A stretch of DNA of 64,000 nt, from NCBI GenBank assembly GCA_949130485.1, contig OX422183.1, forward strand, positions 1,106,001-1,170,000, read 5' to 3'. Position 1 is the first letter of the stretch. Every line of letters starts with the position of its first letter. The notes below the pieces were generated by a model. It was not told the DNA's origin. It did no database searches and worked only from the letters and a program-made list of their open reading frames with translations. Below, piece by piece: positions 1 through 64,000 of this stretch. This DNA is from Agelas oroides. Taxonomy: Eukaryota > Porifera > Demospongiae > Agelasida > Agelasidae. Both the position numbers and the translations under genes were made by a program.

Positions 1-987
1 TCATTGGCAAACATGCAACTTTAGTGAGTAATTCCGTCTCATGTCTCTCTTGTTGGTAGCTACCTTCCCTCCTCTTCGTATTCCCTTTCTCCCATTTACT
101 CTGAGTCTGATAACACAGAACTAGTGTATAATAAACAGTGGCACGTACAAAGTTGAACATTTTACTGGTATTGTGGTGATGTAGACCTTAATCAGACTGT
201 GATGAGGTTACATAATCATGTTGTTTGACTTGTTTATCTTCCTTTCCTCCCCTTCTATGTGGTGAACTTGTGCATTCACTCCTACTCAGGAGGTAAGTTG
301 ACTATTAGAATTGTACATATATACATTGCCACTTATTGGCAAACATGCAACTTTAGTGAGTAATTCCGTCACATGCCTCTCTTGTTGGAAGCTACCGTCC
401 CTCCTCTTCGTATTCCCTTTCTCCCATTTACTCTGAGTCTGATAACACAGAACTAGTGTATAATAAACAGTGGCACGTACAAAGTTGAACATTTTACTGG
501 TATTGTGGTGATGTAGACCTTAATCAGACTGTGATGAGGTTACATAATCATGTTGTTTGACTTGTTTGTCTTCTTTTCCTCCCCTTCTATGTGTTGAACT
601 TGTGCATTCACTCCTACTCAGAAGGTAAGTTGACTATTAGAATTCTACATGTATACATTGCCACTGATTGGCAAACATGCAACTTTAGTGAGTAATTCTG
701 TCACATGTTTCTCTTGTTGGTAGCTTCCTTCCCTCCTCTTCGTATTCCCTTTCTCCCATTTACTCTGAGTCTGATAACACAGAACTAGTGTATAATAAAC
801 AGTGGTACGTACAAAGTTGAACATTTTGCTGGTGTTGTGATGATGTAGACCTTAATCAGACCGTGATGAGGTTACATAATCATGTTGTTTGACTTGTTTG
901 TCTTCTTTTCCTCCCCTTCTGTGTGTTGAACTTGTGCATTCACTCCTACTCAGCTGGTAAGTTGACTGTTAGAATTCTACATGTATA

Positions 988-1651
988 CAGGGGCGGCGGA
1001 GCAGGGGGGGCAGGGGGGGCGAATGCCCTCCCAAAGTACAGATTGGGGGGGCCTTGCCCCCCCAATCCGAAGATGGCTACTGCTACTTGATGTGTAATAA
1101 TATACAACAGGTACTATCAAAATGCCAGTATCAACGATGCGTCGTTTACTTACCGTACGGTATCCAGCACAAACCATCGTCGTAGTTAGTCTCGCGTAGC
1201 CGCGAGACTAGGTCGTAGTAGGTTTTCCTGTGGGTGTGACTGTTATTTACTTTTAATTAGACAAACACGTGCACTGCCACTGCACTGCCCCCCCTTCAAG
1301 CTGTTAGGCGTGGTGATCACTGAACTAGTTTCAGAGTGTAGTACAAAGTAGAAACTGTTCTTGTCCAGGTCGTCAGTTCGAGTAAGATGCCCACCTCATC
1401 AGGCCCGCCACGTACGGTCGACTATAGTGACTGAAACGCCTCGTGACGAACGGAGGTATTACTCTCGCCATGTACTCTAGTCGGACTAGTGGCATTTGGG
1501 TACAAATATGGCCTCAGAAGCGATCTCAGAGCACCTAATTTTAACAAAATTTTCTGGGGGGGCATGCCCCCAGACCCCCCTAGCGTGTGCGTGCTTACGC
1601 ACGCACCATCCTCGCTGCCCCCCCAATCTCAAGTACCTTCCGCCGCCCCTG
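988..1651. mobile_element. Non-autonomous hAT-like element inserted in the satellite
   Basis: The satellite reading ATGTATACATTGCC is split here. The insert begins CAGGGGCGGCGGA and ends with the exact reverse complement TCCGCCGCCCCTG. The pentamer GTATA lies directly outside both ends (983-987 and 1652-1656), a target duplication. The CAGGGGCGG terminus is typical of hAT elements, although hAT normally duplicates 8 bp, so the superfamily call is tentative. GC-rich subterminal hairpins lie near 1040-1072 and 1554-1585. A small palindrome, TCTCGCG...CGCGAGA, lies near 1191-1209. No transposase is encoded in its 664 bp. Confidence 0.85.
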
Positions 1652-3982
1652 GTATACATTGCCACTCATTGGCAAACATGCAACTTTAGTGAGTAATTCT
1701 GTCACATGCCTCTCTTGTTGGTAGCTTCCTTCCCTCCTCTTCGTATTCCCTTTCTCCCATTTACTCTGAGTCTGATAACACAGAACTAGTGTATAATAAA
1801 CAGTGGTACGTACAAAGTTGAACATTTTGCTGGTGTTGTGATGATGTAGACCTTAATCAGACCGTGATGAGGTTACATAATCATGTTGTTTGACTTGTTT
1901 GTCTTCTTTTCCTCCCCTTCTATGTGTTGAACTTGTGCATTCACTCCTACTCAGGAGGTAAGTTGACTATTAGAATTGTACATATATACATTGCCACTCA
2001 TTGGCAAACATGCAACTTTAGTGAGTAATTCCGTCACTTGCCTCTCTTCTTGGTAGCTACCTTCCCTCCTCTTCGTATTCCCTTTCTCCCATTTACTCTG
2101 AGTCTGATAACACAGAACTAGTGTATAATAAACAGTGGCACGTACAAAGTTGAACATTTTACTGGTGTTGTGATGATGTAGACCTTAATCAGACTGTGAA
2201 GAGGTTACATAATCATGTTGTTTGACTTCTTTGTCTTCTTTTCCTCCCCTTCTATGTGTTGAACTTGTGCATTCACTGCTACTCAGCTGGTAAGTTGACT
2301 ATTAGAATTCTACATGTATACATTGCCACTGATTGGCAAACATGCAACTTTAGTGAATAATTCTGTCACATGCCTCTCTTGTTGGTAGCTTCCTTCCCTC
2401 CTCTTCGTATTCCCTTTCTCCCATTTACTCTGAGTCTGATAACACAGAACTAGTGTATAATAAACAGTGGTACGTACAAAGTTGAACATTTTGCTGGTGT
2501 TGTGATGATGTAGACCTTAATCAGACTGTGAAGAGGTTACATAATCATGTTGTTTGACTTCTTTGTCTTCTTTTCCTCCCCTTCTATGTGTTGAACTTGT
2601 GCATTCACTCCTACTCAGCTGGTAAGTTGACAATTAGAATTCTACATGTATACATTGCCACTAATTGGCAAACATGCAACTTTAGTGAATAATTCTGTCA
2701 CATGCCTCTCTTGTTGGTAGCTTCCTTCCCTCCTCTTCGTATTCCCTTTCTCCCATTTACTCTGAGTCTGATAACACAGAACTAGTGTATAATAAACAGT
2801 GGTACGTACAAAGTTGAACATTTTGCTGGTGTTGTGATGATGTAGACCTTAATCAGACTGTGAAGAGGTTACATAATCATGTTGTTTGACTTGTTTGTCT
2901 TCTTTTCCTCCCCTTCTATGTGTTGAACTTGTGCATTCACTCCTACTCAGCTGGTAAGTTGACTGTTAGAATTCTACATGTATACATTGCCACTCATTGG
3001 CAAACATGCAACTTTAGTGAGTAATTCTGTCACATGCCTCTCTTGTTGGTAGCTTCCTTCCCTCCTCTTCGTATTCCCTTTCTCCCATTTACTCTGAGTC
3101 TGATAACACAGAACTAGTGTATAATAAACAGTGGTACGTACAAAGTTGAACATTTTGCTGGTGTTGTGATGATGTAGACCTTAATCAGACTGTGATGAGG
3201 TTACATAATCATGTTGTTTGACTTGTTTGTCTTCTTTTCCTCCCCTTCTATGTGTTGAACTTGTGCATTCACTCCTACTCAGGAGGTAAGTTGACTGTTA
3301 GAATTCTACATGTATACATTGCCATTCATTAGCAAACATGCAACTTTAGTGAGTAATTCTGTCACATGCCTCTCTTGTTGGTAGCTTCCTTCCCTCCTCT
3401 TCGTATTCCCTTTCTCCCATTTACTCTGAGTCTGATAACACAGAACTAGTGTATAATAAACAGTGGTACGTACAAAGTTGAACATTTTGCTGGTGTTGTG
3501 ATGATGTAGACCTTAATCAGACCGTGATGAGGTTACATAATCTTGTTGTTTGACTTGTTTGTCTTCTTTTCCTCCCCTTCTATGTGTTGAACTTGTGCAT
3601 TCTCTCCTACTCAGGATGTAAGTTGAATGTTAGAATTCTACATGTATACATTGCCACTCATTGGCAAACATGCAACTTTAGTGAGTAATTCTGTCACATG
3701 CCTCTCTTGTTGGTAGCTTCCTTCCCTCCTCTTCGTATTCCCTTTCTCCCATTTACTCTGAGTCTGATAACACAGAACTAGTGTATAATAAACAGTGGTA
3801 CGTACAAAGTTGAACATTTTGCTGGTGTTGTGATGATGTAGACCTTAATCAGACTGTGATGAGGTTACATAATCATGTTGTTTGACTTGTTTGTCTTCTT
3901 TTCCTCCCCTTCTATGTGTTGAACTTGTGAATTCACTCCTACTCAGGAGGTAAGTTGACTGTTAGAATTCTACATGTATACA

Positions 3983-5041
3983 TTGCCACTCATTAGCAAA
4001 CATGCAACTTTAGTGAGTAATTCTGTCACATGCCTCTCTTGTTGGTAGCTTCCTTCCCTCCTCTTCGTATTCCCTTTCTCCCATTTACTCTGAGTCTAAT
4101 AGCACACAACTAGTGTATAATAAACAGTGGTACGTACAAAGTTGAACATTTTGCTGGTGTTGTGATGATGTAGACCTTAATCAGACTGTGATGAGGTTAC
4201 ATAATCATGTTGTTTGACTTGTTTGTCTTCTTTTCCTCCCCTTCTATGTGTTGAACTTGTGAATTCACTCCTACTCAGCGGGTAAGTTGACTATTAGAAT
4301 TGTACATATATACATTGCCACTCATTGGCAAACATGCAACTTTAGTGAGTAATTCTGTCACTTGCCTCTCTTGTTGGTAGCTACCTTCCCTCCTCTTCGT
4401 ATTCCCTTTCTCCCATTTACTCTGAGTCTGATAACACAGAACTAGTTATAATAAACCGTGGTACGTACAAAGTTGAACATTTTGCTGGTGTTGTGATGAT
4501 GTAGACCTTAATCAGATTGTGATGAGGTTACATAATCATGTTGTTTGACTTGTTTGTCTTCTTTTCCTCCCCTTCTATGTGTTGAACTTGTGCATTCACT
4601 CCTACTCAGCGGGTAAGTTGACTATTAGAATTCTACATGTATACATTGCCACTCATTGGCAAACATGCAACTTTAGTGAGTAATTCTGTCACATGCCTCT
4701 CTTGTTGGTAGCTTCCTTCCCTTCTCTTTGTATTCCCTTTCTCCCATTTACTCTGAGTCTGATAACACAGAACTAGTGTATAATAAACGGTGGCACGTAC
4801 AAAGTTGAACATTTTACTGGTGTTGTGATGATGTAGACCTTAATCAGACAGTGAAGAGGTTACATAATCATGTTGTTTGCCTTTTTTGTCTTCTTTTCCT
4901 CCCCTTCTATGTGTTGAACTTGTGCATTCACTCCTACTCAGCTGGTAAGTTGACTATTAGAATTCTACATGTATACATTGCCACTGATTGGCAAACATGC
5001 AACTTTAGTGAGTAATTCTGTCACATGCCTCTCTTGTTGGT
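3983..5041. repeat. Higher-order satellite block, copy 1 (copy 2 at about 6968-8026)
   Basis: About 1.06 kb covering three monomers recurs 2985 bp downstream, which is nine monomer lengths. Shared private variants mark the pair: CTAATAGCACACAACTAG at 4096 and 7081, the shortened GTTATAATAAACCGTGG near 4445 and 7430, and TTTGCCTTTTTTGTC near 4877 and 7861. The blocks look identical or nearly so by eye and diverge at both ends. This indicates recent block duplication inside the array. Confidence 0.85.
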
Positions 5042-8000
5042 ACCTACCTTCCCTCCTCTTCGTATTCCCTTTCTCCCATTTAATCTGAGTCTGATAACAC
5101 AGAACTAGTGTATAATAAACAGTGGCACGTACAAAGTTGAACATTTTACTGGTGTTGTGATGATGTAGACCTTAATCAGACTGTGAAGAGGTTACATAAT
5201 CATGTTGTTTGACTTGTTTGTCTTCTTTTCCTCCACTTGTATGTGTTGAACTTGTGCATTCACTCCTACTCAGCTGGTAAGTTGACTATTAGAATTCTAC
5301 ATGTATACATTGCCACTGATTGGCAAACATGCAACTTTAGTGAGTAATTCTGTCACATGCCTCTCTTGTTGGTAGCTTCCTTCCCTCCTCTTCGTATTCC
5401 CTTTCTCCCATTTACTCTGAGTCTGATAGCACAGAACTAGTGTATAATAAACAGTGGTACGTACAAAGTTGAACATTTTGCTGGTGTTGTGATGATGTAG
5501 ACCTTAATCAGACTGTGAAGAGGTTACATAATCATGTTGTTTGACTTGTTTGTCTTCTTTTCCTCCACTTGTATGTGTTGAACTTGTGCATTCACTCCTA
5601 CTCAGCTGGTAAGTTGACTATTAGAATTCTACATGTATACATTGCCACTGATTGGCAAACATGCAACTTTAGTGAGTAATTCTGTCACATGCCTCTCTTG
5701 TTGGTAGCTTCCTTCCCTCCTCTTCGTATTCCCTTTCTCCCATTTACTCTGAGTCTGATAACACAGAACTAGTGTATAATAAACAGTGGTACGTACAAAG
5801 TTGAACATTTTGCTGGTGTTGTGATGATGTAGACCTTAATCAGACCGTGATGAGGTTACATAATCATGTTGTTTGACTTGTTTGTCTTCTTTTCCTCCCC
5901 TTCTATGTGGTGAACTTGTCCATTCACACCTACTCAGGATGTAAGTTGACTATTAGAATTCTACATGTATACATTGCCACTCATTGGCAAACATGCAACT
6001 TTAGTGAGTAATTCTGTCACATGCCTCTCTTGTTGGTAGCTTCCTTCCCTCCTCTTTGTATTCCCTTTCTCCCATTTACTCTGAGTCTGATAACACAGAA
6101 CTAGTGTATAATAAACAGTGGTACGTACAAAGTTGAACATTTTGCTGGTGTTGTGATGATGTAGACCCTAATCAGACCGTGATGAGGTTACATAATCTTG
6201 TTGTTTGACTTGTTTGTCTTCTTTTCCTCCCCTTCTATGTGTTGAACTTGTGCATTCTCTCCTACTCAGGATGTAAGTTGAATGTTAGAATTCTACATGT
6301 ATACATTGCCACTCATTGGCAAACATGCAACTTTAGTGAGTAATTCCGTCACTTGCCTCTCTTGTTGGTACCTACCTTCCCTCCTCTTCGTATTCCCTTT
6401 CTCCCATTTACTCTGAGTCTGATAACACAGAACTAGTGTATAATAAACAGTGGTACGTACAAAGTTGAACATTTTACTGGTGTTGTGATGATGTAGACTT
6501 TAATCAGACTGTGAAGAGGTTACATAATCATGTTGTTTGACTTGTTTGTCTTCTTTTCCTCCACTTGTATGTGTTGAACTTGTGAATTCACTCCTACTCA
6601 GCTGGTAAGTTGACTATTAGAATTCTACATGTATACATTGCCACTGATTGGCAAACATGCAACTTTAGTGAGTAATTCTGTCACATGCCTCTCTTGTTGG
6701 TAGCTTCCTTCCCTCCTCTTCGTATTCCCTTTCTCCCATTTACTCTGAGTCTGATAACACAGAACTAGTGTATAATAAACAGTGGTACGTACAAAGTTGA
6801 ACATTTTGCTGGTGTTGTGATGATGTAGACCTTAATCAGACTGTGATGAGGTTACATAATCATGTTGTTTGACTTTTTGTCTTCTTTTCCTCCCCTTCTA
6901 TGTGTTGAACTTGTGCATTCACTCCTACTCAGGATGTAAGTTGACTGTTAGAATTCTACATGTAAACATTGCCACTCATTAGCAAACATGCAACTTTAGT
7001 GAGTAATTCTGTCACATGCCTCTCTTGTTGGTAGCTTCCTTCCCTCCTCTTCGTATTCCCTTTCTCCCATTTACTCTGAGTCTAATAGCACACAACTAGT
7101 GTATAATAAACAGTGGTACGTACAAAGTTGAACATTTTGCTGGTGTTGTGATGATGTAGACCTTAATCAGACTGTGATGAGGTTACATAATCATGTTGTT
7201 TGACTTGTTTGTCTTCTTTTCCTCCCCTTCTATGTGTTGAACTTGTGAATTCACTCCTACTCAGCGGGTAAGTTGACTATTAGAATTGTACATATATACA
7301 TTGCCACTCATTGGCAAACATGCAACTTTAGTGAGTAATTCTGTCACTTGCCTCTCTTGTTGGTAGCTACCTTCCCTCCTCTTCGTATTCCCTTTCTCCC
7401 ATTTACTCTGAGTCTGATAACACAGAACTAGTTATAATAAACCGTGGTACGTACAAAGTTGAACATTTTGCTGGTGTTGTGATGATGTAGACCTTAATCA
7501 GATTGTGATGAGGTTACATAATCATGTTGTTTGACTTGTTTGTCTTCTTTTCCTCCCCTTCTATGTGTTGAACTTGTGCATTCACTCCTACTCAGCGGGT
7601 AAGTTGACTATTAGAATTCTACATGTATACATTGCCACTCATTGGCAAACATGCAACTTTAGTGAGTAATTCTGTCACATGCCTCTCTTGTTGGTAGCTT
7701 CCTTCCCTTCTCTTTGTATTCCCTTTCTCCCATTTACTCTGAGTCTGATAACACAGAACTAGTGTATAATAAACGGTGGCACGTACAAAGTTGAACATTT
7801 TACTGGTGTTGTGATGATGTAGACCTTAATCAGACAGTGAAGAGGTTACATAATCATGTTGTTTGCCTTTTTTGTCTTCTTTTCCTCCCCTTCTATGTGT
7901 TGAACTTGTGCATTCACTCCTACTCAGCTGGTAAGTTGACTATTAGAATTCTACATGTATACATTGCCACTGATTGGCAAACATGCAACTTTAGTGAGTA

Positions 8001-11000
8001 ATTCTGTCACATGCCTCTCTTGTTGGTAGCTTCCTTCCCTCCTCTTCGTATTCCCTTTCTCCCATTTACTCTGAGTCTGATAGCACAGAACTAGTGTATA
8101 ATAAACAGTGGTACGTACAAAGTTGAACATTTTGCTGGTGTTGTGATGATGTAGACCTTAATCAGACTGTGATGAGGTTACATAATCATGTTGTTTGACT
8201 TGTTTGTCTTCTTTTCCTCCCCTTCTATGTGGTGAACTTGTCCATTCACACCTACTCAGGATGTAAGTTGACTATTAGAATTCTACATGTATACATTGCC
8301 ACTGATTGGCAAACATGCAACTTTAGTGAGTAATTCTGTCACATGCCTCTCTTGTTGGTAGCTTCCTTCCCTCCTCTTCGTATTCCCTTTCTCCCATTTA
8401 CTCTGAGTCTGATAACACAGAACTAGTGTATAATAAACAGTGGTACGTACAAAGTTGAACATTTTGGTGGTGTTGTGATGATGTAGACCTTAATCAGACT
8501 GTGATGAGGTTACATAATCATGTTGTTTGACTTGTTTGTCTTCTTTTCCTCCCCTTCTATGTGTTGAACTTGTGAATTCACTCCTACTCAGCGGGTAAGT
8601 TGACTATTAGAATTGTACATATATACATTGCCACTCATTGGCAAACATGCAACTTTAGTGAGTAATTCTGTCACATGCCTCTCTTGTTGGTAGCTTCCTT
8701 CCCTCCTCTTCGTATTCCCTTTCTCCCATTTACTCTGAGTCTGATAACACAGAACTAGTGTATAATAAACAGTGGCACGTACAAAGTTGAATATTTTACT
8801 GGTGTTGTGATGATGTAGACCTTAATCAGACTGTGAAGAGGTTACATAATCATGTTGTTTGACTTGTTTGTCTTCTTTTCCTCCCCTTCTATGTGGTGTA
8901 CTTGTGCATTCACTCCTACTCAGGATGTAAGTTGACTATTAGAATTCTACATGTATACATTGCCACTCATTGGCAAACATGCAACTTTAGTGAGTAATTC
9001 TGTCACATGTTTCTCTTGTTGGTAGCTTCCTTCCCTCCTCTTCGTATTCCCTTTCTCCCATTTACTCTGAGTCTGATAACACAGAACTAGTGTATAATAA
9101 ACAGTGGTACGTACAAAGTTGAACATTTTGCTGGTGTTGTGATGATGTAGACCTTAATCAGACTGTGATGAGGTTACATAATCATGTTGTTTGACTTGTT
9201 TGTCTTCTTTTCCTCCCCTTCTATGTGGTGTACTTGTGCATTCACTCCTACTCAGGATGTAAGTTGACTATTAGAATTCTACATGTATACATTGCCACTC
9301 ATTGGCAAACATGCAACTTTAGTGAGTAATTCTGTCACATGCCTCTCTTGTTGGTAGCTTCCTTCCCTCCTCTTCGTATTCCCTTTCTCCCATTTACTCT
9401 GAGTCTGATAACACAGAACTAGTGTATAATAAACAGTGGTACGTACAAAGTTGAACATTTTGATGGTGTTGTGATGATGTAGACCTTAATCAGACTGTGA
9501 TGAGGTTACATAATCATGTTGTTTGACTTGTTTGTTTTCTTTTCCTCTCCTTCTATGTGTTGAACTTGTGCATTCACTCCTACTCAGGAGGTAAGTTGAC
9601 TATTAGAATTGTACATATATACATTGCCACTCATTGGCAAACATGCAACTTTAGTGAGTAATTCTGTCACTTGCCTCTCTTGTTGGTAGCTACCTTCCCT
9701 CCTCTTCGTATTCCCTTTCTCCCATTTACTCTGAGTCTGATAACACAGAACTAGTGTATAATAAACAGTGGTACGTGCAAAGTTGAACATTTTACTGGTA
9801 TTGTGGTGATGTAGACCTTAATCAGACTGTGAAGATGTTACATAATCATGGTGTTTCACTTGTTTGTCTTCTTTTCCTCCCCTTCTATGTGGTGAACTTG
9901 TGCATTCACTCCTACTCAGGAGGTAAGTTGACAATTAGAATGGTACATGTACACATTGTCATACATTACCACTCATAGGCAATCATGCAAGATTTAGTAA
10001 GAAAGTTCGTCACATGATGCCCATGTAGGTAGCTACCTTCCCTCCTCTTCTTATTCTTTTCTGCCATTTACTCTGAGCATGTAGCACACAACTAGTATGT
10101 AATAAACAGTGGTACGTACAAAGTTGAACATTTTTCTGGTGTTGTGATGATGTAGACCTTAATCAGACTGTGATGAGGTTACATAATCATGTTGTTTGAC
10201 TTGTTTGTCTTCTTTTCCTCCCCTTCTATGTGTTGAACTTGTGCATTCACTCCTACTCAGAAGGTAAGTTGACTATTAGAATTCTACATGTATACATTGC
10301 TACTCATTGGCAATCATGCAACTTTAGTGAGTAATTCCGTCACATGTTTCTCTTGTTGGTAGCTACCTTCCCTCCTCTTCGTATTCTCTTTCTCCCATTT
10401 ACTCTGTGTCTGATAACACAGAACTAGTGTGTAATAAACAGTGGCACATACAAAGTTGAACATTTTACTGGTATTGTGGTGATGTAGACCTTAATCAGAC
10501 TGTGATGAGGTTACATAATCATGTTGTTTGACTTGTTTATCTTCCTTTCCTCCCCTTCTATGTGGTGAACTTGTGCATTCAATCCTACTCAGAAAGTAAG
10601 TTGACAATTAGAATGGTACATGTACACATTGTCATACATTGCCACTCATAGGCAAACATGCAAGATTTAGTAACAAAGTTTGTCACATGCTGCCCATGTA
10701 GGTAGCTACCTTCCCTCCTCTTCTTATTCGTTTCTGCCATTTACTCTGAACATGTAGCACGCAACTAATGTATAATAAACAGTGGCACGTACAAAGTTGA
10801 ACATTTTAGTGGTATTGTGGTGATGTAGACCTTAATCACACTGTGATGAGGTTACATAATCATGTTGTTTGACTTGTTTATCTTCCTTTCCTCCCCTTCT
10901 ATGTGGTGAACTTGTGCATTCACTCCTACTCAGTGGGTAAGTTGACTATTAGAATTCTACATGTATACATTGCCACTTATTGGCAAACATGTAACTTTAG

Positions 11001-12982
11001 TGAGTAATTCCGTCACATTACTCTCTTGTTGGTAGCTACCTTCCCTCCTCTTCGTATTCCCTTTCTCCCATTTACTCTGAGTCTGATAACACAGAACTAG
11101 TGTATAATAAACAGTGGCACGTACAATGTTGAACATTTTATTGGTATTGTGGTGATGTAGACCTTAATCAGACTGTGATGAGGTTACATAATGTTGTTTG
11201 ACTTGTTTGTCTTGTTTTCCTCCCCTTCTATGTGGTGAACTTGTGCATTCACTCCTACTCAGTTGGTAAGTTGACTATTAGAATTGTACATGTACACATT
11301 GTCATACATTGCCACTCATAGGCAAACATGCAAGATTTAGTAACAAAGTTTGTCACATGCTGCCCATGTAGGTAGCTACCTTCCCTCCTCTTCTTATTCG
11401 TTTCTGCCATTTACTCTGAGCATGTAGCACACAACTAGTGTATAATAAACAGTGGCACGTACAAAGTTGAACATTTTATTGGTGTTGTGATGATGTAGAC
11501 CTTAATCAGACTGTGATGAGGTTACATAATCATGTTGTTTGACTTGTTTGTCTTCTTTTCCTCCACTTGTATGTGGTGAACTTGTGCATTCACTCCTACT
11601 CAGCGGGTAAGTTGACTATTAGAATTCTACATGTATACATTGCCACTCATTAGCAAACATGCAACTTTAGTGAGTAATTCCGTCACATGCCTCTCTTGTT
11701 GGTAGCCACCTTCCCTCCTCTTCATATTCCCTTTCTCCCATTTACTCTGAGTCTGATAACACAGAACTAGTGTATAATAAACTGTGGGACGTACAAAGTT
11801 GAACATTTTACTGGTATTGTGGTGATGTAGACCTTAATCAGACTGTGATGAGGTTACATAATCATGGTGTTTGACTTGTTTGTCTTCTTAACTTAATTGT
11901 GCATTCTCTCCTACTCAGGAGGTAAGTTGACAATTAGAATGATACATGTACACATTGTCATACATTGCCACTCATAGGCAAACATGCAAGATTTAGTAAG
12001 AAAGTTCGTCACATGCCATTTACTCTGAGTCTGATAACACAGAACTAGTGTATAATAAACAGTGGCACGTACAAAGTTGAACATTTTACTGGTATTGTGG
12101 TGATGTAGACCTTAATCAGACTGTGATGAGGTTGCATAATCATGTTGTTTGACTTGTTTGTCTTCTTAACTTAATTGTGCATTCTCTCCTACTCAGGAGG
12201 TAAGTTGACAATTAGAATGATACATGTACACATTGTCATACATTGCCATCATAGGCAAACATGCAAGATTTAGTAAGAAAGTTCGTCACATGCTGCCCAT
12301 GTAGGTAGCTACCTCTTCTTATTCATTTCTGCCATTTACTCTGAGTCTGATAACACAGAACTAGTGTATAATAAACAGTGGCACGTACAAAGTTGAACAT
12401 TTTACTGGTATTGTGGTGATGTAGACCTTAATCAGACTGTGATGAGGTTGCATAATCATGTTGTTTGACTTGTTTGTCTTCTTAACTTAATTGTGCATTC
12501 TCTCCTACTCAGGATGGAAGTTGACAATTAGAATGATACATGTACACATTGTCATACATTGCCACTCATAGGCAAACATGCAAGATTTAGTAAGAAAGTT
12601 CGTCACATGCTGCCCATGTAGGTAGCTACCTTCCCTCCTCTTCTTATTCGTTTCTGCCATTTACTCTGAGCATGTAGCACGCAACTAGTGTATAATAAAC
12701 AGTGGCACGTACAAAGTTGAACATTTTATTGGTGTTGTGATGATGTAGACCTTAATCAGACTGTGATGAGGTTACATAATCATGTTGTTTGACTTGTTTG
12801 TCTTCTTTTCCTCCCCTTCTATGTGTTGAACTTGTGCATTCAATCCTACTCAGAACGTAAGTTGACAATTAGAATGGTACATGTACACATTGTCATACAT
12901 TGCCACTCATAGGCAAACATGCAAGATTTAGTAACAAAGTTCGTCACATGCTGCCCATGTAGGTGGTAGCTACCTTCCCAAT

Positions 12983-13772
12983 TGCCCAGACCCCACCCAG
13001 CGCACATGAGGAGAAGGGATCTGGTGTCACGAGTCGAAATCCTTGGGGTTGTGCCAGTATTGAAGCCTTGTAATAGTTAATATAGGATTACAAACTTGTC
13101 AGTGTGAATAATGAATTTGATAACATCACTTTGGGCGGTATGATTGATTGAAGTACTTAGTCTAGCTTCAGCAGTAGACCAACTAGGACCACGTGCTGGT
13201 TTTTGTCATGGCACACAAACCATGGACAGCAGTAGGGTTTGTGACTTTATGCTGTCAATCTGGGCAACTACTATGGCTACACGTGCATGGACTAAGCTTC
13301 ACACCCAAATTATGAGCTGAAACTTAAGTGTAGTTCGTGCATGGCCCTTACCTGAAGCGACTTCAGCCACTGTGCTTACCATGTGTGAGTAGTCTGCCAC
13401 GAAATTTGTCATGGTCTGTAGTGAGATAGCCTCAGTACTCAGTAGTCATGTGGGCCAGAGTCTAGGCTGTGTGATTAATAGCTACTCTTGACGTGACTGA
13501 ACTAAAGTGTATGTGGACGTTCAATCTTCATCTAAACATTTATATGTGCTCATTTAAAATTTGGCTGTAAGCAAGCAAACAAGCAAGCAAACATACACAT
13601 GTACATGCCGCCGCAATGCAGTCACGCTAGTGTGGGGCTCCCTCAGGTTCACTCCAATAAACGTAGCTCTGCGATTTCAATAATTGCTCCACGCTTCTGG
13701 AGCTAGCCCAAGGATTTGGACTTGTGACAACAGACCCTTCTCCTAGCATGAGCTGAATGGGATCTGGGGCAG
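12983..13772. mobile_element. Long-TIR non-autonomous element at the satellite edge
   Basis: The left 75 bp (TGCCCAGACCCCACCC... to AAATCCTTGGGG) reappear inverted and diverged at 13700-13772, in the same motif order (CCAGA, GAGAAGGG.TCTG, GTCAC.AGTC.AAATCCTTGG). Satellite sequence flanks both sides, so the element landed in the array and now marks its end. It has no coding capacity. A related CCAGACCCTTC/GAAGGGTCTGG palindrome occurs at 37722-37765. Confidence 0.7.
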
Positions 13773-13784
13773 GAGACTACTTCC

Positions 13785-13845
13785 CCACAATCAGACTTGT
13801 TTATCTTCCTTTCCCCTCCTATGTGGTGAACTTGTGCATTCACCC
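13785..13845. repeat. Detached satellite fragment
   Basis: The stretch ACTTGTTTATCTTCCTTTCC through ATGTGGTGAACTTGTGCATTCAC matches the centre of the satellite monomer. It lies just outside the right TIR of the element at 12983-13772 and is the far side of the monomer that the element split. The rest of this monomer is not recognisable to its right. Confidence 0.75.
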
Positions 13846-14251
13846 CTTCCTTTCTCTTCCCTAATTGGATCTCTTCCCCCCTCTTATATGCTAACATATA
13901 CTAATCACCTCACCAAATTCCCATTTGCTATGCTGTAAATTGATACATGTATTTACCCACTTAGGATTGTTATTTACCCACTGGCATTCTACTACTTTTC
14001 TTAACAGGAACAGGAAGAGAAGAAGTTGAAAGGTGAAGTTTGTATCCATAGTCATTACATGCCAGTGGATTAGTACAAACATATGAACTAGGAGGGAGAG
14101 GGTTATTGGAGAATGGCATCACCCACACAAACAGCAATGGTCGCTGGGTTTGCTTGTGGTTGTTCAATAGTTTGGTGAGAAATCAGATCAAATGTAAAGT
14201 ATGCAATACGGTTATTACAAGAATACCATAGCTGTAAAGTTCTCTGTGTAA
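13846..14251. other. Non-coding stretch, nothing recognised
   Basis: There is no open frame with protein-like content, no clear inverted repeat and no similarity to neighbouring families. The short minus-strand frames near 13891-14167 overlap each other in different frames and carry no motif. Confidence 0.5.
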
Positions 14252-15482
14252 AGGGTAGGTACAAAACCTGGACTCTGGACTATGGACTGGATTATGGACT
14301 GGATTATGGACTCAATTGTAGACTTGATTGGAAAGTAAATGGTGTTCTAAGTCTGCCGTATAAGGAAGACTTTGAATGCTGGATTGCCCAATAAGTGGAG
14401 GATTGGTCTAACAGTAGGAACGGACATGCGTGCAGCTTTTAGCAAGATTGCCTGATTGGTTTAAGCCATTGCTCTGCTCTTACAGCCTTCCCGCCCAGCT
14501 GGTTGAAAGGAGTTGCAAGTTTATGATACCTAATGTAGGCTTTAGTCGAGACTACCAGGCAAGAGGCTGCATCTGATTTCAGCTAGCTGCCTAAAGCCTC
14601 TTGCCTGCATGGTAGTTTTGTGGGCCAGGCTCTCACATGTGACAGTCAAGAGTCTTGAGTGGCTTGCGAGACTACTTGGCCTCTAGCTCAATTACCTATC
14701 TCCCGATGCATTATCTAGGCCTTAAACGCTGACATATACGCTGAAAAAGTGCATAGAAATCTGTCTAATTAGTCCTAACCTTCGGCACAAGACTGGAAGT
14801 AATCAAAAGCTGGATGGTGAGAAGGCCTGGAAAGTTCCGAAACACAAGGTTACCGTACTCACTCTAATTATCCGAACAGTCAAAAATAATTCTGTTGCTC
14901 AGCATTAAATAGAAAGCAAATAAATCTCGCACATGGCTTGTTCTAGTGTAATTAGAACAGATTAGTATGTTGCACGTTGAGGAGACAGGTGAGAGATTAG
15001 GCTTACCTCTCGTGGTAGGTGTCCAACCATAGGTCTATCGTCGACACCCTTGTCAGCTCTAGTATCACTCCTCTCTGACAGCGATTGCAAAACGATCTTC
15101 AGCGTTTCCATGTTCCCTTTCCGCGCCTAGACGCTGTCCAAGATGTGTTAACCACACTCTACGATAAACGTGGAAGCCTGTAACAGCTGCAGTGAAGCTG
15201 AACTCCGAGTTGTCTTCTCGAGCTCCTGCCATACTTTAATACTCGGGTACACCGCATGGCGTGGCCGTTCGGCGTTAAATAGAACGTGTAAGAAAATTCG
15301 ATATTCAACATGTTCAATGAATTAGGAAGGAAACAAAATTATCAAATATGCCATTCGAGCTATTAGAATGTTCGGATAATTAGAGTGAGTACAGTAGTTC
15401 GTATATTCTGCTGTCCAGTCCAAAATCAAGTCCAAAATCGAGTCCATAGTCCAGTCCAGAGTCCAAGTTTTGTACCTACCCC
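14252..15482. mobile_element. TIR element with GGACT-rich ends, host of a nested element
   Basis: The left end GGGTAGGTACAAAAC.TGGACT, followed by tandem GGACT/GGATT motifs, is mirrored at 15418-15482, where TCCA repeats precede GTTTTGTACCTACCC. The inverted repeats are about 60 bp and imperfect. The flanks share GTA/TGTA, so the target duplication is short and its length is ambiguous. No transposase frame is present. A separate 542-bp element sits inside at 14853-15394, making this the older of the two. A distinct element with similar TGGACTGGACT ends lies at 61929-62454. Confidence 0.75.
14853..15394. mobile_element. Nested Tc1/mariner-type (pogo-like) MITE
   Basis: The left end CCGTACTCACTCTAATTATC (continuing CGAACA) matches the inverted right end TGTTCGGATAATTAGAGTGA (continuing GTACAG) over about 26 bp. 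A TA dinucleotide flanks both ends (14851-14852 and 15395-15396). The TA duplication is typical of Tc1/mariner, and the CAGTACTC...ATCCGAAC terminus resembles pogo/Tigger ends. Length is 542 bp with no open frame. It inserted into the older element at 14252-15482. Confidence 0.85.
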
Positions 15483-15894
15483 TGTATACATGCTCCATTG
15501 AAAAGTGTGAACTAATTTCACACTTAATGAGGAATCTGATTGGATTCTTTGAAAAAGTGTGAACAATGTGTAATACTAATCTGATTGGTTAATGTAAAGT
15601 GCTGCCTACGAGGTTGCCACAGAAACATTGCACAGATGTGTTTTCAATTTTAGGCGGGGTAGAAGGCGGAGCTAAATTTTTTGAACAGGAACGCGAACAG
15701 CTAGCATGCTTTTCTATTGCTACCTGTTTGCAGAACAGTAATAGTATCGAAGGCGTTCCATGTCCTCGAAAGTACAGGCGGTAGTAGGTGTATGTTGCGA
15801 AAGCGACCACATCACCGAGTCATGGTCGTTTAAAAGTACAGAAGCTTGGCGCATGCTTAGTTGTAATGCTGCTGTGTTTGTTGAGCTTGCTGTA
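15483..15894. other. Non-coding stretch between two MITEs
   Basis: It holds a short hairpin (AAGTGTGAA...TTTCACACTT near 15502-15523) and overlapping frames of about 60-70 codons on both strands, none with a domain or splice context. No gene is supported. Confidence 0.45.
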
Positions 15895-16390
15895 CTGTAG
15901 TCTCGCAAAAGAGCACCCATGGGCAGAGCACCTTACAGGTCTGCCAAAGAGGGAGTGGGCACTCTTTTGAGTTTTGCAGCATTTAACCACGAAAGGGCGC
16001 CCATGTCATGTTTACAGCGACTCAATACCCTCGAAGCACATACTTAGACAAATAATAATGTACGATGGAACCACCAGCGGCTTCGAAGTTGAGTCCTGCC
16101 AGCACACAACACTCTGAATGGCACCATGTCACCGTGAGCATGGTGTAGCAGTGCACACCGCATTAGCTATGTCTGTCTACGCAAGGGTGCCTTGTAGTAA
16201 CCTCCAGTGAAGTATTACATTCTTTCCTAAGATATGCGTAGCACTTGAGCCTGTGCTTCTCAAGCTCCATGCAACACTCGCTCCACGGTGGGCGCTTATT
16301 CAAGTAAGCTGTGACCCTATACAGGAAATTAGGTCAAAAGTTGGGGGTGGGCACTCTTTCGTGAGTGGGCGCTCTTTCGCGAGACTACGG
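15895..16390. mobile_element. TA-flanked MITE with TCTCGC ends
   Basis: The left end CTGTAGTCTCGCAAAAGAGC mirrors the right end GCGCTCTTTCGCGAGACTAC (then GG), with TA outside each side (15893-15894 and 16391-16392). An extra internal copy of GGGCACTCTTTCG lies at about 16353. Length is 496 bp with no coding content. TA duplication places it among Tc1/mariner-type elements; the CTGTAGTCTCGC terminus is pogo-like. Confidence 0.82.
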
Positions 16391-16550
16391 TACTAACGTT
16401 GAGTACTACTAGGGGCAAGCACTGGTTTAAGTAGGCGTGAATTACGAGGGTAGCATGTTGTTGTACAAAAGGTCAGCATGTCCTTTGGGTAGTTTCGGCT
16501 TCAAGCCCTTCGTCTCGACACTGTTGTGATGAGAGCTGAATACCTATTAA

Positions 16551-16673
16551 TATGGTTTGCTGTGTTTTTGATTAATAGCACTCGTAAGGCAGTAAATTGA
16601 ACTAGGCTGTGCCTCATGCAATTACTTCCTGCCATACTTGTGCTATTAATTCCAAATTCCACAGCAAACCATA
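16551..16673. repeat. Foldback repeat, 123 bp
   Basis: TATGGTTTGCTGTG with ATTAATAGCAC and GGCAGTAA.TTG on the left is mirrored by CAATTACTTCCTGCC, GTGCTATTAAT and CACAGCAAACCATA on the right. Nearly the whole feature folds on itself with a short loop. It is probably a small MITE. No certain target duplication was seen. Confidence 0.7.
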
Positions 16674-19600
16674 CTATCACTTATAAGGAAATAAAATTTC
16701 TACTCCTACTAAATTAGATTTCCAGGAACCCAACTTCTTTTTTCTTTGGCTTCTTATATTGGAAGAAATGTAATGAAAGCACTTTCCAAGAAAAACACTA
16801 GCCTAGCACAGGCCTCCTCACCTGGTGCAGTACTAAATCATTATCTCAGGGCAGTTATGGTAGTTTCAAAAGTGCCATGTTAGCAAAAATAAGGCATAAA
16901 ATGTACTCAGAAAAACTGTTGCTGAAGAAATGTACATAGTATAGCCAAACATTGTTTGAACAAGTGGCAAAGAACATAGGTTGAGAAATTTCTGCTGTTA
17001 AAATATTTTCGTCGGTGCACGAAGCATTGAGAATTAAATGTGCTAAAATTTAAAGCCTACATGTGCTACATTGTGGAACCACTGAGTGGCAAAATATTTT
17101 TAATGCAAAAATTTCAAGTGCAAATTATTATTACCACAAAAGTTTTCCGATCTAGGTGGAGTTATTATTAACAAGCATACCATGGCAACATGCCAATACT
17201 CACAAAATTGGTGGTGTCAAATTTTAATTGCTTTAACTTCATTGCAGCTACTACAAAATCGTTTGCAGATGCCAATAAAATGGACACTACAAGCCTACAC
17301 ATCACGAAGAAACATAAATCAACTAGAAACACTGCATGAAATATAACTTCGAAAAATATGAACAGATTGCACAATTTAGGTTCTCAGTTGTAATATTTAA
17401 GTATTCGTGAACTCACTGCGCACCTCAAGTTGATCTTCAGTATCATTTTTACCCTATGTCACCTTGAACATTTGTAGACAAATGCAGACGGCCCCAAAAT
17501 CTTTTGAAATGGGATGATTTGTGAAGCTGCATTGCCCATACATTGTAGGCAAAAGCAAGCTACTTACTGATGGCTGATAACTCGTATGGCAGAAACTGAA
17601 GCCACACATTACTGCCCCACACCTTAGTTAAGCTTTCCCAGAAGTGTGTAAGTGTAGGGAACTATCTAATAGGCTAAAACCTTTAGCCTATTAGAAGTTG
17701 TGTGTCGAGTGGGGGAGCACCAACACCGCTGGCACATCGATGTTCAAAATTTCACACATACATAAAGTGTGAAGTTAAAACATAAAGGGAGATGGGGATG
17801 GGGCATTTATGGCTTAGATGGATGGGGCATTTTATGGCTTAAAAGGGTGGGGCATTTATGGCTTAAATGGGTGGGGCATTTTATGGCTTAATGGGTGTGG
17901 CATTTATGACTTAAATGGGTGGGACATTTATGGCTCAAATGGATGGGGCGGTTAGTTACTGTTTTTGGGAGATATGCTCAAAAAAAAAAAATACTGGTCT
18001 TCAGGGGAGTACCCTTTCCGGTCCTCGCATGACCACGGGTTTCGGTCCCTTTGAACTCCCTACAGTATGTGGTTTTGGTATGAACATGTCTGGGTGAATT
18101 ACTAGTGCCTTCATACAAGTTGTTTTGACTTCCTAGTGTAGTACACTACCTTTCTCTGGCAGTGGCTTACCGTAATCATTCTAATACAATGGGTAGGAAA
18201 TTAAAATCTGGCTTCCGCTAGATTAGATTCACAAAAACTTAATTCCAGAAACCCAATTTCTTCCACTGGATTAAATCTACCGCTGTAATGGAAGCACATT
18301 TTTCCAAGAAAAGAACTAGCCACGTACGAGGCCTCTTCACCCCAGGGGTGTTGCTTGCAGTAGTAAATCACCTTATAGTTCCAGAAGTGCATAGGCTTTG
18401 ATTTTCTGAGCATTGTTCAGTCTGCCATACTTGTTTTGATAAGAGCAAGGTCTGGGTGCACCACAGCCTCTCTGCCAGTGAGTTCAGAAGTGTTGTTTTG
18501 ATGAGAACACACTAAACAGACTCATTCTGCCCATGACTTCTGTTTTGCTAAGAATGCATCTACTACAGGCTCTTACATTAAATTGGATTCACTTGAAAAT
18601 AATTAGTGGAGCTGCCTTCTGCATAATTGGATTAACAAAAAAACCTGAATTTCTTCCGCTAGGTTGGATCTACCGTTCTATTAAAGATGTTACTTACTAT
18701 TGTACGTAGTGTAGCAGCCTTCTGCATAATTGAATAACCAAATTCCACTAGATTATGGGGATGAGAGTGGACAAGCCCCATATGAATTTTGAGATGCATT
18801 AAGCCTGTGTCTGTTTGCAACAGGATTCCGTATTATACTCTAACTGTCCATTGATGTGGAACAAACCAGATTTAAAATACAACAGGGATGATTGGGATAA
18901 TTATCAGTGCCTACTATCTGTAAGCTAAGGGCAACAAGGCTAAGGAGCATGACTTTGTATGAGTGTAGCATCATTTGACAATGGCTTCAATCAATGCTAC
19001 CATTTTAGGACTGTGAGCACCTACTGTGTGTGGGATAAACCATGAGTCAGTCAGTAGACACTAGCTACTTTTATATGCCGATTTTTTTGATGTTGGACTG
19101 GTGCAACACGTTGGTCAACAAGACTAGTTTGAATGCTGTATGTGGTTGATGACATGTGGCATGTGTTTCTGTACAGGCTAAACTCACATCCTCACTCTGT
19201 GACCCTTACACCCCTTTAATCAGAATAGTTTCATGTCCCACATTTCCAGAACAGAGAGGCTCCACTATGTACACCCAACCCCCTCCACATACACACCCCT
19301 CCACATACACACCCCAAGTAACCAGCAATCCTACTACAACTAATATGTAAAAGCTTTGCCTCATGGTGCCACTGCTTTTGCAATTATCACCAATGATGTG
19401 GAACAGCAGTGTTGTAACTCAGCAAGCTTTGTTTGATATCTCAATAAAATGCTAAGCTGACCTTGAATTTATTCTTGGGACGTTTTTGTAGTTCCAATGA
19501 AAATATTAAGTTTATATGCAACAGAGACTAGATTGAGGAATTCAAATTTTGTGAACGTTGTAAATCATTTGGGTTACTGTCTTCACATGCAGTAACCCAG

Positions 19601-19836
19601 CCAACATTTCCTGCACCTCCTTTTCTTCCTGTTGAGTAGTCTATGCACAACGAAAGTGATAGGAATAGCTACTGTGAGCATTTAATTCCTGTAGACCTAT
19701 ACTGTGCTGCCACCCCCTCCTGCTCCCCCCACCCCCACATGCACACAACTGTTCAATTTTTTCCAGTAGGTGAAATGTTGCATGCTAACAGATGAAAGTA
19801 TTTGCTCAGTTGACTGCTGCTAATTCCTGTTTGCAG
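16674..19836. other. Non-coding upstream region of the Roc-COR gene
   Basis: No convincing exon is visible, although the downstream gene needs at least one upstream exon ending in phase 1. The region holds two diverged copies of one repeat (about 16690-16850 and 18215-18375, sharing AACCCAA.TTCTT, TTTCCAAGAAAA and CCTC.TCACC). It also has the hairpin CTAATAGGCTAAA/TTTAGCCTATTAG at 17669-17697, the hairpin GGGTTACTG/CAGTAACCC near 19569-19597, and a minisatellite. Any exon here would be short. Confidence 0.5.
17791..17950. repeat. Minisatellite, ~24-bp unit, 6-7 copies
   Basis: Units of the form GGGTGGGGCATTTATGGCTT followed by A-rich bases repeat in tandem. Unit length varies by one or two bases through an extra T in ATTTTATGG. 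There is no open frame across it. Confidence 0.9.
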
Positions 19837-22800
19837 ATTATCAAGAAGCTTTGAAACTTGGTGAGGTGTTGGTAGCTTATGCGCGAGTAATGATGGTCGG
19901 TCCAGGAGGTGTTGGCAAGAGCAGTCTTCTTAGGGGACTCATGAACCAGCAACTACTTCAAGCTGAGAGTACTATTCTTGCAGACACTAAGACAGTGAAG
20001 GCACAGCTTTGGGCCAAAGCAGGAGAGTCTGCTGACAGCTACTGGACTGAAGTCACTGAGGAAGATGAGATTGAAGAACTTGCTGGACTGTTCCAACTAG
20101 TACTAGCAAAATTACATCGATCTGAAGCTGCTGCTGTTGGTGAGTTCAACCCACAAGGATACAAACCACAAAGAGTTCAAACCATCAGTCATGAATATGT
20201 GTCCCGCATCAAGGACAAAGAAGTTCGAGATGTGCTTCAACAGGTCATAGAGCATGTCTCAAAAAATCCAACTGCCCCACAGTCGGAAGTGCTGATGCAT
20301 GTGTGGGATTGTGGTGGCCAGCCTGTTTTTATTGATGTCCTCCCAGCCTTTCTGACATCCAGGACAATGTTCCTCCTCTTCTTTGATGCTCGCCAAGACC
20401 TGGATGAGAAATGTGAGACATTGTGTCACAAAGAAGGAAAAGTAGTCTCCAAGTCTGATCTGAGTTTCACGACACTGCAGCTCCTTACTCAGTGGATGGC
20501 CAACATTCATGCTATGTACATACGAAAGACTACAATGAAGTATACTAGCCCAGAAGCATCCACTACACCATCAGAGGGTGAAAGTCCATCTACACAAGGA
20601 AAGACAGCAGATACCTCTGATGCTGTCCATGGTCACAAAGGGCAAGAAATTTTTTCCAGAAACCAGCACAACGGTGGGGAGGGCATCATCCCAAAATTTC
20701 CATGCATTGTTCCAGTTGGTACACATGGTGATGAAGTACAAGAAAAAGAAAAAACCCAAATCCTCCGCACCCTCCTATCTAACTGTGAGGGTAAAGCATA
20801 TGTTCCTCTACTCTACAATGGTGTCATTGTTGACAACACCACTGCTGGCCATGGCAGAGAGGGTGAAGATAAAGGTTTCAAGTATATCCGAGAAAGAGTG
20901 CATCAATTTGCCTCAAAACATCTTGCAGTTCAAACACCAGTAGCCTGGGTTCTATTTAGGAAAGTCCTTCAGAGGGTTGCAAAAGGCAACCCCATTGTCT
21001 CATATGAGCAAGCAGCTGCAGTGGGACAAGCTTGTGGGATATCAGAGGATGTTGTCCCCAGTGTTCTTCGGTTCTACCATGAGCTAGCTGTCTTCCTCCA
21101 CTACAAGAGTCTCTCCAACAAGGTGATTGTTGATCCACAGTGGCTGGTAAGGCAGCTCGGCAGGCTACTAGCACCAGAAAAGTTGGAACAGGAAATTTCC
21201 AACCCATTGCTTAGGAAGCCACTGCATGAGAATGGCATCCTTATTCAACGTTTGTATGAAGAAGTCTGGGAAGAAAGTAACTTAAAATACAAAGTACCAC
21301 CGCAGTCACTTGCTGATCTCCTAAACCACTTTCTTCTTGCGGCTCCAATTGACCAAGCTGACCAAAGTAAGCTTCCAAAATCAGTTGCTCCATTCAAAGG
21401 TCGCAAATACTTTGTCCCTTCTGTTCTGAAGCTCTCAATGGAGGATACTGACAGCACACCTAAATCCAGGGAACCTGTGAAGATGTCTTCTCCTCTCCAT
21501 CTCACATTCAGCACACAGTATGTACCTCCTGGCTTCTTCACTCGCCTGGCAACTACTCTAACAAAGGAACCAAAATGTGAACCACTCTTTGAACACAATG
21601 TCTACCGCAACAAGATAACATTTGCCTATGATCAAATTGATGAATTTACAATCTGTGAACAGTCCTCCAGCATACAAATCAATGTAGCTCGAATTCAACA
21701 TCGCCACACACACACGATTTTGACATTTGGAAACACTTGCTGTGATATCATGAAACTAATTCAGGAATGTTCTGACATAGTTGATCAATGGCTACCTTCA
21801 GTAGAGGTAAAACCAGCCTTCCTATGTGAGCAGTGTCCAGACTTCATCACCATTCCATGTGGTGCCGATACAGGTTTAAATGTCTACTGTAAAGCACGTC
21901 ATCACTGCAACCTCACCAAGGGAAAACAGTACTGGCTGAAAACACCTAGTACTCCAAAGGTTTGTTGTTTGTGTAGATGTTATTGGATTTCTGATGTTGG
22001 TTTGCATGTTTCTCAATACATCAGCAGTGCATAATCATGAGAGAAGTATTATGCACTCGTGGATGTTTATGATAGCATTCCAATTTAACTACATAAACAT
22101 GGTACCGTAGACTCTGGTTAATAGACGCATGCGCTTATAAGTGTAAGTGGTAAGCAAATATGTGCCTAATAGAGGATATGCGCTAGATAAGGGATGCAAC
22201 GAAAGCCACGCCCTACAGGCGGGCATGAGTACACAGTAGATAAACACGTTAACCTGGTGAGTATCGAGGTAAATTCAGAAGACTCTATCCTCCTCAAGAA
22301 GACTTGCAGCATCATACATTCAAGGAGATGTGGGGCTTCACACATTTCACGGGGAAAATTCAGTTTAGGTTTGTCAGGATGTGGCTTGCAAGCTTTGTGT
22401 TTGCCTGAAACAGGAAGAGCCTGTGTATCTCTTCTTATGTTGACTGGAGGATGACCATCGAGTGTGCTGCGTGTTCTTGATGCCATGGTTTTCACTCGAT
22501 CCCTCGCCACCGTCGTGTACTCGCACATGCACTTAATAAATGATGCCGTGTACCAGGACAGAAGCATGCGCCTAATACCGGTAAATAATATGCACCTAAT
22601 AGCAAGGTGTGCCTAACAACCAGAGTCTACGGAATCTGTTTTATCCTTAGAACTCATCAAATACATCCTTATAGGGACATACTCATCACATATTTCATTT
22701 CTGTAGTGCCTTGCACAAAAGGGTGACCTCAGTGATAAAGAGGTGCAGAGAGTGGCCCTTGATGTCCAGAGAGGTGGGAAACTACAAGAACTAGCAGATG

Positions 22801-25395
22801 AACTGGAAATGGTTCCACAGCTAGAGTCACTACGACGTGATATGAATCCTCCATTAACACTACTTTGTCGTTGGCGTTTAGAGATAAAGGATGGGTTAGA
22901 AGCTCACTCCCTCTTGGTACACCATCTCAAGTGCATTGGATTGACAGAAACATCTCACAGGTACCATTATAAATTTTGGATTACAAGATTGTAGAGACTA
23001 ACATGTTGAAAGCACCATCTCCAGAGAGGTCAACAACTCAAGATGTGAACCAGATCTCTTGTGTCACCTTTATCCCTTTCACAGCCTCTATTATCGAGAG
23101 TTTCTTTCAGAACCCTCTAGAACAAATCCCATTGCAGTAAGTCAATTACCATTACAATAGCATTTTTGTGGTGCAGTATTTCATTATGCAAAGACATTCC
23201 ATGTTCATGCTGTACCTATTTTCTGCAGAGGACATGCTGACGTAAATTAACCATGCAAACATGGAATGTTTATAATTCCTCTGATACTTAATGTGAATTC
23301 ACATATCAAATAATAGTGCATAGCATTATAATTATTACGATAAGACCACCAGTTTTTAACCCATAATTGCTGCAATGTCTTTGATATTATATGTTTGAAT
23401 ATTGGTGTGTTGTTTTGTGGGTGTTTACATAACTTAGATGCAACTACCATTTTTAGAAAAGTGCCTTCATTCATTAATTTTATTCCTGTAGGACAACAAT
23501 GGAGCTGCAAGAGACAGTGGTCGTGCCCGTGAAACAGGCACTTCAGTTGATAATACTCATGGAACAACTGGAGGTAGTGGATCCCACTATATATGATACA
23601 GTTGATAGTACTTGTTTAAAATTTCAGTATTGTTGTTTGTATTTAGATCAGTATTAACCCTTTAATCCCTGGATTATTTTCACTTGAGACTAGTTTTAGC
23701 CTATACATGCCTTTAACGCACCGTATCTCCATTTCTGTCCAAGCTCTGACTCCAAAACTGAACCTAAGTCCACTTCCAGCCTTAGCAAGCAGACTCGTGA
23801 CCTTGACCACATCCAATCATTAACAAGCATGCAATAGTCAGCACTCACGGTTGTCAAACACCCACTCAGAGCCCAAGCAGCCTTCTCTGCCAGAAATGAA
23901 CCCCCTAGAAGGTGCGAGTAGCGTTTTCTAAGCCTGTCCATGCAGCCAGGGGGAGAATTGGCCCACCCTGTCCCAACCATGCCACTTTGACAGCCAAGCC
24001 TAGCAGCCACCATGTGCATGTCACCCTGTGGGTGACACCACCCACCTCCCCCTGTCCCACCCTTTCTGCTGATGCAGAACCTGCACGTGTAGTGCGCATA
24101 GACTATCTTTTCTGCGCAGTATGCAGTATGATGTAACCAAAAGTGCACTATAGGGTTTAAAGGGTAAATATGATTGTATAGGCAGGGAATGAAGTTGAAG
24201 ATAATCTACCCATGCACTGCATTGAACTAAGCACAATCTTCCTGTTTGGTACTGAACTCTACCCATAATCTCCCGAAAATAAACCCACCCTCGAAAATAC
24301 GCCCACCTCCCTTTTTTGAATGAAGTTGTTACAAAGGGTGCTTTTCTCTCGAAAGTACGCCCACCCATTTATGCCACAGTATATGCTGTTATGTTAAACA
24401 AGAAGCACCGAAGAAGCAGCACAGTGCAAGAGGAGGGATTAACAAATGAAGGCAGACACCATTTGCTGTTATTGCGTAAGCAAGTGCATGACAAAAGAGG
24501 CATTGAAGAATCACTGCATGCGCAAATAATAAGGGCTAGACTAACTGCGTGTGAGGTGGGTGTATTTTCGAGAGAAATATCACAACTCTTGAAAATACGC
24601 CCACCCCCCTCTTTTAGGAGCCACTTAACTTCATCGCCCATGGGCGTATTTTCGAGAGATTACGGTACTAGAACATAGAATGACACTGTGTACATGTGAT
24701 TATACATGTAAAACTTCATGGCTATTGAAGCCGTAAATGTAATAGTTTGTGATGACTGCATGTGTGGCATGAAAAGCAGGGCATCCACACATTTCTTGAA
24801 AATTCTTTTTTTTTTCTCTCCTTCCCAGGTGCACATAAGTCAGAGTGTAGTCAACCACAGAATGTTAAGGGAGAGGACACACCATTAGGCAAGTAGCACA
24901 TCGTGCATGGACAGTGTATAATCTGGGGAAGAAACAGATAACTTGTAACTGACTATATGGTTTCACTGATTTTAGTTGTTTGAACTGTATTCAAAACTAA
25001 GTCTACATGTGACATACTTCATAGCTACATATCATGCAAGCAGTAGTATTTTAAGTTATTGCATGTATAATATATAATATAATGATGTTTCTCTTGCACT
25101 CTCTCTACTCGCAGATGAGGATGACCTTCTTGATGTCACCAACTACCTACAGAACTTGGAGAAGACCCATATCTACAATCTTGGACTGGTCCTGGGTCTC
25201 AGACACAGTAAAGTAAAAGCCATGATGGAGTCTGCTACCTTCCTCGATGATGTCATTGCTGCATGGCTACGAAAGGAGGATAAAGTCACAGAGAAGGGAG
25301 AGCCAAGTTGGACAGTTCTTGTTAACGCACTGAAACAGTCTAGAGTTGGGCAAACAGGAATTGCCAACAACATTGCAAAGGACAAAATACACTAA
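19837..25395 (+). CDS. Roc-COR GTPase with two death-fold domains, 5' end missing
   Basis: Six exons join in frame: 19837-21959, 22707-22960, 23085-23136, 23492-23573, 24829-24888 and 25115-25395. All introns are GT-AG except 24889-25114, which has a GC donor (AG|GCAAGT). Counting the Leu codon at 19851 as 1, exon 1 shows the P-loop GPGGVGKSS (17-25), the switch II motif WDCGGQ (152-157), the base-specificity motif PVGTHGDE (288-295), a COR-like region (about 362-600) and a Cys-rich tail (about 655-690). Exon 2 (LQELADELEMV...LLCRWRLE) reads as a death domain. The last exon (LGLVLGLRHSKV...DDVIAAWLRKE...SRVGQTGIA) is a second death-like fold. The order resembles DAPK1 and MFHAS1 relatives, which act in cell-death and innate signalling. 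No ATG precedes the P-loop: exon 1 opens at an acceptor (TTTGCAG|AT) in phase 1, so upstream exons exist that I could not find. The polypeptide is cytoplasmic, with no TM segments. Confidence 0.88.
22105..22632. mobile_element. TIR MITE in intron of the Roc-COR gene
   Basis: The left end CCGTAGACTCTGGTTAATAG mirrors the right end CTAACAACCAGAGTCTACGG. TA precedes the left end and AA follows the right, so a TA duplication has probably mutated. Internal motifs (ATGCGC, GTGCCTAATA) also recur in inverted order. Length is 528 bp, wholly inside the first visible intron (21960-22706). The short frames inside it are not genes. Confidence 0.78.
23658..24164. mobile_element. Possible piggyBac-like MITE in intron
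   Basis: TTAA at 23654-23657 is followed by CCCTTTAATCCC. The right end reads GGGTTTAAAGGG followed by TAAA, one change from TTAA. A TTAA target and a CCCTTT terminus suggest piggyBac, but the inverted match is only about 10 bp. Length is 507 bp, in the intron 23574-24828. Overlapping frames of up to 150 codons lie here on both strands without any domain. Confidence 0.5.
24262..24665. mobile_element. TA-flanked MITE in intron of the Roc-COR gene
   Basis: The left end CCCATAATCTCCCGAAAATA mirrors the right end GTATTTTCGAGAGATTACGG, and TA flanks both sides (24260-24261 and 24666-24667). Internal repeats of TTTTCGAGAG and AAAATACGCCCACC near 24290, 24345, 24560 and 24590 give extra foldback structure. 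Length is 404 bp with no coding capacity. It shares intron 23574-24828 with another element. Confidence 0.8.
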
Positions 25396-25740
25396 ATGTT
25401 AAAACTTGCTGTATCTTGAGTAGCTGGCCCTGATATACTCTCACCCACTAATGTCTATTTTTGTTGTTTCTTTGTTTTGTTGCGAACAAAAATGATAACT
25501 TTTCCCATTATAATTACTGTTCGCAGTTGGCATGCTGGCACAAAATTAAAGCATGTATATCAAGCTGGACAATTATACAATAGTGACTACAATGTGCATG
25601 TGTTGAGAGGGACTATACTGTGACTATGGTATACAGTACTATAATTATACAGTTGATGCAACAAGAAGTTGAGGAGAGTGGGGGTGGATACGTACGTAGG
25701 TGGGAGGGAGGAGCCCAAATCACAGGCCGGGCAAAGAATG
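25396..25740. other. 3' flank of the Roc-COR gene
   Basis: AT-rich sequence after the stop codon. AATTAAAGCA near 25544 may serve as a weak polyadenylation signal, but no clear AATAAA was found. No other feature was seen. Confidence 0.4.
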
Positions 25741-27300
25741 GAATTTCCTATCTGTCCTGTATACATGAAATTAACTTAACATTTTCTTGACTGTTCTTAA
25801 CCTACATAGCTAGCCTGTAGAGGATATCATTACATATCCGACATGTACCAGTTGGTAGGCCTTGGCAAATTATTCTGGAAGAATAATAGGTGCTACATTT
25901 TTGCTAAGAATAATGAGAATAATGGACATTGTTTAATATTTGAGAATTATAGGTACAAATTGTCTACTATTGGTCTCTATAGAAGTTGAAAGAACTTAGT
26001 GTACACTGCCCAGTGTACAAAGAGTTAACTTGAACAACAACAAAAAAAAACAGTTGCAGACAGCAATCACGTCATCACCTCACGTAACTAAACGTAAAAC
26101 GGATAGTGGACGGAAATCCGGATATTACTGTCTGTAATGATGCACTACAACTATCGTAATGATAAATAGACAATTAATACATGTGTACCGTTTTTGGTTA
26201 TAGTTAAGGTACGACAACCTTGAATCGCGAATCGGGCCGATCCCGCTCATGAATAATTAATGATCGGGTGACCATAATGGCTCAATTCAAATTCGTTGGT
26301 TTGTTTACACTTTCCCATGGCAGCAACCGGAATCAACAAGGGGGGCGTGTCCCTTTGATGTGGCCTGCGGCCCTTTGTAGTGGTCTGGCGGCACTTTCAT
26401 GTGGCTGGGTGGAACTTTGAAGAAATCCTCCAACACTTAACAAATTACACCACAAGTGGAAAGAAAAATAAATTATAGTAATGAATGAATGAATGAAAAG
26501 CCACCTAAGTGCATGTGTATGCCTAATCTTTTAGCCCGTCTTTCCAAGCCTGAGAGTACTTACTGAAGTTTGACACCACAGCTGGATACAGTTATCATTG
26601 AAGAATCTTCAGTTAGAGTACTAAGCCTGAGAGGTAATCCATGGAGACTATACAGGGCCAAACATTTGCCGTCGTGAAATGGGACCTATGGTGACACAGG
26701 ATTTTACAGTGCCCACACTACCTATCTTAGCATGAAGGTACTTACATTTGCTAAAAATTAGAATATATAATTTTTTTCTAAAACCACTGCTAACCTGAGT
26801 TATGATCAAAAATGTTGACACTTCAGTGACCACACCAAACTTCATCCTGACTTGCAGCTCTGGAGCCTTGTATAATAACTAAGGTAGGTATACTGTTAAC
26901 AAGCTAGGTCTAGTCTATTAGCTACAACTTCCTGGTAGCAGACTACCAATACAGCACAGCCACACTGAGCTACAAGTCACTTTGATAGTTAAGTGAAGTG
27001 CACACTTTGCCACAGGCTTGCTGCACTACAGTACATCCCATGTGTCCACAGCGCTTTTGACGGCAATGGCGCTTCTTTACAACACCGACTGATGTCTCTC
27101 AGTAGCATTTGTGTGGTGTTCATATTTTCTAGATATAGATGCATACAACAGTAGCATGGCCATCTTCTGCCCAGCAAGTCATGCAAGTAGGCTGCCTTTG
27201 TATCATCTTACCTCTACATTGCTTCAATTACCACGTATTAGCACCCCCTTTCTACATGGGTTCATATGCAATACCAAGTAAGCTTCACCTCACTCTATAT

Positions 27301-28147
27301 CAGTGGCGTAGCTAGAAGCTGACAGTTGGTAGGGCACAAGTACAGACTGGGAACGAGACATGTACTTGGGTAGGCGTGGTTTGTAGACACATGTCTGTCG
27401 TACTCAGTAGACGAAGAGAAGCCCAGCGTGCCTGGCGGTTGCTCGAATGAAGCTACGTACGTACAGCACTGTTACACTGGCGGTTGTGTAGCTCCAGTAA
27501 GTGAGAAAGCCGGACGGTAGGGCTCCAGTTGGTAAGGCACTTACAGCAGTTGGTAGGGCACTTGCCAAGCATAGGCGTAGGAAGCAAATTTGGAGTGTAG
27601 AGGCCATGCTGTGCCGCGCGAAGCACTGCAAAAAAAAATGGAAAGTAATTTCGCCGCGCTAAGCGCGGCGGCGAATTTTTTCAAAGTGTGCACCTTTAGA
27701 CTGCAAAATAAAACCTTTTTTCAACAGTGTATAATATTCTAGCCTCGTTCTCAGACCTTACCAACCCTCCAGTACAACATTCAATTTATGTGGAAAACAG
27801 ATTATACTTCGTTGTCGTTCCCAGGAGACCGCCCGGCTAGCTTTCGTCGCTTGTAGTAGTCTCTTTGAAATCTGCATTAGCTTCGTACCGAGCCATCTCA
27901 CTGCCAAGATTTCGATCACCTTATAGTGTACTTTATTCGGAAATGTACGTATGTAACTGCATATGAGACTGACACAACGAAGAGGCTGCTTGACCTTAGC
28001 CTCGCTCCCAGAGAACGAGGTTAGCTTGAGCTAATTAATTTACGGCCTAAAAAGTGTAGCGGCCAAAGCCGCTACGGCCGCTACGGTTCCTACGCCACTG
28101 CTTGCAGCAGTTGGTAGGGCCTAGGCCCTACCTTAGATCCGCCACTG
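27301..28147. mobile_element. Non-autonomous hAT element with 8-bp target duplication
   Basis: It begins CAGTGGCGTAGCTAG and ends TAGATCCGCCACTG. CTCTATAT is repeated exactly outside both ends (27293-27300 and 28148-28155), the 8-bp duplication typical of hAT. GTTGGTAGGGC motifs are repeated near both ends. There is no transposase. A second element appears to sit inside it at 27572-28100. Confidence 0.9.
27572..28100. mobile_element. Probable hAT-type element nested in another hAT element
   Basis: CATAGGCGTAGGAAGC on the left mirrors GGTTCCTACGCCACTG on the right, allowing for one or two changes. The flanking octamers (TTGCCAAG and CTTGCAGC) do not match well, so the target duplication is decayed or the ends are slightly misplaced. 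GCCGC-rich short palindromes lie near 27650-27670 and 28057-28085. Confidence 0.5.
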
Positions 28148-29399
28148 CTCTATATACACCCAATGACTTAATGTTAGAAGCTAGATTGTGCACCAAACTC
28201 CAATCCCCCTGTTCCACTTTTGTCCTCTAGCAAGGCTTCCACACTATGTGTAGTTAGTGGGTTTCTCTTAGTCAAAGTTTATGCCCTTGCTGCTTGCTCA
28301 CCATGCACCTGAAAGTGTGTGCCTCTAGTGGATCTGCTCAATGGTCTGTTATGGGCAGGACGAAATGGCCTGCCAACTACACCCAATACTTTGCACTTGG
28401 GATGCAGTTACCACCTGCACTCCAGTCACCATTTTCTTTCCACTTGTGGTGCGGTTATGCTCGAAAAAATGCACTAAAAAGATGTTCTAGCTCGTTGAAT
28501 GTGACGGTTGGCTATGTTTGTGCAAAGCTTGCCTGAGTGGGCTTGAACGTTTGTGAGTGTGGTGGAAAGGCAGAGAGCCATCCTGGAAGACGGGTATCAT
28601 CACACATGCAGTTGTCTGGCGAAGGTACTGTAGAAAGCTGACTTTTCGGGGTTGTAGGCCCCACCCGATTTTATGCTAGCGGGAATGTGTGTAACTTGGC
28701 TCCATTCTAGGGGCAATGACAGGGAGTATGTTTGTGGGCATAACTCCCTGGCCTGGAGGTGAACACGAAAAAACATACATAGTTTTGTAGGGGGTGAGTT
28801 GAGCTTTCTGAAACTGGGCTCAGTTTAGGTTGGTTTGAGTGGAGGTGTGTCGAATTTTTCTTGAAAGCCAGCATAGCCAAAATTACTGTTTTTGAGGTGT
28901 TTTGGCCTGTAGACTGGAATTGAAGTGGTCCCAGGACAAATCCATCCGTAAAGTGTTTACTTGTTTTGTGTGTGTGTTGATGATGTGGTCAGATTGGGGG
29001 TGGAGCCTTGGAGAGGGTGCAAATTTTTATTTAGCTGAGGGACTAAAAATTGAGTTTTTTGGCATTATCAGGTAGAAAGCAGTTTGGTACAAACTTTTTG
29101 TGAATCTTGTCTACACTTAGACATTACCCATCCGTCCGTCCACATGATTCAGAGATTTGTGATTCAAGGTTGTCCTACCTTAAATGTATGATGTTTTCAC
29201 ATAGTAACGCTTTGGGAATAATTGAGAATAATGGGCTGGTTTGAGAGAATAATAGGCTGAAATTTTGGGAATAAAAGAAAAGAATAATGGGTGAATTATT
29301 GGGAATAATTTGCCAGGGCCTAACAGTTGGCTCCATCTTTTACAGGGTTGGTGGAGAACTGTCAATGAAATGTACACAGGACAGATAGGAAATTTCACT

Positions 29400-30011
29400 T
29401 TCACCTTGTGAATCATGTTTCTGATTTGCGCATTGTGAGCACATCACTGCATTGTGTCACTGAAGTTTCGTTATGGGTGGGGCTCATGCAACACATCGTG
29501 AAAACATTAACTATTCATGTGTATATGAACCACATTTGATGAGCCCTGTAACTTGTCATAATAAAGTATGTGGGAAGTTTAGTAATACAGCACTTTGAAC
29601 ATGGTTATGCGTTCAAAAATACACAATGGAATATTTGATTACACTCCAGGACTGCCATAGTTCTTCTCAGAGAGTTTCCACTGTATACCTGCCTGTTGTT
29701 ACCTAATTACAACAAACTAGATATGAAGTGGGCAGATTGGTTTGGACTATGTCACACATATATATTGTCTTCATGCACAAGCACAGCTGATGAGGCCTGC
29801 TATAAGTAACGGCCAAAATGTGTCCTGCACAGTGGGTGACTTGGCACACCTAGGTCTGTCTTTTTACCCAGGAGGGAGATGTGGCTCATTGATTGTTCAT
29901 GCAGCAACATGCAGCAACGCACTGAAGAAACTGGATTTTACTACTCACCAGGCATGACAGTGGTTCTGAGGAGGGTGAAATATGAATTCGAAAACTGTGC
30001 AAACTTGGTCA
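29400..30011. other. Non-coding stretch, nothing recognised
   Basis: No open frame with protein-like content and no repeat that I can match elsewhere in the window. Confidence 0.45.
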
Positions 30012-30029
30012 TCACCATGAACATGTGAC

Positions 30030-30290
30030 ACACAAGAAACTATGTACTGGTACCTGCCCATCTCCAGGTACTGGTCTACCAGCAGTCAGCACCACACTAT
30101 TGTTTACTCTGTACACCTCATCCCCGAACCACTTTGTCTCTTGTAGAGCAGCAACAACCACACCATATCTACTCAACTCACTCACTACTTGATCTATCTT
30201 CCTGTCCTCAGCATCCATCATATCACTTCCTTGTTCAGCAGTTTTAACAGAACCTTCCACATCTAGAAGTGACCTGGCGTTCCAGGTGCC
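30030..30290 (-). pseudogene. LINE endonuclease fragment
   Basis: The minus strand reads GTWNARSLLDVEGSV, then a Lys/Asp-rich helix, then VVSELSRYGVVVAALQETKW and VLTAGRP. This is the N-terminal part of an APE-type endonuclease of a non-LTR retrotransposon: the WNARSL and ALQETKW blocks are the usual metal-binding and catalytic-core motifs. Only about 85 residues survive; the rest of the endonuclease and the reverse transcriptase are absent. LINEs usually keep their 3' end on insertion, so a 5'-only scrap implies later rearrangement. The apparent start is not an ATG, and the frame continues upstream of it. Confidence 0.75.
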
Positions 30291-30362
30291 ACATTTAAAT
30301 TTTTTTTTTTACCTCTACCTTCATTTTGCTCTACATGCACAGTTTAAACAAGCCTGAATGTG

Positions 30363-30363
<1 letters not shown>

Positions 30364-30405
<42 letters not shown>

Positions 30406-30437
30406 ACACACACACACACACATGCACACACACACAT
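30364..30437. repeat. (CA)n microsatellite
   Basis: About 37 CA dinucleotides with a few interruptions (ACCACA, ATGCAC). The His-Thr and Val-Cys frames across it are artefacts. Confidence 0.97.
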
Positions 30438-30439
30438 GT

Positions 30440-31210
30440 ACCAGGTGCTTGGAAGTCGAATTGCATTTTTCATTCGCTATGGATTTGTCAGATTCTTTTT
30501 TATTCATATTAACAAAATGCATTCCATTGTTTCATGTTGTGTTTTAATTAAATATTAAATAATTAATTAATCATTACTTAATTAATTATTATTACTTATT
30601 ACTTTTTGATAGTCTAATATTCTCTGGTGTTATCTTCATTCACCATACGGGCAGCATGGGACCAGTGGGTTGTCCATACGGACAAATACCTAAAACATGT
30701 TCTTGAATGTCACAAGATAAAACTATAAGGCCAAACAAAATTGATTCCTGTTTGTGGGCCTACAAATTATAAAGATGACAAAGCAACTGAAGTGGAAGGA
30801 AATGGTGTTTAAAACCCAGTTTTGCCACAAAATCAAAATGAAGGCACTAAGCTAGTCTCATCCCCAGATAAGGCATGTACGTGCTGGGCACAAGACTATG
30901 CTTAGTATACAGAAGCCAGAATTTGTGTGAAGCCACTGGGTGCAAGCCGTGTGATTGCAGGCTGAAACCACAAGTCACGCAACTCTCACACAGCTAACCC
31001 ACAATAGGATGTAGTATCTCCATCTATGGAAGGAGGTGGTGTGATTACTGTACCTTGTCAGCTCATGTCTAGACATATCACAAGGAAAACTGTCTGCTGC
31101 ACCAATTTGACTAGCAATGTTAGAAAACAGGCTTGTTTAAGAAGCATGATAGTGTAAAGTGCAGCTTGCTTTTAAATGCATATATAATTTTCTGTAATGT
31201 GTTGCAGTGA
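30440..31210. other. Non-coding stretch between microsatellite and TRIM scraps
   Basis: An AT-rich TTAATTAATTA run near 30540-30600 is the only visible structure. No gene is supported. Confidence 0.45.
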
Positions 31211-31214
31211 ACAA

Positions 31215-31545
31215 AATAAACTTTGTCAGGTTCATGGTTACACACACATATACAAAACCATCATCATGAATTACAATTTCCCAACTGATGAAGTCACAAA
31301 CTCTCCACTTGTCTTTAACACTGAAACAATTGTTACATACTGCCACAAACTGATCAGAACCAATTAACACAGATGCCACAAAGGGAGTTCAGTTGTGCAC
31401 CTTGTAGTTACCAGAGACTTGCACACAGTTATCTGTGACATACAAATTTCCTGCCCCATTCTGAGCAATTTCAGTTGGCCTGCTAAACTCACTGCCTCCA
31501 TCATCATAGCAACCATCATACCTACCAGCACCTAATGTGCTGTTT
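31215..31545 (-). pseudogene. Decayed 3' fragment of a TRIM-NHL gene
   Basis: The minus strand keeps NHL-repeat landmarks in order but in shifting frames: RPTEIAQNGAGNLYVTDN, then IGSDQFVAVC, then DDGFVYVCV. These match the last three NHL blades of the intact gene at 39217-41439 (RPNDIAQNRAGNLYVTN, VSSDQFVYVC, DEDGFVCVGE). It abuts the 3' flank of the larger broken copy at 31658. There is no RING, B-box or filamin part here. Confidence 0.75.
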
Positions 31546-34489
31546 ATACTGAAGAGGTGCCAGTGTGCAGTGTGTTGCAATTCGTGAAGTGCTTTAATTT
31601 TAATGTAAAGACGTTGCTATGTAATACCACTTGCATGACACAAAGTATAATGTACAGTTACGCAATGCAAATTTTCCCTGCAGGTGAGTATTCACCTACA
31701 TACACAAAACCATCGTCATCAATTGCAATACCTGCAGGGTTACTGAACTGACCAAAGGAGGTCACAAACTCTCCACTTGTCTTAAATACTGACACACATT
31801 TGCTCTGATACTCACACACATAAACAAAGTGATCAGGATCAACACAAATGCTACATGGAAGGTTTAAATGTTTGGAGGCAGCACCCTTCTTACTGAAAGT
31901 ATACAAAAACTGTCCCTTGCAGTCAAAGACCTGCACGCGGTTATTGTAACTATCAGTTACATACAAATTTCCTGCTCCATCCAGGGCTATATCACTCGGC
32001 TTATTGAACTGACCACGTCCATTACCATAGCAACCAAAACTATTCATGTACTCCAACTCTGTGTTCCATGTTTGGACTCTGTGGTTTCCATAATCACACA
32101 CATACAGTTTGTCATTAAAGATCTTGATTAAATCAATAGCACCGAATTCTCCTGGTTGTGTGCCTTTATGTCCGACTACTTTTATGAGCTCTCCTTCCTT
32201 GTTAAACTTGAAGAGTGAGGAGATACCATTGTCTAATACATAGATATTGTCGTCTTTATCCACAGCTACTCCATGCAGTAGGATATGAAAACTTGCTGTG
32301 TTTAATAGTCTGTACCTTCTTACCCTCTCTATCAAACACTGTCACCCTTCCCCATTCAGCTACAAGTAGCTGCTGCTTACTGTTGAGTGCTATCCCCATT
32401 GGCAACGTCACATCTTCCACCACCCTGACTGGCTCTCCTAGCTGGGTGGGGTGGATCTTTGCAAACACTTGAAATGGACTGCCAGCAATTTGGGTGCCAT
32501 TCACCTTAACAATCAGGGTATAACTTTCACGAACCTCTGGAGTGTAAGTGAGCTCATAAACTCCTCCCTCTTTTGGGGTGACTCTGGCATGAGTAACGGA
32601 ATCATTCACAACTGATTTCAGCTCTGCCTGGACCACTTGCTTTTCTTCACAGAGTTGGCCATTTTGGTACAGAGTGTGAACTGTGAACTGGACTGGTTTG
32701 CCAACTTCAGCAACTTTTGTCCCAGGCCCCTCTGCTGTGCACTTTCTGGGATCCACTCTCAAGACCATTACTTCAGTATTCTTTTGGCAGAGGTCAGAGA
32801 TACCTTCAGCACAGGCCACTCTAACACCAATGTTTGCTACCTCTGCTGGTATGAGATCAATGTGCTCATGCTTTTCACACTGCTCTTGGATTTGCTCTTG
32901 AATGTGTTGCTGCAACGACATGAATTCTTCATCAGTCGCATTTTCAACACTGCGCTCTATAAACCCAATGACACCTCGAATCTTGCCGGTGGCTAGTGCA
33001 AAATCCTTCTTCTGTGCTCTCAGGTTGTCCAGCTTTTGCTGTTTCAATTCAGACACATTGTCCAGCAGCTGCTTCTCTCGCTTGTGTAGGATTTCGTGAA
33101 GTTGTTTGAACGACTGCTCAATTGTGCCTGTGACAGCTTTAACTTGCTCAGAAACTCCTCTTTCAACCTTCTCAACTTCTCTGGTAGCAGCTGAGATGTC
33201 AGTTTGGATCTTTGCAAGTGGTGCCAAACTCTCTTTGAGTGTTTTCTTGTACTGAGGGGCAGATTTCTTCACAAATTCTGACTTGTGTCCTACATGGTTG
33301 TAAAGAACACAATCACGACAAACGAGGTGATTGCAATCAAAGCAGTAGATCTTCAGCGGCTCATCGTGGTCTTCGCACATTGGGGCCGGGGCTTCTATCA
33401 GTGAACTCTCCTTACGGCCCCGCTCTCTCTGAACTCCTGAAGGGTCACGACCTTATGACCAGCAAATACCTTCAAAACACCGTGTAACTTCACGCAATCG
33501 TTGCAGATAAACTCGGTGCAATGGCGGCAAAATGCCTCGGCCTTCGCCCTAGAACACATTTCGCAAACCATTTTTTCTTGCCCTTGTTCCATTTTTGTAT
33601 GCAGTTCCGTCATCCGGTTAACGAAAACCGCCGTGGGCAATCGATCCGGGTCATTTTCCGGCAAAATCGTTTCTTTTCGGCACTTGGGACACGCAAAGGG
33701 GTTGTTAGTCCCTGCATAGATAGTGGAGTGGGAGGGATTGGAAACGGATCACGTGCGCCCTATCTTGCAACACTTAACGTGTTGATACAGTCCGCGTTGT
33801 AGCGAATGTGTGGAATTTGGCACGTTGCGGTCCGGTTTTGCTCGCCATACCCGACTTGGAAGAAGAAGAAGTAGCCGTTTTTTGCTAAGAAGAAGAAAGC
33901 ACCGAGATAATAGGTATGTGTTTTGTGTTATATTGTGATCCACTGTTGATGTTTTATTCGTACGAGTGGGCTTTTGTTAGAATTAAGCGCTTTGGGATGA
34001 GTATTTACCCTGTAGAAAGCGTAGCGCAATAAAGCTGAATGCTTTTGTGGGTGCACAGAGAAGCTAAGGTACTGAATATATATCTTTCAGGGAGCCTGAG
34101 AGCTAGTTTTAGTGCTTATACATTGTTTGGTGTACATTATTTTGAGTTTTACTTGTGTTGAGTTGCATAGTAGTTGGCATCACCGGTTGCTTCGTGCGTC
34201 TCCGAACAATGGACTTTGTGGGTGTACCATGACCTTGAGAATATGTGAAATACTGAAAGCTTTACATTTCTGTACCAAACTACCATTGGTGTAATGCAGG
34301 GTATGCATTTTTTGGCTATTCATAGCTTGGTCTGTGTAGAATCAATCTTTGTTCCTACCTCCTTCAATGAGTTGCCGCTAGGATGCCCTTTTGCCATAGA
34401 TAGTGCTATGGGTTGCAAACTTGTGATCACATTGTAAACATGTTTAAATATAACTCATGGGTCTATACTGACTGTTCATAGGATGTGTG

Positions 34490-36015
34490 ATGGCATACAG
34501 AACTGGTCATAGAAAGTTCCGATTGTGTCATCGGAAGAATGAAGAGCGGAAGAAGTTCTCCCAAGTGACGTCTCTCCCAGTATCCATAGCACTGAACGAA
34601 GCGATTTCCGTCTTCAAAGTGTCTGTACCTCTAGACCTTCTCTCATACAAGGTGTCTCTACCATTGTCAGCAGTAACTGAATCGCTTGTGAGATCTCTGT
34701 CTACCCTGCATTCACGGACCAAGCTAACTAAAGCTCTGCCAGCTGGTATGCCAAAAAGGTTTCAGCTGTTGCTGTGCATGCAAGCATTGTTTATTTTTGT
34801 GTTTTTTTTGTAGGATGGCAGGATGTAGTTGGACTGGATGGAGTGAAGAGTCACTTGACTTACTGCAAACTGGCTCTTGACTCACCTTGTGGTAATCCCC
34901 GAGTTAGCTTTACCCTCCGTATTAACGACACGTTTACTTGGGTATTGCTTGTTGGTGGTTGTCAAATCCTGCCGAGTGACAGTGCTCTGCTCTCTGACCT
35001 ACCAAGTTCCTTAGTGACAGGTATGTATTCTCATGCACTGTGTGTAGAGCATTGGTAACTTTTTCCCATATTTTTACTACAGTGTCTGGCGTGGTGGAAG
35101 TGCTGGAGAGAGTTGATGGCTTGAAAGTGTGTCCAGGAAATGCTGATGAGAAATTCTCCAGTTTGCGGAGTTTTCGCAAGGGGATGTTTTCAGCAGGTAT
35201 ACCTTACTATCTAGCACTTTCTCCTCACTCAAGTCATCAATGTTATCATTCAACAGGGGAAACCAGAACTGCCACTGTGGATTCAACAATACGTCACAGC
35301 AGATGTGAGCTGCTATTGGAGAATAGCTGTTCATCAACTCGGTGCCCCAAGTGTGAATCTCATCGGAAATCACTTCATGCGATGCTGAGTCGCAAAAAGA
35401 AGGAATCTCCTTCTGATCAGGCCAACCCTAGCAGTCACTCAAACTTTCGCTACTTGGCTACCCCCGTGAAAGTGAACCGTCTTGCACAGACACACACATT
35501 GCTACGACAGAAAAAGCAGCACATAGAGCGCTTGAAACTGAAGATCGAAAAACTGCAAGGTGTGACTGTGGACAGCTCCACACACGATGATCTGCAAGCA
35601 ATTGTGAAGGAGAACACCATACTCATTCACGAGAAGTACCCTCCAGACACATTCCAGCGGCTGTTTTGGGACCAACAGGAGCAGGCTGCTCGAGTTAGTG
35701 ATGCAAGGTCAATGAGGTGGCATCCCCTCATGGTGAAGTGGTGCTTGTATCTTCGACATGTCTCAGGCAAAGCTTACGAGATCTTGCGGCAGTCTGGGTG
35801 TGTAAAACTACCTTCTCAACGCACACTGAGGGATTACACCCATTTTGTTTCCACCACAGTTGGCTTCTCTACAGAAGTCGATCAGCAGCTGATGGATATT
35901 GCCAACATAGAGCACTGCAAGGAGCATGAGAAGTATGTGCTACTGCTCATGGACGAAATGTATGTGAAAGAAGACCTGGTGTACGATAAGCATACAGGTG
36001 CCTTGACAGGGTCCA
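34490..36015 (+). pseudogene. P-element-type transposase, C-terminal half missing
   Basis: Exons join in frame as 34490-34745, 34814-35020, 35083-35196 and 35257 to about 36015, all introns GT-AG in phase 1. The long final exon has a zinc-like CPKCESHRKSLHAMLSRKK segment, a Lys-rich coiled coil, then HPLMVKWCLYLRHVSGKAYE, LPSQRTLRDYTHFV and LLLMDEMYVKEDLVYDKHTG. This block matches the start of the RNase H-like domain of P-element/THAP9 transposases; the Asp of LLLMDEM is the expected first catalytic residue. The reading then leaves the family at GALTG and stops shortly after, so the remaining catalytic and GTP-binding regions are gone. No THAP zinc finger is visible at the N terminus. An earlier 5' untranslated exon (to about 33913, AATAG|GTATGT) is possible. 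The ATG at 34490 is the first in frame after an acceptor at 34481. Confidence 0.8.
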
Positions 36016-36019
36016 CAGA

Positions 36020-36570
36020 GTCCTGAACTCAATAGACGTTCTAAGTTGGTGGTACCTCCCCCAGATCTTTCCTCTCTGCGAGACAAATCTTGCAGCAGAC
36101 TGACCTTGTTTAAAAACAATCCTTTTGAAGGGTGCAGATAACTTAGCTATCATATTTTCAGCAAAATTCTGCAAGATGTGTTGTTCTTCTGGTTTCTTGC
36201 ACCAGTCATTTAACAAAAGGGCTTGCTTTCTAGCTTCTGCTGCTTGGGGTGAAGGAAGCTGGAAGCCATCATCACTCAGTACAGTTAGTAGTGCTGTCAG
36301 GAACATCTGAGTTGCAGCTGATAAGGAAAAATGTTTAAATTTACTACGTAGCTATTGTATAGATCACTATCTATGGAAGAGTACATGCTATACACAAATC
36401 TAGTTGGCTACTGTGGGCTTTGTATCTTACCTGTGACTGAGGAAAAAATAGTCTGCGGTAGTACTGCGGTCGCCATCACATCCACAGTCTTTGAAGAAGA
36501 TACACTCTTTGTCTTCGCATAGATAATGGATCGGTTTATGCCAGTCTTCGAAATTTAAGTCGACCGGCGT
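36020..36570 (-). pseudogene. Second coding region of the P-type element, unknown function
   Basis: Two protein-like blocks read on the minus strand from the right TIR inward. The first (about 36570-36432) gives NFEDWHKPIHYLCEDKECIF, then CGCDGDRSTTADYFF, and ends at a good donor (CACAG|GTAAGA). The second (about 36318-36020, after CTTATCAG) gives QMFLTALLTVLSDDGFQLPS, QALLLNDWCKKPEEQHIL and KIWGRYHQLRTSIEF. The simple junction of the two is out of phase, so the splice or the frame is not settled, and no in-frame ATG was found. Its coding likeness ends where the transposase ends, at about 36015-36020. I do not recognise the family. It could be an accessory protein of the transposon or captured host sequence. 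Confidence 0.45.
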
Positions 36571-36730
36571 TGATGGGCATGGATTAGAAACAGGAAGTAT
36601 ACTCTTCTGCGCCGTGTGTTGACATCCGGTTCAACGCGTTAACATCCGGTACAACGCGGACTGTAGGTGTGAACGGGTGCTAATACACGCCGTTTCCAAT
36701 CCCTCCCACTCCACTATCTATGGTCCCTGC

Positions 36731-36883
36731 TCGGAGGACCAGTTGTCGGACGCACTCTTTGCAGTAGTAGTGGAGGCAAGGGAGGATCTTGGGGTCACAA
36801 AAGTGCTCCTGACAAACGGGGCAGGTGATCTCCTCCTCCTGCTCCTCCAGTCCCTTTTCCACGGGGTCTGGAGCTTCCGCCAT
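36731..36883 (-). other. First half of the split RING domain
   Basis: These are the N-terminal residues of the broken TRIM gene, with Cys/His pattern CPVC-X11-C-X-H-X2-C-X2-C, cut off from the last two zinc ligands (CPKC, now near 33680). The 5' flank (36884-37010) keeps AGCTTCTTTTGAAGGAAA and GTGCGCAT, matching the flank of the intact gene at 41445-41540, so the promoter region was duplicated too. Confidence 0.75.
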
Positions 36884-37099
36884 CGCAACTGTAGCTTCTT
36901 TTGAAGGAAAAAGAAAGCCAAATGTGTGGGTAAAAATAGCTGGCTCGTCAGAACAGAAAAATGCGATCAGCTACGACCAAGCTGCTACGGTGCGCATTTG
37001 GAAGGCCACAGTTTTGAGGATCTCAGATCTTCAACGTAATTGGTCAGGTATTACTCCAATTTTCGTATATTCACTTCCTGTACTGTACTGTATATATAT

Positions 37100-37600
37100 A
37101 GGGTGTCCAACCTGAAATATGAAAGTGTGCTTATTGATTCCAAAACAGTGGTTTTCATAAGAGCCAACCCAGGTAAGAAAGAAACCACAGACGGATCGGG
37201 TTCGCATGTCATTTTCCTTCGGGATCGGTGCACTTTTCCAGAAGTGGTAAGTTCCGAAAAATGGCACGTGACCAAAAATTTTAAGTTCGCCGTAACTGGT
37301 AAAATTATTTTGTTCCCAGACCACTGACCACTGCGAGCGAGACTACTGTAAACATCACAGTGAGTTATACATTAGGTCTGTGAGGGTAAGTTTTTGGGGG
37401 ATAACTAGGCTCATGGCTTGATATTGGTCACGTACCGTTTTTCGGGACTTACCACTTCCGGAAAAGTGCACTGTTTCCGAATAAAATTGACATGCAAACC
37501 CGATCCGTCTGTGGTTTCTTTCTTACCTGAGTTGGCTCTTATGAAAACCACTGTTTTGGCATCAATGCGCACACTTTAATACTTCAGGTTGGATACCCTA
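37100..37600. mobile_element. Foldback element with ~200-bp inverted arms
   Basis: The left arm TAGGGTGTCCAACCTGAAAT, then CCAAAACAGTGGTTTTCATA, GAAACCACAGACGGATCGGG and TTTTCC.GAAGTGGTAAG, is mirrored from about 37433 to GGATACCCTA at 37600. The arms are about 85-90% alike by eye, and TATATA lies outside both ends. The frames inside are shadows of the arms. It sits upstream of the broken TRIM gene. Confidence 0.82.
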
Positions 37601-37721
37601 ATATATATGTACTGTCATGCACGTCATCAGTAGAACTCGAACGCTGATTGGCTGATGTGGCGTTCTTTCCCTCATCAATACAGACGCCAGCATTCACCCT
37701 TCCTGGCAATAGTTATTCCCC

Positions 37722-37765
37722 AGACCCTTCCTCGCGTGGGCAGAAGGGTCTGGGGTCCAAGACTA
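37722..37765. repeat. Palindrome related to a long-TIR element
   Basis: CCAGACCCTTC, a 13-base spacer, then GAAGGGTCTGG. The same motif pair marks the ends of the element at 12983-13772, so this may be a short or solo relative. Confidence 0.55.
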
Positions 37766-38114
37766 GGTGTGCATGTGCAAAAAATGAAACACTCCAACTA
37801 GCTACCCGGTAGTCTCTTTAACGGACGGCAGGTATAATATAGTCTGAGACTTAATCCCCCAGTTTACTTGTCATGTCTTGATGTTGCATGCAAGAGCACC
37901 CGTCGCTTCATGGTTTAGGTTAGGGGTAGGCTTAGGTTATGATGGACAATGGCATAGTGCCTTGCAACATAAAGTTGCCTCCAAATTCCTCAGCAGTGTT
38001 TAGCCCTTTGTTTGTATAGAAGTCCAGCTGCTGAGAACACCATTTCTCAGGCTGTCATTTGTGATTCCAGCTGGGCAGCTGCAGATATAACTAATTGAGA
38101 TATGATTATACGTG

Positions 38115-38420
38115 AAGCATGGTAAAAGTATACTAGTCAGTACGTATAGCTACATAGCTATGACATTCCATGCCTAGTAACAGAAGGAGTCATTTCCTTG
38201 ATGCTATTATAGCAAGATCAGAATGTATAGCAAGGTAAAAGTATACTAGTATAGCTACATAGCTATGACATTCCATGCCTAGTAACAGAACGAGTCATTT
38301 CCTTGATGCTATCACAGAACTAAAATGAGAACTTACTTCTCCTGTTCTTGTATTTACGTTGCTTGCATGGCAATAATTGCACCCATAGTCTACTTGTGAG
38401 TGATGGCTTCATTTCCTTGA
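38115..38420. repeat. Imperfect tandem duplication, ~108-bp unit
   Basis: GGTAAAAGTATACTAGT...CTACATAGCTATGACATTCC...GTCATTTCCTTGATGCTAT occurs at about 38120-38226 and again at 38234-38312. A partial third copy (TTCATTTCCTTGATGCTATT) lies at about 38409. The rest of 37766-39060 shows no gene. Confidence 0.8.
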
Positions 38421-38959
38421 TGCTATTATAACAAGATCAGAATGTAAACATTGTGGCCACTAAAACGTTCATTGCTCACCCCCACCTGGGTGGATGTCAG
38501 AACCACTCTTATATGGGCAGTATACCCTTGGTTAAGACTAGGATGGATGCAAGAGTGGCTGTGTGGGATGTGCACGTGTGCATGTTCTCTGCTGCTACTA
38601 GCAACTACTAACTAGAATTGACATACCACTTATTTCAGCACCCCACTCTCTCCCAGCCACTGGACCAGTTTCAACCCTTACTGATTGCATGAGATTATAG
38701 ACATATAGGTGTACCTCCACAGTTTTGTTTGAATTTGAGAACACCTTTTCCATTGTTAGCTGTTTGTAAAGAAGGTGATATATACGCATGGGATCAAACA
38801 ACTGTCAACTACTGCATATCTGAGCTTAATTACGTCCGAGCACCATAAACTCCTGTGTATATTATCCTCAAGTACTGTTCAATATGATATATCATGCCTC
38901 ACTGGTTTTAGTACAAGACCCTTGCAACCAAAAATACTCACCATGTTACCATGTACAAA

Positions 38960-39216
38960 ACCACTACTGACCCAGACCCTTCCTGTATGGTCAGGAAACC
39001 AAACTAGTACAAAACCACTACTGACCAGCACTTGCGTGGGTCTTCAGTGCTGCTTATATATACTGAAGAGGTGCCAGCGTAAAGTGCATTGCAATTCATG
39101 AAGTGCTTTATACTCTATAATCAATGTAAAGGTGTTGCTAAGTAATACACACGAAGTGGCTACAGTTACACAATGCTATGTAATACCTCTTGCATGACAC
39201 AAAGTATAATGTACAG
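38960..39216. other. 3' flank shared by TRIM-NHL copies
   Basis: ACTGAAGAGGTGCCAG...ATTGCAATTC.TGAAGTGCTTTA...TTGCATGACACAAAGTATAATG lies just 3' of the intact TRIM gene. It recurs at 31549-31670 beside the broken copy, and its start recurs near 55840 beside another. It is duplicated 3' UTR or flank. A short local repeat, ACTAGTACAAAACCACTACT, precedes it. Confidence 0.7.
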
Positions 39217-41439
39217 TTACACAATGTAAATTTTGCCTGCAGGTGAATATTCACCTACACACACAAAACCATCTTCATCAATTACAATACCTGCAGGATT
39301 ACTGAACTGACCAAAGGAGGTCACAAACTCTCCACTTGTCTTAAACACTGACACACAATTGCTCCCCTTTTCACATACATAAACAAACTGGTCAGAACTG
39401 ACACAGATGCCACAAGGATTGTGTAGTTGCTCGGAAGCAGCACCCTTTTTGCTAAAAGTAGACAAAAACTGTCCCTTGCAGTCAAAGACCTGAACACGGT
39501 TACTTTTAGTATTGGTCACATACAGATTTCCTGCTCTGTTTTGGGCAATGTCATTCGGCCTGTTAAACTGATCATCTCCATCACCATGGCAACCAAAGCT
39601 ACTCAAATACTCTAAATTTGTGTTCAGTATTTGAACTCTGCCATTCCCACGATCACACACATACAGTGTGTTGTTGATGACCTTGATAAAAGTTAGATCA
39701 TTGAACTCTCCTGGTCGTGTGCCTTTTCGTCCAACTACTTTCATGAGCTTTCCTTCCTTGTTGAACTTGAGAAGTGAGGAGTTACCATAGTCAGAGACAT
39801 AGATATTGTCATCTTTGTCCACAGCTACTCCAATAGGACGTGAAAACATCTCATGTGCAATTGTTTGTACCTTCTTGCCATCTCTATCAAACATTGCCAC
39901 CTCTGCCCCACTTAACTCAGCTGCAACTAATTGCTGCTTACTACTGATTGAAATCCCCCATGGGTAGCTCACTCCTTCCACCACCCTCCTGACTGGCTCT
40001 CCTAGCTGGGTGGGGTGGATCTTTGCAAACACTTCAAATGGACTGCCAGCAATTTGTGCACCATTCACCTTAACAACCAGGGTGTACCTCCCACGAACCT
40101 CTGGTGTGTACGTGACCTCGTAAACTCCTCTCCCTTTTGAAGTGACTTTGGCATGACCAACAGACTCAATGACAACCGATTTCAGTTCAGCTTCAACCAC
40201 TTGCTTTTCTTCACAGAGCTGGCCATTTTGGTACACAGTGCGGACTGTGAACTGGGCTAACTTACCGACTTCAGTAACATTGGTCTCAAGTCCCTCCACT
40301 GTGCACTTTGTTGAATCCACTTTCAAGACTATCATTACCTCAGCACTATTTTGACAGAGGTCAGAGATACCTTCAGCACAGGCCACTCTAACACCAACAT
40401 TTGCTACCTCTGCTGGTATGAGATCAATGTGCAAATGCTTTGCACACTGCTCTTGGATTTGCTCTTCAATGCGCTGCTGCAATGACATGAATTCCTCATC
40501 AGTTGTATTTGCAACACTGCGCTCTACAAACTCCACAAGACCTTGAATTTCACTGGTAGCTAGTACAAAACCCTTCTTCTGTGCTCCCAGGTTGTCCAGC
40601 TTTTGCTGCTTCAATTCAGACGCCCTCTCAAGCAGTTGCTTCTCACGCTTGTGCAGGATTTCATAAAGTTGCTTGAATGACTGCTCGATTGTGCCTATAA
40701 CAGCTTTGTGTTGCTCAGAAACCTCCCTCTCAATCTTCTCAACTTCCTTGGTAGCAGCTGAAATGTTGGTTTGGATCTTCACAAGTGGCGCTAAATTCTC
40801 TTTGAGTGTTTTCTTGTACTGAGGGGCAGATTTCTTTACAAACTCAAACTTGTGGCCTGCATGATCACTAATGACACAATCACGACAAATGAGGCAATTG
40901 CAATCAAAGCAGTAGATCTTCAGCGGCTCATCGTGGTCTTTGCACATTGAGGGCAGGGCTTCTTTCAGCGGGATTGCCTTAGCCCCACCCTCTTTCAGCT
41001 CCTGAAGGGTCACGACCTTATGACCAGCAAACATCTTCAAAACACCGTGTAACTTCACGCAATCGTTGCAGATAAACTCGGTACATTGGCGGCAAAACGC
41101 TTCGGCCTTCGCTCTAGAACACATTTCGCAAAGAGCTTCCATTTTCCCCCGCGCTTTCTCCATTTTTGTACGCAGCTCTTTCATTCGGTTGACAAAAAAG
41201 GCCGTGGGCAGGCGATCGATGTCACCGTGAGGCAAAACGGTTCCCCTTCGACACTCAGGGCACGCAAAGGGGTAGTTGAGCCCTTCTCGGAGGGCCAGTT
41301 GTCGGACGCACTCCTTGCAGTAGTAGTGAAGGCAAGGGAGAATCTTTGGGTCGCGGAAGTGTTCCTGACAAACGGGACAGGTGATCTCCTCTTCCAGCTC
41401 CTCCAGTCCCTTTTCCACGGGGTCCGGAGCTTCCGCCAT
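39217..41439 (-). CDS. TRIM-NHL protein (RING, two B-boxes, coiled coil, filamin, NHL), intact
   Basis: A single exon of 740 codons. The RING finger spans residues 21-63 with a full C3HC4 set (C21, C24, C36, H38, C41, C44, C60, C63). B-box 1 follows at about 104-141 (CEMCSRAKAEAFCRQC) and B-box 2 at about 165-197 (CKDHDEPLKIYCFDC). A coiled coil covers about 200-345, a filamin-type Ig repeat about 368-475 (YTPEVRGRYTLVVKVNG, AGSPFEVF), and NHL beta-propeller blades about 480-740 with repeated RPIGVAVD, NIYVSD and GNLYVT motifs. This is the full TRIM2/TRIM3/TRIM71 architecture. Those proteins are cytoplasmic ubiquitin E3 ligases whose NHL propeller binds RNA or protein partners. The ATG follows a conserved 5' flank and precedes the family's MAEAPDPVEKG start. 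No lesion is visible. Substrates are unknown. Relatives lie at 31658, 43996, 55915 and 62561. Confidence 0.96.
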   Translation of the reverse strand: MAEAPDPVEKGLEELEEEITCPVCQEHFRDPKILPCLHYYCKECVRQLALREGLNYPFACPECRRGTVLPHGDIDRLPTAFFVNRMKELRTKMEKARGKMEALCEMCSRAKAEAFCRQCTEFICNDCVKLHGVLKMFAGHKVVTLQELKEGGAKAIPLKEALPSMCKDHDEPLKIYCFDCNCLICRDCVISDHAGHKFEFVKKSAPQYKKTLKENLAPLVKIQTNISAATKEVEKIEREVSEQHKAVIGTIEQSFKQLYEILHKREKQLLERASELKQQKLDNLGAQKKGFVLATSEIQGLVEFVERSVANTTDEEFMSLQQRIEEQIQEQCAKHLHIDLIPAEVANVGVRVACAEGISDLCQNSAEVMIVLKVDSTKCTVEGLETNVTEVGKLAQFTVRTVYQNGQLCEEKQVVEAELKSVVIESVGHAKVTSKGRGVYEVTYTPEVRGRYTLVVKVNGAQIAGSPFEVFAKIHPTQLGEPVRRVVEGVSYPWGISISSKQQLVAAELSGAEVAMFDRDGKKVQTIAHEMFSRPIGVAVDKDDNIYVSDYGNSSLLKFNKEGKLMKVVGRKGTRPGEFNDLTFIKVINNTLYVCDRGNGRVQILNTNLEYLSSFGCHGDGDDQFNRPNDIAQNRAGNLYVTNTKSNRVQVFDCKGQFLSTFSKKGAASEQLHNPCGICVSSDQFVYVCEKGSNCVSVFKTSGEFVTSFGQFSNPAGIVIDEDGFVCVGEYSPAGKIYIV

Positions 41440-41779
41440 TCCAAGTCAGCTTCTTTGAAGGAAAGTAGGTAAAGCGGTAAAAATGGCCGTCAGAGTTGAG
41501 TCAAACCATACGCCTACACTGCTGTAGTGCGCATGTGCAGACAAGTGTACGGCTGGAAATCGATAAAGGCACCGTTCTACGGCGTGATACTAGCGCTTTG
41601 CACTGAAGCCAGGCAAGCCGGCTAGCTGGGATGATTAGTGTAATCTACCAAACCTCATACTGTTTGGAAGGCATATTTTCTGCCAAAACCTGTATCACTT
41701 GTGTATACATGCAGAAAGGCATTTATACTAGGAATGTAACCGCATTTAATTTATTTACGCCTGTTACGTGTAGCTATTA

Positions 41780-42500
41780 ACAGTTTTCCGAAGTCTCCAT
41801 TGGACATTTTGCTCTTAGTCTCTCACCTTCTCCCTTCCACCTTCCTCACTGATGATGCAAACATCCCCAAGCTAGAAGATCAAACATTACAGCCGTGGGT
41901 AGCTGGTCTGCCACAGGATGCATATGATCAAAGGTGAGTAACAGGAGGAGAATGGCTTGATGCTAAACTAGCTTTTCAGAAATTGCTTAACTAATGGCTT
42001 CCCCAACTTCCTGGTCTTTAAGATGTCTCTTGCAATTGGGCCAGACTCTCGGTTTTGAAATCAAACTCCGTGAGTTTGTTCAAGTCCTCCTGGTTGTGAT
42101 CACTGGGCGACATGTATAGTGCTTTGGGAGAGCTAATTTTTATAACAGCTTTAATTTCCACCCAACCTGTGACCTCTAGTGGCAGACCTCAAGTGACAGA
42201 TTGCAGCACTACTGGCCACTCCTTTCAAGTGCATAACTTGGAAGTACATATAAAATATTTACTGTCACTTATTTAAAGAGCTTATGCTCTACATTTCTTT
42301 ACTCAGGTACATTGACATGGGGATAGAATGGAACTCCGAATTGTGGGCTGTTTGCTCTGGCATCAGCCACTACACTAGTTGATGGAAAGGAGCCAGGTAG
42401 CTACATCTTTGACCAGAAACATAGGAGACCCTACCTGATAAAATGCCTTGAAGCAGGAAAAGCAGAGCCACATTTGTCTCCAGGTGCATGTGGTTGAAAC
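41780..42500 (+). pseudogene. Decayed Ulp1-like cysteine protease
   Basis: The clearest block, about 42335-42480, reads NCGLFALASATTLVDGKEPG, then YIFDQKHRRPYLIKCLEAGK. This is the C-terminal signature of Ulp1/SENP-like proteases carried by many DNA transposons: an N-C-G-L-F-A active-site cysteine segment and a D-Q...LIKCLE helix. Upstream pieces in other frames fit the same fold: EFVQVLLVV near 42073 and QIAALLATPF near 42200. A further protein-like stretch (SPLDILLLVSHLLPSTFLTD) ends at a donor (CAAAG|GTGAGT) near 41935. The reading is broken in several places, so it is a remnant. Which transposon brought it is not clear. Confidence 0.6.
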
Positions 42501-43065
42501 TCCTGATGTTTTCTGTCCATGGGTGGATTGCATCAGTGGTGAGGGCCCCTGCATGTTTGCTGCACTTGTTGCATATGCCTATTAAAGATGGTGCCATGAT
42601 AGAGTGTTCTGACTATAGGTAGTGCACGGTTTCATGTTCTGTTGATGTCAACACTTGCATGTGCTTTTGATTGTAGGTATAGCTACCAAGCACTGTGTAC
42701 TTCTTGCCTGTCAAAACAGTGTTTATGTTGGAAGAATCATGTAGAGGTACAGGACTTAGGTTTCATTGACCTTCAATCTGAGATTTGCTTGTGGCTTTGA
42801 AGCATCTAAATTCTCCTCAGTATAGTAATCAAAAGCATCCTCTGTTTCAGCCTTCTTGGCATTATCATACAAGGTATGGAAATGAATTCATATGCAGTGC
42901 AACTGAGGAGCAGCATATATGCTCAGTACACATAGGACAAAACTATTTATGTATTGTAGCTACTGTATATGTCAGCACCCAAACATGCAGAAGAACCCTA
43001 GAAATCTCTGCAATACACTGGTGCCAAAATGGTGAATGTGTCTTTTTGACATAATATTTAGTTAC
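42500..43065. other. Non-coding stretch, nothing recognised
   Basis: No frame with a domain and no strong repeat. Sequence after the protease remnant may belong to the same lost element. Confidence 0.4.
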
Positions 43066-43266
43066 TTAGATAATGCTCAAGAGCATTAGAACTGCCATGT
43101 CACCAGCAATGACAGTGTTACTTTCCTCAAGTGATTGCATGAATTCTAGCGCCTCCTTGATCTCCCTAGCTCCATAGAGGACTTCAAGGCCATCTTGGCT
43201 CTTACAGAAGAGGGTAGTGTACACAAGAATCGTGAAGAGTCGACACGCCTCAGTAGATTTATTCAA
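43066..43266 (-). other. Possible coding fragment, unknown
   Basis: A 66-codon minus-strand frame with protein-like composition (LFTILVYTTLFCKSQDGLEV, then REIKEALEFMQSLEESN). It has no recognised domain, no ATG-led gene structure and no partner exons. It may be an exon scrap or chance. The surrounding 43267-43825 shows nothing further. Confidence 0.2.
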
Positions 43267-43825
43267 CTGCTTACTGAGCCACTAATCAACAGATCACATG
43301 AAATGTACCTAAATGAATGATGCAAGGAACAGGGTGGCATTTCAAATTCTAACTACTTGAGTATCTCCATAGCCAGCTCTGAACCAACTACCTCTTTTAA
43401 CCCTCTGATTGGGTATCAGACCATGCAGCCTCAGCTGTCACACCAAACACTGCCTTGCTAACTGAACTTGGGATGGTCAGTCTTCACTGCACCTCAAAGG
43501 CTTCTTCACTGGTCAGCTGGCTGATTTCTAAAATGAGCGAGCAACCACCATCCTCAAGGAAAAAAATTGAGGCTTATAGCATGAAATGAGTTTTGATAAT
43601 CTGATGCTAGCAGGGCATGTAACTGGAGCACAAACTCTGAAGCAGCATTATAAGTAGCATCAAGTTCACAAAAGTAGTTTCTGTGAATACCTGTGTATGA
43701 GTACTAATTTTGTTCATGTTTGCTTGGAGAGGACCCACGATAGTTTAGGGGAGAGGTGCATGGTAAACTCGATGGTAAAACTAAGATGGTTAAACCTCCT
43801 GTTTCTGTGCCATATTGGCCAACCA

Positions 43826-43990
43826 CAGTGGAACCTCTCCTATACAGACACCCTTGGGACCAAAATAATTGGTGAGGTGTCCTGATTTCAGGGGGAGAAT
43901 AATATGCATTTAAATAAATAGGATGTGATGAGGTGTCCTGATTAACCAGGTGTCCTTATTTCAGGGGTGTCCTTTCGAGGGGTTCCACTG
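43826..43990. mobile_element. Small Tigger/pogo-like MITE
   Basis: CAGTGGAACCTCTCC on the left mirrors CGAGGGGTTCCACTG on the right. TA follows the right end and CA precedes the left, so a TA duplication is probable but mutated. Repeated GAGGTGTCCTGATT motifs lie inside. Length is 165 bp. The CAGTGGAACC terminus resembles Tigger-type ends. It abuts TRIM pseudogene sequence at 43996. Confidence 0.72.
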
Positions 43991-43995
43991 TATTT

Positions 43996-44440
43996 TGATG
44001 ACCTTTCTTTCCTTGCTGAACTTGAAAAGTGAGGAGCTACCAACTAACTGGATTCTGCACGGCAAACTCACTCCTTCCACAACTCTGACTGGCATGCCTA
44101 CCTGGATGCATGAGGTGCATCTTTGCAAACAATGTCATTTGAGCTTCTGAACTGACCATCTCCTCCACCATGGCAACAACAACTATCCAACTCTGCATGT
44201 GTTCAGTGTTTGAACTTTGTTGCTCCCACAACCACATATGGTACAGTTTGTCATTGATCCCTAAACTCTCCCGGTTGTGTGCCATTCATCCGACTACTTT
44301 CATGAGCTTCCCTTCCTTGTTGAACTTGAGAAGTGCAGAGTTGGATAGATATTGTCATCTTTGTCCATGGAAAACTTCTCACATGTGATTGTTAGTAGCT
44401 AGCCATATTCTTGCCCTCTCTATCAAACACGGTCACCTTC
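43996..44440 (-). pseudogene. Scrambled TRIM-NHL fragments
   Basis: Short minus-strand matches to NHL and linker parts of the intact TRIM gene occur out of order and with gaps. They include the KEGKL.KV linker (44280-44335 and again about 43998-44040), the V.ELT-like segment near 44070, and blades near 44150-44260. None is open over more than about 80 codons. The order suggests several deletions and at least one rearrangement. The segmental duplication carrying family E starts just to the right. Confidence 0.65.
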
Positions 44441-44469
44441 GTACAATATTATTACCAGTGACAGCTACC

Positions 44470-47400
44470 AAACCAGCACTAGAGCTATTCATGTTCTACA
44501 ACTGGTCAAACATATGACAGCAGATTATAAGAGGATGTGTGTACTACAGTTGTTGCATTTCACCAAAAAGAGGAGTGTCTACCATGTCTGCTCAACATGC
44601 AATGTGTCATAGTTTCATAGTGCATGCTATGATCATACATAGCAGTGAGGTAGGTAGGTAGCTAGCCAGCTCATCTATATCTGCAGGCTTGCCAGAGGAA
44701 TAGATGCGTGTCATTCTGGAATAAATGCTGCCCTTAAATAGTAGCTGCACAAAAGGAACAGTGAAATATATAGTAGCCATAGCATCTGATTGAGAGGTGA
44801 AATAGTAATTGATGGACATAATTCTTACATATGGTACACCTGTGTACTATAGAGGAGTGATACTGTCACACCATGGACAGAGGACAAATCTGCATGGTTG
44901 ACTACTGAAGAGAGTCTATGGTTGGTACTCATACTGGCGGACAGCAACAGGGCGGACCATCCCAGAGGATTGTCAATAGATTTAGGGTATGAATTTATGT
45001 ATATGGATGATCATGGGGGATCTAGAGTTGAGCAGTATAAAAAATTATAGCTACCACTGCATAAAATACTGCATACATGATCTGAGTTCATGCTATCAGA
45101 ACGTCAGGTTTGTATACACACAGCTACAGTCCTAACTCTTACACAAACTAATCTGAATCACAATAAATTTCAAGTGGGTCCCGCAAATGAAAGAAATGTG
45201 CATACATGATAACTGCTTGCTAAGCAATGTCATTGTCAGAAGCTTCAATATTGCTGTGTGATCTCTCTACTCCAGACTTGTCAGATCTCGTGAGATTATC
45301 CTGGCCTTTGTCTTGCTCTGCACCTGAATCTTCCTCCTCTGTCGACACACTGCTGATGCTCAACCGCTTTTTTACTTGGACTTTGTTTTTCTGTGTGGAA
45401 TCCTCGCTAAGGAATTTTCTTTTGACCACCCATGACATCACGGAGAGCGCAACGGGTGGAAGAAGGGAGAAAATTACTCCCCTAGTACTACTAATGCTTG
45501 TTCCTCCTGGTAGCAGGTAAAAGTAAAATGTACCTACAGCAGTTGTTAAAGCGACAAGTATTAAGCATCGTGAAAAGTGGCCACAATCTCTTCCAAATTT
45601 ACAAGTTCTTGCGTAACACTGATTTCCTAATTGTAGTATGCACATGATGGTTGCTGCTATTGATGCAAAGGCTCCGACTGTAGCACACAGTAGTGAGATG
45701 GTTTGTAGTGGAGTGATAAGCAGGAAAATACAGGCAGGAAGACAGACCAATCCCAGCCAGATTTGTACAAACAGAAATGTGTTCCAGAGTAGGATGATCT
45801 GGAAAAGTTGGTGACATTTGCTGCTGCGGCACCAACTTGCTGTGAACAGGGCAGTTTTCTTGTGGGCTTTAATGGCTACCAGTAGTTCTGTGATAATTGC
45901 AATGAACATAACCAACATCTTGGCAGTGAAGGCTGTGAGCTCATCTTTGTAGATGGTTGAGTTGTGAGAAGGAATGCAGTGTGCTTCTGAGGTGCCATTG
46001 CATTTAGCCAAATGAATGGGAGGAATATCACAGTCCATGTACATCACAACCGTAGCTATGAAGTACAAGAGATTAAATACCAGCATTGTTATTTCAGCTA
46101 CAAGGTAGATGCATGATGCTTGTTGAGATTTGTCATTTAAGATTTCATATAATCTGTAGTACCAACTCACTCCATGTGTTATGGTAGTGTGCAGTACAAT
46201 CAAGTTCAGTAGAATAAAGATGGCAAGGAGTATTTTCCGAATGACAGACCTGATAGCTTCATCTTCGCAACAGGTTTCCGCATTATAGTAGCTGTACCAT
46301 CTGGCTATGTAACCTTGGTCTTCCTGGCTCCAAGTCGCTGGTACTCCTTGAGCCTTTGCATAGGCCTTGCTCTGCATATCAAGAACAACAGCAAAAAATT
46401 AATCAACCTTGCTGAATTGTATGGGTCAGGCATAGTAGGTGATGCAGCTAAGTTTTTGCCCTCCTAGCTCAGTTGCAGTATTTGGATGGGGGCCATGGAA
46501 CAAAGCTAATGATTTTGTGTAGTTCATGAATATTTGGGGGAATGGGTGTATGTGAACTCACCCATGTTAAAAGTAGCACTGTGGCCTGTGTCAGGTCATC
46601 CTCTGATGGTGTGCATGGAAACACATCAGAACTCATGTCAAATGCAAAAAAAACATGATGTCTACTACTACTACCTACAAATCTAGAATAGACTGTAATA
46701 GTGAACACTGGATCAAACACAAGCAACTGTTCAACTGCAATCATGTTCAGTGCAGGTGATCTGCTCCAGCGAAACTCCTTGCATCGTGTCTCAGTGGCTG
46801 TTTGGTTGTTGCTGTCAAGACTGTTGCATGCTGGTGGAGGCTTTGTTTTGTTAGGTATCCAGCAAACTCTTATTCTCACAACATTTACTCGCTCAGTTTC
46901 CAAAATGTGTGGAGTCAGTGGTGGAAAGAATGCTTGTCTCATCAGGTAGAGAGTTTCAGCATCATTGGTGATGATGCTCTCCAGCTTCTTGTAGATGGGG
47001 TATATTCTCTTGTACACTGGGCAGCCAAATATTCCAAGCTTGTAATCCAGCTCACATAAACCCCAAGCTGTGTTGACAAAAGCCATTATCCCAATGAACA
47101 TGAAGCAGTACATGGCTCTACAACTACCAACTATCTTCATGGTTGACAACAATCCTGTCATATGCTATACATTTAGGGTTCCATTTATAGTATCCACAAA
47201 CACTGAACAGTTAGTTTTATGATGCACTGTCAAAGCCCCAACTAAAGACTTACTTTCAGTCTGGATTCACTGAACAATTCCCCCTTTGTTCACTCTGCAT
47301 GCTGAATTTCCCCAGAAAACATTTCAACTGACAAAACTGTTACTATTGTATAGTCACTGGAATATTGTTGGTTTCGTAATGCACTGTCAAAGTCTGAACT

Positions 47401-47510
47401 GAAGAAAAAACCCTCGCTAAATAATTTCCTTTGTTCAGTGAAACCCTTTCTGGTGGCTTTAGAAAACATTTGGAGTGATAAACCTCTACTATTGTAAACT
47501 CATTATTTAG
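44470..47510. repeat. Segmental duplication, copy 1 (copy 2 at about 57595-60965)
   Basis: From ACCAAACCAGCACTAGAGCT near 44471 to CCTCTACTATTGTAAACTCA near 47502 the sequence matches 57595-60965 almost base for base, with small indels. The length difference (about 330 bp) is explained by extra units of a 47-bp minisatellite in copy 2. Each copy carries one family E gene plus flanks, and each left border abuts TRIM pseudogene sequence. Confidence 0.93.
45220..47161 (-). CDS. Family E membrane protein, 7TM-like, two exons, intact
   Basis: Exon 1 is 47161-46562, ending ACATGG|GTGAGT. Exon 2 is 46371-45220, after GATATGCAG|AGC. Both are in phase 0 and give 583 residues. The start (MTGLLSTMKIVGS) is followed by a hydrophobic signal-like segment, then about 200 extracellular residues with cysteines and NKT/NQT glycosylation sites. 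Exon 2 opens with a charged linker and about seven TM segments near residues 245-265, 288-311, 347-368, 391-421, 424-448, 468-488 and 498-517. The acidic Ser-rich tail (STEEEDSGAEQDKGQDN) should be cytoplasmic. The layout is receptor-like, but I see no motif of a known GPCR family. The intron is 190 bp. Without splicing exon 1 would stop at 46469, and exon 2 has its own ATG, so two separate proteins remain possible. A broken copy lies at 58354-60300. Confidence 0.82.
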
Positions 47511-48900
47511 GTGGCAGGGAAGTCTTTTGGCGGAGGTTAACGAAAACATAAACTTGGGTTACAGTCAGGACCAGGGTTACTCCTAGTTTCAGGGTTAGGG
47601 TTTGCTTTAGGGCAATCTTGCTTTGCCTAATTTTAAAAAGGGTTTTATGGCTTATTAATATATTCATGAACCCAAAATTGCCACTCGATGGACGCATCTA
47701 CACACTCACTCTAGGTAGCGTCCTAACCACCAATGTATCTCAAATCAATCTGTGCCAGCTTTTGTTCAGAGCTACTCTCAAAGTCAGCATGTTTGTCACT
47801 ACTCTTGGAATGGACAACTTTGACTGCACCAAAATGAATGCACATTTCAAAAAAATTCACAGCTTGTCTACGGGAGGGGCTCATTCACGAGTGGAAGCAA
47901 GCATTACTAGCCCCACCTCTCCCCCTTATGTCGCTAAACAACTCACGGTTCTGTTCCACACACAACCCCTCTTCAGCTTTCTTGTCTACGGCAACATAGT
48001 ACCAACGATATATTGCGCACTCTAGTTAAAGGCCAGCCCAGCACTCGAAGCACCAGGCCACGGTCACCTACTAGGCTTGGCATACGATCGCAAGACCTGG
48101 GCCTACCCAGTGAGTACAGTCTTGGACACTGTGGCCTTTCTGCTTGCTTCTAGACACAAGCTAGCTTTCACAAGCAGGCATTACACACTACTCACAGCTA
48201 CTGATACTACAGCACTCCACTAAAACTCCTCTGCTTTTTTTTTGTTTTTTTTTAAGTCGATCTAAGCTTATCTTCAAAGTTCCGACCACCACATGAAGGG
48301 TTCCGCCAGGCCACATCTTAACTAACTTAATTATAAACTGATTATTGGATGCCAATGCCGGCAGGAAATGGGGAAAATCCCCAATTTTACGGACAGTGAA
48401 CGGATGAAGGTTCCCAAAACGTTAAATTAACCCAAGCCTAAATTGGTCACTTAGTCAAAGTAACAATGCAGTTCATTTGTGTCCTTGCTATGCTCAGCTG
48501 GTAGGCATGGGTGTCACAAGCAGTAATTCAACTATGAGCAACCCCCCAATCTCAAGCTACACATTTCCAAGGTCTTCCTCTTGTTAGGCAGGCTGATTGA
48601 TATCCGGGAGGGATTTGAGCCAGCAGTATCAATTAGTCTGTAATTCATCTACACACTGTGCATATAGTGCTAATCAGGTCTTTTAAAAGCATCTCCATGA
48701 GATACGTTTGTATCCACTAGAATTACCTGTGCAGACACAATGATGTTTTGATAATATGAAGCCTTGCATGGGACTTTGTTATGGTAAACTGCTTTTTGTA
48801 TGTGGAAATGTTTTTTGATTTGGTGTTAATGCCAGTGGTTATCATGAGCTATATAGTAGCTGAGTTAAAGTTACATCAGCTGCTACCTGAGCCAAAGATA
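47165..48900. other. Intergenic region between divergent family E and family D genes
   Basis: It should hold the promoters of both genes (E leftward, D rightward), but no TATA box or other element is convincing. There is a T-tract at 48235-48255. A 135-codon + frame at 47618-48025 has no domain. The part up to about 47510 belongs to the segmental duplication. Confidence 0.5.
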
Positions 48901-48907
48901 GATTACC

Positions 48908-50989
48908 ATGAGCTGCAGTCAGTGTGCAGTTGCTGCTCTGTTAGTGACGTTAGTTGTTGGTGTGCAAGGACACCAGATCATCTATGTTGACACTGAGAAT
49001 GGGACACTGAATAGCAGCTGCTGGGAAGGAGGGCTAGACCAGCCTTGCGGTAGCTTGGAAGTAGCGGACACTGGTGCCCAGAGATACAACTCAACCATAG
49101 CTGTTCTGTTGAGGTATGGAACCAGCCATAATACTTCTACCACATTACCTGCCACAGACAATGTTACTTGTGAGTCAACCACTAGCAGATGGAATGAGTC
49201 AGCAAATCTTCAGAAGTGCCCCCCTTGGTTTGAACAATCCAATGGCACTTGTAAATGTGGAGAGAGTGTTGATGATATTGTCAAGTGTGATGAAACACTG
49301 CAGGAGTCTGCCATACTTGACTGTCACTGCATGACATACAGTGAAACGACTGGAGCGCTCATTGTTGGTGCGTGCTTCTACAACTGTGTGCATAACAAGG
49401 ATTTGAAAGATGTAGTCTACCATCAAATGCCGAAGACTGTAGAGCAAGTAAATGATGAAATGTGTGGTCGTCTTAACAGAGGTGGACAGCTCTGCGGTGA
49501 ATGCAAAACAAACCACACCACTCTTGTTTACTCCTACGATTTAGCATGTACATTATGCTCTGGTAGTGAGTATAACTGGGTAAGCTACGTTGCTATAGCT
49601 TTTGTACCTCTCACGGTTTTCTTGGTCCTTGTCCTCTGCTGTAGGATCAGTGCTACTTCACCCCGGCTCTACACATTTGTTATGTTCAGCCAGGCAATTG
49701 CAATTCCTGCAAATGTACGTGTTCTTTTAGCTGCTATCAATGGTGATTACCTTCCTCGTGCTTCAATGCTACTTCGAATAATATTAGCAATGTATGGTTT
49801 TTGGAATTTAGATTTCTTTCGCACATTAATCCCACACAAAATATGTCTGAAAGTGGATACACTTCAAGCCCTGGCATTGGACTACAGCATTGCATTCTAC
49901 CCTCTTGTATTAATCATTGTAACATATGTACTTATTGAGCTTCATACTCACAATATTAGATTTATAGTTTGGATCTGGAAACCATTTCATAGATGTTTTG
50001 CTCGCTTTCGACAGCAGTGGGATATAAGAACTTCGATCATCGATGCTTTTGCTACATTCCTTCTTCTTTCATATATAAAGCTGCTAAGTGTGTCCTATGA
50101 CCTTTTAATTCCAACATATGTATATAATATGAATGGAAGTGTGGTTGGTATCTACCTCTATTACGATGCGTCAATTGAATACTTTGGCACAAAGAAACAC
50201 CTCCCTTATGCCATTCTTGCTCTTTTTGTGGTACTCACTTTTATCCTGTTTCCTATACTGCTTCTGCTTCTGTATCCAATGCGATGTTTCCAGCGGTGTC
50301 TTGGTCACTGTGGAGTGAGGTGGCATGCTCTTCATATCTTCATTGATGCTTTCCAGGGTTGTTACAAAGATGGAACCAACGGGACTCGAGATTGCCGGTA
50401 CATTGCAGGAGTGTACTTATTTTTGCGACCCCTACTTTTCATTCTTTTTGCAATCACTCTCAATGCCATTTTCTATGGCTTGGCAGGTCTTGTGCTTATA
50501 GGTGTAGCTATGTTTACTGTCATAGTTCAGCCTTATAAAGCAGAGTTTGCTGCTTACAACATCATCGATCCTGTATTCTTCCTTACCTTAGCCATGTGTT
50601 ATGGCGCGGTAATGTGTATGAACATAGCAGCTGTGAAAGCCCGTAATCTTCTGAAGTTGTCATTAATAGTTTCGTTTTTGGTTGGAACCTTGCCTCTTTC
50701 CTACTTGGTCATAATTTTTGTGCGCTGGATCTGTTGTTGTAGGGGATTTGGACAAAGATTAGTTCACAGCGTTAAGAGTTGGATAAGAAGAGTCAGCAAC
50801 CAAGTGCATACCTCAGCGTTAGAGGAATCTCTACCAGATAGGCTTATCAACCCTTCTGTTTATAATACTGATGGAACCCATGCAGCCTTCTACAGAGCTG
50901 ACAACACAGAGAAGTTTAGTGACCAAGCATATTTAAGCATCACTACTGATGGAAGCGAAAAGAGTAGTTCAAAGAATAGGATAATTTAG
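48908..50989 (+). CDS. Family D multi-pass membrane protein, copy 1
   Basis: A single exon of 693 codons. Residues 1-22 are a signal peptide. Residues 23-225 form an ectodomain rich in cysteines (CPPWFEQSNGTCKCG, CDETLQ, DCHCMTY, CGECKTNHTT) with many N-glycosylation sites (for example N31, N61, N75, N85, N96, N111). About ten hydrophobic segments follow, near 226-245, 255-277, 286-305, 322-345, 375-395, 432-458, 502-522, 524-542, 553-575 and 582-606. A basic then polar cytoplasmic tail ends KSSSKNRII. I do not recognise a named family. The CPPWF...CKCG and LCGECK blocks before a bundle of helices suggest a large surface receptor or channel. The start is the first ATG and directly precedes the signal peptide. 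A near-identical copy follows at 51770 and a decayed one at 54624. Confidence 0.92.
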   Translation: MSCSQCAVAALLVTLVVGVQGHQIIYVDTENGTLNSSCWEGGLDQPCGSLEVADTGAQRYNSTIAVLLRYGTSHNTSTTLPATDNVTCESTTSRWNESANLQKCPPWFEQSNGTCKCGESVDDIVKCDETLQESAILDCHCMTYSETTGALIVGACFYNCVHNKDLKDVVYHQMPKTVEQVNDEMCGRLNRGGQLCGECKTNHTTLVYSYDLACTLCSGSEYNWVSYVAIAFVPLTVFLVLVLCCRISATSPRLYTFVMFSQAIAIPANVRVLLAAINGDYLPRASMLLRIILAMYGFWNLDFFRTLIPHKICLKVDTLQALALDYSIAFYPLVLIIVTYVLIELHTHNIRFIVWIWKPFHRCFARFRQQWDIRTSIIDAFATFLLLSYIKLLSVSYDLLIPTYVYNMNGSVVGIYLYYDASIEYFGTKKHLPYAILALFVVLTFILFPILLLLLYPMRCFQRCLGHCGVRWHALHIFIDAFQGCYKDGTNGTRDCRYIAGVYLFLRPLLFILFAITLNAIFYGLAGLVLIGVAMFTVIVQPYKAEFAAYNIIDPVFFLTLAMCYGAVMCMNIAAVKARNLLKLSLIVSFLVGTLPLSYLVIIFVRWICCCRGFGQRLVHSVKSWIRRVSNQVHTSALEESLPDRLINPSVYNTDGTHAAFYRADNTEKFSDQAYLSITTDGSEKSSSKNRII

Positions 50990-51769
50990 CAAACATGCCA
51001 TTTACTTATGTCTATTTTCTGGAATTGCTTGTATTTAGCAGCTACAATGTTTTAAAGACTTAATGCATGTGTGCAAAACGTTACACAAATTGTTTTTGTT
51101 TCAGTTTTAGCTGTATTACCATGATCAATGTTGTTTAGAAACTTACAGTTACCGTTATGTTGTTTTGAGGTTTTATCTTCGAATATTGCACTGCAAAGCT
51201 ACAGCATGTAATTTACTTTTATGTCAAGTTTAATCCATCTGATGTCTTATTCAAAGGTGGTTCTTGGTGACTCAGAATCTTACGTTTTAATGGATTGGTA
51301 TAGTACTTATAGGACTGCATACTCTTACTCCTACAGGCTTCTTCAATTGTATTACATTGCATATCCTCTTTCTGAGTGGGTATACCCTTGGCCAAATTCA
51401 ACCTTCCATTTGCATAATGTACTTTGATTTGGTGTGGTAGTTCATTTCCATTTGTTTGCATAAAAGAAGTTAAAATGGTGTTTTTGTCATTGTATACCAT
51501 ACTTATTTTAACCTTATTCTAAAGAAGACAGTGCCGCCGACAGGCATGATCCAATCTACTGCAAAGAATTCAATTCAAGGTGGATCTAACTTAGGGCATG
51601 TCAGCAATAATTTTGGCTGATCCACAATATCACAAATTTATGGAATTTATGGGTGGAGTTAACATGCCCACTCAAATTATTTGATTTGCTTGCATTCTAT
51701 GTAATGTAATTTTTAGATGAAAGGTGTTGTTTGTGGTTATCATCGGTATGACAGATTGTGAACCCAGTC
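50990..51769. other. 3' flank of family D copy 1, repeated after copy 2
   Basis: This spacer is almost identical to 53825-54623. It includes CAATTCAAGGTGGATCTAAC and the AGATGAAAGGTGTTGTTTGT block just before the next start codon, so it serves as both 3' flank of one copy and 5' flank of the next. An open frame common to both spacers (93 codons, minus strand) has no domain. Confidence 0.8.
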
Positions 51770-53824
51770 ATGAGCTGCAGTCAGTGTGCAGTTTCTGCTC
51801 TGTTAGTGACGTTAGTTGTTGGTGTGCAGATCATCTATGTTGACACTGAGAATGGGACACTGAATAGCAGCTGCTGGGAAGGAGGGCTAGACCAGCCTTG
51901 TGGTAGCTTGGAAGTAGCGGACACTGGTGCCCAGAGATACAACTCAACCATAGCTGTTCTGTTGAGGTATGGAACCAGCCATAATACTTCTACCACATTA
52001 CCTGCCACAGACAATGTTACTTGTGAGTCAACCACTAACAGATGGAATGAGTCAGCAAATCTTCAGAAGTGCCCCCCTTGGTTTGAACAATCCAATGGCA
52101 CTTGTAAATGTGGAGATCGTGTTGATGATATTGTCAAGTGTGATGAAACACTGCAGGAGTCTGCCATACTTGACTGTCACTGCATGACATACAGTGAAAC
52201 GACTGGAGCGCTCATTGTTGGTGCGTGCTTCTACAACTGTGTGCATAACAAGGATTTGAAAGATGTAGTCTACCATCAAATGCCGAAGACTGTAGAGCAA
52301 GTAAATGATGAAATGTGTGGTCGTCTTAACAGAGGTGGACAGCTCTGCGGTGAATGCAAAACAAACCACACCACTCTTGTTTACTCCTACGATTTAGCAT
52401 GTACATTATGCTCTGGTAGTGAGTATAACTGGGTAAGCTACGTTGCTATAGCTTTTGTACCTCTCACGGTTTTCTTGGTCCTTGTCCTCTGCTGTAGGAT
52501 CAGTGCTACTTCACCCCGGCTCTACACATTTGTTATGTTCAGCCAGGCAATTGCAATTCCTGCAAATGTACGTGTTCTTTTAGCTGCTATCAATGGTGAT
52601 TACCTTCCTCGTGCTTCAATGCTACTTCGAATAATATTAGCAATGTATGGTTTTTGGAATTTAGATTTCTTTCGCACATTAATCCCACACAAAATATGTC
52701 TGAAAGTGGATACACTTCAAGCCCTGGCATTGGACTACAGCATTGCATTCTACCCTCTTGTATTAATCATTGTAACATATGTACTTATTGAGCTTCATAC
52801 TCACAATATTAGATTTATAGTTTGGATCTGGAAACCATTTCATAGATGTTTTGCTCGCTTTCGACAGCAGTGGGATATAAGAACTTCGATCATCGATGCT
52901 TTTGCTACATTCCTTCTTCTTTCATATATGAAGCTGCTAAGTGTGTCCTATGACCTTTTAATTCCAACATATGTATATAATATGAATGGAAGTGTGGTTG
53001 GTATCTACCTCTATTACGATGCGTCAATTGAATACTTTGGCACAAAGAAACACCTCCCTTATGCCATTCTTGCTCTTTTTGTGGTACTCACTTTTATCCT
53101 GTTTCCTATACTGCTTCTGCTTCTGTATCCAATGCGATGTTTCCAGCGGTGTCTTGGTCACTGTGGAGTGAGGTGGCATGCTCTTCATATCTTCATTGAT
53201 GCTTTCCAGGGTTGTTACAAAGATGGAACCAACGGGACTCGAGATTGCCGGTACATTGCAGGAGTGTACTTATTTTTGCGACCCCTACTTTTCATTCTTT
53301 TTGCAATCACTCTCAATGCCATTTTCTATGGCTTGGCAGGTCTTGTGCTTATAGGTGTAGCTATGTTTACTGTCATAGTTCAGCCTTATAAAGCAGAGTT
53401 TGCTGCTTACAACATCATCGATCCTGTATTCTTCCTTACCTTAGCCATGTGTTATGGCGCGGTAATGTGTATGAACATAGCAGCTGTGAAAGCCCGTAAT
53501 CTTCTGAAGTTGTCATTAATAGTTTCGTTTTTGGTTGGAACCTTGCCTCTTTCCTACTTGGACATAATTTTTGTGCGCTGGATCTGTTGTTGTAGGGGAT
53601 TTGGACAAAGATTAGTTCACAGCGTTAAGAGTTGGATAAGAAGAGTCAGCAACCAAGCGCATACCTCAGCGTTAGAGGAATCTCTACCAGATAGGCTTAT
53701 CAACCCTTCTGTTTATAATACTGATGGAACCCATGCAGCCTTCTACAGAGCTGACAACACAGAGAAGTTTAGTGACCAAGCATATTTAAGCATCACTACT
53801 GATGGAAGCGAAAAGAGTAGTTAA
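51770..53824 (+). CDS. Family D multi-pass membrane protein, copy 2
   Basis: A single exon with the same architecture as copy 1: signal peptide, Cys-rich ectodomain and about ten TM segments. Relative to copy 1 it lacks three residues after VGVQ (a 9-bp loss). It differs at A9S, S93N, E119D, S120R, I390M, V601D and V633A, and stops five codons earlier (TCA in copy 1 is TAA here). V601D puts an acidic residue into the last TM segment, the only change likely to matter. The ATG at 51770 matches the copy 1 start; the frame continues upstream as GTG AAC CCA GTC without another ATG. Near identity including the spacers indicates very recent tandem duplication. Confidence 0.92.
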   Translation: MSCSQCAVSALLVTLVVGVQIIYVDTENGTLNSSCWEGGLDQPCGSLEVADTGAQRYNSTIAVLLRYGTSHNTSTTLPATDNVTCESTTNRWNESANLQKCPPWFEQSNGTCKCGDRVDDIVKCDETLQESAILDCHCMTYSETTGALIVGACFYNCVHNKDLKDVVYHQMPKTVEQVNDEMCGRLNRGGQLCGECKTNHTTLVYSYDLACTLCSGSEYNWVSYVAIAFVPLTVFLVLVLCCRISATSPRLYTFVMFSQAIAIPANVRVLLAAINGDYLPRASMLLRIILAMYGFWNLDFFRTLIPHKICLKVDTLQALALDYSIAFYPLVLIIVTYVLIELHTHNIRFIVWIWKPFHRCFARFRQQWDIRTSIIDAFATFLLLSYMKLLSVSYDLLIPTYVYNMNGSVVGIYLYYDASIEYFGTKKHLPYAILALFVVLTFILFPILLLLLYPMRCFQRCLGHCGVRWHALHIFIDAFQGCYKDGTNGTRDCRYIAGVYLFLRPLLFILFAITLNAIFYGLAGLVLIGVAMFTVIVQPYKAEFAAYNIIDPVFFLTLAMCYGAVMCMNIAAVKARNLLKLSLIVSFLVGTLPLSYLDIIFVRWICCCRGFGQRLVHSVKSWIRRVSNQAHTSALEESLPDRLINPSVYNTDGTHAAFYRADNTEKFSDQAYLSITTDGSEKSS

Positions 53825-54623
53825 AAGAATAGGATAATTTAGCAAACATGCCCATTACTTATGTCTATTTTCTGGAATTGCTTGTATTTAGCAGCTACAA
53901 TGTTTTAAAGACTTAATGCATGTGTGCAAAACGTTACACAAATTGTTTTTGTTTCAGTTTTAGCTGTATTACCATGATCAATGTTGTTTAGAAACTTACC
54001 GTTACCATTATGTTGTTTTGAGGTTTTATCTTCGAATATTGCACTGCAAAGCTACAGCATGTAATTTACATTTTATGTCAAGTTTAATCCATCTGATGTC
54101 TTATTCAAAGGTGGTTCTTGGTGACTCAGAATCTTAGGTTTTAATGGATTGGTATAGTACTTATAGGACTGCATACTCTTACTCCTACAGCCTTCTTCAA
54201 TTGTATTACATTGCATATCCTCTTTCTGAGTGGGTATACCCTTGGCCAAATTCAACCTTCCATTTGCATAATGTACTTTGATTTGGTGTGGTAGTTCATT
54301 TGCATTTGTTTGCATAAAAGAAGTTAAAATGGTGTTTTTGTCATTGTATACCATACTTATTTTAACCTTATTCTAAAGAAGGCAGTGCCGCCGACAGGCA
54401 TGATCCAATCTACTGCAAAGAATTCAATTCAAGGTGGATCTAACTTAGGGCATGTCAGCAATAATTTTGGCTGATCCACAATATCACAAATTTATGGAAT
54501 TTATGGGTGGAGTTAACATGCCCACTCAAATTATATGATTTGCTTGCATTCTATGTAATGTAATTTTTAGATGAAAGGTGTTGTTTGTGGTTATCATCGG
54601 TATGACAGATTGTAAACCCAGTC

Positions 54624-55845
54624 ATGAGCTGCAGTCAGTGTGCAGTTGCTGCTCTGTTAGTGACATTAGTTGTCGGTGTGCAAGGACACCAGATCATCTA
54701 TGTTGACACTGAGAATGGGACACTGAATAGCAGCTGCTGGGAAGGAGGGCTAGACCAGCCCTGTGGTAGCTTGGAAGTAGCGGACACTGGCGCCAAGAGA
54801 TACAACTCAACCATAGCTGTTCTGTTGAGGTGTGGAACCAGCAATAATACTTCTACCACAGCAGCAACCTTTCCACGGGCATTGTCTTCCCTCCCATTAC
54901 CTACCACTAATAATGGATGTGGGCCTACTGATAGTAGATGCAATGAACCAGCTAATATTGGTACTTACAGATGCAATGAGCTATCTAATCAGACGTCCAG
55001 CAATGTATCTTGCCCTCCTTGGTTTGAACAATCCAATGGCATGCACTTAATTGTAAAAGTGGGACAACTATCCATGGCATTGTCAAGTGTAATGAAACAC
55101 TGCAAGAGTCTGACATACTTGACTGCAACTGCATGACATACAATGAATCAATGGGAACAGTTGCTGGGGTGTGTGTGTAAATGCTAAAGATTCAAAAGAT
55201 GTTGTCTATCATCGTATGGCAAAGACTGTAGAGCAACTAAAGAATGCAATGTGTGGTCATTTCAACTGAGATGGACAGCTCTGTGGTACTTGCAAAACAG
55301 GTTATAGCCCTCCTGTTTACTCCTACAATTTACAGTGCACAATGTGTTCTGGTGGCCTGTACAACTGGATGAAGTATGTTGCTATAGCTTTTGTACCTCT
55401 CACGATGTTCTTGGTCCTTGTCCTCTGCTGTAGGTTCAGTGCTACTTCTCCCCTTTTGTCACAATTAAGCTCTAGCACTTCCCGCCAATGTACATGTTCT
55501 TTTACTAACAATTCTTCTCCTGGCACTTCGATAGCACTGCAATTACTAGCAGCAATTTATGGTGTTTGGAATCTAGATATCTTTCGTACATTCATTACAC
55601 ACTCCATATGTCTGAAAGTCGACACACTTCAAGCCCTGGCATTGGATTACAGCATTGCATTCTACCCCCTTGCTTTAACCATTGTAACATATGTACTTAT
55701 CGAGCTTCATGTTCACAACTTTCAAGTTATTGTTTGCATGGGTGTGGAAACCATTTCATAGATATTTTCGACAGCAGTGGGACATTAGGATGTCCATCAT
55801 CGATGCTTTTGCTCATTTCTCCTTCTCTCAAATGTTCATACTGAA
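54624..55845 (+). pseudogene. Family D copy 3, decayed and chimeric
   Basis: The 5' flank and the first ~70 codons (to AVLLRCG) are nearly identical to copies 1 and 2. After about 54835 the sequence departs: a longer Thr/Asn-rich segment (SSLPLPTTNNG, NELSNQTSSNVSCPPWF) replaces that of the others, and the rest is clearly older. Frameshifts and stops follow from about 55045. Recognisable pieces continue (DVVYHRMAKTVEQL, YNWMKYVAIAFVPLTMFLVL, LDIFRTFITHSICLKVDTLQ, LALDYSIAFYPLALTIVTYV) up to about 55845, so the last six TM segments and tail are absent. TRIM pseudogene flank begins immediately after. Confidence 0.88.
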
Positions 55846-55914
55846 GAGGTTTAATATAAATAATCAATGTGAAGATGTTACTGTGATTCTACAACAGAAC
55901 ATGCGGTCACATAT

Positions 55915-57540
55915 GATGTAAACTTTTCCTGCATATTCATAGTTGCTTACATATACAAAACCATCATCATCAATTACAATACCTGCGGGTTACTGAACTG
56001 ACCAAAGGAGGTCACAAACTCTCCACTTGTCTTAAACTCTGACACACATCTGTTGTCGTGGTCACATACATAAACAAACTGGTCAGAACTGACAGAGATA
56101 CCACAAGGAAGGTTCAGTTGTTTGGAAGCAGCACTTTTTACTGAAAATAGACAAAAACTGTCCTTTGCAGTCGAAAACCTGCACATGTTTATTGTAACAT
56201 ATCGCTCAGTTTCCTGCTCCGTCCTGAGCAATGCCATTTGGGCGGTTGAACTGACCATTTCCATCACCATGGCAACCAAAACTATTGAAATACCCCAACT
56301 CTGTGTTCAGTACTTGAACTCTGTAGTTCCCACAATCACACACATAGTGTGTTGTTGATGAGTTGACGTTGATTAAACTGGGATCACTGAACTCTCTGGT
56401 TGTGTACCTTTTCGTCCAACTATTTTCATGATCTTTCCTTCCTTGCTGAACTTGAAAAGTGAGGAGTTACCAGAGACATAGATATTGTCATCTTTGTCCA
56501 CAGCTACTCCAGTAGGGTGTGAAAACTTTGTACCTTCTTGCCATCTCTATCAAACACAGTCAGCTTCTTCCCACCCCACTCGGGCTACAACTGATTGCTG
56601 CTTGCTGTTGAGTGCTATCCCATATGGCCATACCACTCCTTCCAACACCCTGACTGGTTCACCTAGCAGGGTCTTTACACACACTTGAAATGGACTGCCA
56701 GCAATCATCAGTTCCATTCACCCTAACAGACAAGGTATGCCTCCCATGAACCTCTGGAGTGTAAGTGACCTCATAACCTCCACTCCCTTTCGAGATGTAA
56801 GTAACAGAATCATTCACAAGCGATTTCAGTTCAGCCTCAACTACCTGCTTTTCTTCACAGAGCTGGCCATTTTGGTACACAGTGCAGACTGTGAACTGGG
56901 CTGACTTGTTGACTTCAGCAACTTTTGTCCCAGGCCCCTCTGCTGTACACTTTGAAGGTATGCCAAGAATATTACCTCAGTATTCTTTTGACTGAGGTCA
57001 GAGATACCTTCAGCACAGGCCACTCTAACACCAACACCAGCGGGAATGGAATAGCTACATGTACGTATATAGCTGAGAACAATATCTGACAGCTACAGTT
57101 GATCAGTTGCCATGACAGCTACAGATATATGGGAACAATTGAGTGAAAACACACAGTCTGGCAGTAGACAGTATCAATATATATATGAGCAATTAACATT
57201 CCATGGTGCAGCCTAGGTAACAGTGTGCCTAAGGTCAATTTTGCTGCAACTTCATGCCTTCCACCACCCTGACTGGCTCTCCTAGCTGCATGGATCTTTG
57301 CAAACACTTGAAATGGACTGCCAGCCATTTCTGTGCCATTCACCAATACCTCTGGAGTGTAAGTGAGCTCATAAACTCCTCTCCCTTTTGAAGTGATATT
57401 GGCGTGAATAAAAGACAATGTATTTCAGCTCTGCCTCAACCACTTGCTTTTTCATACAGAGCTGGCCATTTTGGTACACAGTGCGGACCATGAATTGCCG
57501 ACTTCAACAATCACATTCCAACTAGTCTCGTTCCCAGACC
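55915..57540 (-). pseudogene. Decayed TRIM-NHL gene, 3' two-thirds
   Basis: The minus strand shows the tail of the coiled coil (VACAEGISDLSQKN), the filamin repeat (YQNGQLCEEKQVVEAELKS, YEVTYTPEVHGRHTLSVRVN) and NHL blades (LNLPCGISVSSDQFVYVCDH, KTSGEFVTSFGQFSNP), in order but spread over several frames with small deletions. A second partial copy of the filamin region (ITSKGRGVYELTYTPEV, MAGSPFQVFAKIH) lies at 57240-57480, so there was an internal duplication or two copies have merged. RING and B-boxes are absent. The gene is not functional. Confidence 0.85.
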
Positions 57541-58353
57541 ACTAGAAGGTATTTACTGAGAAAAAATAATGTAGAAAGCTGTACAATGTTTTGACCAAAC
57601 CAGCACTAGAGCTATTCATGTTCTACAACTGGTCAAACATATGACAGCAGATTATAAGAGGATGTGTGTACTACAGTTGTTGCATTGCACCAAAAAGAGG
57701 AGTGTCTACCATGTCTGCTCAACATGCAGTGTGTCATAGTTTCATAGTGCATGCTATCATCATACATAGCAGTGAGGTAGGTAGGTAGCTATAGCCAGCT
57801 CATCTATATCTGCAGGCTTGCCAGAGGAATAGATGCGTGTCATTCTGGAATATATGCTGCCCTTAAATAGTAGCTGCGCAAAAGGAACAGTGAAATATAT
57901 AGTAGGCTAGCCATAGCATCTGATTGAGAGGAGAAACAGTAATTGAGGGACATAATTCTTACATATGGTGCACCTGTGTACTATAGAGGAGTGATACTGT
58001 CACACCATGGACAGAGGACAAATCTGGTTGACTACTGAAGAGTGTCTATGGTTGGTACTCATACTAGCGGACAACAACAGGGCGGACCATCCTAGAGGAT
58101 TGTCAATGGATTTAGGGTATGAATTTATGTATATGGATGATCATGGAGGATCTAGAGTTGAGCAGTATATAAAATTATACTTAGCTACCACTGCATAAAA
58201 TACTGCATACATGATATGAGTTCATGCTATCAGAACGTCAGGTTTGTATACACACAGCTACAGTCCTAACTCTTACACAAACTAATCTGAATCACAATAA
58301 ATTTCAAGTGGGTCCCGCAAATGAAAGAAATGTGCATACATGATAACTGCTTG

Positions 58354-60300
58354 CTAAGCAATGTCATTGTCAGAAGCTTCAATATTGCTGTGTGATCTCT
58401 CTACTCCAGACTTGTCAGATCTCGTGAGATTATCCTGGCCTTTGTCTTGCTCTGCACCTGAATCTTCCTCCTCTGTCGACACACTGCTGATGCTCGACTG
58501 CTTTTTTATTTGGACTTTGTTTTTCTGTGTGGAATCCTCGCTAAGGAATTTTCTTTTGACCACCCATGACATCACGGAGAGCACAACTGGTGGAAGAAGG
58601 GAGAAAATTATTCCCCTAGTACTACCAATGCTTGTTCCTCCTGGTAGCAGGTAAAAGTAAAATGTACCTACAGCAGTTGTTAAAGCGACAAGTATTAAGC
58701 ACCGTGAAAAGTGGCCACAATCTCTTCCAAATTTACAAGTTTTTGCGTAACACTGATTTCCTAATTGTAGTATGCACATGATGGTTGCTGCTATTGATGC
58801 AAAGGCTCCAACTGTAGCACACAGTAGTGAGATGGTTTGTAGTGGAGTGATAAGCATGGAAAATACACACAGGAAGACAGACCAATCCCAGCCAGATTTG
58901 TACAAACAGAAATGTGTTCCAGAGTAGGATGATCTGGAAAAGTCGGTGACATTTGCTGCTGCGGCACCAACTTGCTGTGAACAGGGCAGTTTTCTTGTGG
59001 GCTTTAATGGCTACCAGTAGTTCTGTGATAATTGCAATAAACATAACCAACATCTTGGCAGTGAAGGCTGTGAGCTCATCTTTGTAGATGGTTGAGTTGT
59101 GAGAAGGAATGCAGTGTGCTTCTGAGGTGCCATTGCATTTAGCCAAATGAATGGGAGGAATATCATTGTCCATGTACATCACAACCGTAGCTATGAAGTA
59201 CAAGAGATTAAATACCAGCATTGTTATTTCAGCTACAAGGTAGATGCATGATGCTTGTTGAGATTTGTCATTTAAGATTTCATAAAATCTGTAGTACCAA
59301 CTCACTCCATGTGTTATGGTAGTGTGCAGTACAATCAAGTTCAGTAAAATAAAGATGGCAAGGAGTATTTTCCGAATGACAGACCTGATAGCTTCATCTT
59401 CGCAACAGGTTTCCGCATTATAGTAGCTGTACCATCTGGCTATGTAACCTTGGTCTTCCTGGCTCCAAGTGGCGGGTACTCCTTGAGCCTTTGCATAGGC
59501 CTTGCTCTGCATATCAAGAACAACAGTCAAAAAATTAATTAACCTTGCTGAATTGTATGGGTCATAGTAGCCTCATTCTAATGCAGCTAAGTTTTTGCCA
59601 TCCTAGCTCAGTTGCAGTATTTGGGTGGGGGACGTGGAACAAAACTAATGATTTTGTGTAGTTCATGAATATTTGGGGGAATGGGTGCACTCACCCATGT
59701 TAAAAGTAGCACTGTGACCTGTGTCAGGTCATCCTCTGATGGTGTGCATGGAAATACATCAGGACTGATGTCAAATGCAGAAAAAACGTGGTGTGTACTG
59801 CGCATGCTACCACCTACAAATCTAGAATAGACTGTAGTAGTGAACACTGGATCAAACACAAGCAACTGTTCAACTGCAATCATGTTCAGTGCAGGTGATC
59901 TGCTCCAGCGAAAGTTCTTGCATCGTGTCTCAGTGGCTGTTTGGTTGTTGCTGTCAAGACTGTTGCATGCTGGTGGAGGCTTTGTTTCATTAGGTATCCA
60001 GCAAACTCTTATTAGCACAACATTTACACACTCAGTTTCCAAAATGTGTGGAGTCAGTGGTGGAAAGAATGCTTGCCTCATTAGATAGAGAGTCTCAGTG
60101 TCATTGATCAGAATGCTCTCCAGCTTCTTGTAGATGGGGTATATCCTCTTGTACACTGGGCAGCCAAATAGTCCAAGCTTGTAATCCAGCTCACAAGCTG
60201 TGTTGACAAAAGCCGTTACCCCAATGAAGAATGAACATGAAGCAGTACATGGCACTAGAGCTACCAACCATCTTCATGGTTGACAACAATCCTGTCACAT
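58354..60300 (-). pseudogene. Family E copy 2, broken
   Basis: The exon structure of copy 1 is kept: exon 1 ends at 59695 (ACATGG|GTGAGT) and exon 2 runs 59506-58354 after GATATGCAG. A one-base insertion near 58856 shifts the frame just before TM5 (CLPVCIFHAYHS... against CLPACIFLLITP...). Seven extra bases near 60219 and loss of the WGL codons near 60196 disturb the signal region, leaving no in-frame ATG for exon 1. The rest is about 95% identical to copy 1, so the lesions are young or are assembly errors. The region of the start codon has expanded into a minisatellite at 60255-60645. Confidence 0.8.
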
Positions 60301-60645
60301 GCTATAGCTACCAACCATCTTCCTGGTTGACAACAATCCTGTCATATGCTATAGCTACCAACCATCTTCATGGTTGACAACAATCCTGTCATATGCTATA
60401 GCTACCTACTATCTTCATGGTTGACAACAATCCTGTCATATGCTATAGCTACCTACTATCTTCATGGTTGACAACAATCCTGTCATATGCTATAGCTACC
60501 TACTATCTTCATGGTTGACAACAATCCTGTCATATGCTATAGCTACCAACCATCTTCATGGTTGACAACAATCCTGTCATATGCTATAGCTACCTACTAT
60601 CTTCATGGTTGACAACAATCCTGTCATATGCTATACATTTAGGGT
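60255..60645. repeat. 47-bp minisatellite, eight units, covering the family E start codon
   Basis: CTACC.ACTATCTTCATGGTTGACAACAATCCTGTCATATGCTATAG-type units repeat; the TTGACAACAATCC landmark recurs every 47 bp (60280 to about 60609). Copy 1 has a single unit at about 47118-47165, and that unit contains its two candidate start codons. Because 47 is not a multiple of three, each added unit shifts the frame. Confidence 0.95.
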
Positions 60646-60950
60646 TTCGTTCCTTTTATAGTATCCACAAACACTGAATAGTTAGTTTTATGATGCACTG
60701 TCAAAGCCCCAAGTAAAAATTTCCCTTCACTCTGGATTCACTGAGCAATTCCCCCTTGTTCACTGAATTTCCCCAGAAACATTTCGAGTTTTATCTACTA
60801 TTGTATAGTCACTGGAATATTGTTGGTTTCGTAAATGCACTGTCAAAGTCTGAACTGAAGAAAAAACCTTTGCCTTCACTAAACAATTTCCTTGGTTCAT
60901 TGAAACTGTTTCTGGTGACTTTAGAAAACATTTGGACTGATAAACCTCTA

Positions 60951-61235
60951 CTATTGTAAACTCACTGATTGGAAACTTTTCTCTGCAGGTGGGGTTTCTA
61001 CAATTGGCTGGTGATTCACTCTTTGCACAATCAGATGGCTAACAGTGTACGTATCTTGATAAAGGTCATGCCAGGGAGAAGGTAGCACAACTGCTGATGA
61101 TGGTGGTGCTACAGAAGATCCCTTGCAGTCTGTTAGGAGCTTGCTCATAGTCATCCTAGTTCTTTCTTCTGCAGAACTGTGCCCTGCAATATTCAGCAAT
61201 GCTGGACAAAGCCTCCACACCAAAGTAAGCTTCAC
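60951..61235 (-). other. Possible coding fragment, unknown
   Basis: A 94-codon minus-strand frame with balanced composition (GHSSAEERTRMTMSKLLTDC, YTVSHLIVQRVNHQPIVE). It has no known domain and no clear splice partners. It could be an exon scrap from a lost gene or chance. Confidence 0.2.
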
Positions 61236-61399
61236 ACCACGTTTAATGTACCATTGTTTATTTTACTGCTCACTGATATAATTGGCTGCACCCTTCATCT
61301 AGTCAGCAATACACTAGAGCTACACCAGCAGTTGTTGGCAACTCAAACCTCATGCATGCTTGATCAAGCCTTTGTGGCCTGAGTGTAGCTTGTAGACAT

Positions 61400-61925
61400 T
61401 CAACCAAAACTCTATACAGGCAGCGACCAAACCTAAGTGAAATTTTGGTTTTAGTTCTATCATCCAGATCTTCAGAAAATCAACTTTGTATACCCCCATA
61501 ACAAAGTACATGAAGGAAATGATAGAAGCTAGCAGCACTGTAAAATAGTAAAGGCCAGTCAGTGGCTGATTGTACTTACATTAGTAAATATGCAACAAAC
61601 AGTTTCTCTAGCTAAATATCTTGGTCAGTCTCTTCAATACTGGTGTAAAGTTCACAAGAGGTCATCCAGGCGTGTGTTCCACGTCTGAATCCTGCGATCT
61701 TCCTCCTCTGTTGACACACTATATATGCTCAACTGCTTTTCAACCAGAAAGTGCAATAGATGAAAGGAGGGAGAAGATTAGTACTCAGATGTACTTCTTG
61801 TGGTAGGAGGCTGAAGTACAAAGTACCTAGTACAAAATTGAAGCTAGAGCGACAGTTAGAGCAACAAGAATTATAAGTACCATGCATGAAAAGTAGCCAC
61901 ACTCTTCCAAAACTGCTAGCTCTGA
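61400..61925 (-). pseudogene. Family E copy 3, fragments
   Basis: From about 61690 to 61920 the minus strand matches the TM6-to-tail part of family E. CCTCTGTTGACACACTATAT parallels CCTCTGTCGACACACTGCTG, and CAACAAGAATTATAAGTACC parallels CGACAAGTATTAAGCATCGT. All of it is in broken frames. To its left (61400-61550) a hydrophobic minus-strand segment (LLASIISFMYFVMGVYKVDF) may be a related TM piece. The right side is cut by the transposon at 61929-62454. Confidence 0.65.
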
Positions 61926-61928
61926 CAT

Positions 61929-62454
61929 GGCCGTCTACAATCACTGGACTGGACTAGTGGACTGGACTGGTGGACTGACACTAAAAATCATTTTTGTTGT
62001 TTCTAACAAGCCTGTGTAGGGCTGCATAATGCATTATGTTAACCCATTGTATTGAATGAATTGCTCACTCATATATTGAGCATTACATAGCCTCGTTCCC
62101 AGGCACTTGCTCAAAAAATCGGATTTTTTTTAGTGAGTGCCTGGGAACGAGGCTAGAGCATTATAGTGTAGCTGTAGTATGCTAATATGGTGTAATGATG
62201 ACCGCTTTCACTGAAGTCAGGTTGTTAGCACTATATGACATATGAGATGAGAAATCCATTACATGGTACACCTTCACTAACACTGAAGGCCTAGTAAATT
62301 ATTTGCTCCAGGACCACAGTATAGCTACAGAGAAGGCTGCAGGGTTCCACACAACTCCATAGGTGAGCGAGTCTCGAGAAAGCGTAAAATTTTTTTAGTG
62401 TACGTCAGTCCACAAGTCCAGTCCACTAGTCCAGTCCAGTGATTCTAGACAGCC
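61929..62454. mobile_element. TIR element with GGACT-rich ends and a central hairpin
   Basis: GTCTACAATCACTGGACTGG then ACTAGTGGACTGGACT at the left is mirrored by AGTCCAGTCCACTAGTCCAG then TCCAGTGATTCTAGAC at the right, about 50 bp of inverted repeat. No transposase. Its ends resemble in style, but not in exact sequence, those of the element at 14252-15482. It separates the family E scrap from the TRIM gene to the right. Confidence 0.75.
62088..62155. repeat. Near-perfect 68-bp hairpin
   Basis: TAGCCTCGTTCCCAGGCACT and its exact reverse complement AGTGCCTGGGAACGAGGCTA flank a short loop rich in A and T. Related AGCCTCGTTC/GAACGAGG motifs occur near 27742 and 28000-28020. It is likely a very small foldback transposon inside the larger element. 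Confidence 0.85.
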
Positions 62455-62560
62455 CTCTGACATGATGCTTTAATTTTTTTTGCCCATGTGGGCTCTATAT
62501 ACAACTTTATACTGAACAGCTTCATTTTAAAGCAAATGTCTCTTGTACAACAATAAATAA

Positions 62561-64000
62561 TTACATGATGTAAACTTTGCTTGTATAATAGTCACTCACA
62601 TATACAAATCCATCATCATCAATTACAATACCTGAAGGATTACTAAACTGACCAAAGGAGGTCACAAACTCTCCACCTGTCTTAGACACCGACACACAGT
62701 TGTTGTTATTGTCACATACATAAACCAACTGATCAGGACCAACACAGATGCCACAAGGGCAGTCTAGTTGTTTGGAAGCAGCGCCTTTCTTCTTACTGAA
62801 AGTTGACAAAAACTGTTCGAAACGTTCAAGAACCTTCACATGGCATTTTTTAGTATCAGTCATATACAAATTTCCCGCCCTGTCCTGGGCAATGTCATTA
62901 GGTTCATTGAACTGACCATCTCCATCACCATAGCAACCAAAACTGTTCATGTACTCCAACTCTGTGTTCAGTATTTGAACTCTGTGGTTCCCAGAATCAC
63001 ACACGTACAGTGTGTCATTGAAGATCTTGATTAAACTGAGCTCATTGAACTCTCCTGGTCGTGTGCCTTTTCGTCCGACTACTTTCATGAGCTTTCCTTC
63101 CTTGCTGAACTTGAAGAGTGAGGAGTTGTTCATGTCAGAAACATAGATATTGCCATCTTTGTCCACAGCTACTCCAGTAGGGCGTGAAAACTTCTCACAC
63201 GTGATTGTTTGTACCTTCTTGTTATCTCGATCAAACATTGACACCTTTTTCCCATCCAACTCAGCTACAATCAACTGCTGCTTACTGTTGAATGACAGCC
63301 CCCCTGGTTTGTCTACTCCTTTCACCACCCAGACTGGCTCACCTAGCTGGGAGGGGTGGATCTTTGCAAACACTTGAAATGGACTGCCAGCAATTTGGGT
63401 GCCATTCACCCTAACAATCAGGGAATGTCTTCCACGAACCTCTGGAGTGTACATGACCTCATAAACTCCTCTCCCTTTTGAAATGACTCTGGCATGAATA
63501 ATAGAATCATTCACAACTGATTTTAACTCCACCTTGACCACTTGCTTTTCTCCACAGAGCTGGCCGTTTTGGTACACAGTGTGGACTGTGAACTGGGCTG
63601 ACTTGTCGACTTCAGTAGCTTTTGTCCCAGACCCCTCTACTGTACACTTTGTGGGATCTGCAAGCAAGACTATTACCTCAGCATTCGTTTGACAGAGGTC
63701 AGAGATACCTTCAGCACAGGCCACTCTAACACCAACATTTGCCACCTCTGCTGGCATGAGATCAATGTGCTCATGCTTTGCACACTGCTCTTGGATTTGC
63801 TCTTCAATGCGCTGCTGCAATGACATGAATTCTTCATCAGTTGCATTTTCAACACTGCGCTCTACAAACTCTATCAAACCTTGGATCTCGCTGGTGGCCA
63901 GTGCAAAACCCTTCTTCTGTGCTCCCAGGTTGTCCAGCTTTTGCTGCTTCAATTCAGACGCTCTGTCCAGCAGTTGTTTCTCCTGCTTTTGTAAGATTTC
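62561..64000 (-). CDS. TRIM-NHL protein, C-terminal 480 residues, runs off the window
   Basis: An open frame from the window edge to TAA at 62561. It enters within the coiled coil (EILQKQEKQLLDRASELK), continues through the conserved hinge (VACAEGISDLCQTNAEV) and the filamin-type repeat (YTPEVRGRHSLIVRVNG, AGSPFQVF), then NHL blades (RPTGVAVDKDGNIYVSD, EPNDIAQDRAGNLYMTD, DDDGFVYVSDYY). No lesion is visible in this part. RING and B-boxes should lie beyond the right edge. It is a paralogue of the gene at 39217-41439 on the same strand. The NHL blades differ most between the two, for example KKCHVKVLERFEQFLSTF here against KSNRVQVFDCKGQFLSTF. The first ATG-like codon inside the window is not a true start. 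Confidence 0.93.
   Translation of the reverse strand, partial: EILQKQEKQLLDRASELKQQKLDNLGAQKKGFALATSEIQGLIEFVERSVENATDEEFMSLQQRIEEQIQEQCAKHEHIDLMPAEVANVGVRVACAEGISDLCQTNAEVIVLLADPTKCTVEGSGTKATEVDKSAQFTVHTVYQNGQLCGEKQVVKVELKSVVNDSIIHARVISKGRGVYEVMYTPEVRGRHSLIVRVNGTQIAGSPFQVFAKIHPSQLGEPVWVVKGVDKPGGLSFNSKQQLIVAELDGKKVSMFDRDNKKVQTITCEKFSRPTGVAVDKDGNIYVSDMNNSSLFKFSKEGKLMKVVGRKGTRPGEFNELSLIKIFNDTLYVCDSGNHRVQILNTELEYMNSFGCYGDGDGQFNEPNDIAQDRAGNLYMTDTKKCHVKVLERFEQFLSTFSKKKGAASKQLDCPCGICVGPDQLVYVCDNNNNCVSVSKTGGEFVTSFGQFSNPSGIVIDDDGFVYVSDYYTSKVYIM

Follow-up and report, generated by a model that had tools for sequence, protein, structure and literature searches.

A probable P-superfamily-like transposon in the RING-coding region of a TRIM-NHL gene copy of Agelas oroides

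The 64-kb stretch of Agelas oroides DNA analysed here, referred to below as the window, probably contains a P-superfamily-like cut-and-paste DNA transposon, which lies within the RING-coding sequence of a gene from a local TRIM-NHL family. In this we concur with the first-pass annotation of the same DNA, which had proposed a P-type transposon in the RING of a TRIM gene. The insertion itself is genuine. The evidence consists of the terminal and sub-terminal inverted repeats, of a short target duplication, of a match to PF21787, the Pfam model for the N-terminal part of the P-transposase RNase H domain, and of the host sequence, which, joined across the element, aligns to a paralogue without a gap. 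One copy of the element is present in the window, and its features are collected in Table 1.

Table 1. Coordinates of the element, its predicted reading frames and its host in the window
Feature	Positions	Strand	Remarks
Whole element	33715..36722	+	3,008 bp with CATAG...CTATG ends; 3,007 bp (33716-36722) with an 8-bp duplication
Left target duplication GTCCCTGC	33708..33715	+	Or GTCCCTG, 33708-33714
Right target duplication GTCCCTGC	36723..36730	+	Or GTCCCTG, 36723-36729
Left terminal inverted repeat	33715..33747	+	33 bp
Right terminal inverted repeat	36690..36722	-	33/33 complementary
Left sub-terminal inverted repeat	33786..33809	+	ACATNCGNTNCAACGCG on minus strand, 33793-33809; candidate transposase-binding site
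Right sub-terminal motif copy 1	36622..36638	+	Spaced 20 bp from copy 2; candidate site for transposase binding
Right sub-terminal inverted repeat	36642..36665	+	Contains motif copy 2, 36642-36658
Transposase exon 1	34490..34745	+	Splice model; ATG; no THAP found
Transposase exon 2	34814..35020	+	Splice model
Transposase exon 3	35083..35196	+	Splice model
Transposase exon 4	35257..36026	+	Cys-rich segment, sub-threshold P HTH match, first part of PF21787; stop 36024-36026
Possible first exon, convergent ORF (tentative)	36431..36476	-	ORF not above chance
Possible second exon, convergent ORF (tentative)	35996..36317	-	Enters transposase end; lower limit arbitrary; ORF not above chance
Host TRIM-NHL, 5' part	36723..36883	-	ATG to insertion point in RING
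Host TRIM-NHL, rest	31658..33715	-	RING end, B-boxes, filamin, NHL; +2 and +4 indels relative to paralogue

Element ends and target duplication

Terminal and sub-terminal inverted repeats together served as a structural mark of the P superfamily, and the element has both. The terminal pair, put at about 32 bp in the first-pass annotation, is perfect over 33 bp (33/33), and the inner pair, which had also been noticed then, has arms of 24 nt that are 92% complementary. The inner 32-mer of the terminal repeat occurs at two places only in the 64-kb window when up to three mismatches are allowed (0 of 100 shuffles).

The heptamer GTCCCTG flanks the element on both sides. Among the listed left arms beyond 13.1 kb there are eight perfect inverted-repeat pairs of at least 18 bp within 10 kb, and a comparison of that table by eye finds identical 7-bp flanks for the element's pair alone among these eight; random 7-mer pairs were identical in 17 of 200,000 draws.

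The duplication had been described as an exact one of 8 bp, GTCCCTGC. The flanking direct repeat holds up, but its length, 7 or 8 bp, turns on the placement of C33715, a base that could both end the possible 8-bp duplication and open the symmetric repeat. Because it would then be used twice, an 8-bp duplication and a symmetric 33-bp repeat cannot be counted jointly. Under one reading the duplication is 7 bp and the ends are CATAG...CTATG, which makes the element 3,008 bp long (33715-36722). Under the other the duplication is 8 bp, the terminal repeat is 32 bp with one extra terminal G at the right, and the element runs from 33716 to 36722 (3,007 bp). The paralogue does not choose between 7 and 8 bp, since the empty site is identical under both. 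The zebrafish element Pdre2 has the ends CATACC...GGTATG and an 8-bp duplication (PMC10983969), which by analogy would make CATAG...CTATG the ends of the present element, with either a 7-bp duplication or one of 8 bp and the loss of one C at the left junction.

Between the terminal repeats, a 17-bp motif, ACATNCGNTNCAACGCG, is present once at the left, inverted, and twice at the right, where a 20-bp direct repeat occurs in two copies. The motif was derived from its own three copies, so their exact matches arise by construction and the informative result is its absence elsewhere in the window within two mismatches; three copies were found in 0 of 100 shuffles. Judged by sequence, the motif copies are candidate transposase-binding sites.

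The transposase gene and its superfamily

The four predicted transposase exons join in frame across GT...AG introns of 60-68 bases, and the 3-base periodicity of exon 4 is greater than that of all 500 shuffles. The PF21787 match exceeds its cut-off of 24.6 bits for the open frame (25.9 bits), for the six-frame scan (25.0 bits) and for 35640-36026 (28.0 bits), and falls below it for the spliced model (24.2 bits) and for 35580-36002 (23.8 bits). It stops at profile position 53-54 of 137, adjoining the stop codon. Just upstream lies a match to PF12017, the P HTH model, with 16.4-17.8 bits (E 0.012-0.0044), which never reaches the cut-off of 23 and is absent for the spliced model (E 10) and in the six-frame scan (E 1). 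An HTH ahead of the RNase H core is the order expected of P transposases. In the six-frame scan, five of the six frames are without a P-type match. What the first-pass annotation had called a P/THAP9-type transposase core is retained here in part: there is a P-type core, short and near the cut-off, but the THAP9 portion is unsupported, no THAP having been found.

Merlin and hAT elements make duplications of about 8 bp, and the RNase H fold is common to many transposases. The element could, then, be a DNA transposon of another superfamily with duplications of that size (hAT, Merlin or an undescribed one), with a borderline P RNase H resemblance that comes from the common fold. Such an origin would suit a PF21787 match that lies at the cut-off and extends only to position 53 of 137, the THAP result and a duplication that is possibly 7 bp. 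We nevertheless regard it as quite improbable. The first-pass annotation had itself suggested a profile search that might point elsewhere, and no other transposase model reached its Pfam cut-off in the pieces, the spliced model or the six frames. Moreover, the sub-threshold P HTH match is just upstream of the core, and the CATA...TATG ends and sub-terminal repeats are like those of zebrafish Pdre2. Against the P assignment, phmmer against solved structures returned no P transposase, its best matches (E 0.17 and 0.21) both being cereblon, and an AlphaFold model of 35259-36002 alone was useless, with a mean pLDDT of 37.3. As far as the sequence goes, the P assignment is supported, though by one short match near the cut-off.

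The GTP-binding and C-terminal RNase H domains gave no match in six frames, and the GTP-binding insertion and the C-terminal RNase H region are apparently deleted in the present copy, which makes their absence no guide to the superfamily. Because the match ends at position 53 of 137 and the later P domains were not found, we take this P-like copy to be non-autonomous. It would be unable to make a working transposase, its gene ending early in the catalytic domain, within the initial portion. A fuller relative would supply the enzyme, which would bind the sub-terminal repeats, cut at the terminal repeats and join these to target DNA whose strands are cut with a 7- or 8-bp stagger. The truncation of the transposase is absent from the first-pass annotation.

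Facing the truncated end is a minus-strand reading with an ATG at 36476 and a GT-AG intron to 36317, which continues to about 35996 and has at least 117 open codons. A second gene was proposed here from the splice-like layout and was dropped as unproven after shuffle tests. Within 36027-36689 no frame stays open for more than 108 codons, and 62 of 1000 shuffles of the same stretch do as well, and the 3-base periodicity was reached by 164 of 500 shuffles for 36000-36322 and by 113 of 500 for 36027-36322. The corresponding protein has no Pfam match near a cut-off, and none of the eight stretches that it returned from viral_contigs is a relative. The layout, together with the convergent second gene described in KolobokP transposons (PMC9587614), could be taken to mean that the element is an internally deleted two-gene transposon, whose P-like transposase and convergent minus-strand gene were both truncated by a single deletion close to 36.0 kb; given the shuffle results and the lack of a Pfam match or a relative in the searches just described, we think this rather unlikely.

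The TRIM-NHL host

Several related TRIM-NHL copies or fragments lie on the minus strand of the window, and the host belongs among them. An intact paralogue, at 39217-41445, has an open frame of 742 codons that matches the RING, B-box, filamin and NHL models. The RING, B-box and filamin models also match the host pieces, and the NHL part of the host is recognised by alignment to the paralogue. Removal of the insert and one target copy restores an open RING frame, as the first-pass annotation had it, and the element-free join aligns ungapped to the paralogue where the element sits. As the sequence now stands, a reading started at the host ATG is cut short after 67 codons by a stop (36680-36682) inside the element, just past the right terminal repeat, and the Cys pair (CPKC) after the insertion point is lost from the host translation.

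It had further been claimed that the host was intact at the time of insertion. This does not follow, because two frame-breaking indels are present elsewhere in the host. One, of +2 relative to the paralogue, is within 33408-33425 and is followed by a stop, so that the host minus the element reads for 156 codons; the other, of +4, is within 32269-32287. The remaining four host/paralogue indels in the alignment each measure 3 or 6 bases.

The history of the host can be approached through the stretch common to three copies. Host-specific changes there number 30, 37 and 51 at codon positions 1, 2 and 3, and those of the two paralogues number 26, 21 and 49, and 32, 23 and 43. By codon, the host has 31 synonymous and 45 non-synonymous changes, paralogue B has 30 and 32, and paralogue C has 22 and 30. 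On these sequence comparisons the host appears to have been under coding constraint during most of its past, and its loss of function looks recent, because the frames homologous to the paralogue contain no stops and the changes are biased to third positions.

The host copy is, as it stands, a TRIM pseudogene. It may already have been one when the element landed, so that the insertion was without effect; the two frame-breaking indels are independent of the element, and the host's ratio of synonymous to non-synonymous changes, compared with those of B and C, points the same way. The non-synonymous excess is small, however, host-specific changes still favour third positions, no stop interrupts the homologous frames, and the frameshifts could be assembly errors. 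We consider an earlier pseudogene a serious possibility, somewhat short of probable; that the host was intact at insertion is likewise possible.

Comparison with known elements and the missing THAP domain

The Drosophila P element is 2.9 kb long with terminal repeats of 31 bp, compared with 3 kb and 33 bp here, and has sub-terminal inverted repeats and a short target duplication, as here; internally deleted copies of it are common (PMC7776569). Its transposase core is related to the PF21787-matching core of the present element. It differs in having a duplication of 8 bp, whereas that of the present element is possibly 7 bp, and the present element differs in its 17-bp candidate motif, once at the left and twice at the right, in that THAP was not found in it, and in that this copy is without the GTP-binding and C-terminal catalytic parts.

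With zebrafish Pdre2 the element shares the first four bases at each end, CATA...TATG, and the Pdre2/THAP9 elements likewise have sub-terminal inverted repeats and internally deleted copies (PMC10983969, PMC7776569). Pdre2, however, has terminal repeats of 13 bp rather than 33, encodes THAP9 and has a duplication put at 8 bp. The P subfamilies of Anopheles are similar in their 27-31-bp terminal repeats and 8-bp duplications, but their autonomous elements are 4,178-7,545 bp long and their putative transposases all have THAP (PMC1562414). KolobokP elements, which encode a transposase and, on the complementary strand, a second protein, would be alike only if the minus-strand ORF were real; they differ in their long terminal direct repeats and in solo repeats mainly with 3-5-bp duplications, neither of which is seen here (PMC9587614).

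The view that P-type elements are little documented outside insects and vertebrates is partly right. THAP9 genes are named in Ciona in a review that cites work on P transposons of the same urochordate (PMC7776569), and a survey mentions P-transposase-derived THAP genes of Hydra (PMC10027918). Among the literature matches listed, which comprised titles and the starts of abstracts, there was no description of a P element in a sponge. Sequence relatives were sought in viral_contigs and genome_contigs, which hold viral, bacterial and archaeal sequence rather than animal sequence, so that misses there say little. Most of exon 4 (35259-36002) returned 7 pattern stretches from the former and 52 stretches from the latter, none of them a relative; the terminal repeat, searched as 22-base pieces, had 0 matches in either, and the degenerate motif had 0 matches in viral_contigs.

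All known P proteins are said to contain THAP (PMC1562414). In the present element neither the six frames nor the spliced protein showed a C2CH pattern, and no Pfam match to THAP was found in the pieces, the spliced model or the six frames. The domain may be split by introns over unrecognised exons upstream of 34490. The predicted transposase does have a Cys-rich stretch (Cys 209, 217, 222 and 225, with His nearby), for which the best transposase-related Pfam model, IS91 zinc-binding, gave 12.8 and 14.3 bits where its cut-off is 26.3 and is not a match. It is tempting to propose that the element belongs to a P-related lineage without THAP. Its transposase would begin with a different N-terminal region that holds a Cys/His-rich, possibly zinc-binding segment, the 17-bp sub-terminal sites (one left, two right) would replace the known P sites, its duplications would be of 7 bp, and an intact form might add a convergent gene. 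We put this forward as a doubtful proposal, with a modest chance of being right.

As a single truncated copy, the element is chiefly a clear case of insertion into one of a group of neighbouring genes, and most of its interest rests on intact relatives elsewhere. If such relatives confirmed a THAP-less lineage, either the P core acquired THAP later than the origin of the superfamily or one DNA-binding part was exchanged for another, and the lineage, if true, would bear on the relation of THAP transcription factors to transposons.

TRIM-NHL copies and the foldback element

The TRIM-NHL copies and fragments in the window constitute a local family on the minus strand. Adjoining its host member, the gene that carries the truncated P-like transposon, is a foldback element whose sequence and reverse complement agree at 77%. 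Its termini read GGGTGTCC...GGATACCC, with TA flanking both, and in this it resembles a miniature inverted-repeat element.

Duplications and tandem repeats

The two copies of the tandem duplication are 98.5% identical, and its plus strand has long open frames, with a start that, judged by eye only, resembles a signal peptide. The copies of the 2.7-kb duplication share one orientation and 94.9% identity. Sequence related to the long array continues past 11889, up to 12979.

Coordinates of the repeats and TRIM-NHL family in the window
Feature	Positions	Unit or copies
Tandem array	1-11889	332 bp, 35.7 copies
TRIM-NHL copies and fragments	31241-41464; 55913-57497; 62561-64000	
Foldback element	37092-37607	
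2.7-kb duplication	44467-47169; 57594-60306	
Tandem duplication	48907-54860	~3.1 kb; 48907-51997 and 51769-54860
Minisatellite	60255-60635	47 bp, 8.1 copies, matches 97%
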